From a virus: DNA of 36,373 nt. Below are positions 1 through 36,373 of this stretch, piece by piece. The notes beneath the pieces were generated by a model. That model had not been told where the DNA came from. It worked only from the letters and a program-made list of their open reading frames with translations, and did no database searches. The DNA lies in the IMG/VR virus record IMGVR_UViG_3300042362_000084, positions 1 through 36,373 of that record, one strand, 5' to 3'. Position 1 is the stretch's first letter. Every line of letters begins with the position of its first letter. The position numbers and the translations under genes were made by a program.

Positions 1-46
1 AGATGTATTCGCCAACATCAATGATGATGATGATGACTTTCAATAG
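1..46 (+). CDS. 3' end of the DUF6321-like protein that starts at 36105
   Basis: Frame 2 reads an acidic tail, DVFANINDDDDDFQ, then TAG at 44-46. The ORF leaving the right edge ends with two bases of a codon (GC); adding base 1 completes GCA (Ala) and the frame runs directly into this tail. The joined gene is 315 bases (104 residues). The tail of five Asp and a Phe near the end contrasts with the very basic body of the protein. Such tails are known from single-stranded-DNA binding proteins, but nothing else here supports that role. The ATG at position 3 is in another frame and is not used. Confidence 0.75.
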   Translation, partial: DVFANINDDDDDFQ

Positions 47-62
47 AAAAGGAAAACAAATA

Positions 63-302
63 ATGGAAAAACAAGAAATAACAGGGCGCATACTAGCGAT
101 GGTTGAGCGACGCAACTTTGCGTTGGAACGCATTGCTGCTAGGGAGCGTGAACTAGCAGAACTTATTGACCACGGTTCTATTAGTGATGTTCAGGACACA
201 ATCGTTGCGTTGCGTTATCTCAAGGGTTCTGTCTCAATGTGGGATAGTCGTATCGCATTTGAGAAGAAAGCAATCAAACTCGGAAGCGTTTCCGAGTTCT
301 AA
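63..302 (+). CDS. Small charged helical protein, unknown function
   Basis: 79 residues. The ATG at 63 is chosen because AAAAGGAAAAC lies just upstream and the preceding gene stops at 44-46. The protein is rich in Glu, Arg and Lys (RRNFALERIAARERELAELI) and is probably a helical hairpin or coiled coil, with no membrane segment or known catalytic motif. Its last codons form a 9-bp hairpin (277-298) that recurs after the gene ending at 1330. It is the first of five tiny early genes. I do not recognise the family. Confidence 0.75.
   Translation: MEKQEITGRILAMVERRNFALERIAARERELAELIDHGSISDVQDTIVALRYLKGSVSMWDSRIAFEKKAIKLGSVSEF
277..298 (+). repeat. Hairpin A, copy 1 (AACTCGGAA / TTCCGAGTT)
   Basis: A perfect 9-bp inverted repeat with a four-base loop (GCGT) covers the last codons of the gene at 63-302, and the stop codon follows two bases later. 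The same stem, one pair longer and with a different loop, occurs at 1331-1353. No U-tract follows, so it is not a classical terminator. It may be an RNA processing or stability element. Confidence 0.7.
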
Positions 303-322
303 CAGAAAGAAAAAACAAAATG
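300..322 (+). promoter_or_regulatory. Recurrent leader TAACAGAAAGAAA..ACAAA, copy 1
   Basis: The stop codon TAA at 300-302 opens a purine-rich leader, TAACAGAAAGAAA, followed by AAACAAA and the ATG at 320. The same leader precedes the gene at 765, and a looser version (AGAAAAGGAAAACAAATA) precedes the gene at 63. GAAAG is a weak Shine-Dalgarno sequence. The recurrence suggests a cassette-type junction between small genes. Confidence 0.5.
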
Positions 323-559
323 GAAATCAAGAAGTTCATTAGTAAACACGGTAATTTTACCGTTGTTGAGTCATTCGTTTTGGATGAGAAAGGTTTTGTT
401 TGGAATGAAAACATTCACGAATGTATGATAATCGCTGGCGATACCGTCGTACTTTATTTGGAAGGTGAACACTTTTTGGATTTCAATAACGCGACAAGTG
501 ACATTGCCAAGCAGAAATTTCTATACAGACAAGAAATGACAAGGAAAAACAATGAATAA
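320..559 (+). CDS. Hypothetical protein (79 aa)
   Basis: 79 residues. The ATG at 320 follows the recurrent purine-rich leader. The sequence alternates hydrophobic and charged residues (NFTVVESFVLDEKGFVW, IIAGDTVVLYLEGEHF), suggesting a small beta-rich fold, and ends in a charged tail. No signal peptide, metal motif or membrane helix is visible. The next gene starts inside it (overlap 552-559) with GGAAAAAC upstream, which suggests translational coupling. Family not recognised. Confidence 0.7.
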   Translation: MEIKKFISKHGNFTVVESFVLDEKGFVWNENIHECMIIAGDTVVLYLEGEHFLDFNNATSDIAKQKFLYRQEMTRKNNE

Positions 560-749
560 GAGAACAGAACTACGGTTGCGTTTGCTTCCTATCAAGTTTC
601 GTTTGCGTAGGCTTGCGATTTATTGGTTGGAGAACGCCATTGACAGGCTGGACATTGACAAATGTACACGCTATGAGAACTCTGTGACTTTTCGTGATTT
701 CATTCACGACGACGACCTATTCACATTTGACGACGACGACAACTACTAA
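552..749 (+). CDS. Hypothetical protein, basic head and acidic tail (65 aa)
   Basis: 65 residues. The ATG at 552 overlaps the upstream gene by 8 bases. The first 27 residues are strongly basic (MNKRTELRLRLLPIKFRLRR) and the last 20 strongly acidic (HDDDLFTFDDDDNY). That charge split, with a DNA-mimic-like acidic end and a potentially nucleic-acid-binding head, is the only clue to function. Acidic small early proteins can act as DNA mimics or host-enzyme inhibitors in other phages, but this is inference. Family not recognised. Confidence 0.65.
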   Translation: MNKRTELRLRLLPIKFRLRRLAIYWLENAIDRLDIDKCTRYENSVTFRDFIHDDDLFTFDDDDNY

Positions 750-767
750 CAGAAAGAAACACAAATG
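747..767 (+). promoter_or_regulatory. Recurrent leader TAACAGAAAGAAA..ACAAA, copy 2
   Basis: This starts at the stop codon of the 552-749 gene, reads TAACAGAAAGAAACACAA and runs into the ATG at 765. It matches the leader at 300-322 over its first 13 bases and again at ACAAA, with a two-base length difference in the A-rich middle. Confidence 0.5.
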
Positions 768-1103
768 ACCACCTACTACGACATTGACTCAATGCCCAAT
801 GAATACGACAAGGAGAACCAGTATCTCAGGCTTGAGCGTATTTGGTTTGACGGAACTAACGGCGTTATGAACGCATACGAGTTTCTCAATTCCATAATCA
901 AGCAAGATGGGGAAGTATCTTTCTCTCGCTCTGTTGCTATGTATGACGAGTTCTACACAAGCATAAACATTCATTTACCTGTGTCTGTACGAAACAGACT
1001 GGAACAAACAATCCAAGATTTAGCGGTTATTGCTACGGCACTGCGAAATAAACAGATTGACTTTGGCTACACACGCCCAACCACACAAGGAGAAACCAAA
1101 TGA
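765..1103 (+). CDS. Hypothetical protein (112 aa)
   Basis: 112 residues. The start at 765 follows the second copy of the recurrent leader. The protein looks mixed alpha/beta and soluble, with a probable C-terminal helix (VRNRLEQTIQDLAVIATALRN). No catalytic or metal-binding motif is visible. Its last codons contain AAGGAGAAAC, the ribosome binding site of the next gene, and its stop overlaps that start as ATGA. Family not recognised. Confidence 0.7.
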   Translation: MTTYYDIDSMPNEYDKENQYLRLERIWFDGTNGVMNAYEFLNSIIKQDGEVSFSRSVAMYDEFYTSINIHLPVSVRNRLEQTIQDLAVIATALRNKQIDFGYTRPTTQGETK

Positions 1104-1330
1104 AACCAGACAACAACATTGACCGTGTTGTGTATCGTGCACGACAGAACGACGCAATCCTGTATTGGCAATGCGTCAGTACCACCGACGAAGAGTTCCA
1201 ATGCGTGACTTATGTTGATGACATTGACTTGCCAGTGTATGAACGAGAGAACAATCTCGGTATGCGTTGGCTTATTACACCAATTCTTGACCGGAACATT
1301 GTTGATTACAACGGCAACCTTCGGTCTTGA
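1100..1330 (+). CDS. Hypothetical protein (76 aa)
   Basis: 76 residues. ATG at 1100 overlaps the previous stop (ATGA) and is preceded by AAGGAGAAACCAA, a good ribosome binding site. The sequence (VVYRARQNDAILYWQCV, EEFQCVTYVDDIDLPVY) suggests a small beta-strand-rich protein with two Cys residues that are not in a ribbon pattern. A perfect 10-bp hairpin follows its stop codon directly. Family not recognised. Confidence 0.7.
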   Translation: MKPDNNIDRVVYRARQNDAILYWQCVSTTDEEFQCVTYVDDIDLPVYERENNLGMRWLITPILDRNIVDYNGNLRS

Positions 1331-1353
1331 AACTCGGAACACCGTTCCGAGTT
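1331..1353 (+). repeat. Hairpin A, copy 2 (AACTCGGAAC / GTTCCGAGTT)
   Basis: A perfect 10-bp stem with a three-base loop (ACC) starts one base after the stop codon of the gene ending at 1330. The outer nine pairs equal hairpin A at 277-298, and both copies are followed by CTA. There is no T-tract, so a terminator is unlikely. It lies in the 62-base gap before the amidoligase gene and could separate expression of the small genes from the modification pair. Confidence 0.7.
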
Positions 1354-1392
1354 CTATCCACAAACAAACAACAAACCAAATAGGAGACAGTA

Positions 1393-2553
1393 ATGACTAC
1401 TGACCAAAACCCCAATGAAAACCCAGTCAACGACGAAGTTCCCGACACTCCAGAAATGCACCAGTGCGACTGGTGTCAAGACGAAGTTGAGCGTGAGTCA
1501 ATGACCGAATGCGAAGTTCGTGGACGAACAACTTGGCGCACAATTCACTTGTGTGAACCGTGCGAAGACAACTCAACAAGTTGCGAAGACTGTTCAAGCA
1601 CTATTCACTACGACAATGCTTATTCCATCAACAGCGACTTCTATGTATGTGAAAGGTGCTACGAGAACAACTATAGTTTCTGTGAATCCTGTGAGTCTCA
1701 CTATCACAGCGAACATTACTCGTCTTGTCCAGACGGTTGCGACGACGACGAAAGAAGCAACAGCCTTATCCAGTCGTACTCGTTCCGACCTGACCCTGTG
1801 TTCGGTTATCTACGCAACGGTGTGCCACGCTACTCAAGTGTTGCGCCGGCTAACACAAGTGTGACTGGCTTTGAGTTGGAGATGGAAGCGGTGAACTGTG
1901 AACGCTATGAAGGCGTAGAACTTGCAAACAACATCTTCAAGGATTGGTGCTACTTCAAGGAAGACGGTTCTCTTAGCAACGGCTTTGAGATGGTGTCTCA
2001 CCCTATGTCGCTTGACATTGTGCGTGACACATTCCCGTGGGAGCGTTTGCGTGAACTGTCATCTGTAGGTATGCGTTCTGCGCAGACACGCACTTGTGGT
2101 TTACACATTCACATCAACAAGTCGTTCTTTGCGAACAACCCAACAACTATGTATCGCTTTATGTCAATGTTCTATTCCAATGCCGAGCAGTGGAAGAAGA
2201 TTGCTGGTCGTAGCGAATCAACATACGCAAGTTGGAGCGAGTATGAGCAGTCACAACTGTTGTCATACACGAAGCACTTCGCCAACCGTAATCATTACAG
2301 CAACAGCGACCGTTATGTAGCACTCAACCTTCAGAACCGCAACACTATTGAGTTGCGTTTCTTCAAGGGTACGCTACGCCCGAGTTCATTCGTTGCTCGT
2401 CTGGAAGCGGTACACGCTGTAGCGCAGTACGCACAAGAGACACGCAACAATGTTTCTATCAAGCGCGCCCACGATTGGGAGCGTTTCCGTGAGTGGACAA
2501 CACGCAACGGATTTACACACTTCAATACATACGCAGATTCAAAGGGAGTCTAA
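1393..2553 (+). CDS. Amidoligase (COOH-NH2 ligase family) with N-terminal Cys-rich zinc domain
   Basis: 386 residues; ATG at 1393 with TAGGAGACAGTA upstream. Residues 25-116 carry regular Cys pairs (C25/C28, C54/C57, C64/C67, C86/C89, C97/C100) in a LIM- or zinc-ribbon-like array. Residues 156-350 resemble the Amidoligase_2 family: GFELEME (Glu161, 163, 165), EDGSL near 190, a conserved-looking Glu199, CGLHIHIN at 235-242, and NTIELRFFKG (Glu320, Arg322). The family is related to glutamine-synthetase-like carboxylate-amine ligases, which activate a carboxylate with ATP and couple it to an amine. The next gene encodes a glutamine amidotransferase, a likely ammonia source. The substrate is unknown: a protein, a peptide tag or cell-wall peptide is possible. 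The family call is firm and the reaction is inferred. Confidence 0.85.
   Translation: MTTDQNPNENPVNDEVPDTPEMHQCDWCQDEVERESMTECEVRGRTTWRTIHLCEPCEDNSTSCEDCSSTIHYDNAYSINSDFYVCERCYENNYSFCESCESHYHSEHYSSCPDGCDDDERSNSLIQSYSFRPDPVFGYLRNGVPRYSSVAPANTSVTGFELEMEAVNCERYEGVELANNIFKDWCYFKEDGSLSNGFEMVSHPMSLDIVRDTFPWERLRELSSVGMRSAQTRTCGLHIHINKSFFANNPTTMYRFMSMFYSNAEQWKKIAGRSESTYASWSEYEQSQLLSYTKHFANRNHYSNSDRYVALNLQNRNTIELRFFKGTLRPSSFVARLEAVHAVAQYAQETRNNVSIKRAHDWERFREWTTRNGFTHFNTYADSKGV
1404..1433 (+). repeat. 30-bp dispersed repeat, copy 1
   Basis: A stretch near the 5' end of the amidoligase gene matches 4156-4185 at 27 of 30 positions, both ending CCCAGTCAACGA. Here it is coding (residues 5-14); the other copy lies in a leader. 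See the finding on this repeat. Confidence 0.6.
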
Positions 2554-2558
2554 TAACA

Positions 2559-3479
2559 ATGTGTCTACTTACTTTCATTCCTGAATACACCCAACCTGAC
2601 ATTGACTTGTTGGCTACTGGTGCTGTCAATAATCCTGACGGTTTCGGTTACGCCATTCATACTGGTCGCAACATTATTCACAACTCTGGTCTGAAGTTTA
2701 TTCAGATTGCCGACGAGTTTCTATCGTTGCGTGACAAGTATCAAGGTCCTGCGTTGTTTCACTCTCGTATCACAACACACGGTGGTACAACTGTGGAGAA
2801 CTGTCACCCGTTTCAAGTTGGCAAGGACGAACTAACTGTTGTAGCACACAACGGTATGTTGCCTATTGACGCTAAGAACGGCAAGTCAGATACTCGCATC
2901 TTTGCGGAAGAGATGTTTCCTGCGTGGGGTGGTGCTTCCACTCTCAACAGCAAGAAGATGCGTAAGAAACTAGCGAAGTTTGCTAGTGGTTCTAAACTTG
3001 TGTTCTTGTCTGCCAACCCTGATGTTCAGAACGACTTCACTATCATCAACGAAGGTGACGGTCATTGGGACAGCAACGGTGTGTGGTGGTCTAACAACTC
3101 ATACAAGTACGAACGCTACTCATACTCTGGTGGCGGTATGTACACTACTGGCTGGTCTAAGACATCTCAGGGGGTGTACACTCCATCTGACACAGACTAT
3201 GACGACCCAACCGATAGTCCGTATGTGATTGACTGTTCATACGAAGACAGGAACGGCGAGACTGTGTGGGAGGAGTTGTGGATTTGTGCGACCTGTGGTT
3301 ACACACATACATTCAACGAGTCCAACATTGACCACGCCGACTTGTGTCCACAATGTGACACCTGCTGGTTCTGCTTTGAGGACAGAATGCTGTGCTCGTG
3401 CTACCCGCCACAGTCTGACTTAGTTTCACAGGGTGCGCACTCTATCCGTGACTACGATTCACCAATCGACTTCTTCTAA
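2559..3479 (+). CDS. Class II glutamine amidotransferase (Ntn hydrolase) with C-terminal zinc-ribbon-like domain
   Basis: 306 residues. ATG at 2559 is chosen over an upstream in-frame ATG because AAGGGAG precedes it and it places Cys at position 2, the N-terminal nucleophile of this family. Family-type motifs follow in order: NPDGFGYA, ALFHSRITTHGG, ENCHPF, VAHNGML and SDTRIFAEE. These are typical of the GAT-II domain, which hydrolyses glutamine and releases ammonia. A Ser/Tyr/Gly-rich stretch follows, then eight Cys at residues 243-281 (CATC, CPQC, CWFC, CSC) as a zinc-ribbon-like end. No synthase domain is attached, so the ammonia is probably handed to the amidoligase encoded five bases upstream. 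The activity is a solid family inference; the partner is inferred from context. Confidence 0.88.
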   Translation: MCLLTFIPEYTQPDIDLLATGAVNNPDGFGYAIHTGRNIIHNSGLKFIQIADEFLSLRDKYQGPALFHSRITTHGGTTVENCHPFQVGKDELTVVAHNGMLPIDAKNGKSDTRIFAEEMFPAWGGASTLNSKKMRKKLAKFASGSKLVFLSANPDVQNDFTIINEGDGHWDSNGVWWSNNSYKYERYSYSGGGMYTTGWSKTSQGVYTPSDTDYDDPTDSPYVIDCSYEDRNGETVWEELWICATCGYTHTFNESNIDHADLCPQCDTCWFCFEDRMLCSCYPPQSDLVSQGAHSIRDYDSPIDFF

Positions 3480-3507
3480 TCAACTACAACACAACAGGAG
3501 TAATCTA

Positions 3508-4137
3508 ATGACAACAAAGTACGAAGCCATCGTCACCATTCACATCCGCTACGACATCGCAGGAACCGATGTCTACAACGCCAGCGACTTTCTCAGTCGT
3601 GTATGTAACACAATGCGCAACTCCATCTATGGTGTAAACGCAGACGCATCAGTAAATGCGAGTGCCGATGTTATCGCTGGTATCGCCAACGGTACAGAAC
3701 ACGGCTCACATTCAGTGGGTCGTGTAACTTGGTCTCAAGTTCTAGACTCGGGTATGTCTATTGCTAGCGAATCACGCCACACACCTAATGTTGTGCTTGC
3801 CGGCTACATCGCTAGCGTAGATAACATCGCACGCGCCGTCAACAACGACTATCGTTCAATTGACAAGAGCGACAATCCAGAACTGTTTGAGCGTTCACGA
3901 CATCTGTCTATGAACCGTGTGAACGAAGATACGGACCGCACTCATATGCCTAGTGTTCCGTCTAGCACCGCTAATGTGATTGCTAGGAGAGCGTTGCGTG
4001 AAGTGCGTTCAATACCTATGATTCAACTGCGTCGTGAATGTCAGAAGTCAATGATTGAAATTCTTGACGGACTGTACGAAGACGGTTTACCACTCAACCA
4101 CGAGTTCAGTAGAAGTGAACTCAATGCCGAACGGTGA
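3508..4137 (+). CDS. Hypothetical protein (209 aa) downstream of the amidoligase/amidotransferase pair
   Basis: 209 residues. ATG at 3508 with AACAGGAGTAATCTA upstream; an in-frame ATG at 3433 inside the previous gene lacks a comparable site. The N-terminus (YEAIVTIHIRYDIAGTDVY) looks like an edge beta strand, the middle is polar and the C-terminus helical (RRALREVRSIPMIQLRRECQ). There is no signal peptide or recognisable enzyme motif. A 19-base tandem duplication spans its stop codon and changes the last residues. The position suggests it may work with the modification pair, but I do not recognise the family. Confidence 0.7.
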   Translation: MTTKYEAIVTIHIRYDIAGTDVYNASDFLSRVCNTMRNSIYGVNADASVNASADVIAGIANGTEHGSHSVGRVTWSQVLDSGMSIASESRHTPNVVLAGYIASVDNIARAVNNDYRSIDKSDNPELFERSRHLSMNRVNEDTDRTHMPSVPSSTANVIARRALREVRSIPMIQLRRECQKSMIEILDGLYEDGLPLNHEFSRSELNAER

Positions 4138-4152
4138 AATCAATGCCGAACC
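4115..4152 (+). repeat. 19-bp tandem duplication over the stop codon
   Basis: Two adjacent 19-base units, GTGAACTCAATGCCGAACG and GTGAAATCAATGCCGAACC, match at 17 of 19 positions. Because 19 is not a multiple of three, the second unit is read in another frame and supplies the TGA at 4135-4137. Without it the frame would end a few residues later at TAA 4157-4159. Confidence 0.85.
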
Positions 4153-4155
4153 TTT

Positions 4156-4185
4156 CTAAAAACCCAATGAAATCCCAGTCAACGA
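4156..4185 (+). repeat. 30-bp dispersed repeat, copy 2
   Basis: This matches 1404-1433 (27 of 30 positions) but sits in the 68-base leader between the genes ending at 4137 and starting at 4206. It is not clearly coding here. Confidence 0.6.
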
Positions 4186-4205
4186 ACAACACAGTGGAGT
4201 ACACA

Positions 4206-4421
4206 ATGAACGCACAATACCAAGTCACATTCACCTACGCAGAGTTGCGTGCTGTCATCAAGTCGCTAAACATTGGTTGCGACCAGTTGACGCGCAAACT
4301 CGAGCGTATGTCTTCAACACAATACCACTCTGATGTGGAAGCAGACCTGAAGCAACTTGTGTCTGCGTCACAGAAACTCAGTGCCGTAATGTATGATGGT
4401 TTACAAGGAGGCATCGTTTGA
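4206..4421 (+). CDS. Small helical hypothetical protein (71 aa)
   Basis: 71 residues. The start at 4206 is preferred because GTGGAGTACACA gives a good ribosome binding site; the in-frame GTG at 4134 has none and would code through repeat-derived sequence. Two predicted helices (TYAELRAVIKSLNIGCDQLTRKL; VEADLKQLVSASQKLSAVMY) form a likely helical hairpin. Its last codons hold AAGGAGG, the ribosome binding site of the next gene, which starts at TTG in a four-base overlap. Family not recognised. Confidence 0.7.
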   Translation: MNAQYQVTFTYAELRAVIKSLNIGCDQLTRKLERMSSTQYHSDVEADLKQLVSASQKLSAVMYDGLQGGIV

Positions 4422-4963
4422 TACGCCTGATTATTGCAATGTGCTGTTTGATGGTCGGGGCTTGCGCCTCGACCAACAACAGAGTACCACACATCCCACA
4501 GTCAACAACCACAACAACGAAGGACACAGATGTTTTCTCGCTACTTGACATTACTGCCACGACATCAACGACAACTACTGTCACGACCACAATACCTGAA
4601 CCAAATGAATGGCCGCTCGAATGGCTTGCTACGCTGGAAGTACCGACAGACCACTATTGGGATAAGGTTGCTCAATGTGAAACTGCGCAAGATTGGCGTA
4701 ATGGTGGTCAATGGGCTGGAGGACTCGGTATCTACCTTGCTACTTGGAGGGGATTTGGTGGCGAGGAGTTCGCACCAACGCCCGACAGAGCGACCCGAGC
4801 CGAACAGGTGGTGGTAGCCAACCGTATCGCCCTGAGAGGCTATCAGAACGCTTCTGGAGCCACACAGCAACCTGTTGGCTTCAATGGCTGGGGCTGTATC
4901 CGCAACAACGACTATCTAGAACCAACCGTACCCAACCCTTGGACAGCGTGGAGAAACAAATGA
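4418..4963 (+). CDS. Lipoprotein with Rpf-like transglycosylase domain
   Basis: 181 residues. The TTG start at 4418 is supported by AAGGAGG six bases upstream and the four-base overlap with the previous gene. Residues 1-16 form a short lipoprotein signal (IIAMCCLMVGAC, lipid Cys16). Residues 30-60 are a Thr-rich linker. Residues 80-162 match the Rpf/transglycosylase-like domain: WDKVAQCE with catalytic-type Glu88, GGLGIYLATWRGFGG, ATRAEQVVVANRI, and WGCI with Cys160 as likely disulphide partner of Cys87. Rpf enzymes cleave the peptidoglycan glycan strand and are typical of actinobacteria. A membrane-anchored copy in the plus arm may remodel the wall, block superinfection or assist lysis. Domain call firm, role inferred. 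Confidence 0.85.
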   Translation: MIRLIIAMCCLMVGACASTNNRVPHIPQSTTTTTKDTDVFSLLDITATTSTTTTVTTTIPEPNEWPLEWLATLEVPTDHYWDKVAQCETAQDWRNGGQWAGGLGIYLATWRGFGGEEFAPTPDRATRAEQVVVANRIALRGYQNASGATQQPVGFNGWGCIRNNDYLEPTVPNPWTAWRNK

Positions 4964-5355
4964 GTGAACAATGGTATGTAGTAGACTATGGAGATGACCT
5001 TGTGATAAACGCAGGAACATTCTCGGCAATGGAACTACTAATCAAGAAACTACACGGCGGGCTAGCCCTAGTGAAGTATGACGACCTGACACCCCAAATG
5101 AAACGGGGAGAAACAATCTACCAAAAAGGAGAAACAAAAATGAAAGACCTACGACCACTCATTGACGAGATGATAAAGCACGCCAGCATTGTGATGCACG
5201 AAATGAGCGACCTGCTCGAAGCATACGAGATGCCGGACTACGCAGAGAAATGTGACGCCCTAGACGGGCTATGGACAGCAATCGACAACTACCTCAAGGA
5301 GGTGAAACTAGATGACGGAGAAACAGACGAAATGGAAAGTTTGGGTTTGTCCTAA
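4960..5355 (+). CDS. Hypothetical protein (131 aa) with a possible internal start
   Basis: 131 residues. ATG at 4960 overlaps the previous stop (ATGA). Residues 1-60 (EQWYVVDYGDDLVINAGTFS...) look like one small domain. Residues 61-131 form an acidic helical part (LIDEMIKHASIVMHEMSDLL). An in-frame ATG at 5140 has its own strong site, AAAGGAGAAACAAAA, so a 71-residue C-terminal protein may also be made. The 3' end overlaps the 5312 zinc-ribbon gene by 44 bases and carries its AAGGAGGTGA ribosome binding site. Neither part is recognised. Confidence 0.7.
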   Translation: MSEQWYVVDYGDDLVINAGTFSAMELLIKKLHGGLALVKYDDLTPQMKRGETIYQKGETKMKDLRPLIDEMIKHASIVMHEMSDLLEAYEMPDYAEKCDALDGLWTAIDNYLKEVKLDDGETDEMESLGLS

Positions 5356-5449
5356 ATGTGGCAACGCATTCAAGACGGAAATAGAACTATCCGAACCACC
5401 AACCTGCTACAACCACAACGGCAAAGTCTACAAGATGGTCAAAAAGTGA
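5312..5449 (+). CDS. Zinc-ribbon miniprotein (45 aa)
   Basis: 45 residues: ATG at 5312, TGA at 5447-5449. The ribosome binding site AAGGAGGTGA is among the best in the window. The protein reads WKVWVCPKCGNAFKTEIEL then PPTCYNHNGKVYK, a CxxC pair followed by Cys and His that could complete one zinc site. It is in a different frame from the gene it overlaps. It may be a small adaptor or regulator binding nucleic acid or a host protein; this is inference. It is the last gene before the quadruplex/hairpin region. Confidence 0.7.
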   Translation: MTEKQTKWKVWVCPKCGNAFKTEIELSEPPTCYNHNGKVYKMVKK

Positions 5450-5486
5450 CAAAGGTTGAAACCCCCTTTGATAACCTACCGACCAC

Positions 5487-5514
5487 GGGGGAGGGGGACT
5501 ACAGGGGGTGGGGG
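5487..5514 (+). repeat. G-quadruplex motif, copy 1 (loops A, ACTACA, T)
   Basis: Four runs of five G (5487-5491, 5493-5497, 5504-5508, 5510-5514) are separated by loops of 1, 6 and 1 bases. The short loops and long tracts predict a very stable quadruplex on the plus (coding) strand or its RNA. The same layout with central loop ACTATA recurs at 35717-35736. Confidence 0.85.
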
Positions 5515-5525
5515 AAGGACCCGAA

Positions 5526-5553
5526 GCGCAACGCCACACAGGTGGCGTGGCGC
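5526..5553 (+). other. GC-rich hairpin after G-quadruplex copy 1
   Basis: Stem GCGC, one A/G mismatch, then ACGCCAC pairing with GTGGCGT around loop ACAG, closing with GCGC. It is 11 pairs in all, 11 bases after the quadruplex. No T-tract follows, so it is not a standard terminator. Confidence 0.7.
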
Positions 5554-5582
5554 ACCAGTACTAGCAGACACAAAGGAGAGAT

Positions 5583-6032
5583 GTGACAAAGACCCCCGAA
5601 GGCTGTGGTATTCTAGAACACGACGAGTTGTGCTTGTGTGATGTTGTCATCACAGACAAGACACCCGATAGTTATCTGGCAATACCACACGAATACCCCA
5701 ACGGAGAAGCAATCGCATACTACGGTAAGTGGAACGGCACAATCGAACACTGGTTTCAGATTTACGAAAAAGCCACCACAGGATTGCGACAGCACTACGC
5801 AGAACTTGAAGCAGAAATGAGTATTGACAAACGCAAGATAGAACCACCGAACGGTTGGAACTTCAAACGCAGAATGCCCGACGAAGTATACGAGTACCTA
5901 GTCAACGGTATCCGCAGAGGTATCAAGCCTACAGCCCTGAGAAATGAACTCATTCAAGAGTTCGACTACACGATAGACAGGTCGTATGTGACCAAGTTGA
6001 AAGACCGACTAAAAGCAAAAGGAGTTCTGTGA
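5583..6032 (+). CDS. Hypothetical protein (149 aa) with possible C-terminal helix-turn-helix
   Basis: 149 residues from GTG at 5583. The site AAAGGAGAG lies 4 bases upstream. An ATG-TGA start-stop pair (5581-5586) overlaps this start in another frame. The N-terminus has a Cys cluster (GCGILEHDELCLC). The C-terminal 55 residues (DEVYEYLVNGIRRGIKPTALRNELI...YVTKLKDRLKAKG) look like a helix-turn-helix with a recognition helix near the end. It opens the replication block and overlaps the nuclease gene by four bases. It could be an origin-binding or regulatory protein acting on the structured region just upstream; this is inferred from position. Confidence 0.65.
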   Translation: MTKTPEGCGILEHDELCLCDVVITDKTPDSYLAIPHEYPNGEAIAYYGKWNGTIEHWFQIYEKATTGLRQHYAELEAEMSIDKRKIEPPNGWNFKRRMPDEVYEYLVNGIRRGIKPTALRNELIQEFDYTIDRSYVTKLKDRLKAKGVL

Positions 6033-6880
6033 GATTAGCAGAAGATGGAAAGATTTGGGTACGCCAGTCGTGGCTGAATGACATAATGATTTGCCCCGAG
6101 CGTTCACGGCTCGGTGTCATAATGCCAGAGTGGCGCACAGGTTCAGATGCTACACACATCGGCACCGCCGTTCACGCCGGTATCGAAGATTACCTGACGA
6201 ACGAAGGTGACGGTAAGAAGGTAGCGGTGGAAACACTGAAGGAACTTATCGAGACCGAACCGTTCCGAATCAACTCGACAAGTGGAACCGACGAAATGTT
6301 TATGTACACCGAGTTGCTGTACGGCACATTCATTAGAGACATCGCACCCAGCGTTGTCAAAGGTGGCAAGTGTGAACAGAAGTTCGGCGTCAAACTATAC
6401 GACCTACCCGAAGACACATCCCTACCATTCGACGCACAGCCTTCTGTGTGGCTGGGTGGCACTATCGACTACATCGACCCCAACGGTGTAATCTGGGATT
6501 GGAAGACAGCGGCTCGCAAGTATTCACAAGGCGAGAAACAACGACAAGCCATTCAAGCATCGGCATACGCATTAGCGTGTGTTGAGAACGGATGGTCAAA
6601 AGAATTTCCTGTACGCTTCAACTATGGCGTGATGACCCGCACTAAAAACAGTGCAGGCCAAATCGTTCCTGTTGTGCGAACGGAAGCACACATCGACTGG
6701 TTCAAACACCAAGTCCAGTCGGTTGTGCAATCGTGTACATCCTTGGGGTTAGAAACCCCTTGGATTGCAAACGACCAACACGGTCTCTGCTCAGAGAAGT
6801 GGTGCCCGTACTGGTCAATCTGTAAGGGGTCACGCATCAGTGACAACGACAACAACCCATTGGAGGTTAGCAATGGATAA
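6029..6880 (+). CDS. Cas4/RecB-like PD-(D/E)XK exonuclease with Fe-S Cys cluster
   Basis: 283 residues; GTG at 6029 in a GTGA overlap, with AAAAGGAG upstream. Family signatures: Cys22 (MICPERSRL); GTAVHAGIED at 45-54; the nuclease core LGGTIDYI with Asp147, then DWKT with Asp157 and Lys159; QASAY with Gln176 and Tyr180; and three C-terminal Cys (254, 259, 265) in CSEKWCPYWSIC. Cys22 plus these three match the Fe-S cluster layout of Cas4 and AddB-type nucleases. Phages use such exonucleases in recombination and replication, resecting DNA ends. No CRISPR array or cas1/cas2 is present, so it is not part of an adaptation module here. Strong family call. Confidence 0.85.
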   Translation: MRLAEDGKIWVRQSWLNDIMICPERSRLGVIMPEWRTGSDATHIGTAVHAGIEDYLTNEGDGKKVAVETLKELIETEPFRINSTSGTDEMFMYTELLYGTFIRDIAPSVVKGGKCEQKFGVKLYDLPEDTSLPFDAQPSVWLGGTIDYIDPNGVIWDWKTAARKYSQGEKQRQAIQASAYALACVENGWSKEFPVRFNYGVMTRTKNSAGQIVPVVRTEAHIDWFKHQVQSVVQSCTSLGLETPWIANDQHGLCSEKWCPYWSICKGSRISDNDNNPLEVSNG

Positions 6881-7259
6881 GGATAAGTCAATCATCACAC
6901 AGGTCGCTGCAAAAATTGCAAGTGAACTTACTTGCAACAAGGCAGACATTGGTTTGTTTGCCGACAACTTTGAAGCAGTTACCGAACTGTTGCTCAGTGC
7001 AATCTACAACGGCGCAACACCAACCGCTGAACAGATTGTGCAGGCTGCATTCCCAACAGCAACATCTGCAGACTTCACTGTTCGAATCAAGAACGACCAG
7101 CAAGGCCCAATCCCTGCGTGGCTGATTACAGCGTGTCAAAAGGATGGCGTCACAGAAGTGTACGACAACCGTGGCGACCTCGCTGCAAATCCGAAGCGTC
7201 CTTGGTTCAAGGCTGTGAACGACAAAGAAAAAGCATACTGGCCACCTAAGGGAGCATAA
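6873..7259 (+). CDS. Hypothetical protein (128 aa), candidate ssDNA-binding or recombination accessory
   Basis: 128 residues. ATG at 6873 with TTGGAGGTTAGCA upstream and an 8-base overlap with the nuclease gene. The N-terminal half is helical (ITQVAAKIASELTCNKADIGLFADNFEAVTELL, described in part). The C-terminal half (IPAWLITACQKDGVTEVY, NPKRPWFKAVNDK) contains aromatic and basic residues as in small DNA-binding proteins. Its place between exonuclease and helicase suggests a role in replication or annealing. I cannot assign a family, and the ssDNA-binding idea is position-based only. Confidence 0.65.
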   Translation: MDKDKSIITQVAAKIASELTCNKADIGLFADNFEAVTELLLSAIYNGATPTAEQIVQAAFPTATSADFTVRIKNDQQGPIPAWLITACQKDGVTEVYDNRGDLAANPKRPWFKAVNDKEKAYWPPKGA

Positions 7260-8314
7260 TGCGACTAACGCTTGAACAAATTCAAGCGGGATGGAACGAA
7301 GTGGGGGCAGACACACAGGTGTCTGCTCCCATCTCGTCGTTAGCCCGCGAATACAAACACTATGTGCCACTCACAGAAGCCGCACACTCATTCGTACGGT
7401 GGGCACAGTCCCCCGAAGAACGAGTGTATCTCGGCATCGAACCGCTAGACAACGAGATGCGAGGCATCGCACCCGGCGAACTAGCAATGATGCTCGGCTA
7501 CTCACACGGTGGCAAGACACTGGTACTGTTACATACACTACGCAACAACCGTGACAAGAAGGTTGCGTTGTTTATCCCTGACGAACCCAAGACATTAGTA
7601 CTCACTAAACTTGTGTGTATGCACCACAACATTGATGCACGCATACTTGAACAGCGAGTAGCCGAAGACGACAAAGAAGCGATTGACTTGTTGCGTCAAA
7701 CAGCAGAGGAAGACTTTCCGAACCTTGCTGTATTCGACCAACCTCTCGTACCCGCAGACATGGAACGAGCCTACGGCGAAGTCTGTGACGTCTGGGGGTC
7801 TAAGCCTGACCTTATGGTTGTGGACTATCTAGAACTTGTCGAAGCAGGCGAAATGGTGCCAGAGAAAGCAGGATACCTGAAAGGTTTCGGCAGACGCCAC
7901 GACATCCCAATGTTGGTGCTTCACCAAACATCACGCTCCAGTGGTGCCGAAGGAAAGAAACTAACAATGTCGTCAGGTGCGTACGGTGGTGAACAACAAG
8001 CCACCAGCATCATCGGTGTACGCCGTAAGAAGTACGAGATTATGTCAGAGATAAACGACCTACGCGAAAAGCTGGACCGCAACCACAGCGAGAAAGCACA
8101 GGAACGTCTAGAGTCTCTGGTGTATGACCAGCGTATCCACGAATACACAGTCACCCTCAGTTTGCTGAAGAACAAACGTCCGGGTGGTACACTGGTAGAC
8201 GATGTTGACTTCGAGTTGGACATCAAGACAGGCCGACTGTGGGAACTGAAGCCTGGCGAACTACCCGACCAGTATCTACGGAGGGCGCAATGGTCACAAT
8301 CAGAGTTCCAATAA
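7259..8314 (+). CDS. DnaB-like (SF4) helicase / RecA-fold ATPase
   Basis: 351 residues; ATG at 7259 shares one base with the previous stop. One RecA-fold domain: Walker A GYSHGGKT at 80-87; IPDEP with a probable catalytic Glu109; Walker B LMVVDYLEL with Asp189; VLHQTSR near 220; and a GGEQQATSIIG stretch. This matches the C-terminal ATPase of replicative helicases, which load as hexamers and unwind the fork. It lacks the usual N-terminal primase-interaction domain and is shorter than the roughly 450 residues of full DnaB, fitting the separate primase encoded next. A RadA/Sak4-type recombinase is the main alternative. Good confidence in the fold, less in the exact role. Confidence 0.85.
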   Translation: MRLTLEQIQAGWNEVGADTQVSAPISSLAREYKHYVPLTEAAHSFVRWAQSPEERVYLGIEPLDNEMRGIAPGELAMMLGYSHGGKTLVLLHTLRNNRDKKVALFIPDEPKTLVLTKLVCMHHNIDARILEQRVAEDDKEAIDLLRQTAEEDFPNLAVFDQPLVPADMERAYGEVCDVWGSKPDLMVVDYLELVEAGEMVPEKAGYLKGFGRRHDIPMLVLHQTSRSSGAEGKKLTMSSGAYGGEQQATSIIGVRRKKYEIMSEINDLREKLDRNHSEKAQERLESLVYDQRIHEYTVTLSLLKNKRPGGTLVDDVDFELDIKTGRLWELKPGELPDQYLRRAQWSQSEFQ

Positions 8315-9219
8315 CCCCCTACATCCTTGATTCATTCACCACCCTGTTCCGTGGGCGTGGAGATGTGTACGGCTCTTGGGCTGGTGGATGCGTACGCAAG
8401 CCACTCAACAGCGACACATTCCTAGGACACCTACAAGGTGATGAACTGATTGGCGTGTATCCGCTACTGCCATACAAAAGCAGTTGGTACACCGTGTGGG
8501 GATGCACAGACATCGACGTTGATGACCTAGACAGTGCACGCAACATACAAATGGCGTTCACAATCAAAGACATCAAATCGTGGGTTGAGAAAACACGGCG
8601 TGGATACCACGTCTGGGTTTTCGCAGACTCGCTTATACCAGCCGCCACAATGCGACGAGCATTCCTCGCCGCACACCAAGCGGTCAACTACCCAGCAAAA
8701 GAAGTAAACCCAAAGCAAGAATCCGCAGGAACAGGCTACGGCAACTACGTACGCCTACCATACCCCAACGCTATCGAAGGAAGATACGATGAAAGATACA
8801 TTCTCGACGACAATGATGAGCCGCTACCACTGCAACGCTTCCTGCCCGAAGCACTGCAACAGCGAGCCACCTTCGAACAGTTGGACGGAATCGCACAACT
8901 CTGGAAAGAACCACAAAGAGTTCACGTCATCCATCAAGAAACCAGCGCAGACGTCAAATCCATCCTCAGAAAAGCAGGAGCAATCCCATATGTTATATGG
9001 CGCGACGGACCCCTCGAAGGAGCAGACCGTTCTTCGACTCTCTTTCGACTTGCGTGTAAACTTAGAGACGCAGGTTGCACAGCTGGAGAGAGTTTTGCGG
9101 TTCTTAAATCTGGCGATTCCAGGTGGGGCAAATTCTATCTCCGTTCAGACGGTGACCAAGAACTCATCAAAATCATAGAACGCTCATACAACATCATTTG
9201 GGACGGTAGAAATGCGTAA
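8290..9219 (+). CDS. Archaeo-eukaryotic-type primase (AEP/PrimPol-like)
   Basis: 309 residues. ATG at 8290 is chosen because ACGGAGGGCGCA is an excellent site; the 25-base overlap with the helicase gene points to coupled translation. AEP motifs: GCTDIDVDD with Asp74 and Asp76 (metal-binding DxD), RRGYHVWVF with His107 (the G-x-H motif of the family), and a later GNYVRLPYP. AEPs make primers, and several also extend DNA (PrimPol). The C-terminal 120 residues are helical and may be a priming-helper domain or DNA contact. Since no family A or B polymerase is seen in this apparently complete genome, polymerase activity is an interesting possibility but unproven. Confidence 0.8.
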   Translation: MVTIRVPITPYILDSFTTLFRGRGDVYGSWAGGCVRKPLNSDTFLGHLQGDELIGVYPLLPYKSSWYTVWGCTDIDVDDLDSARNIQMAFTIKDIKSWVEKTRRGYHVWVFADSLIPAATMRRAFLAAHQAVNYPAKEVNPKQESAGTGYGNYVRLPYPNAIEGRYDERYILDDNDEPLPLQRFLPEALQQRATFEQLDGIAQLWKEPQRVHVIHQETSADVKSILRKAGAIPYVIWRDGPLEGADRSSTLFRLACKLRDAGCTAGESFAVLKSGDSRWGKFYLRSDGDQELIKIIERSYNIIWDGRNA

Positions 9220-9550
9220 ACACAAACAAACCTTCAGGTTTCGTCCCAAGGTGAAACAGCGACCAAGACTAGGGCGTAGAGGGCGGGTATTCACACCCGC
9301 CCAAACCCTAGAGTTTGAACGCCTAGTACGAGAAGCCTACGATGGGTTCTGCGCAGAGAAGCCAGTGTCACTGGTCATCAGCCTGTACAAAGATAAGTTC
9401 ACAGTCACGCTAACAGAGTATGATACACTAGAGCCAAGCCCTTTACGTGGGGACATCGACAACTACGCCAAGTCAATCCTCGACGGTTTGAACGGTGTTG
9501 CATACATAGATGACAAACTGGTTTACAAACTGCAGGTGACAAAACGATGA
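9212..9550 (+). CDS. RusA-like Holliday junction resolvase
   Basis: 112 residues; ATG at 9212, 8-base overlap with the primase gene. The C-terminal half shows the RusA pattern RGDIDNYAKSILDGLNGV with Asp81, Asp83, Asn84, Lys87 and Asp91, then YIDDKLV with Asp100/Asp101. These acidic residues hold the catalytic metal. The very basic N-terminus (KHKQTFRFRPKVKQRPRLGRR, shown in part) fits DNA binding. RusA enzymes cut four-way junctions, here probably resolving branched replication or recombination DNA before packaging. The length is normal for the family. Confidence 0.88.
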   Translation: MRKHKQTFRFRPKVKQRPRLGRRGRVFTPAQTLEFERLVREAYDGFCAEKPVSLVISLYKDKFTVTLTEYDTLEPSPLRGDIDNYAKSILDGLNGVAYIDDKLVYKLQVTKR

Positions 9551-10008
9551 GCAAAAATTCTGACTGGGACATCCCGGCATCAAACTTCAATTTCAAAAAG
9601 GATTTACAGTATGGACAACAAGGAGAAAAATTCGTACAATCGTTTCTTGACTCTCTTAGCGGAGGAGCGTTCGAGGTTAAAACAGACAGATACAGGAATG
9701 GGCGAATGGCGGTCGAGGTTGAGCAAAACCCGTATCGCAAAACAGATGAAGAAGGCGTCCAAGTCTGGAAACCGTCAGGCATCAACGTCACCAAAGCCCA
9801 ATGGTGGGTTTACGTCTACACCCTAGACGGCAAAGAAGGAGCATTCGCTGTTATATCTGTTAAGCGTTTAAAGAAGTACATCAAGAAGAACAAGAAGAAT
9901 CTGAAGATGATGGACTTTGCTAAACGTTCCAGCAACCCAGCACGTGGATGGATTATCGAACCAGAACAAGTGATGGATATGATGTATAACGAACTGTACG
10001 ATGAATGA
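9547..10008 (+). CDS. Putative PD-(D/E)XK-type endonuclease (153 aa)
   Basis: 153 residues; ATG at 9547 in a four-base ATGA overlap with RusA. The N-terminal half reads QQGEKFVQSFLDSL then FEVKTDRYRNGRMAVEVE. A Gly-x-x-Gly-Glu helix followed by ExK and a later Glu pair resembles small phage PD-(D/E)XK or restriction-like nucleases. The C-terminus is Lys-rich (KRLKKYIKKNKKNLK), suiting DNA contact. With RusA next door it may process branched or host DNA. Fold assignment is plausible by eye only. Confidence 0.6.
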   Translation: MSKNSDWDIPASNFNFKKDLQYGQQGEKFVQSFLDSLSGGAFEVKTDRYRNGRMAVEVEQNPYRKTDEEGVQVWKPSGINVTKAQWWVYVYTLDGKEGAFAVISVKRLKKYIKKNKKNLKMMDFAKRSSNPARGWIIEPEQVMDMMYNELYDE

Positions 10009-10825
10009 ATTCAAACCCATACGGTCAACTGCAGACAGGCTTCCCGACAACGAAATCGAAGCACTGATGATGGCTAAACCGTTTGAAGAACCAGCAGGAA
10101 ACAACGAAGACTTAATGGTGCTACGAGAAGCAGTCGCTGCAATCGTAGACGAACTCGGTGAACGAGACCTGTGGATTATCAACGCCTGTATTAGCGAAGG
10201 CAAATCTTTACAAAAGATTGCCGACGAATTAGGTATGACCAAGACACACGTATGGCGTTTACGCAATCAAGCATTTGAAAAACTAAGAGGAGTAATGATG
10301 ACCGACACAACAATCCGCAAGCACGTACGTTTAGCAACCACGTGGGAGCAGTCAGCAATGCAGTGGGTGATGTACCTGTCGGGTATTGAACACGACCAAT
10401 CACTGTCACCAACAATCAGCAGAATGCGTTCCTACATTGACTCGCTAGAAGAAGTGTACAGAACAGATGAAGAGATTGCTGGCACACAGCAAGCATTCGA
10501 ATACATCGCGGCAACAGCAATTGCCGCAATGCGATACCGAGAAATCTGGGACACAGGATACATGGTGTCCACACTCTGCAAGAAACAACACGACTACGGA
10601 CACGGCAACATTAACCGCTTCGGCATCTACGGTGTTATCGTCCGACTCAGCGACAAAATTGAACGACTGGAAAACCTAAACAAAATTGAAACACCACACA
10701 ACGAATCAAAACACGACACCTTACTGGACATCGTTGGCTACTGCGTTATCGCACTAATGCTAATGGATGATACTTTCAACCTAGACTTAGGAGATGACTA
10801 TGGAACAGCAACCGGACACGAATAA
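10001..10825 (+). CDS. Fusion: sigma-region-4-like HTH plus DUF1599-like domain
   Basis: 274 residues; ATG at 10001, overlapping the previous gene by 8 bases (a second ATG lies at 10005 in another frame). Residues 45-97 (ELGERDLWIINACI, SLQKIADELGMTKTHVWRLR) form a sigma-70 region-4-like helix-turn-helix. Residues 190-255 (KKQHDYGHGNINRFGIYG, VRLSDKIERLENL, HDTLLDIVGYCVIAL) resemble DUF1599, a nucleotide-modification-associated, MazG-like helical domain. The two are linked by a helical stretch. In-frame ATGs at 10294 and 10297 follow AAGAGGAGTA, so the second domain may also be made alone. A late transcription factor is one option. Domain calls are good, the function of the fusion unknown. 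Confidence 0.75.
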   Translation: MNEFKPIRSTADRLPDNEIEALMMAKPFEEPAGNNEDLMVLREAVAAIVDELGERDLWIINACISEGKSLQKIADELGMTKTHVWRLRNQAFEKLRGVMMTDTTIRKHVRLATTWEQSAMQWVMYLSGIEHDQSLSPTISRMRSYIDSLEEVYRTDEEIAGTQQAFEYIAATAIAAMRYREIWDTGYMVSTLCKKQHDYGHGNINRFGIYGVIVRLSDKIERLENLNKIETPHNESKHDTLLDIVGYCVIALMLMDDTFNLDLGDDYGTATGHE

Positions 10826-10985
10826 AGAAAAGACAACCATCGACCAGTTTTGGATTGTTGCAAACATATTTTCAATCATTGCATTCCTCGAAGACAAGTT
10901 CACACCGTTAGCGGTAGAGCAGATTGTTGCAGCCGCAACATCAATCGAAGAAGCAATGCGTAAGGAGTCTGAAGATTCAGAATGA
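10800..10985 (+). CDS. Hypothetical protein (61 aa)
   Basis: 61 residues. ATG at 10800 is preferred over 10794 because AGGAG sits six bases upstream of it. One hydrophobic helix (FWIVANIFSIIAFLEDKF) is probably amphipathic or membrane-touching, followed by an acidic helix (VAAATSIEEAMRKESEDSE). It overlaps the previous gene by 26 bases and the next by four. Family not recognised. Confidence 0.6.
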   Translation: MEQQPDTNKEKTTIDQFWIVANIFSIIAFLEDKFTPLAVEQIVAAATSIEEAMRKESEDSE

Positions 10986-11161
10986 GTTCAACACAGTTCA
11001 CCGTCGCTTTCCACATACCAGTGGATGTGGCAGAACTGTACAGGATACTTGCACAACACTACGGTGAAAGAAACATCGAGATTGGTGCAGGTATCCTAGT
11101 TAACGGACTACCTCAAGACTGGATAGTGGTATCAAATGAGCGAAGAATCAGAATGGATTAA
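10982..11161 (+). CDS. Small hypothetical protein (59 aa)
   Basis: 59 residues. ATG at 10982 overlaps the previous stop (ATGA), TAA at 11159-11161. Sequence elements FTVAFHIPVDVAELYRIL and IGAGILVNGLPQDWIVV suggest a compact alpha/beta fold. The following gene starts 26 bases before its end. There is no clear ribosome binding site beyond coupling. Family not recognised. Confidence 0.55.
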   Translation: MSSTQFTVAFHIPVDVAELYRILAQHYGERNIEIGAGILVNGLPQDWIVVSNERRIRMD

Positions 11162-11414
11162 AAACCTAGTCCCACCCGAAGACATTGCAGACATCGAATC
11201 AAACGCCAAACGAATCGAAGAAGCACACGGCACATTCTACGAGATGAGCGTAATGATGAGCCTAGAAGATATGAAAGACGCTGTGCGTGCCGGATACGGT
11301 ATGCGAATCGGAGACGAAGAAGCGTGGATGCTGGGAGTCAGCATCCTGATGTCCCTGTTGGGAACAATGGAAGTAGCACTTAAGAAAGACGAAATCAATA
11401 TTTGGGAAGACTAA
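11136..11414 (+). CDS. Hypothetical acidic protein (92 aa)
   Basis: 92 residues; ATG at 11136. The protein is acidic and helical (EDIADIESNAKRIEEAHGTF; VMMSLEDMKDAVRAGYG), ending with a hydrophobic helix (EEAWMLGVSILMSLLGTMEVAL, shown in part) and IWED. That helix has internal charged residues and is more likely buried than transmembrane. It overlaps its upstream neighbour by 26 bases and shares one base with the next start. Family not recognised. Confidence 0.65.
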   Translation: MSEESEWIKNLVPPEDIADIESNAKRIEEAHGTFYEMSVMMSLEDMKDAVRAGYGMRIGDEEAWMLGVSILMSLLGTMEVALKKDEINIWED

Positions 11415-11572
11415 TGGGAAGAAGCGTAACAAGGAGACGCAAACCACCAAGGCTTGCTAAACCAAGAAACAAATCATTAACATCATCACATCCCAGACCA
11501 GTGAAGATAACCTACATGGAAGGTTACGGACCTGAAGGAAAACTTAAAGAACCAACAGATGGCCACCCTTAG
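11414..11572 (+). CDS. Basic miniprotein (52 aa), last gene of the plus arm
   Basis: 52 residues: ATG at 11414 (TAATG overlap), TAG at 11570-11572. The first 30 residues are very basic (MGRSVTRRRKPPRLAKPRNK) and probably disordered, suiting nucleic-acid binding. The second half is mixed (TYMEGYGPEGKLKEPTDG). The terminator stem begins inside its last codons. Family not recognised; moderate confidence that it is expressed. Confidence 0.55.
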   Translation: MGRSVTRRRKPPRLAKPRNKSLTSSHPRPVKITYMEGYGPEGKLKEPTDGHP

Positions 11573-11584
11573 GGGTGGCCTTTT
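11561..11584 (+). terminator. Intrinsic terminator ending the plus arm
   Basis: GGCCACCC and GGGTGGCC form a perfect 8-bp stem around TTAG, followed directly by TTTTG on the plus strand. It lies between two convergent arms. The minus-strand side has no T-run after the stem, so it mainly stops plus-strand transcription; a reverse effect would be weaker. Confidence 0.9.
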
Positions 11585-11590
11585 GTCGTT

Positions 11591-12112
11591 TCAGGCATCA
11601 ACTTTCTGCCAATGCCATGCCTCAAACTCGGGGTTCTTTTTACCGTTAGGCAACGTCGGCTTGCCCTGCAAATAAAAACCATACGCCGGTGCGTTCACAT
11701 CCAGCCACGCCAACACCTTCGGATTGCGCACATCAATATCAACAGCCAAACCGTAGCCGTGATTCGACGCTCCAGGAGTCGCACAAGGTGACATACCCTT
11801 ACGCAAATACCACACACGACCATCAAACTTGCGTGTCACCTGAGGAACACGACCCTCATCCTTAAGGCTGTATCTGCTCATAAACAGGGCGTGCTGACTC
11901 TGATATGAACGGTACGAACCAATGTTGCGCAACGTGATGCCATCACGCTTTGCGTGAGTGTGCATCTGATTAAACGCCTGAGCAACAGGACGATACAGAA
12001 AGCCGCCACCTTTCATCTTACCCATCAAACGCACAGGCAACTTACCGTTAGGAACCGCGCTTAATTTAGCGGGCACAACCAAACGTTTTGTTGGATACTT
12101 TAACTTAGCCAT
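11591..12112 (-). CDS. M15-family (VanY-like) D-Ala-D-Ala peptidase, endolysin
   Basis: 173 residues; last gene of the minus arm, with AAAGGGG upstream of the start. Zinc ligands fit the M15 family: SNHGYGLAVDID (His118, Asp125) and EAWHWQ (catalytic Glu164, His167). GSYRSYQSQ at 65-73 is the usual substrate-side motif. These enzymes cut peptide bonds in the cell-wall stem peptide. There is no signal peptide or separate wall-binding domain, so export needs a holin (candidates at 32915-33276). The first 30 basic residues may bind the wall. As the only obvious soluble lysin it is the likely endolysin. Confidence 0.88.
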   Translation of the reverse strand: MAKLKYPTKRLVVPAKLSAVPNGKLPVRLMGKMKGGGFLYRPVAQAFNQMHTHAKRDGITLRNIGSYRSYQSQHALFMSRYSLKDEGRVPQVTRKFDGRVWYLRKGMSPCATPGASNHGYGLAVDIDVRNPKVLAWLDVNAPAYGFYLQGKPTLPNGKKNPEFEAWHWQKVDA

Positions 12113-15100
12113 TACTGGCCCCTTTCTTTATTAACGAAATCCTGCATCTCATACAGTCTACGCATCAGTTCATTATTGCGTTGCTGTTCAGTAACCCCAC
12201 GAAGAGGGATACCAAGATACCTTGCCAGACCCAACTGGTCGGATGTTTCACCACTACGAGTAATACGTTCCAACTGTCCAAGCATTGGCAACAAGTTTGT
12301 TGCCGCATACTTTGCACCACTGTTGTTCTCATCAAACTCTCGACCAGTAAAGAACTGGCGTCCACCAGCAAGTTCTACAGGCACACGCAAACCAGGGTTA
12401 ACCATGCTTAACATCTTGCGTGGATTACCCAAGTCTTCAATTACTCTTTCTGTAGACATAAACGGCAAGTCCAAAGAAAGATAAGTACTGTCACCAACCT
12501 TGATTGGGTCACCACTCTTCATATATCCCGGCATCTGCTCATCGTCTTCTACACGGAAGTTCTTAGCAAAACGTTCGTAGATTACATACGGCCTAGGGTT
12601 GGTCCACTGTGTAACAATTTGAACTGGCAGGTTGCGGCTAACCCACGTCCAGAAAGGAATAACATTACGTACCGTATCATCAAGGATGGTTGGGTCATTA
12701 TAGTCAACCAAGAAACGGCGGGTACGGTTAAACGATTCAGTAAAATCGCCTCCCTTAACAGCCGAGTCATACGCCAACATAAACCGTGCAGACCCCTCAA
12801 CCCTTTGACCAAACTTGCGTGACGTACGCGTTGCCGCATTGTCTGTCAACAGGTTCTTACGCAAGTCGATAAACTCTGCGAAAGCATCGTCGGTTTTACC
12901 GCCACCCAAACCAAGAGTAACTTCTCCAGCAATCTTAGCAAGTACACGGTCCTCTTCAGGGATGGTCAACAACCACGAATCCAAAGTACCGCCACCCTTG
13001 ACGTGCTCGCCAAGAGAACGCCACATCTTCAAACCCTTACTCATATTCTTTACATCGGCACCAGCAGCAAACAACTGGAAGGTGTTGCTGATGGAGTTAC
13101 GAACGTGGAAACCAGGGCTCAGAGTAGCGTACGCCTTAAAGAAACCAGTGTAGTTACCCAAGAACCTGCTCAGTTCACGAACCGTAGCAGCATCGGTGAT
13201 GCGGTTTGTGTTTGCCATAATGTCACTCAGTTCCTTTGACACCGAATAGCTAGGCATGTTGAAACCATCGGAAACTACACGCCCCTCTGCCTTCAGAATG
13301 TCGTCTACAGCCTTACGGAAAGCTTCCGTTGCTGGCTTAAGAACTTTATCCACATACACACCAGCTTGAGCGTTATCAATATTTGATTTTGCTATCTGTA
13401 CAGCCTGTTGCTGAAGAGCGAAGCGTGTTTCAGCAGCAGAAGCGTTCAGCATTGCATTCCAAATAACAGCCTCGCCACCATCAGACAGCTCAACTGTGGC
13501 CAACTTAGAAAGAAGTTCACGGTTTCCGTTAATGATATCCAAAACATTTCTCATCCACTTCTCACGAGTAGAAGCTTTCTTTGCGGAATTCAAAGCAGCA
13601 ATATCACCCTTCTTTGGCATACTCTGTGTAAGCTGCTCAAGAAGAACCGAACGCTTCTTAAGCGCAGAAGCAGTTGTTTCCATATGGGAAACACCAGCGG
13701 TACTGAGTTCAACAGATGGGTCAAAATCATCTAGAGTTGCTCTAAGTTCTGCAGCAAACTCAAACACATCAAGCTTTGCTCCTGTTACTTCAGCTTGGGC
13801 TGCAAGAACATCTGCAGACGCACCAGCACGCTCAACATCCAAAGCTTCACGTACCGTTTTTACACGCTCACCAAGAGTCTTCAAATCATCAGACCATTGA
13901 GACATAACCCTGTACGTTTCATTCACCCTAGCAAAAGAAGGATTCAAAATAGCAGCATCAAACATCTTCGCAGTATCATTCAACAGCACACCCTGCAAAC
14001 CAAACAAAGCAATAGACGCCCTAACCTCTTCAGAAGCGTCACTCCATATTGTCGCACCACCCGGCTTTCTTAAATCAAAGAACAAATCACCACGCTTCTT
14101 TGACTTGCGAACATACTTTAACGGGTCAGCAAGCATATCCTGCACAGAAGGAACTGTATAAGTTCTTCCATTCAAAGTATAGTTCACTTCTTTGTTTGTC
14201 GACCAGAACGGAGTAGCAGTATCAAACTCTGCTCCAGCAGCCTTAGCTGCCTGGAGTTCCTTGTTGCGCATCTCCATAACAGCCTTACGGAAAGACAACT
14301 GAACTTCATCCGTTACCGTGGTAGTGCGTGCAGCAACAGTAGCAGCACGTTCAGCCGACTTTCTGAGATTCTTCGCAACGGATTCTTTATCCCTGTATGC
14401 GGCCATAGCCGCATCCTTGGCAAGTTCATTAGCTTTTTGAAGAACAGCATACGACGGGTTCTTTTCCCAAGCCCTTGTTAGTTCTGCTTTTCGAGCGTCT
14501 GCACCGCCACGAACTGTTGACCACTCTAAGGGTGCACCTGAAATGCTGGGATTAACTTTTTGTGCAGACGTAAAGTAATAAGCCAGCGTATTGTTAACAC
14601 TTTTATCAACTGGCACAGCTCGTTCACGCGTAATTAAATCGCCAGTTTCTGCGTCTTTGGGCGGCACTATGCCTGTTTCAATTTCTTTAATTACTTGCTC
14701 TGTGCGATAAGTAAAATCAGTAGAAAGAATATCAGGTTGCTCCGGGGCCAAACCAGACTTAATTTCAACTTCTTTTTCAAAACCTAATTTAGGCTTAGGA
14801 AGAACGTTGCGTTTTGCTTTAAGTTGAGCAGAAATATCTTCCCAATCAGAAAGCTTAATAGCGTCACTACCATCACCAGCAGTACCCTGAATAAGGATGC
14901 GAACCTTTTCTAAAGCAGCATTACGGGTTTCCTTAAACGAAACAAGAAGTCTATAGTCGATACCCTTTATTTCGTCCTGCATACGTATAATTTCGTTTTC
15001 CATTCTACGAATAGCAGCCTTCTTGCCGGGGCTCCAAGTAGCACCAGGCTGTTGAGACGCCTTGCCAATTGACTTTCTAAGTTCACCTATATTCTTAACA

Positions 15101-18100
15101 ATACCGGCACGTTGCTTATTTAAAGCAACCACCTCCAAACCTGCAAGCGGCACACTATACAGAGAATCCCATTCCGCTTTTGTAAACTTTAAAACACTTC
15201 CGTCAGGCATTGTGGCGAATACAGGAACAATGTCAAATTCAATATCTGCATTGGCTGTAATGCTGGGGGCGGAAACGCTTGCCTGTGTCTTTTCAATCTC
15301 AGCCTGAATCTGGCTACGCTTAAAATCAAATTCACTCTTCTTTGTTCTATCCCAAGCCTGTTTGCGCATGCCGTAAGCCTTGCGCATTTCTGCACTCTTA
15401 AACTGAACCTTGCCATCCTTCTGAACCACAAACGGCGTCATCAAAGTCTTAATACTTGAACGCTCATCCACATCGATTTGTGCAAGCTGGCGTTGAAGAG
15501 CATCAACCTTTTCAGCAACCATCTCAGGAGTATTAATAACAGCACCTTCGGCGTATCTTGGAACACGATTTGTTCCAATGATTACGCCATCGGTAAACTC
15601 TGCAAAGTTAACACCAGAAACCATATCCAAGAAGTTAACAATATCCTGGTCCTTCAAAGCGTTAGCATACCCAATGGTAGCCATAAGCCTTCTATGTTCA
15701 AGGACTGCCTCGCGAGAAACAACCATTTCTTTTGTGAAGCCAAGACCCTTAAGTTGTTCAACCGTAAGATTAGGGTTAGAGAAAGCGTCGGCAACTTCCC
15801 TAGCACGCGTAGCTGCGTCCGCAAGATTCGCTGCTTCTTCCTGCGCCTTAAAAGCTAAATTTGCACTCTTCTTGTATGCACCAGCAGCAGTAGGTCCAAG
15901 CTCCTCAACAATCTCACGTCCAATATCATCCTGGCGTGTAGAAATAACACTAGGACCTTCGATTACTTTTGCCCATTCAAGCAACTGAACAGCATAACTA
16001 GATGGTGTATTAGCAGAGCCATCAAGACTTCTAAAGAACTCATCAACATCCAAGTATCCGTCAGACATTTTCTTGAAGAAAATATAATGCCCCTGTGCAT
16101 CACTGATTTGCTGAGAAATGAAACCCCGGCTAATTACATCACCGTTTGTGGAATCAACAGTATCAAACATGCTGTTAATCCAACGGTAAACATCCGCTTC
16201 GGAAGACTCTCTCGAAAGAGGTCCACGAGCAGCCCGTGAAGCTGCCTTGCTTACACGATTGGATGTAGTAGTTGTACCCTTGTATGTTTCAACCAGAACA
16301 CCACGGGCAGGACCCTTGTTTGCCTTAATCGTTGGGTCTTTCTGCTTAGCCCAAGGTATAACGTATCTATCAAAGAAATCATTAAGACGCTCACTAGCTA
16401 CAGCCTTAGCCCCAGGTGTGTCCGCATTTCTTACAGCAGCCTCAAGTGTTGCGACATCAACACGCATGTCAGCAACATCAACAAGGTTCGCCATATTGCT
16501 ACCAATAAGTTCACGAAGAATTTCACCATCTTCACCACTCAAAGCCCTGTCCAGTTCCTGCCTAAACAAAACACCAACACCAACTTGTTCTTCTCTAGGA
16601 AGTTTTTTCATTTCGTTCAGCGTCTTTGTCCAACCAGCATAAAAATCAGCAAACTTCTGATTAGCAATATGCAGACGAGTAACCTTTTGGTCAAACTGTG
16701 AACCATACTGCTTAGATACTGTACGCATAATACCACGCCACATATCTTCCGACGGAATCAAACCATGACGACCAAGGATACCAGCAACAGCTTCAAACTT
16801 TGCTGTAGCATCAGAAACAGCCTGGTACCTTACAAGGTTTTCCGCCAAGTCTTCACGAACAGCACTTGCCTTCTTAGCCTTGTTGTACTGCCACCTCTTG
16901 TATTTATATGTAGAAGATTCTGAAACTTTCTGTTTAAGAATGTTCTGCATTTCGTTTTCATACTCGCCAATAATCTGTTGACGTGTTTTAGAAATAATCC
17001 CACCGGTTTCTTTACCCTGAAGAAGGTTTGCGGTTCTAGCATCAGAAACCTGAACAGAAGTACTGTCAAAAACATTACGCATTTGAGCAGCCTTAGATGC
17101 GATATCGTCGTAAACATTACCCAGTGTCAACCCTGTTCCAACGTTAACCTTTCCAGGTCCAGCAGGAAAAAGAAAACCAGGATTATCTAGGTACTCGTAA
17201 ATCCAAGGAACGTTTTCGAATGTTTCTTTAAACGTTGATGCACCATTTTCTAAAGCAATAACAATATCTTCTGTAAATTCCAAATCACGCCAACCATCAC
17301 CAAACTGCTTAGCAATTCCTTCATCAACAAAACGCACAACATCCGTGTACTCCTCAATAGTATTACGCATGGCTATAGCACCGTCATACTCGATACCTAA
17401 ACGACTACGCAAAGATTCTTCAGCATCCTTCGCCTGCTTAGAAGCCCTAGATGTAGCAATACGTGAAGCCTCGTCAAGGTCTGCTTCCTTCAAAGAAGAA
17501 ATCAAACGCTGATACACTTCCTGTGTTGCCTTAGGTAAATCCTCTAGTTTGGTGGCCTGATGAATACGAATATCCCTACCAATAGCGTGCATGGCTGCAG
17601 CACGAAGGTCAACAAGGTTGACATCTTTAGAACCTGTGTTTAAAACAATATCAAAGAACTGTTGCTCATTCATATCTGACACACGTGTGCGAGCTACACC
17701 ACCAAGACCAGCCTCGTTTGCTTCATTAAAAATCTGGTCAAAGAAATTTGCTGCTGCAATATCTTCCGCTGAAGAACCAGCGGGAAGTTGATTGCGCAAA
17801 AAGAGTCTAGTCTTACCCGTTACACCAACGGCTTCCGAAACAGCCTTCCCTTGCTTTTTAGTAGTAGAAGAAGCTTTAACTCCAAGAACATTACGCAGCT
17901 CATCAATAATGTCGTGTGCACTAGCAGAAACACGAGGAGACTTTCCATCAACAATAGAATCCCAAACACGTTCCAACTCGTTAGAGATAACCATAGTGGA
18001 CTCAATAGAGTCCATAGATTCCTTCATCTTGCGTTGTGCCTCAGCCGCAGACTCCTCGATACGACGCAAAGCGTCTTCAGCGTCAAGAACATCATAGCCT

Positions 18101-20106
18101 TCTTTTGTGGCCTGCAGTTGAAGTTCCTGCAGAACAGTAGACATCTGTTGAATGTCTTCAACCATTTGGTCGTATTCAGCGAGCACAGGACGGAGAGTTA
18201 CAGGGAAATCATCCGTCAAAGAATACAATGGTATATCTCGCGATGGTCCCCACAAAGAAGCCAAACGATTCTTCGCTTGTGCAAGCTCATCTGCTTTACG
18301 TGCCACATCATCAAGCATGTCATACAAATACTTAGACATATCCTCAGCGAGACGCTGTGATGTTGCAAGACCGTTCTTTACCCGGTCTGCCTCTGCACGC
18401 ACACCATCAACCAAATCTGTAATAGATTTTCTGAACCCCTGCTCAACACCTTCAAGAATATTTGTCTGCTCATCAAGCGTTGTGCGAGCAAAAGCAACAG
18501 CATCATCATCAATTTCTAATTGACGCACACGCTGTTCTTCGATTCGACGGAAGAAACCGGTATCACGCAACTGCTTGTTGCGCTCAATAATACCAATCTC
18601 TTCGGAAGTGTCTGCGACGTAACGGCGCATAACTTCCGCAATGTCTGTTTCAAAGAAATCAAAATCAAGCTTACCCTCTTCACGGGCGATACGGTTCAGT
18701 GTATCAATGTTAAGGTCCTGCTTCTTTAATACAACACCAAACCATTTTTTACCTTCACGAAGAGCGCGCGGCGTAAAAGCATTAGGAGAAGCAAAAGGGT
18801 CATCCAAATAAATTTCGCGAACACTTTCAGCATTCGGATTGCTAGAATTAACCCAACGCTTAGCATCATCAGAAGCAACACGAGGGAAATAGTTTTCCGT
18901 CTTACCAATCTCTGCAGCCTCGTCAGCATCCAACCATCGAGCACTAACATCATCCCACTTGCTGTCTAAGTATGAACGCCAAACGTCATAAGCACGTTTT
19001 TCGGCGTCTGTAGCGGTAGCAAGTTTAGTAGGGTCTTCCAACAACCTGTATACGCTACTACGATACGAAGGCAGGTCTGCTTCCTGTGAACGCAGAATGG
19101 CCATCAACTCCTGCTCAAGTGCCTGCTGTGCAGTAGCACGAGCAGCACGTTGCTTAGGAATAATATCAAACAACTTGAGAGCGTCAGCAGCATCATCTGG
19201 ATTCAGTTGGTTTCTAGCCAACTTCAAACGCATATCCAAAAAGTCCTTAGGCATAGACATCTTCTGAAGATAATTTCCAAGACGTGTATCCGTAATAGCC
19301 ATACGTGTTTTAGCGAGGGTTGCTTCACCAATCTCACCAATAGTTCCAGTTAACGGTATACGAAGACCACCGCTTTCCTTAAAGATGCGCTTACCAAACA
19401 GATACACACCAAACTTGTTTGCGCCTACACGCTGGAGAATTTCGTTGCCGTTAGCGACGTTACGCAAAGCGGAACGACCCTCACGCGCAACCGCGGCAGA
19501 CAACGCCTTATCACCAGTGTCTTTAAGAATTGTTTGACCGAGCTTTACACGACCAGCATAACCAGCACCCTTTACAAGACCAGTACCAGCACCAAATGTA
19601 GCATACGTTAACGGGTCAAGAGCAACGTCACCAACAAATCCAATAGCACGGTCAACCCATTTGCTGCCCGTATTAATCTTGAATGCTTTACCAAACCCAA
19701 ACTGGGAATCCTTAACCTGCTTAGTAAAATCACCAAAGCTAGCTTTTGTGCTGGCGTTACCATCAAGATAGTCTGTCAACTCTCGAGCACCCGAAACAAC
19801 AACACGACCCGGAACAGCAAAAGCCTCAAGCCCCTTAAGAGCTGCTTTCGTTACGGGGTTACCAAGAGCAGTGCCCCAAAATCCGCTAGGTTGACCACCG
19901 CTAGAACCATTAGCAATAGCCTCAATCTGTTGACGCAACTGAGGATTCTGAATAGCGAACCTATTAGCAGCCCTGCCCAGTTTAATAGACTCAGCAGAAG
20001 GAGTTGAAGACGTAGGGTTAAGACCCCCAGATGGGGTCGTACCACGGGACTGTACCTGCCCAAGACGGGCGGTAATAGCCCGCATATCATTATACGGATT
20101 AGCCAT
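12112..20106 (-). CDS. Giant internal virion / DNA-ejection protein (2664 aa)
   Basis: 2664 residues, the longest gene by far (22% of the window). ATG at 20106 lies one base after ATAGGGT. The N-terminus (to about 200) is Gly/Ala-rich with hydrophobic segments (GFVGDVALDPLTYATFGAG, partial). Residues 300-2200 are mostly long charged helices with coiled-coil character. A segment NYFPRVASDDAKRW and, near the C-terminus, FHVRNSISNTFQ, RRFLVDYNDPT and RNVIPFWTWVSRNLP resemble conserved parts of large phage polyvalent and internal virion proteins. By analogy with T7 gp15/gp16 it may extend a conduit through the host envelope. I see no lysozyme or MuF motif. Structural role likely; domain details unsure. 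Confidence 0.75.
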   Translation of the reverse strand: MANPYNDMRAITARLGQVQSRGTTPSGGLNPTSSTPSAESIKLGRAANRFAIQNPQLRQQIEAIANGSSGGQPSGFWGTALGNPVTKAALKGLEAFAVPGRVVVSGARELTDYLDGNASTKASFGDFTKQVKDSQFGFGKAFKINTGSKWVDRAIGFVGDVALDPLTYATFGAGTGLVKGAGYAGRVKLGQTILKDTGDKALSAAVAREGRSALRNVANGNEILQRVGANKFGVYLFGKRIFKESGGLRIPLTGTIGEIGEATLAKTRMAITDTRLGNYLQKMSMPKDFLDMRLKLARNQLNPDDAADALKLFDIIPKQRAARATAQQALEQELMAILRSQEADLPSYRSSVYRLLEDPTKLATATDAEKRAYDVWRSYLDSKWDDVSARWLDADEAAEIGKTENYFPRVASDDAKRWVNSSNPNAESVREIYLDDPFASPNAFTPRALREGKKWFGVVLKKQDLNIDTLNRIAREEGKLDFDFFETDIAEVMRRYVADTSEEIGIIERNKQLRDTGFFRRIEEQRVRQLEIDDDAVAFARTTLDEQTNILEGVEQGFRKSITDLVDGVRAEADRVKNGLATSQRLAEDMSKYLYDMLDDVARKADELAQAKNRLASLWGPSRDIPLYSLTDDFPVTLRPVLAEYDQMVEDIQQMSTVLQELQLQATKEGYDVLDAEDALRRIEESAAEAQRKMKESMDSIESTMVISNELERVWDSIVDGKSPRVSASAHDIIDELRNVLGVKASSTTKKQGKAVSEAVGVTGKTRLFLRNQLPAGSSAEDIAAANFFDQIFNEANEAGLGGVARTRVSDMNEQQFFDIVLNTGSKDVNLVDLRAAAMHAIGRDIRIHQATKLEDLPKATQEVYQRLISSLKEADLDEASRIATSRASKQAKDAEESLRSRLGIEYDGAIAMRNTIEEYTDVVRFVDEGIAKQFGDGWRDLEFTEDIVIALENGASTFKETFENVPWIYEYLDNPGFLFPAGPGKVNVGTGLTLGNVYDDIASKAAQMRNVFDSTSVQVSDARTANLLQGKETGGIISKTRQQIIGEYENEMQNILKQKVSESSTYKYKRWQYNKAKKASAVREDLAENLVRYQAVSDATAKFEAVAGILGRHGLIPSEDMWRGIMRTVSKQYGSQFDQKVTRLHIANQKFADFYAGWTKTLNEMKKLPREEQVGVGVLFRQELDRALSGEDGEILRELIGSNMANLVDVADMRVDVATLEAAVRNADTPGAKAVASERLNDFFDRYVIPWAKQKDPTIKANKGPARGVLVETYKGTTTTSNRVSKAASRAARGPLSRESSEADVYRWINSMFDTVDSTNGDVISRGFISQQISDAQGHYIFFKKMSDGYLDVDEFFRSLDGSANTPSSYAVQLLEWAKVIEGPSVISTRQDDIGREIVEELGPTAAGAYKKSANLAFKAQEEAANLADAATRAREVADAFSNPNLTVEQLKGLGFTKEMVVSREAVLEHRRLMATIGYANALKDQDIVNFLDMVSGVNFAEFTDGVIIGTNRVPRYAEGAVINTPEMVAEKVDALQRQLAQIDVDERSSIKTLMTPFVVQKDGKVQFKSAEMRKAYGMRKQAWDRTKKSEFDFKRSQIQAEIEKTQASVSAPSITANADIEFDIVPVFATMPDGSVLKFTKAEWDSLYSVPLAGLEVVALNKQRAGIVKNIGELRKSIGKASQQPGATWSPGKKAAIRRMENEIIRMQDEIKGIDYRLLVSFKETRNAALEKVRILIQGTAGDGSDAIKLSDWEDISAQLKAKRNVLPKPKLGFEKEVEIKSGLAPEQPDILSTDFTYRTEQVIKEIETGIVPPKDAETGDLITRERAVPVDKSVNNTLAYYFTSAQKVNPSISGAPLEWSTVRGGADARKAELTRAWEKNPSYAVLQKANELAKDAAMAAYRDKESVAKNLRKSAERAATVAARTTTVTDEVQLSFRKAVMEMRNKELQAAKAAGAEFDTATPFWSTNKEVNYTLNGRTYTVPSVQDMLADPLKYVRKSKKRGDLFFDLRKPGGATIWSDASEEVRASIALFGLQGVLLNDTAKMFDAAILNPSFARVNETYRVMSQWSDDLKTLGERVKTVREALDVERAGASADVLAAQAEVTGAKLDVFEFAAELRATLDDFDPSVELSTAGVSHMETTASALKKRSVLLEQLTQSMPKKGDIAALNSAKKASTREKWMRNVLDIINGNRELLSKLATVELSDGGEAVIWNAMLNASAAETRFALQQQAVQIAKSNIDNAQAGVYVDKVLKPATEAFRKAVDDILKAEGRVVSDGFNMPSYSVSKELSDIMANTNRITDAATVRELSRFLGNYTGFFKAYATLSPGFHVRNSISNTFQLFAAGADVKNMSKGLKMWRSLGEHVKGGGTLDSWLLTIPEEDRVLAKIAGEVTLGLGGGKTDDAFAEFIDLRKNLLTDNAATRTSRKFGQRVEGSARFMLAYDSAVKGGDFTESFNRTRRFLVDYNDPTILDDTVRNVIPFWTWVSRNLPVQIVTQWTNPRPYVIYERFAKNFRVEDDEQMPGYMKSGDPIKVGDSTYLSLDLPFMSTERVIEDLGNPRKMLSMVNPGLRVPVELAGGRQFFTGREFDENNSGAKYAATNLLPMLGQLERITRSGETSDQLGLARYLGIPLRGVTEQQRNNELMRRLYEMQDFVNKERGQ

Positions 20107-20127
20107 ACCCTATGTGAGAATCGTTAC
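20104..20127 (-). promoter_or_regulatory. Start-abutting element (GTAACGA..ATAGGGT-ATG), upstream of the giant gene
   Basis: Minus strand: GTAACGATTCTCAC followed by ATAGGGTATG. The TAA is also the stop codon of the upstream gene and the ATG starts the next. It is one of five similar elements, lacking the first T of TATAGGG seen in the others. AGGG may act as a ribosome binding site. Confidence 0.6.
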
Positions 20128-21011
20128 TTCGTGCCAGCAATGAACTGCAACAGGGCAGAAGCTTGGTCCGTAAACGGTGTACGACCAGACTTGGCAGCCC
20201 GGTTAAAGGCACCTTCCTGAACAGCCTCAGCACGCATCTCGTCATAACGCTTCTGATTCTGTATATTGGCGCGCCTCCACATGGCTCTAGAAACATCATC
20301 AAAATCTTTTTGAGTTGCTGGAGTTTTAGAATATTTTTCCTTAAGAATTTCACGAGCGGCTTTACGGTTTTGCGCATCAAACTGTGTACTCACAAACGGC
20401 ATATCAGCAACAAGCTCATTGGCCTCTGCATTAATATCTTTAGAAGTTTTTGTTTTATCAGAAAGGTTTTTTTGAGCCGAACGATAAGCATAATCAGCAC
20501 TACCCAATTTCTTTTCTGATTCTTTTGAAGATTTCAAAAATCCAGAATACAGCTTTTGTTCTTTTTCACTTAAAGGAACATCGCCAGGTGTGTAAACCTC
20601 ATTGGGATTACGTAAACCAGCCTTTGTAAATACATTAGAACTCTTTGTCTTTCCGCGTTCCGTACTCATCTCTCGACCCATAGCAATCAGCTGGTCATCA
20701 GTGTAGCCAGAGTCTGTTTTAACCGCAGGGTCCAAAGCGTTGATTTGTGCCTCAATCTGATAAGGGTTCATACCCTGGTCAACGTAATCCATTACAGCAC
20801 GAACCGCAGGTGGAGTGCTGGGGTCATTAGCGAACTGTTCATAAATAACACCAGAACTTCCACCACCCATACCGTAGTATGGGTCAAGTACACCAGCCAA
20901 AGCAAGAATAACCGGGTCGGTAAGATTGTTTCCGATAGAAGAAACATTTTTGTTTCCACCCTTTGCTTGCGACATCAACTGTGCAAGCATATTAATTATT
21001 TCAGTACTCAT
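20124..21011 (-). CDS. Putative internal virion protein (295 aa)
   Basis: 295 residues. The start at 21011 (MSTEIINMLAQLMSQAKGG) follows CGAGGATAATA; an upstream in-frame ATG at 21053 lies inside the preceding gene. The N-terminus is small and Gly-rich (YGMGGGSSG), the rest charged and helical (EKEQKLYSGFLKSSKESEKK; KAAREILKEKYSK). This resembles small internal core proteins next to the large ejection protein in podoviruses. No enzymatic motif. The assignment rests on position and composition. Confidence 0.7.
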   Translation of the reverse strand: MSTEIINMLAQLMSQAKGGNKNVSSIGNNLTDPVILALAGVLDPYYGMGGGSSGVIYEQFANDPSTPPAVRAVMDYVDQGMNPYQIEAQINALDPAVKTDSGYTDDQLIAMGREMSTERGKTKSSNVFTKAGLRNPNEVYTPGDVPLSEKEQKLYSGFLKSSKESEKKLGSADYAYRSAQKNLSDKTKTSKDINAEANELVADMPFVSTQFDAQNRKAAREILKEKYSKTPATQKDFDDVSRAMWRRANIQNQKRYDEMRAEAVQEGAFNRAAKSGRTPFTDQASALLQFIAGTK

Positions 21012-21012
21012 A

Positions 21013-21732
21013 TTATCCTCGATTCCCCATTGCCTGTAAAAGCATCTGTACAATAGCGTTACGGTTAGGTGCTTGCTTGCCCATCAACCTTGCACCAGTG
21101 CCAAACACGCTTCCTTGAAGTTGATTTAGCAAATCAGAACGTTGCTGACCAGCATCAGCAATCATGCCCTGCTGGTTGGCTGTATTAAAACCACCGAGAG
21201 TGTCAGCAATATTCTGGAAAGCCGTAGCCTGGCCGGTGTTCTGTGCATTAATAGCAGCAGCATACTGCCGCAGCGGGTCTTGCTGTACACCTTGCGACTG
21301 CAACAAAGTAGCAAGTTCGGGTGTTGTCTGTGTATTCTGTGCCTGGAAATTGGCAAAAGGATTTGTTTGGGCCTGAAGAGTTCTTGTCAAACTATCCATA
21401 CTCGAGTTGATTCCTTCTTGAGACATTGCGCTTAGCTGCTGCAATGCTTTAAGCATGTTCGAATACTGGGAACCACCTTTTCCACGTCCTTTTGTCGGGT
21501 CTTCCTTTAACTTGTTTAATTCATCCTGGGTTGGCATTGCTGCACTTTCGTCAGTAATACCCAAAATTCTCTTAACAGTTTCAGCAGGTGCACCCTGAAG
21601 ATTCCTTACGTATTTTGCATTAGGGTTTGCATTAGATGCGGTGGCATTACCCGGCTGACCATAATCGGAATCGGGTACAAAACTATAAATAGGTTTTCCG
21701 TCAGCATCATATCCAATAATTCCTCTACCCAT
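21013..21732 (-). CDS. Putative internal virion protein, Gln/Asn-rich (239 aa)
   Basis: 239 residues from ATG at 21732, with TTGGGAGGATAAA upstream; longer in-frame starts lie inside the neighbouring gene. After a short N-terminal motif (GRGIIGYDADGKPIYSF) the protein is rich in Gln, Asn, Ala and Thr (LQAQTNPFANFQAQNTQTT), typical of virion internal or tail-associated proteins. The C-terminus is helical. Family not recognised; virion role inferred from position. Confidence 0.7.
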   Translation of the reverse strand: MGRGIIGYDADGKPIYSFVPDSDYGQPGNATASNANPNAKYVRNLQGAPAETVKRILGITDESAAMPTQDELNKLKEDPTKGRGKGGSQYSNMLKALQQLSAMSQEGINSSMDSLTRTLQAQTNPFANFQAQNTQTTPELATLLQSQGVQQDPLRQYAAAINAQNTGQATAFQNIADTLGGFNTANQQGMIADAGQQRSDLLNQLQGSVFGTGARLMGKQAPNRNAIVQMLLQAMGNRG

Positions 21733-21733
21733 T

Positions 21734-22174
21734 TTATCCTCCCAAAAACGGCTTAAACGCCGATAGTGTTGCAGCAGCCTGTGCAATGGCTGCTTGTTTT
21801 TGTGATTCCAACTCTGCAATTTGTTGGTCATACTCGGCACGAGTCTGCCTATCTTCCAACTGTAACTGCTGCATTTCCTCATCCTGTGCCCGATTCAAAT
21901 CAGCCATATCCTGAAACTGCTTCGTAGCAAAATCCGTCATACCCCGCTGAAAAATACCAGACTTAACACTAGGACCAGCCAAACCACGCTTAGTGAACGA
22001 ACCAATAACCCCGGGTGTTTGCCTCTCATAACCCTGTTGAAGGTCAAACTTTTTACGTGACCCACGCTGCTGAGACAGAAACTGGGCATACGCATTCTGC
22101 GCAGTTTTCGCACCATAGGTGCTGCCAGCTGCGCGCTTACGTCGGTTATACCCCATATAGTCAAAATCTGCCAT
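21734..22174 (-). CDS. Putative small internal virion protein (146 aa)
   Basis: 146 residues. The N-terminal 50 are basic (YNRRKRAAGSTYGAK), the C-terminal 60 a coiled coil (QDEEMQQLQLEDRQTRAEYD; QQIAELESQKQAAIAQAAAT), ending FKPFLGG. It lies between the fibre region and the internal virion genes. The size and coiled coil suit an internal core or tail-chamber protein, but the family is not recognised. Confidence 0.65.
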   Translation of the reverse strand: MADFDYMGYNRRKRAAGSTYGAKTAQNAYAQFLSQQRGSRKKFDLQQGYERQTPGVIGSFTKRGLAGPSVKSGIFQRGMTDFATKQFQDMADLNRAQDEEMQQLQLEDRQTRAEYDQQIAELESQKQAAIAQAAATLSAFKPFLGG

Positions 22175-22175
22175 A

Positions 22176-23255
22176 TTAAACCTCTGTTTCGTTACCTAAT
22201 TTAGCGGACACAGGGAGGGCAAGCCAGCCTGATTTTATGTTATTTAGAATTAAACGCTTATTGGCAAACACACGATGTTGAATAGCAATAACGGGGCGGT
22301 CGGCTTCAAATGTTTGTTTCAACATTTCAAAGATTTGCTCGTCAATAACCAATTGCTCTTGCTCTTTTGATAGTAGTTCTTCAAGGTCCCACATACCAGG
22401 GTTCAAGTATTCCAGTGCCGATACTGAACAGGATGCAAGACGACTAAACAAAAGGTCTTTCACATCATCGGTGATTGGCAGTACCCCGTCGGGGCGTTGG
22501 CGGGCGTTGGTGCTGCCTGTCAAATAGTTCGCTATCTGCATGGGGATTTGCTGGTCAATAACGGCTATTTCTGTATCAGACAACTGTAGTTCTTTGATGA
22601 ACTGAGATGCTTTATGCGCTACTGCTTCGGTGTTGTTGAACGGGTCCTCGTTAACGATTGCCCATTCACGAATCAACTTTAATGATTCCCATAAAGTGCG
22701 TCCTGTGGCAGGGTGACTATCTTCATTGATGTGATGGTTGGCAAGGGTTTGTTTTCCAACACCCTCGATGTAGATAATGTGTCCAACGCCATTGACGGAT
22801 AGAATTGGTTCGTATGTAACAATCTGTGGAAGGTCATCAATAATTGTTACAGGATGGAAAGAGCGTGGTCCAAATTTACCGTTGTCGCATCGCCAATCAA
22901 GGTTTGGGGCGAGAATCATGTCGGAGTTTGTAAATGTAAAAACTCCTACTTGGGCATCTACTGGTCTGTCATAAATGTCAATGACTCGCTCTAGCGGGAC
23001 AAGGTTGATGTTTTCTGTGGTTTGTCCGTGTACTGCTACAAGGTTGTGCATCGGGGCAATGTTGAGTGGTGCTTTCCAGCCAATAATTATTGCGCCGTTT
23101 GGCATTGAGAAAGCGTCTGCCACGTTTGTTTCTATGTATCCAGCAGGGGTGTTGTGCAGGATTTGTATTTCAGATGCGCCCGTGATGTGGCGTAGAAGGT
23201 AGAAACATTTGTGTGTTTTTATTACTTCTAGGTTGAATGGTTGAACGGTAATCAT
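22176..23255 (-). CDS. Hypothetical virion-region protein (359 aa)
   Basis: 359 residues; ATG at 23255 with ATAGGAGACACA upstream. The first 180 residues look beta-rich (FYLLRHITGASEIQILHN; VGVFTFTNSDMILAPNL), the rest helical (AVIDQQIPMQIANYL; ELLSKEQEQLVIDEQIFEML). The codon choice and base texture differ by eye from the flanking fibre genes, with fewer C-ending codons. It sits after the glycine-rich fibre gene, where adhesin chaperones or host-recognition accessories often lie. Function unknown. Confidence 0.65.
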   Translation of the reverse strand: MITVQPFNLEVIKTHKCFYLLRHITGASEIQILHNTPAGYIETNVADAFSMPNGAIIIGWKAPLNIAPMHNLVAVHGQTTENINLVPLERVIDIYDRPVDAQVGVFTFTNSDMILAPNLDWRCDNGKFGPRSFHPVTIIDDLPQIVTYEPILSVNGVGHIIYIEGVGKQTLANHHINEDSHPATGRTLWESLKLIREWAIVNEDPFNNTEAVAHKASQFIKELQLSDTEIAVIDQQIPMQIANYLTGSTNARQRPDGVLPITDDVKDLLFSRLASCSVSALEYLNPGMWDLEELLSKEQEQLVIDEQIFEMLKQTFEADRPVIAIQHRVFANKRLILNNIKSGWLALPVSAKLGNETEV

Positions 23256-23263
23256 TGTGTCTC

Positions 23264-24301
23264 CTATGCGAGTGCGCTTGCTGCGTAGTAACGGAATCTG
23301 ATGTAGCCAGCCTGACCAGCAGAACCAGCAGTATTTGTGCTGTTGCCACCCGAACCATAGGTGTTGTTTGAACCTTGTACACCCTGAGAACCAGTACCTT
23401 GATTGATGTATGCGGCTCCACCTCCACCAGCACCACCTGCACGAGTTACCCCACCTGAAGTAATAGATACTCCAGTACCACCAGTACCGCCTACTGTTGT
23501 TGAACCATTTGCTGTTCCTGCTGAACCTGCTGCACCAGCACCGCCTCCACCACCATAAGCAGTATTGGTTAATCCTTTACCGCTACCGTCAGGGTCAAAC
23601 TGTGCTGTACCACCAGCAGCATTTCCGTTTCCTGATGTGCCATTGGCGTTACCGCCACTTGCAGTGAGGCTTGTCAAATCTCCTGTCAAGGTTGTATTGC
23701 CACCGCTAGTTGCGCCACTGCCAGTATCTCCAGTGCCACCTGCGCCAACAGATGTTGTGATGCTACGAGAACCTGTCATAGAGCGTGAAGAAACGCTTTG
23801 GTAACCACCACCACCTGCGCCTGCGCCGAAGCCACCACCGCCACCACCACCAAACATAATAATGTCCAAAATGCTGACCGCTACAGCAGAACCGCCAGTC
23901 GGGGTGACAGTCGGGATAGTAAATGTGGTGCCACCCGAAGTGGACCGTTCGTAGACCTGAATGTTCCAAGTTGTAAACGACAACGAAGACGAAGTTGTAG
24001 TGCCAACATCGTTGGTTGCGACACAACGGAAATAGTAAGTTGTGTTCGTAGACAAGCCCGTGATATTGGCGTATGAAGAAACAGCCTGCCCCGTGATAGG
24101 TGTAGTGGCGGCATTAACTTCAGTAAAGCTACTGAAATCTGATGCGGTGCTGTACTGGAACTTGACTGTTGTTGAGTAGCCATTAGCGTCTACCGTTGCA
24201 TTCAGTGTGGCTAGTTCTTGGTTGAAGTTAGATGCTGCGTTAAGTGCAACCGTTGGTGGAGGCCCCACAGACGAAGCAACAAGCCCGTGTCTGATAGGCA
24301 T
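23264..24301 (-). CDS. Tail adhesin: fibronectin type III domain plus polyglycine-rich domain
   Basis: 345 residues; start at 24301 shares one base with the previous stop codon. Residues 14-110 form a fibronectin type III-like domain (ATLNATVDANGYSTTVKFQY; ITGLSTNTTYYFRCVATND). Residues 150-330 are Gly-rich with runs of six to seven Gly (MFGGGGGGGFGAGAGGGGY), like the polyglycine sandwich domains of phage adhesins and glycine-rich surface proteins. The end IRFRYYAASALA is a short beta tail. It is probably the distal host-binding tip, next to the collagen-like fibre. The role is inferred from architecture. Confidence 0.75.
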   Translation of the reverse strand: MPIRHGLVASSVGPPPTVALNAASNFNQELATLNATVDANGYSTTVKFQYSTASDFSSFTEVNAATTPITGQAVSSYANITGLSTNTTYYFRCVATNDVGTTTSSSLSFTTWNIQVYERSTSGGTTFTIPTVTPTGGSAVAVSILDIIMFGGGGGGGFGAGAGGGGYQSVSSRSMTGSRSITTSVGAGGTGDTGSGATSGGNTTLTGDLTSLTASGGNANGTSGNGNAAGGTAQFDPDGSGKGLTNTAYGGGGGAGAAGSAGTANGSTTVGGTGGTGVSITSGGVTRAGGAGGGGAAYINQGTGSQGVQGSNNTYGSGGNSTNTAGSAGQAGYIRFRYYAASALA

Positions 24302-25485
24302 CAGGAACTCAAATCACCAATAAGCACATAATTGTGGTGGCTAACACAAAACAAAGTAGCAGAAGAGTACCTGGCACGAAGCTTCAAACCAGGAGTTGCA
24401 TTAAGCGTCATTCCACCTGAGCTAGTTACAGTTATCTGTCCAGTTCCAAGTTGAAGAATGTCAATAGATTGACCAGCAGTTAAACCAGTAGAACCATTAA
24501 CTGTCACAGTAACAGCAGAGGAATTGTTAAATGTAACCATTTTACCAAGGTCGCTAGAATTAAGACTGTAAGAAGTTCCTGTTTGAGCGTTAATTATTTG
24601 CGTCGAGTTAAACCCACCCGTAGCACCCGTAGCACCAGTAGGCCCGATAGGTCCTTCAGGTCCGGTCGGGCCAGTAGCTCCTGTGGCACCTGTAGGTCCA
24701 GTAGGACCCTCAGGCCCTGTCGGGCCAGTCGGGCCAGTATCACCAGTAAGACCAATAGGCCCCTGCGGTCCAGTTGCACCTGTCGCACCTGTCGCACCTG
24801 TAGGACCAGTATCTCCTATTGGACCAGCAGGCCCTGTCGCACCAGTAGCTCCAGTAGGACCGGCTGGACCCACATCTCCCTGCGGTCCCTGTGGACCTGT
24901 TGCACCAGTTAAACCAATAGGACCAGTATCACCAGTTAAACCAATAGGACCTTGTGGACCCGTTGCCCCTGTCGCTCCAGTCGCTCCAGTGGCCCCTGTA
25001 AGGCCCGTAGGGCCCTGTGGACCCGCATCCCCTGTGTCGCCCTTCAAACCTTGTGGTCCGGTCGCTCCTGTGGCTCCTGTAGGGCCTGTATCACCTGTAA
25101 GGCCAATAGGGCCAGCAGGGCCTGTGGCTCCCGTGGCACCCGTAGGACCCGTCAAACCAATTGGTCCTTGCGGCCCCGTCGCACCCGTAGGGCCAGTCAA
25201 ACCAGTAGGACCAGTCGGACCCGTAGCACCAGTAGCACCAACAGCACCCGTAGCTCCTGTCAAACCAATCGGCCCCTGTGGGCCCATTGGTCCAGTAGCA
25301 CCCGTCAAACCAATAGGTCCCTGAGTACCACTAGAATACGGCAAAGCATTCCAGTTATTAACGCCATCACCAACCTTGAATTTGCCAGTGTCGTATTCGT
25401 ACCCGGGCTCACCTTGAGCAAGCACAGGATTAACACTAGTCCATTGGGCGGCAGTTCCACGTCGATATTGTATTTGTACAGCCAT
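24301..25485 (-). CDS. Collagen-like tail fibre protein (394 aa)
   Basis: 394 residues. Residues 1-50 ([37 protein letters not shown]) match the small N-terminal module common in phage fibres and tropism proteins. Residues 54-290 are an almost unbroken Gly-X-Y repeat ([24 protein letters not shown]), giving a collagen-like triple helix of about 79 triplets. Residues 291-394 are a beta-rich knob ([18 protein letters not shown]). Such fibres are trimeric rods reaching to the host surface. The repeats invite length changes by recombination. Strong call. Confidence 0.85.
24616..25326 (-). repeat. Collagen-type coding repeat
   Basis: About 237 Gly-X-Y codons give short, imperfect 9- and 18-base DNA repeats (glycine-proline-threonine, glycine-alanine-threonine triplets). 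Synonymous codons vary between units, so it is diverged rather than freshly duplicated. It also opens long antisense reading frames with no other support. Confidence 0.8.
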
Positions 25486-25874
25486 TAGATATTCCCCGAA
25501 TCAATCAAAGGCAAACCACCATACACAGAATCAGGTTGCCCACCATCAAGATTTAATGTTGAAAAACCACTCGGCCCTTGAGGTCCAGTGGCACCCGTCG
25601 CACCAGTAGCCCCCGTATCACCCTTGGGTAAAGTCAAGTTCAAAGTTTGATTAGGAAATGCGCCCGTAATGCTGGCAGCTGCCACACCCTGAGATACTGA
25701 ACCAATACTCAGGTCGTAATAGTTTGAGCTGATGGTTGTTTGAATACCGCCAAGGTATTCTTTCAGTGATGTAAAAATATGCTGAAGGGTACGCGCGTCA
25801 CCGGTCCGCAGCGTGTGAAGCAGCGGTGCAGTCCAGATTTGTTCTGGAGGGTTGTTGCGCGGAGTTTCAGTCAT
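25485..25874 (-). CDS. Short tail-fibre-associated protein with collagen-like segment (129 aa)
   Basis: 129 residues; the stop overlaps the next start by one base. The N-terminal 80 residues are helical then beta ([20 protein letters not shown]), with a brief collagen-like stretch at about 85-104 ([20 protein letters not shown]) and a short tail. It may anchor the collagen fibre to the tail or co-trimerise with it. The position, immediately upstream of the main fibre gene, supports this. Family not firmly recognised. Confidence 0.65.
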
Positions 25875-25875
25875 G

Positions 25876-26457
25876 TTATGCTAATCCAATGTCCTCAACT
25901 AAAAGATAGTTTTGTTTAGTAGCAGAACCACTAAAATAATAAGTATCTGTGCCAGCAGTACGATTAAGACGAACATTAAGTGTTACTGGCGTTGCTGTTG
26001 CTGGAGCAAGCAAAAAGCTGTCAGCGAGACTTCCAACTGAAGCACCAACTTGGGAAATTGTTTGAAGAGTGTTATTTGAAGAGTCAACAAAAACAACTTC
26101 AGCGGTTGATGCAAAATCTGAAAAATTCCAAATAACAAATCCACTAAATGAAACACGATACAAACGACCAACAACGGGTGTAAAACTAATACCAGTAAAA
26201 CAATTAATATTAGTACCAGAAGAAGTATTGGTTATTCTTGTTTCCCTAGCAATAACACCCTTAGGTAATGCGGGAGCAAGTTTGGCTGCCGTTACCGCAT
26301 CATTAGCAATTGCGGCCGTACCAGCCTGAACCGAACCATCAACCTGCACTGTGCTGGCTTCAACAAACGTTTTTACGTTTGTAAAGTTAGCCATAACGTG
26401 TGTAGCGTCAGCTACGGTGTTGTTGGACAGTGAATAATCATAACTTAAACTAGCCAT
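25876..26457 (-). CDS. Putative tail fibre / virion surface protein (193 aa)
   Basis: 193 residues. The N-terminal 60 residues (YDYSLSNNTVADATHVMANF, TVQVDGSVQAGTAAIANDAV) resemble repeat-rich fibre stems with an AAKLAPALPKG segment. The C-terminal 130 residues are beta-rich (GRLYRVSFSGFVIWNFSDFA; TYYFSGSATKQNYLLVED), like a jelly-roll knob. AAAGGTAACTAAGTA precedes the start. It sits between the nozzle-like and collagen genes, where fibres or appendages cluster. Assigned by composition and place. Confidence 0.65.
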   Translation of the reverse strand: MASLSYDYSLSNNTVADATHVMANFTNVKTFVEASTVQVDGSVQAGTAAIANDAVTAAKLAPALPKGVIARETRITNTSSGTNINCFTGISFTPVVGRLYRVSFSGFVIWNFSDFASTAEVVFVDSSNNTLQTISQVGASVGSLADSFLLAPATATPVTLNVRLNRTAGTDTYYFSGSATKQNYLLVEDIGLA

Positions 26458-28058
26458 TACTTAGTTACCTTTCGTGGATTATACTTTAATGTGAAACTAT
26501 TGATACCCCAAGGAACCCCATCAGTACCAGAAAACTCAACCTGAATAGACTTAGCAAGACCAATGCTTCGCCCATTAACAATCTGAGAACCAACATTTGC
26601 TGCACCCCACCTGGCAACACCCCAATAAGAAGTACCCCACAACATCGCTGCACCAGCAGTAGGTATAGAAACATCATACGATTTTGTTTTAACAGACTCT
26701 TCGTAGTCAACATAAATATCCATGGTCAAGTCAGAAGCTACATCTGCTTGTTTAACAACAACGTCTGGACGACGGAACATCTTGCGTTGACTGTATGAGC
26801 CAGCATCAATCCAGCGTGTACGATAATAACTGGTTATACTATAGTTTGAACCACCAATGTTATCATTGGCGTTTCCCTGGATGTCTACTTCAAGAACTTC
26901 AGCGATAGATGGATGTGCCGCAACGTGTGTAGTGTCGCCAGTTGCGGATACAAAAGTGCAACCCCCGGCAACTCCCTTGTCTCCGTTCAATCCAAACAAT
27001 AGCCATGCTCCACGCTGTGAAACCGTAGGGTCATAAACAAAAACAGCCGTAGGTGTAGTAACCAAAGAAACCTCACTATAAGGCAGGGAAACCCAAATTC
27101 GACGGTTAATGTAGCTGACGTAAACCTCCTCAACCGCTGCGCTGTTGATGTCGTTGTTTAAGATTGCTGGACGTACTGGTTCAAAAACATCAATAACGCT
27201 GTTGCCGTTGTAAAACATTAAACCATTTGCGGGTGAATAAAAGTACACACCGCGCTCTGTCGTGCAGATAGCGTGCGGTGTCGGAGCACCAGCATTGCGG
27301 GAAACCTCAACAACCTGGAATGTATCAGAATCATAACCAAACACCGCGAACACAGCATTCTCTTTAAACACCAACAGGTGACCACCAAACGATGCTAAAC
27401 CAGTGATGCTTTGACCGCCATCGTTGATTTCAATAAAGTCCTGTTCGGCCCAGTTAGTTGGATTGTTAGGATGTGACCAGCGAAGAACGTTAGGGCGAAG
27501 CACACTGTTCTCCTGTGTGTTCGCTACAAAAACTTTACCAGCATGTGTGATAGTATGTGCAGCCTGGGGAAAATACTCAGGTGAAATTGTTGGTGTAGCA
27601 TAACTGTTCTGCCAAATAGGTCCACTAGCAGTTAATGCTGTCTTTGTAGTCCCATCCCACTTGTATGAAACCTTAGTTGGTCCACAAGCAATAAACAACT
27701 TATTACCCCACGGAGAAAAAGACGCACCATACTTGTAGCCAACAGGAATAGCCAAACTAGTAAAGTTGCTACCAGTAGAATAAAACACATCACCATCTGT
27801 AGCACCATTAGTTCCAGTGCTCAACATCAAATAATGTGAATCACCATAAAACGGAAACAGATTCTTAGGTTTCCAGCTTGCAGCAATACCTGCGGTATTG
27901 ATGCGTCGCATAGCACCACGCAAAAAGACACCACCACGAGGGTCAATTTCTACGTTAAACATTTTAGGTGACTCATTAGGAGCCAACTGAAACTGGTCGG
28001 CTCTCAGGTTTAAACCACCCGTGAAATCATCTTGACGAACTGTACGCAACTGTGCCAT
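26457..28058 (-). CDS. Tail nozzle-like structural protein (533 aa)
   Basis: 533 residues. The N-terminus (RQDDFTGGLNLRADQFQLAP, NESPKMFNVEIDPRGGVFLR) is typical of podoviral nozzle or tail-tube B-like proteins, with a beta-propeller-like body (GHLLVFKENAVFAVFGYDSD; GVYFYSPANGLMFYNG). Its place after the adaptor gene matches T7-like order (gp11 then gp12). The C-terminus (SIQVEFSGTDGVPWGINSF) is a beta-sandwich of the receptor-facing kind. Good confidence it is a tail protein, moderate on the exact subclass. Confidence 0.72.
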   Translation of the reverse strand: MAQLRTVRQDDFTGGLNLRADQFQLAPNESPKMFNVEIDPRGGVFLRGAMRRINTAGIAASWKPKNLFPFYGDSHYLMLSTGTNGATDGDVFYSTGSNFTSLAIPVGYKYGASFSPWGNKLFIACGPTKVSYKWDGTTKTALTASGPIWQNSYATPTISPEYFPQAAHTITHAGKVFVANTQENSVLRPNVLRWSHPNNPTNWAEQDFIEINDGGQSITGLASFGGHLLVFKENAVFAVFGYDSDTFQVVEVSRNAGAPTPHAICTTERGVYFYSPANGLMFYNGNSVIDVFEPVRPAILNNDINSAAVEEVYVSYINRRIWVSLPYSEVSLVTTPTAVFVYDPTVSQRGAWLLFGLNGDKGVAGGCTFVSATGDTTHVAAHPSIAEVLEVDIQGNANDNIGGSNYSITSYYRTRWIDAGSYSQRKMFRRPDVVVKQADVASDLTMDIYVDYEESVKTKSYDVSIPTAGAAMLWGTSYWGVARWGAANVGSQIVNGRSIGLAKSIQVEFSGTDGVPWGINSFTLKYNPRKVTK

Positions 28059-28756
28059 TATTGCCCCAGCGTGCGGCCCATAGACTCCAGCCAGTATTTG
28101 CTACTAGGACGAACAGCACCTCGAGACATAATCATCGGACGATGCGAAGGAGTACGCATAATCTCCGTCTTAGCAAGAGAAACAGCCTCATCAAAAGATT
28201 GCTTATACATTTGAGTCATCTCGGAATCTTCTTGACGCTTGTACGCTTGAGAAATAGCATAGTATGCCAGTGCGGTATGAAAACGCTCATCAAGGTCAGG
28301 AGCCTGAGATGTTACCGTTGCCCACGTATAACTGGGTTTACGGTATCCACGAATAGTCAAAGGATAAACAGTATCAGGCTTGGGGTACAGCTTGATTGAC
28401 TCCCCCCACTCGGCATACAATAACGGACGTGTAGGAACATCGAATGCTCCGTGCCACACTGCTTCAGCCTCGTCAAGCGACACGATGTTTAAACGGTTAC
28501 CGGCTGAACTGTTATCCAAAATAGAAACAACCTCGCGCAAGTCACCAGAACCGATACCGCTGATAGGGTAGTCGCGTTGCCCGGCGGTAGTGTTTAATGT
28601 GTATGTTGTCTCATAAAACGGCCAACGGCGTTCAAGATTAATGATACGGTCAAAACCATCACGAATAAACTGCACAACAAGAGCACCAGGAAGGTCAGTA
28701 TCTTCCAGGTCCATAATATCCCACACTAGTTGTCGAAGCTCATTCGTAGTAGCCAT
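28058..28756 (-). CDS. Head-to-tail adaptor / gatekeeper-like protein (232 aa)
   Basis: 232 residues. LRQLVWDIMDLEDTDLPGAL, FIRDGFDRIINLERRWPFYE and the later FHTALAYYAISQAYKRQEDS fit the helical-bundle adaptors (gp11-like) that bind the portal. TLNTTAGQRDYPIS and the beta insert SIKLYPKPDTVYPLTIRGYR occur in the same class. It directly precedes the nozzle-like gene. The start context GAAAGAAGATTA is weak. Confidence is good for adaptor, by pattern and order. Confidence 0.75.
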   Translation of the reverse strand: MATTNELRQLVWDIMDLEDTDLPGALVVQFIRDGFDRIINLERRWPFYETTYTLNTTAGQRDYPISGIGSGDLREVVSILDNSSAGNRLNIVSLDEAEAVWHGAFDVPTRPLLYAEWGESIKLYPKPDTVYPLTIRGYRKPSYTWATVTSQAPDLDERFHTALAYYAISQAYKRQEDSEMTQMYKQSFDEAVSLAKTEIMRTPSHRPMIMSRGAVRPSSKYWLESMGRTLGQ

Positions 28757-28971
28757 TAATCTTCTTTCTTAGTCATAGCACGAAGGTGGCCGATACAGTA
28801 GTCAGTATCTTTAGCCTTAGGCCCTTCGCAGGTATCGTTATTGGCGATACAACGGTTACGCCCGATATAGGGGGCACCAGGAGGCGCAATGCGACTTCCC
28901 GGTGCCTCCCCAGCGGGTCGAATACCAGAAACAGGTTCACCGTACAGGGTGTGTGCAAGTTGTTTACTCAT
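28756..28971 (-). CDS. Small protein with Cys/His cluster (71 aa)
   Basis: 71 residues. APGSRIAPPGAPYIGRNRC, then NNDTCEGPKAKDTDYCIGHL: Cys41, Cys48, Cys58 and a nearby His could form a zinc site. The start abuts the TATAGGGT element, and the gene ends against the adaptor gene. Small basic Cys-containing proteins of this shape are common next to capsid genes in actinophages, but I do not know a function. Family not recognised. Confidence 0.65.
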   Translation of the reverse strand: MSKQLAHTLYGEPVSGIRPAGEAPGSRIAPPGAPYIGRNRCIANNDTCEGPKAKDTDYCIGHLRAMTKKED

Positions 28972-28993
28972 ACCCTATAGGTTGAGTTGTTAC
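28969..28993 (-). promoter_or_regulatory. Start-abutting element (GTAACAA..TATAGGGT-ATG), upstream of the 71-aa gene
   Basis: Minus strand: GTAACAACTCAACC then TATAGGGTATG. TAA also ends the upstream basic protein and ATG starts this gene. Of all copies it looks most like a T7-type promoter by length and by TATAGGG, but no matching polymerase gene is seen. Confidence 0.6.
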
Positions 28994-29184
28994 TTCTTCT
29001 TTGCTGGATACGAAGATGGCTTCATACCCTTTGAACCTTTACTTGCAACAGCTTTCTTAACGGCCTTCTTAACGGCAGGCTTTTCAGCCATTTCCATTTT
29101 TTTGCCAGCCTTTTTTGCTGCAACTTTAGCCATTGCCATTCCCTTTGCGGTGTATGGGAATTCTTTTTTTCCTACCTTAGGCAT
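28990..29184 (-). CDS. Lys/Ala-rich basic protein (64 aa)
   Basis: 64 residues, about one third Lys (AKVAAKKAGKKMEMAEKPAV, KKAVKKAVASKGSKG). The composition and KKAVKK spacing resemble histone H1-like tails and are seen in several marine phage genomes near capsid genes. Likely it neutralises DNA in or near the capsid, or binds nucleic acid; this is inference. AAGGAGACAAA precedes the start. Confidence 0.72.
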   Translation of the reverse strand: MPKVGKKEFPYTAKGMAMAKVAAKKAGKKMEMAEKPAVKKAVKKAVASKGSKGMKPSSYPAKKK

Positions 29185-29211
29185 TTTGTCTCCTTAAAGA
29201 GTAAAGGAATA

Positions 29212-29227
29212 GGGGGCTTGCGCCCCC
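29212..29227 (-). terminator. Weak terminator-like hairpin after the capsid gene
   Basis: On the minus strand GGGGGC pairs with GCCCCC around a GCAA tetraloop, followed by TATTCCTTTA. A GNRA loop gives a stable hairpin, but the T-rich tract is broken, so partial termination or 3'-end protection of the capsid mRNA is more likely than a full stop. Confidence 0.6.
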
Positions 29228-29253
29228 CATTCACAGGATTGAAACAATTTAAC

Positions 29254-30195
29254 TTACGCTGTCTTAGCGGTAAGCTTTCCTTGCTTCTTGCGGTTCGAGC
29301 AAACAAGGTTGCCGTAGCACATGATGAGCGCAAAACGTGCGTCCTGGTTTTCAGGGCGAACGAAATCGGTCTGTGCAAACCACTTGTCAGAGTGACCAAC
29401 AAGCTTGAGGTACTTCGAGTTAATGAAGAACATCGTGCCAGCAGGAGCGTGCACATCGTACATGATGGGTGCGCCCTTGAACAACAGGTTCTGGAAACCA
29501 GCTTCTGCTGTCTTGGTGTCTGTGTAGCGAAGCTGTGGTTGAAGCAGCGACTCGTACTTTTCAAACAATGTTTGTGTGGTGAGGATAAGGTCTGGGTGGT
29601 CGTTACCAACCGAAACCGAGTTGTATGCGGTTGCCATTTGCAACAGCGTCAAAGCACCGGCGGTGTTCTCTTCGTATGAACGCCAGAACTCGTTGCCAAC
29701 AGCTGACGAGTCGATTCCACCAACGGTGTTACCTGACTCAATCAAGTTGCCAAGGCCGTTCCAGTTCTTGCCCGAGTTGCCTGTTCCATCAGCGAAGAAC
29801 ATTTGGTTAAAGCCTTCACGCAGAGACTCTTCAGCCTGCATAATCTTGGCTTCGAGCAAGTCGATAATTGCATGCTCTCCGTTGTTCTTTGCTTCTTCAA
29901 TACCGCTGATAGCGATTGAAGCACCATACTGCTTCCAATCGTATTCAGCAGCTGAGATGCCTTCTTGTGGTGTAAGGCTCAGGGTTTCGTATCCTGAGTA
30001 TGACTTTACAGTGTCGTTCTGACCGTAAATCAACTGCTCAACAATCTTGGTGCCACCAGACTCGGTGCGAATGCGACCCTTGTCTGAAAGCCAGTATGTG
30101 AGTGGACGTGCGGTAAATACGTTGTCGGTGAGCTTGTCACGGTAGTTAGCAAGTGTCGTTGACAACAGTGCATCAAAATTAGCGTTACCTGGCAT
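29254..30195 (-). CDS. Major capsid protein (HK97-fold-like)
   Basis: 313 residues; ribosome binding site TTAGGAGGAAAC is the strongest of the minus arm, as expected for the most abundant protein. The motif run TLANYRDKLTDNVFTARPLT, KIVEQLIYGQND, EYDWKQYGASIAISGIEE and LREGFNQMFFADGTGNSG is typical of capsid proteins of this podovirus-like class. Order scaffold then capsid supports it. No N-terminal delta domain is present, which fits the separate scaffold. Good confidence in capsid, moderate in fold. Confidence 0.88.
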   Translation of the reverse strand: MPGNANFDALLSTTLANYRDKLTDNVFTARPLTYWLSDKGRIRTESGGTKIVEQLIYGQNDTVKSYSGYETLSLTPQEGISAAEYDWKQYGASIAISGIEEAKNNGEHAIIDLLEAKIMQAEESLREGFNQMFFADGTGNSGKNWNGLGNLIESGNTVGGIDSSAVGNEFWRSYEENTAGALTLLQMATAYNSVSVGNDHPDLILTTQTLFEKYESLLQPQLRYTDTKTAEAGFQNLLFKGAPIMYDVHAPAGTMFFINSKYLKLVGHSDKWFAQTDFVRPENQDARFALIMCYGNLVCSNRKKQGKLTAKTA

Positions 30196-30218
30196 AGTAG
30201 TTTCCTCCTAAAGAGTTA

Positions 30219-31001
30219 TTAAGAAATACCTAACTGCGATTTAGCCGCAGAGAAAGCATCCCTTAGTGAAGTGATAGGTGCAGTATCAGAGGAAGACCCC
30301 TGAGCCGACGAACCGCCAGCAACAATCCCGCTAGACCGCTTAGCCTGAACAATCTTTTGTTCCTGCTGTGTCTTGCGTGACTGCAACTCACGTTGTGCCT
30401 GCTCTCTGCTATAAAGTCTGTCAAAAGCCATTTGCTTGTACACCGCCTCTAGGTTAGTAGTGCCTTGAGCTAAAGCTACTGATACAACTTCATTAGCGTC
30501 AAAGTCGTCTCCGTACTTTTGCTGAAGACCGCCAATAGTACGTTCCAACTCGTTCATCGCCTGCTGCTCCTCGAAAGAAGCTAAACGACGTTCCAGTTGC
30601 TTATACTGTTTCTCCATCGGGTCTGCCCAGATGTCGTCTTCCTCGAAGACTTCCTGCTGGTCCAAACCATAATGGTTTTTAAGAAGTTCAATAGTTGCCA
30701 AAGGGTCATTGTCCAACGCCTGTTGGATTGCCTGTGCAAACTGAACGTTCTTGCGTTCTTCTGCTAATTGCTGCGTCTTGCGGGTATAATCCGCTTGACG
30801 CTGGTATCCTGAAACAGCCTCTTTAAGTGGCACCTCAAGTTCTTCACCATCAAGTTGCAGCTTAACATATTTGTCAGCATAACTGTCGATGTCGATATAC
30901 TCGGGGGTATACTCTTCAAAGCTAGTTTCTTCTCCACCTTCAACTTGTCCATCAAACTCGATGGGGTCTACGGCTTCAGATTCAAAATTTTCAAGTTCCA
31001 T
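30219..31001 (-). CDS. Scaffolding protein (260 aa)
   Basis: 260 residues, strongly acidic N-terminus (ENFESEAVDPIEFDGQVE), then a helix-rich charged body with coiled-coil pattern (YTRKTQQLAEERKNVQFAQA; QAQRELQSRKTQQEQKIVQA) and a Ser/Gly linker before a final short helix. Scaffolds of this type line the procapsid and leave. Position between portal and capsid genes is the standard one. GGAG lies five bases before the start. Confidence 0.82.
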   Translation of the reverse strand: MELENFESEAVDPIEFDGQVEGGEETSFEEYTPEYIDIDSYADKYVKLQLDGEELEVPLKEAVSGYQRQADYTRKTQQLAEERKNVQFAQAIQQALDNDPLATIELLKNHYGLDQQEVFEEDDIWADPMEKQYKQLERRLASFEEQQAMNELERTIGGLQQKYGDDFDANEVVSVALAQGTTNLEAVYKQMAFDRLYSREQAQRELQSRKTQQEQKIVQAKRSSGIVAGGSSAQGSSSDTAPITSLRDAFSAAKSQLGIS

Positions 31002-31049
31002 TTTTCTCCAGAGTCCAAAAAGGTTGCTCTAAATAGTAGGGGTATTTCG

Positions 31050-32915
31050 TTACATTGTATTTGGTAAACCACCCGTTGCGTTCTCAATCATAGCGAGAAC
31101 CTGCGGTGGAATATTACTTGGCATTGGCATACCACCGGTAGGTGGCATTCCCTGCATCATCTCTTCGGGATTAATGCCCGAAGGAAGACCTCCCATTGGC
31201 GGAGCTTCACCTTGCGGTGGTGCGCCCTCCATTCCTGGCTGTGCTTGCTGCGGTTGAGCCAAGAACGCTTCTGGAGTTTTGACGCCAAAACCGAATTGGA
31301 GTACATGGCGTGCAAGTGCCGCCATGTCCACAACACCTGCGCCAACAAACGGGGCCATAGCATCAACCATTTGTAGTGCCATCTGGCGACGGAAAGATTC
31401 GTTAACCGGCTGGGTAGAACCTGCTTCAACTTCAAAATCAAACTCTCCCAAAATGTAGTCACGGTCAAAGTTAACCCAAATAGGCATAGCCATAGAGCCA
31501 ACCACACGAGCAACATGCTCGCCAGTCAAGAACTGCTGTGCAAGACCAATCAAACGCTTAGCCGCACTAGCGATTGCTCGTTCAACCTCAGCCAACTTAT
31601 CTGATGTGCGTGCATTCATAGCATCCTGCATCATTGCTGCTTCAGTAGCGGTACGGTTAATTTCCGATGCTCCACCACGCATAAACTCTGCCACACCAGA
31701 AATGCGGTCCATGTCCTGCATAATCTGGTTAGTGATATTGTACATATCGGGTGGGTTAACAATTGCCGGCATCGCCTGGACAACCGCCTGAAGCGGTTCG
31801 TCGCTGATAACAGGAACCATCACGTTGTCTTCATCTGATTCCAAAGCGTCACGGCCTGGACCGTCAAAAGCGGTTTCCTTGTACAGCCACTTACGGGAGA
31901 AACGCTTACGATGGTTCATCATCTGTGTACGTGTAGCGTTCAACTCATACTGAAGAGGTTCAATAGCTTCAAGTTCACCCATTGGGTAGAAATGCTCGGG
32001 AACATCATAGTTGCGCAACATAACAAATGGATGACCAAAAGCGTACGGCATTGGTGAAGGATTCACAAGGAATCCGTCACAGCCGTTAGCAAACACAGAC
32101 ATAGTGGCGCGCTTGATGTCGTAGAATTCCCACACATCAACATAGGCGTCCCTGTCGTCTTGTGTGGCGCGAGGGCGTTCTTCGTGTGAAGACCACTTGT
32201 TGTATTGTGTTGCTGCAGCATCCATACGCGCCTGACGGTTGTAACGCTGGTCAGAGCGTACATCCAACAAGGGACGACGTACTCGTTGTGCAATCCACTT
32301 GGCATCTTCAATGCTTGTAGCGTCTGGGTCTACATACACATCGAAGGGTGAAACGCGTTCAACAAAAGGACGGTCTTCGAGGACAACAATTTCTGTTTCC
32401 ATCGGTGCAGCCTCGGCTGCTGCGTCCAAATCTTTTTCACCGGTTTCCTGGTATTCCATTTCTTCACCCATAGGTGTTTCTGAATATTCAGGTTCTTTTT
32501 CTTTTTTGCGTTCTTCTTCAACGAATTTGTAGCCGACCTTAAGCCATCCGTGACCAAGAATCAGATAGTCGTCAACTGCTCGACGCAGCTGCTTTTGACA
32601 GTCGAAATGACGCCACCAATAGTTGATGATGGCTTCGGTAATGATGGCTTTATCGCCATCTTCTGATTTGCGTGCACCCACAGTAATCTTAGGGTGGTTA
32701 ACAGCCACGCTAGGAGCAATAACGTTGATGGTGGAGAATGCAGCGTTAATAAGCATGCGGTCTTCACTGCTGACATTATCAAAATGCTTGCCACGATACA
32801 AGTCAATCATACGACGCCAAAGCTTGTCGTACTTCTCTTCCTTGCGCCACTTACGGGAAGAATCAATCTTACCCCGATAGTTGGCGAGCATACTTTTATG
32901 GGTTGGACGGGCCAT
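31050..32915 (-). CDS. Portal protein (621 aa)
   Basis: 621 residues. DKLWRRMIDLYRGKHFDNV, SAVNDYLILGHGWLKVGY-like (actual VDDYLILGHGWLKVGYKF), VERVSPFDVYVDPDATS and DRISGVAEFMRGGASE are hallmark portal segments. The C-terminus is Pro/Gly/Met-rich (MEGAPPQGEAPPMGG) and likely disordered. Portals form the dodecameric DNA gate at one capsid vertex. TerL upstream and scaffold downstream give canonical order. Length is normal. Confidence 0.88.
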   Translation of the reverse strand: MARPTHKSMLANYRGKIDSSRKWRKEEKYDKLWRRMIDLYRGKHFDNVSSEDRMLINAAFSTINVIAPSVAVNHPKITVGARKSEDGDKAIITEAIINYWWRHFDCQKQLRRAVDDYLILGHGWLKVGYKFVEEERKKEKEPEYSETPMGEEMEYQETGEKDLDAAAEAAPMETEIVVLEDRPFVERVSPFDVYVDPDATSIEDAKWIAQRVRRPLLDVRSDQRYNRQARMDAAATQYNKWSSHEERPRATQDDRDAYVDVWEFYDIKRATMSVFANGCDGFLVNPSPMPYAFGHPFVMLRNYDVPEHFYPMGELEAIEPLQYELNATRTQMMNHRKRFSRKWLYKETAFDGPGRDALESDEDNVMVPVISDEPLQAVVQAMPAIVNPPDMYNITNQIMQDMDRISGVAEFMRGGASEINRTATEAAMMQDAMNARTSDKLAEVERAIASAAKRLIGLAQQFLTGEHVARVVGSMAMPIWVNFDRDYILGEFDFEVEAGSTQPVNESFRRQMALQMVDAMAPFVGAGVVDMAALARHVLQFGFGVKTPEAFLAQPQQAQPGMEGAPPQGEAPPMGGLPSGINPEEMMQGMPPTGGMPMPSNIPPQVLAMIENATGGLPNTM

Positions 32916-33073
32916 TAGGCTTCCTTGCGTGCGTAACCAATACGCATAAGAGACTCAATCACCAGCTGGATAGCAGCAACCTGCTCACCACTCAACTTAA
33001 GACCAAATGCTGTAACCAAAACACTTAACGAACGAATCAATGCTCGAACGTTACCTTGACTCCACTTGCTCAT
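32915..33073 (-). CDS. Small amphipathic protein (52 aa), possible holin partner
   Basis: 52 residues; ATG at 33073, stop overlapping the portal start. VRALIRSLSVLVTAFGLKL then EQVAAIQLVIESLMRIGYAR: one amphipathic hydrophobic segment and one helix. AAAGGATATAGC is a fair ribosome site. It overlaps the next membrane protein as ATGA. A holin-like or membrane-associated role is possible from the hydrophobic stretch but is only inferred. Confidence 0.55.
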   Translation of the reverse strand: MSKWSQGNVRALIRSLSVLVTAFGLKLSGEQVAAIQLVIESLMRIGYARKEA

Positions 33074-33276
33074 GCTATATCCTTTCTTGAATGAGGCATT
33101 GGGTCCGCAATATGCGAATCCAACTTATCATCTATCTTATCGACTTTAACAACCAGATGTTCTAGCAAACCTCTGGACTCTGCGTGTTGGTTTGTGTTTT
33201 CTTTACGAAGCTTTTGCAGAATCACCACCACAGGACCCGTGATGATAGCAACCGCAATAGGCACAACCCATTCCAT
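33070..33276 (-). CDS. DUF2746-like membrane protein, holin candidate (68 aa)
   Basis: 68 residues. Residues 1-20 (MEWVVPIAVAIITGPVVVIL) are one transmembrane helix; residues 22-68 are charged, with a short coiled coil (LEHLVVKVDKIDDKLDSHI). This layout matches the DUF2746 type found in actinophages, often suspected as holin or membrane regulator. Unusually, it lies between terminase and portal rather than next to the lysin. No other good holin candidate is seen, except its overlapping neighbour. Confidence 0.65.
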   Translation of the reverse strand: MEWVVPIAVAIITGPVVVILQKLRKENTNQHAESRGLLEHLVVKVDKIDDKLDSHIADPMPHSRKDIA

Positions 33277-33282
33277 GACGCA

Positions 33283-33510
33283 TTACACCCAACGACTTCC
33301 ATAAGGTTCAATAGTGCGACCAGAAGCAGCGGCATCATCTATGGCCTTGCGCTGGCGTTCCACAACAGTAGGACCAGTGAACTCGGCTTTGCCGTGGGTA
33401 AAGCCGATACTGATGGATTTGAGGTGGCATTTAAAACAAATAGAACCACGAGCAGGCTTCATATCGCCTACCCATCGAGAATCACATCGTTCACATACAA
33501 AAACAGTCAT
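33283..33510 (-). CDS. Zinc-ribbon protein (75 aa)
   Basis: 75 residues. CERCDSRWVGDMKPARGSIC and FKCHLKSI give CxxC plus CxxC, a standard one-zinc ribbon. The C-terminal half is mixed polar (VVERQRKAIDDAAASGRTIE). Its start abuts the TATAGGTT element, and the gene follows TerL. It may be a terminase or transcription accessory. Third of the small Cys-pair proteins around packaging genes. Family not recognised. Confidence 0.7.
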   Translation of the reverse strand: MTVFVCERCDSRWVGDMKPARGSICFKCHLKSISIGFTHGKAEFTGPTVVERQRKAIDDAAASGRTIEPYGSRWV

Positions 33511-33531
33511 AACCTATACAAAAATCGTTAC
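33508..33531 (-). promoter_or_regulatory. Start-abutting element (GTAACGA..TATAGGTT-ATG), upstream of the 75-aa zinc-ribbon gene
   Basis: Minus strand: GTAACGATTTTTG then TATAGGTTATG. TAA ends TerL. One base shorter in spacer and one in the G-run compared with the copy before TerS. Confidence 0.6.
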
Positions 33532-35102
33532 TTACGGGTGTTAAACATTCCAATAGAAACTTTTTCTTTACGTTCAGGTTCAATTTGGTTAGCAAACCAT
33601 TCAAAAGAGTACTTAGGTGCCTGAAGGTCGGGCATATATTCTGGAAGCCACACATGTTTCAGCATTTGATTAGAAATAGCCAAGGCCATTACAAGGTCGT
33701 CGTGGGGTGAACCATGCATTTTGCCGTTTTCATCGCGAACAAACGTTCGCAATTCGGCAAGAGTATGCTCATCGAATACAATCAAATCCCCATCACGTAA
33801 AGCTTTACTTAGTTCGTCAATAGCCAAAGGTTTAGATGCTGCCGTAGTACGCCAACCAAGAATCTCCGTAGCCTGAGGAGCCCTCTGCGCCAGCCTACGC
33901 TGCCTGTATATGTTTCTATACCCCACACGCTGCAACGCTTTAAGCGTTGTCAAACCGTGGTTGTTGTTTTCAACGCCAACTAAGCAGTGGTTATACCAGT
34001 CGCCCAAATCAAACAAAACATCAGACCCAAACAAGTCTGGGTCAATATGTCCACGCCACCTAGCCACAACCTCGAGAGTTTCGGCGTTGATAACCTGGGC
34101 CACGCTATAGTCCCCATGCTGAAGACCCTCAGCAACGTCGGCCCCAATACAGTACACCTGCCCGGGTTCAGGTTCTGCCCAGACCGTCAATGGTCCACCA
34201 TCGGCTTTAAAGTACGGACCATTATCATAAAGCAACGTACCCTTGATTCCTTCTACAGGAACAATAGCCCTGATGATGTCGATGTCGAACACAGGGCGAC
34301 CAGACCGGACAAACGCTTCATCAGGGTCAGACGGGTATTCCTGGGCAAGCTGCCAATCGGGCAGCTGAGCCTTCTTGACAGCATACCAATCCTCGTTACG
34401 GTCACCAGCAGACCAAGGAAAGAAGATACCCTTAAAGTCGTTAGTGCCAGTCTGGGACCCAACCCAAAGTTTATGAAAGATGTTGCCCTCGCCCTTGGCG
34501 GTGCTTAGACAGACAATACGACCACCAACGTCGGCAATAGGCTCGATAGAAGCCCACGCTTCTTCGCTGTTGGGCAAGAACGCCATCTCGTCAATAAAGA
34601 CTCGATACACCGACTCACCACGTGCAGGGTCGTTGCCGCTAGGCAAAGACTCCAAAGCCGACTCGTTAGAGAACACCATCTTCAACTGGTTGTCGGATAC
34701 AAGGCCGGGGCCACGTGCCTTCATCCAATCAGGAAGCATCTTATATCCGTACTTAGATTTCTGAAGCAACTTAGCAGCCTCACGTTCCGTACGGCTAAGC
34801 ATAACTTCAAAGCGGTCAGGCCAGAAGAACACCTCCCAAAAAGCAAAAGCAGCAGCTAACGTAGAAAATCCAATCTGACGAGCTTTAAGAACAATGCTAT
34901 TGCGGTTATCTATCCAAGCATAAGCAGTCTCAGACTGTGCCTCACGCATGGGGAAAAGAATACGCCCCCGTTCAGGGTGGCGGATATACCAGTAGTTAGA
35001 ACAAAAATACTCAAACGCATCAGCAAGGTCCGACTCGCTAGCATCTTCTGGTCCTTTACACAAACGCCACTCGCGTTCGTTCACAAGTTCACTTAGTTCC
35101 AT
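33528..35102 (-). CDS. terL: Terminase large subunit
   Basis: 524 residues. ATPase: Walker A-like KARQIGFST at 73-81, Walker B VFIDEMAF at 168-175, coupling motif CLSTAKGEGN near 198-207. Nuclease: IGADVAEG with Asp322, GVENNNHG with Glu378, and SPHDDLVMA with Asp468/469. This motor packs DNA through the portal and cuts it. TTGAGGATGA precedes the start, inside the overlapping miniprotein gene. Length and motif order are normal. Confidence 0.93.
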   Translation of the reverse strand: MELSELVNEREWRLCKGPEDASESDLADAFEYFCSNYWYIRHPERGRILFPMREAQSETAYAWIDNRNSIVLKARQIGFSTLAAAFAFWEVFFWPDRFEVMLSRTEREAAKLLQKSKYGYKMLPDWMKARGPGLVSDNQLKMVFSNESALESLPSGNDPARGESVYRVFIDEMAFLPNSEEAWASIEPIADVGGRIVCLSTAKGEGNIFHKLWVGSQTGTNDFKGIFFPWSAGDRNEDWYAVKKAQLPDWQLAQEYPSDPDEAFVRSGRPVFDIDIIRAIVPVEGIKGTLLYDNGPYFKADGGPLTVWAEPEPGQVYCIGADVAEGLQHGDYSVAQVINAETLEVVARWRGHIDPDLFGSDVLFDLGDWYNHCLVGVENNNHGLTTLKALQRVGYRNIYRQRRLAQRAPQATEILGWRTTAASKPLAIDELSKALRDGDLIVFDEHTLAELRTFVRDENGKMHGSPHDDLVMALAISNQMLKHVWLPEYMPDLQAPKYSFEWFANQIEPERKEKVSIGMFNTRK

Positions 35103-35212
35103 TCATCCTCAACGAATCGTTCAATAGGTTTACGTTCAGCAGCACAAAACGGGCATTCATCCCACTCCTCGGGATATTCCTCCCCACACCGCTTACATTC
35201 AATCAGGTCCAT
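35093..35212 (-). CDS. Zinc-ribbon miniprotein between terminase genes (39 aa)
   Basis: 39 residues: ATG at 35212 shares its first base with the TerS stop, TAA at 35093-35095 lies inside the TerL start region (10-base overlap). MDLIECKRCGEEYPEEW and DECPFCAAERKP show two CxxC pairs, a complete zinc site, followed by an acidic tail. It is tightly coupled to both terminase genes, which suggests a packaging accessory or regulatory role; this is inference. Confidence 0.72.
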   Translation of the reverse strand: MDLIECKRCGEEYPEEWDECPFCAAERKPIERFVEDEWN

Positions 35213-35640
35213 CAGACCACCTTTAAAGTACGGGTCTCCTTCTCCCGAGAAGCCACACTAGCAATCAAAGCATCCAACTCAGCATCAGACAACTCAGTTA
35301 ACTTACGGTCAGACTTAACCTCCACCGTAGGCGGAGCCATACGGTTAGTGGCCTGCAAGTACAGTTGAGCAGACTTGACATCATTATCCTGAGTAGCCTT
35401 GTTATAAAGCATATCAAGAACAGCCTGTGTACGCTCAGGAGAACCCTGGATATCATCAACCCTGTCTTGCCACTGCTGACGGAAATTAGGCTTCTTCTCC
35501 CACCGGCGTAAAGTCTTAACATCAACCTTTAAATGCTCGGCCATCTTGTTCTTAGACGGCGGCACACGCTCAGACGGTGCCGTACACAACCAATCCAAAT
35601 ACTCCTGCTGTGGCTGCGTTAAAACCAACTCTTCTTTCAT
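35212..35640 (-). CDS. terS: Terminase small subunit
   Basis: 142 residues. The start at 35640 (MKEELVLTQPQQEYLDWL) is chosen since the longer in-frame ATG at 35673 would code through the start-abutting element. KNKMAEHLKVDVKTLRRWEK is a helix-turn-helix for DNA recognition, followed by helical oligomerisation (RTQAVLDMLYNKATQDNDVK, SAQLYLQATNRM). TerS binds the packaging site; its own site may be the adjacent control region. First gene of the minus arm. Confident by context and HTH. Confidence 0.82.
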   Translation of the reverse strand: MKEELVLTQPQQEYLDWLCTAPSERVPPSKNKMAEHLKVDVKTLRRWEKKPNFRQQWQDRVDDIQGSPERTQAVLDMLYNKATQDNDVKSAQLYLQATNRMAPPTVEVKSDRKLTELSDAELDALIASVASREKETRTLKVV

Positions 35641-35663
35641 AACCCTATAGGCAACTTCGTTAC
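35638..35663 (-). promoter_or_regulatory. Start-abutting element (GTAACGA..TATAGGGTT-ATG), upstream of TerS
   Basis: Minus strand: GTAACGAAGTTGCC then TATAGGGTTATG. Here the TAA is not the stop of any known gene, so its conservation is not explained by a stop codon. Best candidate for the first late promoter or for an unusual ribosome binding leader. Confidence 0.6.
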
Positions 35664-35716
35664 CTGGACGCACATAAATGTGCTAGATAAATGAGAATGA
35701 TTCCTAGGTTACGTTT

Positions 35717-35736
35717 GGGGGGGACTATAGGGGGGG
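35717..35736 (+). repeat. G-quadruplex motif, copy 2 (central loop ACTATA)
   Basis: Seven G (35717-35723), ACTATA, seven G (35730-35736). Read as four G3 tracts it has loops G, ACTATA, G, the same 1-6-1 layout as copy 1 at 5487-5514, whose central loop is ACTACA. Both lie on the plus strand and are followed by a strong hairpin. Confidence 0.85.
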
Positions 35737-35744
35737 TAGCCAGA

Positions 35745-35765
35745 AAACCGTCCCTGAGACGGTTT
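35745..35765 (+). other. Hairpin after G-quadruplex copy 2
   Basis: AAACCGTC pairs perfectly with GACGGTTT around loop CCTGA (8 bp), nine bases after the G tracts. The T-run is only three long, so it is an unconvincing terminator. Confidence 0.7.
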
Positions 35766-35786
35766 CAACCAGGTTTAGCGGATACA

Positions 35787-35814
35787 TCGGGGCGAGCCGT
35801 AAGCGAAGCCCCGA
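35787..35814 (+). other. GC-rich hairpin before the first plus-arm gene
   Basis: TCGGGGC pairs with GCCCCGA (7 bp) around a 14-base loop. It ends five bases before the start-abutting element of the 35840 gene and may fold in its leader or act as a protein-binding site. Confidence 0.55.
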
Positions 35815-35818
35815 ATAT

Positions 35819-35842
35819 GTTACATCTTGGCTATTAGGTATG
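35819..35842 (+). promoter_or_regulatory. Start-abutting element (GTTACAT..TATTAGGT-ATG), upstream of the first plus-arm gene
   Basis: Plus strand: GTTACATCTTGGC then TATTAGGTATG. It is a weaker match to the four minus-strand copies (GTAACGA, TATAGGG) but keeps spacing and the position against the ATG. It is the only copy in the plus arm. Confidence 0.45.
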
Positions 35843-36133
35843 AATATCGAACACCTAAAGCCGTGGACTGAAATCCGTGTGACGTGGCGTGATGCCTACG
35901 CCCCGCACAGCGGATGGCATGAAGTAGACGAATACAGCCCCGAAGATGCTGTAGCAGTTACTATCGGAAAGTACTGGCCTGACTGTCAAGAGAACTATTT
36001 GACTACAGCGGGTACGGTGTTTGAGTATGAGGGTGACTCACCGAAAACGGTGGGCGACATTAACCACATCCCGTTGGGATGGATACTAAAGATTGAGGTC
36101 ATCAATGCCAGCCAAACCTACCCCCAAGCGTGA
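35840..36133 (+). CDS. Hypothetical protein (97 aa), first gene of the plus arm
   Basis: 97 residues. WTEIRVTWRDAYAPHSGWHE, VDEYSPEDAVAVTIGKYWP and GTVFEYEGDSPKTVGDINHI suggest a small beta-rich protein. IPLGWILKIEVINASQ ends it. No signal peptide or metal site. TTAGGT is its only candidate ribosome site. The first gene of the early arm, it could be a host-takeover factor; function unknown. Confidence 0.72.
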   Translation: MNIEHLKPWTEIRVTWRDAYAPHSGWHEVDEYSPEDAVAVTIGKYWPDCQENYLTTAGTVFEYEGDSPKTVGDINHIPLGWILKIEVINASQTYPQA

Positions 36134-36373
36134 CTCACGTCTAGCACGTGCAGGTGTTAGCGGATACAACAAGCCGAAGCGTACACCTGACCATCCTAAA
36201 AAGTCCCACATTGTTGTAGCCAAATCCGGCAGCCAAATCAAAACCATCCGATTCGGCCAGCAGGGTGTAAAAGGTTCACCCAAGAAAGCAGGGGAATCAA
36301 CAGCCTATGCCAATCGCCGGAAATCCTTTCAGGCACGGCATTCCAGCAACATCGCCAAAGGACCCATGTCGGC
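36105..36373 (+). CDS. DUF6321-like basic protein (5' part; continues at base 1)
   Basis: 90 codons are visible, and the gene continues at 1-46 after joining the ends. ATG at 36105 overlaps the previous gene by 29 bases, with TTGAGGTCATCA upstream. SGYNKPKRTPDHPKKSHIVV, KTIRFGQQGVKGS and KSFQARHSSNIAKGPMSA match from memory the DUF6321 pattern widespread in marine and freshwater phages. The body is basic; the acidic tail past the junction is unusual for the pattern. Function unknown, possibly nucleic-acid binding. Confidence 0.8.
   Translation, partial: MPAKPTPKRDSRLARAGVSGYNKPKRTPDHPKKSHIVVAKSGSQIKTIRFGQQGVKGSPKKAGESTAYANRRKSFQARHSSNIAKGPMS

Follow-up and report, generated by a model that had tools for sequence, protein, structure and literature searches.

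Two adjoining genes at positions 1393–3479 of a 36,373-base virus record from IMG/VR (IMGVR_UViG_3300042362_000084; this whole stretch of analyzed DNA is called the window below) seem, on balance, to encode the two subunits of a single phage enzyme, a glutamine-dependent amide ligase. The class II glutamine amidotransferase (GAT) subunit would split glutamine with its N-terminal Cys and release ammonia, and the amidoligase subunit would activate a carboxylate with ATP. The two proteins would form a physical complex, in which the ammonia (less likely another amine) would be transferred to attack the activated carboxylate and yield an amide. Cys-rich regions in both proteins may link the subunits to each other or bind the target. 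This reading draws on the adjacency of the genes in related loci, the exchange of the glutaminase at two loci, nearly invariant motifs, correlated divergence of the partners, the predicted folds, and the lack of a constant third partner. The original prediction had the pair making an amide as a unit of ligase and glutaminase; the unit stood (adjacency, active sites, correlated divergence, and GAT swap), and of its two additions, the further gene at 3508 fell away and the lipoprotein gene proved a weak clue to the cell wall.

Organization of the gene pair

The amidoligase gene (1393–2553, plus strand, 386 aa) is preceded by a likely ribosome-binding site, AGGAG, at 1382–1386 and ends with a TAA stop codon at 2551–2553. 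After a gap of 5 bases, the GAT gene (2559–3479, plus strand, 306 aa) opens with ATG TGT at 2559 and thus has a Met-Cys start. Its likely ribosome-binding site, GGGAG (2544–2548, plus strand), lies within the end of the amidoligase gene. In 300 first-order shuffles of positions 1001–4000, the longest open frame was 259 codons, and the observed frames of 386 and 306 codons are therefore not attributable to chance. The earlier description of a GAT-II protein five bases downstream, with Cys at position 2 and a Cys-rich end, was confirmed from the sequence, as were the five CxxC pairs of the Amidoligase_2-like protein, from its Cys positions and a Pfam score above the cut-off.

The amidoligase

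The window amidoligase matched Pfam Amidoligase_2 (PF12224) at 5.5e-8 with 33.4 bits, above the curated cut-off of 22, and 61 of the 62 members of the family alignment matched the same model at E ≤ 1. Its predicted structure had a mean pLDDT of 90.9. The ligase domain (residues 151–386; 1843–2550, plus strand) of this predicted model aligned with YbdK (1r8g_B) at Z 12.0 (rmsd 4.1, 221 residues aligned) and with many glutamine synthetases at Z 10–11. The Pup ligase PafA and the depupylase Dop were also among its Foldseek matches (E 2e-3 to 2e-2). The residues of the ExE, GxHxH, and TxExR motifs are all present. The ligase active site that the original prediction expected in the structure thus appeared in the model, as a glutamine-synthetase-like fold with its motifs, and the protein is confidently predicted to be a glutamine-synthetase-like ligase behind zinc-finger-like repeats.

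These repeats form an N-terminal Cys-rich region with a LIM-like or treble-clef-like appearance (residues 25–116; 1465–1740, plus strand), delimited by its Cys positions, the family profile, and the model. It contains five CxxC pairs, with Cys at positions 25, 28, 40, 54, 57, 64, 67, 86, 89, 97, 100, 112, and 116. In the predicted model, the pairs are borne on strand-hairpin-helix units (residues 22–105), an arrangement that fits treble-clef zinc fingers. The amidoligase family profile matched the LIM protein CRP1 at 3.9e-5, and 4/62 relatives matched Pfam LIM (best, 3.8e-7). The window amidoligase gave no match to Pfam LIM, and its Cys-rich region alone, searched by sequence against solved structures, hit no LIM protein; the spacing from C89 to C97 exceeds that in LIM domains. 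The Cys-rich regions of both proteins probably bind zinc.

The glutamine amidotransferase

The window GAT scored below the Pfam cut-offs (GATase_4, 16.4 versus 23; GATase_6, 16.3 versus 27) and matched phrog_25883 at 8.3e-36. All 17 members of its family alignment matched GATase_4 at E ≤ 0.1 (best, 8.7e-8), and the family profile matched solved GlmS glutaminase chains at 4.6e-8. A Cys directly follows the initiator Met, and the glutaminase residues R, T, H, N, G, and D are present. The glutaminase (Ntn) domain spans about residues 2–187 (2562–3119, plus strand), as judged by alignment with a folded relative, L204. The fold evidence comes from this relative only, modeled with its amidoligase as a read-through single chain, in which residues 383–567 aligned with GlmS 1xff_A at Z 14.0 (rmsd 3.8, 173 residues aligned) and, in a tie, with EgtC at Z 13.6 (rmsd 3.5, 164 residues aligned). 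The RWATHG, N-x-HP, and HNG motifs of L204 aligned with GlmS. The pTM of the chain was 0.58, which gives no claim about an interface either way.

The C-terminal Cys-rich region of the GAT (residues 243–281; 3285–3401, plus strand) has Cys at positions 243, 246, 263, 266, 269, 272, 279, and 281 and four CxxC motifs, the number found in most relatives. It is followed by a C-terminal tail (3426–3476, plus strand) with two terminal Phe residues in the translation. Of 82 complete GATs, 47 ended in F, Y, or W, compared with 2/85 amidoligases and 66/712 other neighboring proteins. The share remained similar at coarser clustering (20/46 at 60% and 8/19 at 50%), and an end reading THPSYY or nearly so recurred in one GAT clade after variable linkers. 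This C-terminal aromatic tail of the GAT is a new observation.

Conservation of the pair across phages

IMG/VR was searched with the two proteins and also with alignments, which yielded sets of 36, 17, at least 80, and at least 80 loci. Among the candidates listed from IMG/VR, at least 581/600 with the amidoligase pattern and at least 541/600 with the GAT pattern were confirmed as relatives. The resulting 215 related loci, four of them from named phage records, do not count the window itself (L053). The amidoligase gene lay directly before the GAT gene on the same strand in 208 of the 215, a figure that counts loci from twice-fetched contigs twice; the safer one is 153 distinct junctions, the number of distinct junction sequences among the 203 viral-contig loci. 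The opposite pattern, relatives that never carry the two genes side by side, which the original prediction had named as evidence against itself, was not found. When the GATs were clustered at 80% identity, 86 of the 87 clusters fell in the amidoligase component. The set with a defined GAT start excludes L072 and L193, and the folding alignments exclude L017, L034, L052, L055, L056, and others.

Four of the seven exceptions to adjacency (L019, L022, L147, and L202) are cut at the locus end. A fifth, L035, carries a different class II GAT at the GAT position (Pfam GATase_6, 1.2e-9), and the gut phage contig MT839723 (L245) repeats this arrangement, with an amidoligase bearing Cys-rich repeats next to a GAT of the other type. 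In both contigs, the glutaminase thus seems to have been exchanged and its role kept. The sixth, from a Clostridioides phage (L057), has an amidoligase without a Cys-rich region and no GAT. In the seventh, L119, amidoligase and GAT are read in one frame (2443–4023) that lacks the first residues of the GAT, including its Met-Cys. We rejected this fusion as proof of interaction, since it is the only fused frame, has no GAT Met-Cys, and is likely a deletion chimera or an assembly fault. A Microcoleus phage locus (L250) likewise has an amidoligase with no GAT match within the stretch examined. Just before its pair, L007 holds a second, short amidoligase-like frame without a Cys-rich region (5090–5704).

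The active sites were conserved almost throughout. Met-Cys, HxRxxTxG, NxHPF, and HNG were each present in 150/150 distinct GATs, RxxTHG was present in 148/150, and the GxExE...GxHxH...TxExRxF series was complete in 157/159 distinct amidoligases. The identities of the two partners were correlated (r = 0.85 over 3570 comparisons of 85 clusters; none of 500 permutations was as high), and part of this correlation arises from shared phage ancestry. At least two CxxC motifs were found in both proteins in 69 of the 74 clusters scored, in the GAT only in three, and in the amidoligase only in two; the remaining 11 of the 85 clusters, incomplete or unparsed, did not enter this count. Amidoligases with Cys-rich repeats also occur next to a GAT that has none. 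A search of genome_contigs with the amidoligase alignment found no relative, and a search with the GAT alignment found two metagenome-assembled contigs (L218 and L219), phage or cellular, each with an adjoining amidoligase match.

The pair was present in 15 of the 17 loci of the lineage of the window's helicase (7259) that have at least 6.7 kb upstream. It was missing in L233 and L237 and is therefore dispensable. In these two loci, the region of the pair contains genes of about 290–330 aa that matched nothing in the relatives used for comparison. Together with the amidoligases that have no adjoining GAT (L057 and L250), this absence argues against the two-subunit reading, as does EgtC, an amidohydrolase, which scores as well as GlmS against the L204 GAT. 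Glutamine-synthetase-like ligases normally use free ammonia or an amine, and a glutaminase is therefore not strictly needed.

Relationship to known phage systems

The window pair is of the type of Mycobacterium phage Marvin (Marvinvirus) gp105/gp106; it is a distinct variant of a kind already known. The Marvin proteins are relatives at 28.8% identity over 81% and 31.4% over 95% of the query, are encoded by adjacent genes in the same order, have Cys-rich regions in both partners, and belong to the same PHROGs (22302/16683 and 25883), labeled as being of unknown function. The Marvin genes are separated by 79 bases, compared with 5 in the window. The annotation of Marvin gp105 calls it a glutamine amidotransferase domain protein, though it is actually the amidoligase.

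MurT/GatD and LtsA/AsnB, which amidate the cell wall, resemble the pair in combining a ligase with a glutaminase that amidates a carboxylate. They differ in fold: MurT is a Mur ligase, GatD is a class I glutaminase, and AsnB has a different synthetase fold.

An amidoligase with a glutaminase is a gene kind already published for LUZ24-, RIO-1-, and OM43-type phages, as passages of the respective papers indicate. Methylophilales phages MEP401 and MEP402 carry related amidoligase and GATase genes in the same order, slightly overlapping in MEP401 (PMC10580990, in the passages available); the MEP401 GAT differs in having no CxxC pair in its C-terminal part. The LUZ24/tf/UFV-P2/RIO-1-type modules (PMC3890496, PMC5498523, and PMC11945000, in excerpts) also place an amidoligase before a GAT, and hhalign indicated fold-level similarity (79 and 42 columns). 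The LUZ24 gene set comprises a COOH-NH2 ligase, an amidoligase, a GAT, an ATP-grasp protein (RimK), and a cyclotransferase; no COOH-NH2 ligase, ATP-grasp, or cyclotransferase gene was found among the neighbors scanned around window-type pairs, and LUZ24 gp18 differs further in having no N-terminal Cys-rich region. Modification of peptidoglycan is ascribed to such modules in excerpts of PMC5498523 and PMC11945000. The passages of PMC10580990 on OM43 phages name amidoligase and GATase genes and cite Iyer et al. (2009) for cell-wall modification in phiEco32; for secondary metabolites they cite the Marvin paper. In the literature searched, largely titles, abstract openings, and passages, the stand-alone Cys-rich two-gene form as such was not found, and no paper dealt with the Cys-rich regions of the pair or with its aromatic GAT tail.

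Stenotrophomonas phage StenR_269 (L247) has two GAT genes, one directly before a protein annotated as an L-glutamine synthetase and an ATP-grasp-like gene, and the second after an amidoligase further on; the theme of ligase plus glutaminase thus recurs in other arrangements. The GAT-like protein of phage C75C1 (4986–5894 of L249) reads SNG at the HNG motif.

Neighboring genes

The gene at 3508 (209 aa), which the original prediction had offered as a possible member of the unit, belongs to a family found in 4/87 locus clusters, close relatives only, and this membership was given up. A constant third gene was also rejected: the position immediately downstream of the GAT is filled by genes of many families, each with at most 11 loci. 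A PADLOC search with five proteins gave no match, and a reading as a defense system was rejected on that result. The Pfam scan of 139 neighbor-family representatives, which covered multi-locus families with a representative of at least 80 aa and single genes of at least 180 aa, found no ATP-grasp protein, COOH-NH2 ligase, cyclotransferase, or Mur ligase. Among the window genes scanned, there was likewise no ATP-grasp, COOH-NH2 ligase, or cyclotransferase gene.

Alternative functions and possible targets

A gamma-glutamyl cycle, in which the ligase couples an amine to glutamate or a glutamyl peptide and the GAT-II subunit strips the glutamyl group off again, is possible though improbable. EgtA and EgtC carry out such joining and removal in ergothioneine synthesis. 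Consistent with this, YbdK, a gamma-glutamyl ligase, is the top individual match of the ligase in the PDB, and EgtC ties with GlmS for the L204 GAT. LUZ24-type modules contain a cyclotransferase gene, and phage C75C1, with an amidoligase upstream, encodes a related GAT whose C-terminal half is cyclotransferase-like and which is annotated as a gamma-glutamyl cyclotransferase. However, the GAT active site, as aligned in L204, is of the GlmS glutaminase type; no EgtC chain was among the sequence matches to solved structures of the GAT family profile or the L204 alignment; and the 139 neighbor representatives of window-type loci include no cyclotransferase.

Amidation of the cell wall was judged doubtful to the same degree. 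Here, early in infection, the pair would turn a carboxylate on peptidoglycan, or on a precursor of it, into an amide and so change the wall that competing phages or the hydrolases of the phage itself encounter, as suggested for LUZ24-, RIO-1-, and OM43-type phages in passages of PMC11945000, PMC5498523, and PMC10580990. WhiB-like genes, found in 49/87 loci but not in the window's nearest relative (L037), suggest that the hosts of many of these phages are actinobacteria. In 47/87 loci, a transglycosylase- or lysozyme-like family is present within 5 kb, but the largest such family (24 loci) has a representative without a Pfam match, so that its wall role is an interpretation only. The wall lipoprotein (4418), which the original prediction took as a cell-wall clue, proved weak evidence, because L233 and L237 lack the pair and still encode a relative of the transglycosylase-like protein found in the window's nearest relative. 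The partners of the wall modules (ATP-grasp, COOH-NH2 ligase, and cyclotransferase) were absent from the neighbors scanned, and the passages available contained no test of the function.

Returning to the glutamine-dependent amide ligase, we would guess at a macromolecular target, with a protein as the leading candidate, though one short of a majority, a peptidoglycan precursor behind it, and something else the least likely. A narrower version of the same reading is speculative, and we hold it to be a little less probable than either alternative above: a phage protein-amidating enzyme whose ligase, of glutamine-synthetase fold, would depend on a GlmS-type glutaminase, whose LIM-like zinc fingers would read the protein target, and which the aromatic GAT tail would dock or gate. 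If so, host proteins would have acidic side chains or C-termini turned into amides during infection.

A role in nitrogen or amino-acid metabolism that feeds the host, proposed in passages of PMC10945688 for Phage-ZRK32, a carrier of both gene types, is very unlikely, since Cys-rich regions and a lineage-specific tail would be odd for a general metabolic enzyme and cellular relatives in genome_contigs are few. Least likely of all is that the two genes are neighbors through phage gene order only, with no joint function: common descent can conserve phage gene order in this way, but the pair stays while the following gene varies, and another class II GAT occupies the same place in L035 and L245.

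The pair is very widespread in environmental phages, yet PHROGs labels its families as being of unknown function, and records of Marvin-type phages give one of the two proteins a wrong name. These phages have Mycobacterium smegmatis mc2 155 as a recorded host, which makes deletion of the genes and mass spectrometry feasible. Proof of a target would decide a guess about phage amidoligases that recurs from paper to paper, with no test of it in the passages available.

Other genes of the window

Several other features of the window were recorded. A chain encoded at 10001–10825 combines sigma-70 region 4 with a DUF1599 (nucleotide modification associated) domain. The gene for a primase-like protein of the AEP-TOTE family (8239–9219) overlaps the end of the helicase gene. 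A single open frame of 2664 aa occupies 12112–20106 on the minus strand, and a putative tail protein with collagen-like Gly-X-Thr repeats is encoded at 24301–25485.

Follow-up and report, generated by a model that had tools for sequence, protein, structure and literature searches.

A viral DNA of 36,373 nt (positions 1 to 36,373 of IMG/VR record IMGVR_UViG_3300042362_000084; this whole stretch is referred to here as the window) carries two G-rich elements on one strand, one near the terminase small subunit gene (terS) and the other ahead of replication genes. What do such elements do in a phage genome, and which of their properties is conserved? The original prediction described them as two copies of a composite element with an ACTAYA centre, possibly serving as a packaging site, a replication origin or an RNA/DNA switch.

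Two G-run elements and their surroundings

Direct reading of the window places copy 1, GGGGGAGGGGGACTACAGGGGGTGGGGG (G5-A-G5-ACTACA-G5-T-G5), at nt 5487–5514 and copy 2, GGGGGGGACTATAGGGGGGG (G7-ACTATA-G7), at nt 35717–35736. Both are on the plus strand and each has a hairpin downstream, as predicted. The features of the two regions are listed below.

5446–5477, plus strand: putative promoter-like pair of copy 1, GTGACA (5446–5451), a 20-nt spacer and TAACCT (5472–5477), aligned with relatives L495–L501
5487–5514, plus strand: copy 1, a four-tract quadruplex sequence with 1-6-1 loops, on the replication operon's sense strand; position kept in 20 relatives
5526–5553, plus strand: hairpin GCGC-aa-CGCCAC-acag-GTGGCG-tg-GCGC, 11 nt after copy 1
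5583–6032, plus strand: first gene after copy 1, 149 aa, function unknown, opening the replication block
35212–35640, minus strand: terminase small subunit gene, divergent from copy 2 (phrog_2538 and phrog_7344, terminase small subunit)
35692–35706, no strand assigned: imperfect inverted repeat TGAGAATGATTCCTA (TGAGAATGATTCTCA in relatives), possibly operator-like
35710–35715, plus strand: weak -10-like hexamer TACGTT, 1 nt before the G block
35717–35736, plus strand: copy 2, an equal-arm G-run pair that also reads as four G3 tracts with 1-6-1 loops; present in 74 of 74 TerS relatives
35737–35747, plus strand: A-rich linker ending in GAAAA, from G block to hairpin
35745–35765, plus strand: hairpin AAACCGTC-cctga-GACGGTTT, 8 nt after the copy 2 G block
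35788–35813, plus strand: second hairpin, CGGGGC...GCCCCG, between the copy 2 element and the first rightward gene
35840–36133, plus strand: first rightward gene after copy 2, 97 aa, function unknown

Copy 2 lies in the divergent gap beside terS and copy 1 before the replication genes, in agreement with the placement first given; the block that starts with the 149-aa gene includes an exonuclease, a DnaB-like helicase, a primase and RusA. Although two mechanical ORFs of the window (5356–5586 and 5456–5641) overlap copy 1, relatives share no open frame across it, and the non-coding location claimed originally is therefore the better reading.

The two copies are the only four-tract G3+ sites on the plus strand of the window, and the only exact (0 mismatches) sites of GGGGGACTAYAGGGGG. 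When up to three mismatches are allowed, GGGGGACTAYAGGGGG occurs at three sites in the window, compared with 0.16 expected from shuffles, none of which reached three; the occurrence of both elements is far beyond chance. Both fit the canonical pattern of intramolecular G-quadruplexes (four G3+ tracts, loops of 1–7 nt), and an RNA folding model of copy 1 gave −84.0 kcal/mol with G-quadruplexes and −50.4 kcal/mol without. The G3-tract sites on the minus strand at 25024–25042 fall within a collagen-like Gly-X-Y gene (24301–25485), the coding repeats of which explain them.

Some neighbouring features were also seen. A short ORF just before copy 1 (5312–5449, MTEKQTKWKVWVCPKCGNAF...), under the 60-aa ORF cut-off, specifies a zinc-ribbon-like protein. 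The inverted repeat just before copy 2 has a 7-1-7 form, TGAGAATGATTCTCA, that resembles Fur/Zur boxes (window 35692–35706; L509, L522 and L533), and a wider repeat, CGTNACCT...AGGTNACG, encloses it in some of the relatives. Rightward genes cross both window ends (1 and 36373), and the distance from copy 2 to copy 1 across these ends is about 6.1 kb, compared with 7.4 kb in the close relative L504 (39600 bases). The window is probably a near-complete genome from which a few kb are absent.

Conservation of the paired G runs

Relatives were gathered by protein only (TerS or TerL), to avoid selection on the motif. Among relatives of the window's clade (TerS identity 66–100%), a G-run pair on the strand opposite terS was present in all 74 assessable TerS-selected loci. 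It is a plain pair with a six-base loop in 68 of these, while the remaining six, which form one subclade, have G6-A-G4-TA-G4-A-G6 or G6-AA-G3-TA-G3-AT-G6 at the same place. In a marine clade, likewise TerS-selected, the pair lies within 130 nt before terS in 76 of 78 loci and within 250 nt in 77, and takes the form G5-TAA-G5, G6-TAA-G6, G7-CAA-G7 or G6-AGAGAGGGAGA-G6 in loci without longer loops. The third lineage has a TerL of the T7-like phrog_38, and here the pair was found no more than 90 nt after the end of the TerL match in 75 of 75 TerL-selected loci, which represent one clade (TerL 93–100% identical) and not 75 independent cases. The TerS profiles of the window and marine clades were not alike by hhalign. 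Elsewhere in the same loci, with both strands counted, G-run pairs numbered 33 in 315 kb (window clade), 18 in 268 kb (marine) and 0 in 313 kb (T7-like). Paired G runs stand beside packaging genes in at least three groups of aquatic phages.

All carriers are IMG/VR contigs. Isolate phages related by TerL, TerS or a lysine-rich protein were compared, and the element was absent from the isolate regions read; the regions read without it are those of P-SCSP2, CRP-125, P-SCSP1h, HTVC134P, ProddE, Hodr, MEP301, C72C1 and two Manatee Spring records. The lysine-rich proteins are small and of unknown function (phrog_7595, phrog_4689 and phrog_14910), and in both the window and marine clades they recur no farther than about 2 kb downstream of the element (window 36093–36371; L138, 3049–3375; L426, 5690–5941). 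In other viruses (L168, L184, L191, L192, L217 and L222), several G7-N6-G7-like units with ATTATA, AATAAA or AAAAAA centres are clustered in polypurine stretches, possibly a further lineage of the element.

Genomes of the window clade carry two copies, while the scanned marine and T7-like genomes have one main copy each. Seven window-clade contigs have both copies on the same strand, 6.4–7.8 kb apart. No relatives came up when the 149-aa gene behind copy 1 was used for a motif-blind search, and copy 1 was therefore tested through 17 TerS-selected contigs. Thirteen of these were long enough to judge, and all 13 had a second pair about 7–9 kb after copy 2, counted across contig ends. Together with the seven contigs, 20 relatives therefore support two sites. 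The loops of copy 1 in relatives are ACTACA, ACAACA, ACCCTA, AACCAACGGA or AAA, and with the last two the arms are not always equal. Loss of the motif from the two equivalent positions in relatives had been named as the result that would speak against it; both copies are kept on the same strand, with some 6 to 9 kb between them.

What is conserved is the equal length of the two G runs, not ACTAYA. Arms were equal at 45 of 47 distinct sites in the window clade, 63 of 64 in the marine clade and 65 of 66 in the T7-like clade (173 of 177 in all), counts that are inflated by sequence relatedness, the pattern being seen nonetheless in three lineages and at several run lengths. Shuffling of arm lengths among sites gave maxima of 41, 40 and 54 in 5000 trials, and one of the four exceptions (L702) is cut by a contig end. 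T7-like sites whose flanks are similar have the arms G6/G6, G7/G7, G8/G8 and G9/G9. Over all lineages, run length goes from 5 to 9 and the loop from 3 to 12 nt (TAA to AGAGAGGGAGA), loops of 8–12 nt mostly holding further G tracts. Relatives substitute TAA, AACACAA, ATAAA, AGGGGTAGGGGA and others for the centre and keep equal G arms, so the idea that ACTAYA is itself the recognised feature is not supported. As the arms change together and the loop is free, both runs appear to pair in one structure rather than to form a protein site of fixed spacing, and the sequences point to a quadruplex, a hybrid quadruplex, a G-hairpin dimer or a mirror-repeat triplex as candidates.

The prevalence of particular centres was seen in wider scans. 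The 16-mer GGGGGACTAYAGGGGG gave at least 120 stretches in IMG/VR. A scan of IMG/VR for isolated G7-(six non-G)-G7 found AYYAYA centres at 100 of 121 distinct viral sites (49 ACTATA, 25 ATTATA, 15 ATCATA, 7 ATTACA, 2 ACTACA and 2 ATCACA); in bacterial and archaeal genomes, scanned likewise, the centres were broadly mixed. Seven-base centres yielded a further large set, G7-AACACAA-G7. From the AYYAYA and AACACAA sets it follows that ACTAYA is one of several clade-specific loops. G5-ATCAYA-G5, meant as a control pattern, was not neutral and brought up the marine and salt-marsh clade, a genuine second population. Matches of the 16-mer in the context GTCCCCC...GGGGGACTAYAGGGGG were discounted, since their opposite strand encodes PP[IV]VP linkers. 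In these (L005, L010, L012, L016, L026, L039, L115 and others), GTCCCCC before GGGGGACTAYAGGGGG corresponds to a PP[IV]VP.GG linker in the reverse reading; this coding motif, strongly conserved in ORFs of about 250–400 aa, is unrelated to the G element.

Promoter sequences and downstream hairpins

The marine clade has the layout TTGACA-N18-hexamer-G run, of the sigma-70 type. Of 61 distinct upstream sequences, 58 have a TTGACA whose end lies 22–26 nt ahead of the G run; the best -10, mostly after an 18-nt spacer, stops 0–2 nt short of the run in 55 of 69, thus putting the first G run at the expected discriminator and the second in the first transcribed bases. The distance from the element to terS varies from 3 to 87 nt, and the marine element therefore belongs to the promoter and not to the ribosome-binding site. 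Relatives of copy 1 show TTGACA-N19/20-TAnnCT followed, after 9–15 nt, by the G block, while the window has a weaker version, GTGACA-N20-TAACCT, ending 9 nt before the block. At copy 2, a block A.GTWAC....T is kept before G7 in 36 distinct relatives and can be read as an extended -10. No TTGACA partner, and no -35/-10 pair at a fixed distance, was found at copy 2 of the window clade, nor a promoter at a fixed offset from the G pair in the T7-like clade, so that the predicted placement was seen for the marine clade and copy 1 and not for these two. A reading of the ACTATAGGG core as a promoter of a T7-like RNA polymerase was rejected, as the core does not recur: a 35.5-kb T7-like contig matches it just once, at the element, and P-SCSP2 not at all.

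Downstream of copy 1, the window folds with z = −3.0 (RNAfold), and relatives place different stems at the same position (z −1.8 to −5.2), a hairpin being present in all eight copy 1 sequences. The window's own copy 2 hairpin is modest when taken alone (z = −1.3); the 47 distinct copy 2 relatives have a median z of −3.3, with z < −2 in 41. In 12 distinct same-frame copy 2 sequences, all seven pairs hold in every one, and three pairs are changed on both sides (CG/UA, GC/AU and CG/UA); neither the number of doubly changed cells nor the covariation score was reached in any of 500 shuffles. For two short-loop hairpins the MAFFT gap fell in the stem, and these were recounted with N set in the loop. 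Hairpin loops including GTAA, GCAA and CTAA recur, and in the linker after copy 2 an A occupies position 9 in 36 of 36 distinct relatives and position 8 in 33 of 36. Rfam gave nothing near any gathering score for nt 35600–35900. The marine clade is without such a hairpin before its closely following gene, and the composite is therefore a feature of the window clade, while the G pair is the wider feature. The functional composite element proposed originally is upheld to the extent that a quadruplex-type sequence with compensating stems is present at both positions, but its hairpin is limited to the window clade.

Possible roles and known systems

Both elements can be described as members of a family, Gn-loop-Gn (n = 5 to 9, equal arms), found on the sense (non-template) strand in regions that control transcription, chiefly next to terminase genes. 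The reading preferred here, for which the case seems evenly balanced, is that of a promoter-embedded G-quadruplex of the non-template strand, or a DNA:RNA hybrid quadruplex, acting on transcription, with fold and function both deduced from sequence. Opening by RNA polymerase, or transcription itself, would free the non-template G strand, and its two runs could then fold into a G-quadruplex, alone or with a G run of the nascent RNA. Such a structure might keep the bubble or R-loop open, or make the polymerase pause, and would set the output and timing of the downstream operon, i.e., the late operon in the marine clade and, for the window, the early and replication operons. In the window clade, the leader hairpin would probably be read as RNA.

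The basis of this reading is the position of the element, its equal arms and free loop, a promoter offset that is fixed in the marine clade and at copy 1, and, in the window clade, a hairpin preserved by compensatory changes. The quadruplex part is supported by the four-tract replacement G6-A-G4-TA-G4-A-G6 at the same place. Against it, G5-TAA-G5 and G6-TAA-G6 do not show the four-tract pattern and would fold weakly as single-strand quadruplexes, so an intramolecular quadruplex is not the whole story there; a DNA:RNA hybrid quadruplex needs no more than two G tracts from the DNA (PMC3905843). In vitro, the output of T7 RNA polymerase was increased, via stable R-loops, by a non-template G4 sequence downstream of the start site (PMC7341879), while at the mitochondrial G tract CSB II a hybrid quadruplex stops transcription and can influence replication (PMC5027508). 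Counting against a role in transcription are copy 2 and the T7-like clade, with their lack of a -35/-10 pair at a fixed distance, and the nearness to terminase genes in all three lineages, which also fits packaging. A bolder proposal, with a modest chance of being right, is that a convergent Gn-loop-Gn element in at least three unrelated and abundant aquatic phage groups couples transcription of the terminase operon to replication or packaging via a four-stranded DNA:RNA structure.

The roles suggested originally can be weighed on the same evidence. The fixed place after promoter elements favours a transcription-linked role, while packaging, the chief rival, keeps some plausibility since the element adjoins terminase genes in three lineages. 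The G-run pair would then be bound by TerS, or cut near by terminase, the folded or stiff G block marking pac or cos. It lies beside terS in two lineages and 20–60 nt after TerL in the T7-like lineage; in T7 itself, the right end and concatemer junction lie after TerL, and a single main copy in the scanned marine and T7-like genomes is as expected of a packaging signal. Nevertheless, this explanation is unlikely. In every assessable window-clade genome the replication operon has a second copy, 6–9 kb distant, and two cut sites would result where one per genome beside the terminase is expected of pac or cos; the orientation of the element to terS is opposite in two lineages; and in the marine clade it is locked to the promoter (0–2 nt) and not to terS (3–87 nt). 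A replication origin, at which the transcribed G block gives a hybrid quadruplex or R-loop and its RNA primes DNA synthesis, is less likely again. Copy 1 does head the replication genes, copy 2 lies in the main non-coding gap with hairpins and inverted repeats around it, and the T7 phi-OR origin also lies after TerL. The precedent is the hybrid quadruplex of CSB II, with its effects on transcription and replication (PMC5027508). Yet the GC skew of the T7-like contig shows no turn at the element, the marine element heads a late operon, and no iterons or initiator gene were identified adjoining the element.

Two further explanations are both improbable. A sequence-specific DNA-binding protein could read the two G runs as direct half sites of an operator, as the two half sites, the promoter overlap and the inverted repeat next to copy 2 might suggest, but both arms change length together and loops go from 3 to 12, so that neither half-site spacing nor helical phase is kept, and no protein family adjoining the element spans all three lineages. 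The arms could instead act as the mirror repeat of an intramolecular triplex (H-DNA), or as G hairpins dimerising from two molecules. Equal arms with a free loop are also the design rule for mirror-repeat triplexes and GnLGn dimers, and short loops such as TAA would be accounted for; the four-tract versions (copy 1 and G6-A-G4-TA-G4-A-G6) best fit an intramolecular quadruplex, and five to nine triplets are short for H-DNA.

In the open-access literature, neither the sequence nor a conserved phage element of this kind was found, nor any phage quadruplex promoter alike. Quadruplex-type control elements are already known; no account was found of matched arms evolving at a fixed phage address. Most reported viral quadruplex sequences are statistical. 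Here, over 200 phage contigs have two G runs of the same length at one address, with changing bases both around and between them, and this is evolutionary evidence that the runs act as a pair. A quadruplex-type promoter element of this kind would provide phage biology with a defined and testable case, making the role of G-quadruplexes in phages open to experiment.

The element shares some properties with each of several known systems. Phage pac and cos sites are short, non-coding and adjoin terminase genes, but the window clade has a second copy far from terminase and the marine element is promoter-locked. The leader RNAs of lambda nut and HK022 put occur twice in a genome, as structured elements with hairpins, each at the head of an operon; this two-leader layout is shared, but here the G block is constant, and no boxA or boxB was noticed. 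Mitochondrial CSB II has a single A between its runs and differs in length among humans, compared with loops of 3–12 nt and equal arms in the phage element. Both have a long non-template G tract in a control region, and the co-transcriptional hybrid quadruplex that CSB II forms with nascent RNA (PMC5027508) is likewise proposed for the phage element. The promoter-proximal putative hybrid-quadruplex sequences (PHQS) of vertebrates (PMC3905843) also have at least two non-template G tracts near the transcription start, and both window copies and most relatives fit the PHQS pattern (at least two G tracts of 3+, loops of 1–7 nt). The phage elements differ from these (PMC3905843) in being single sites with a fixed promoter offset and equal arms across genomes, and in that their hybrid quadruplex is putative.
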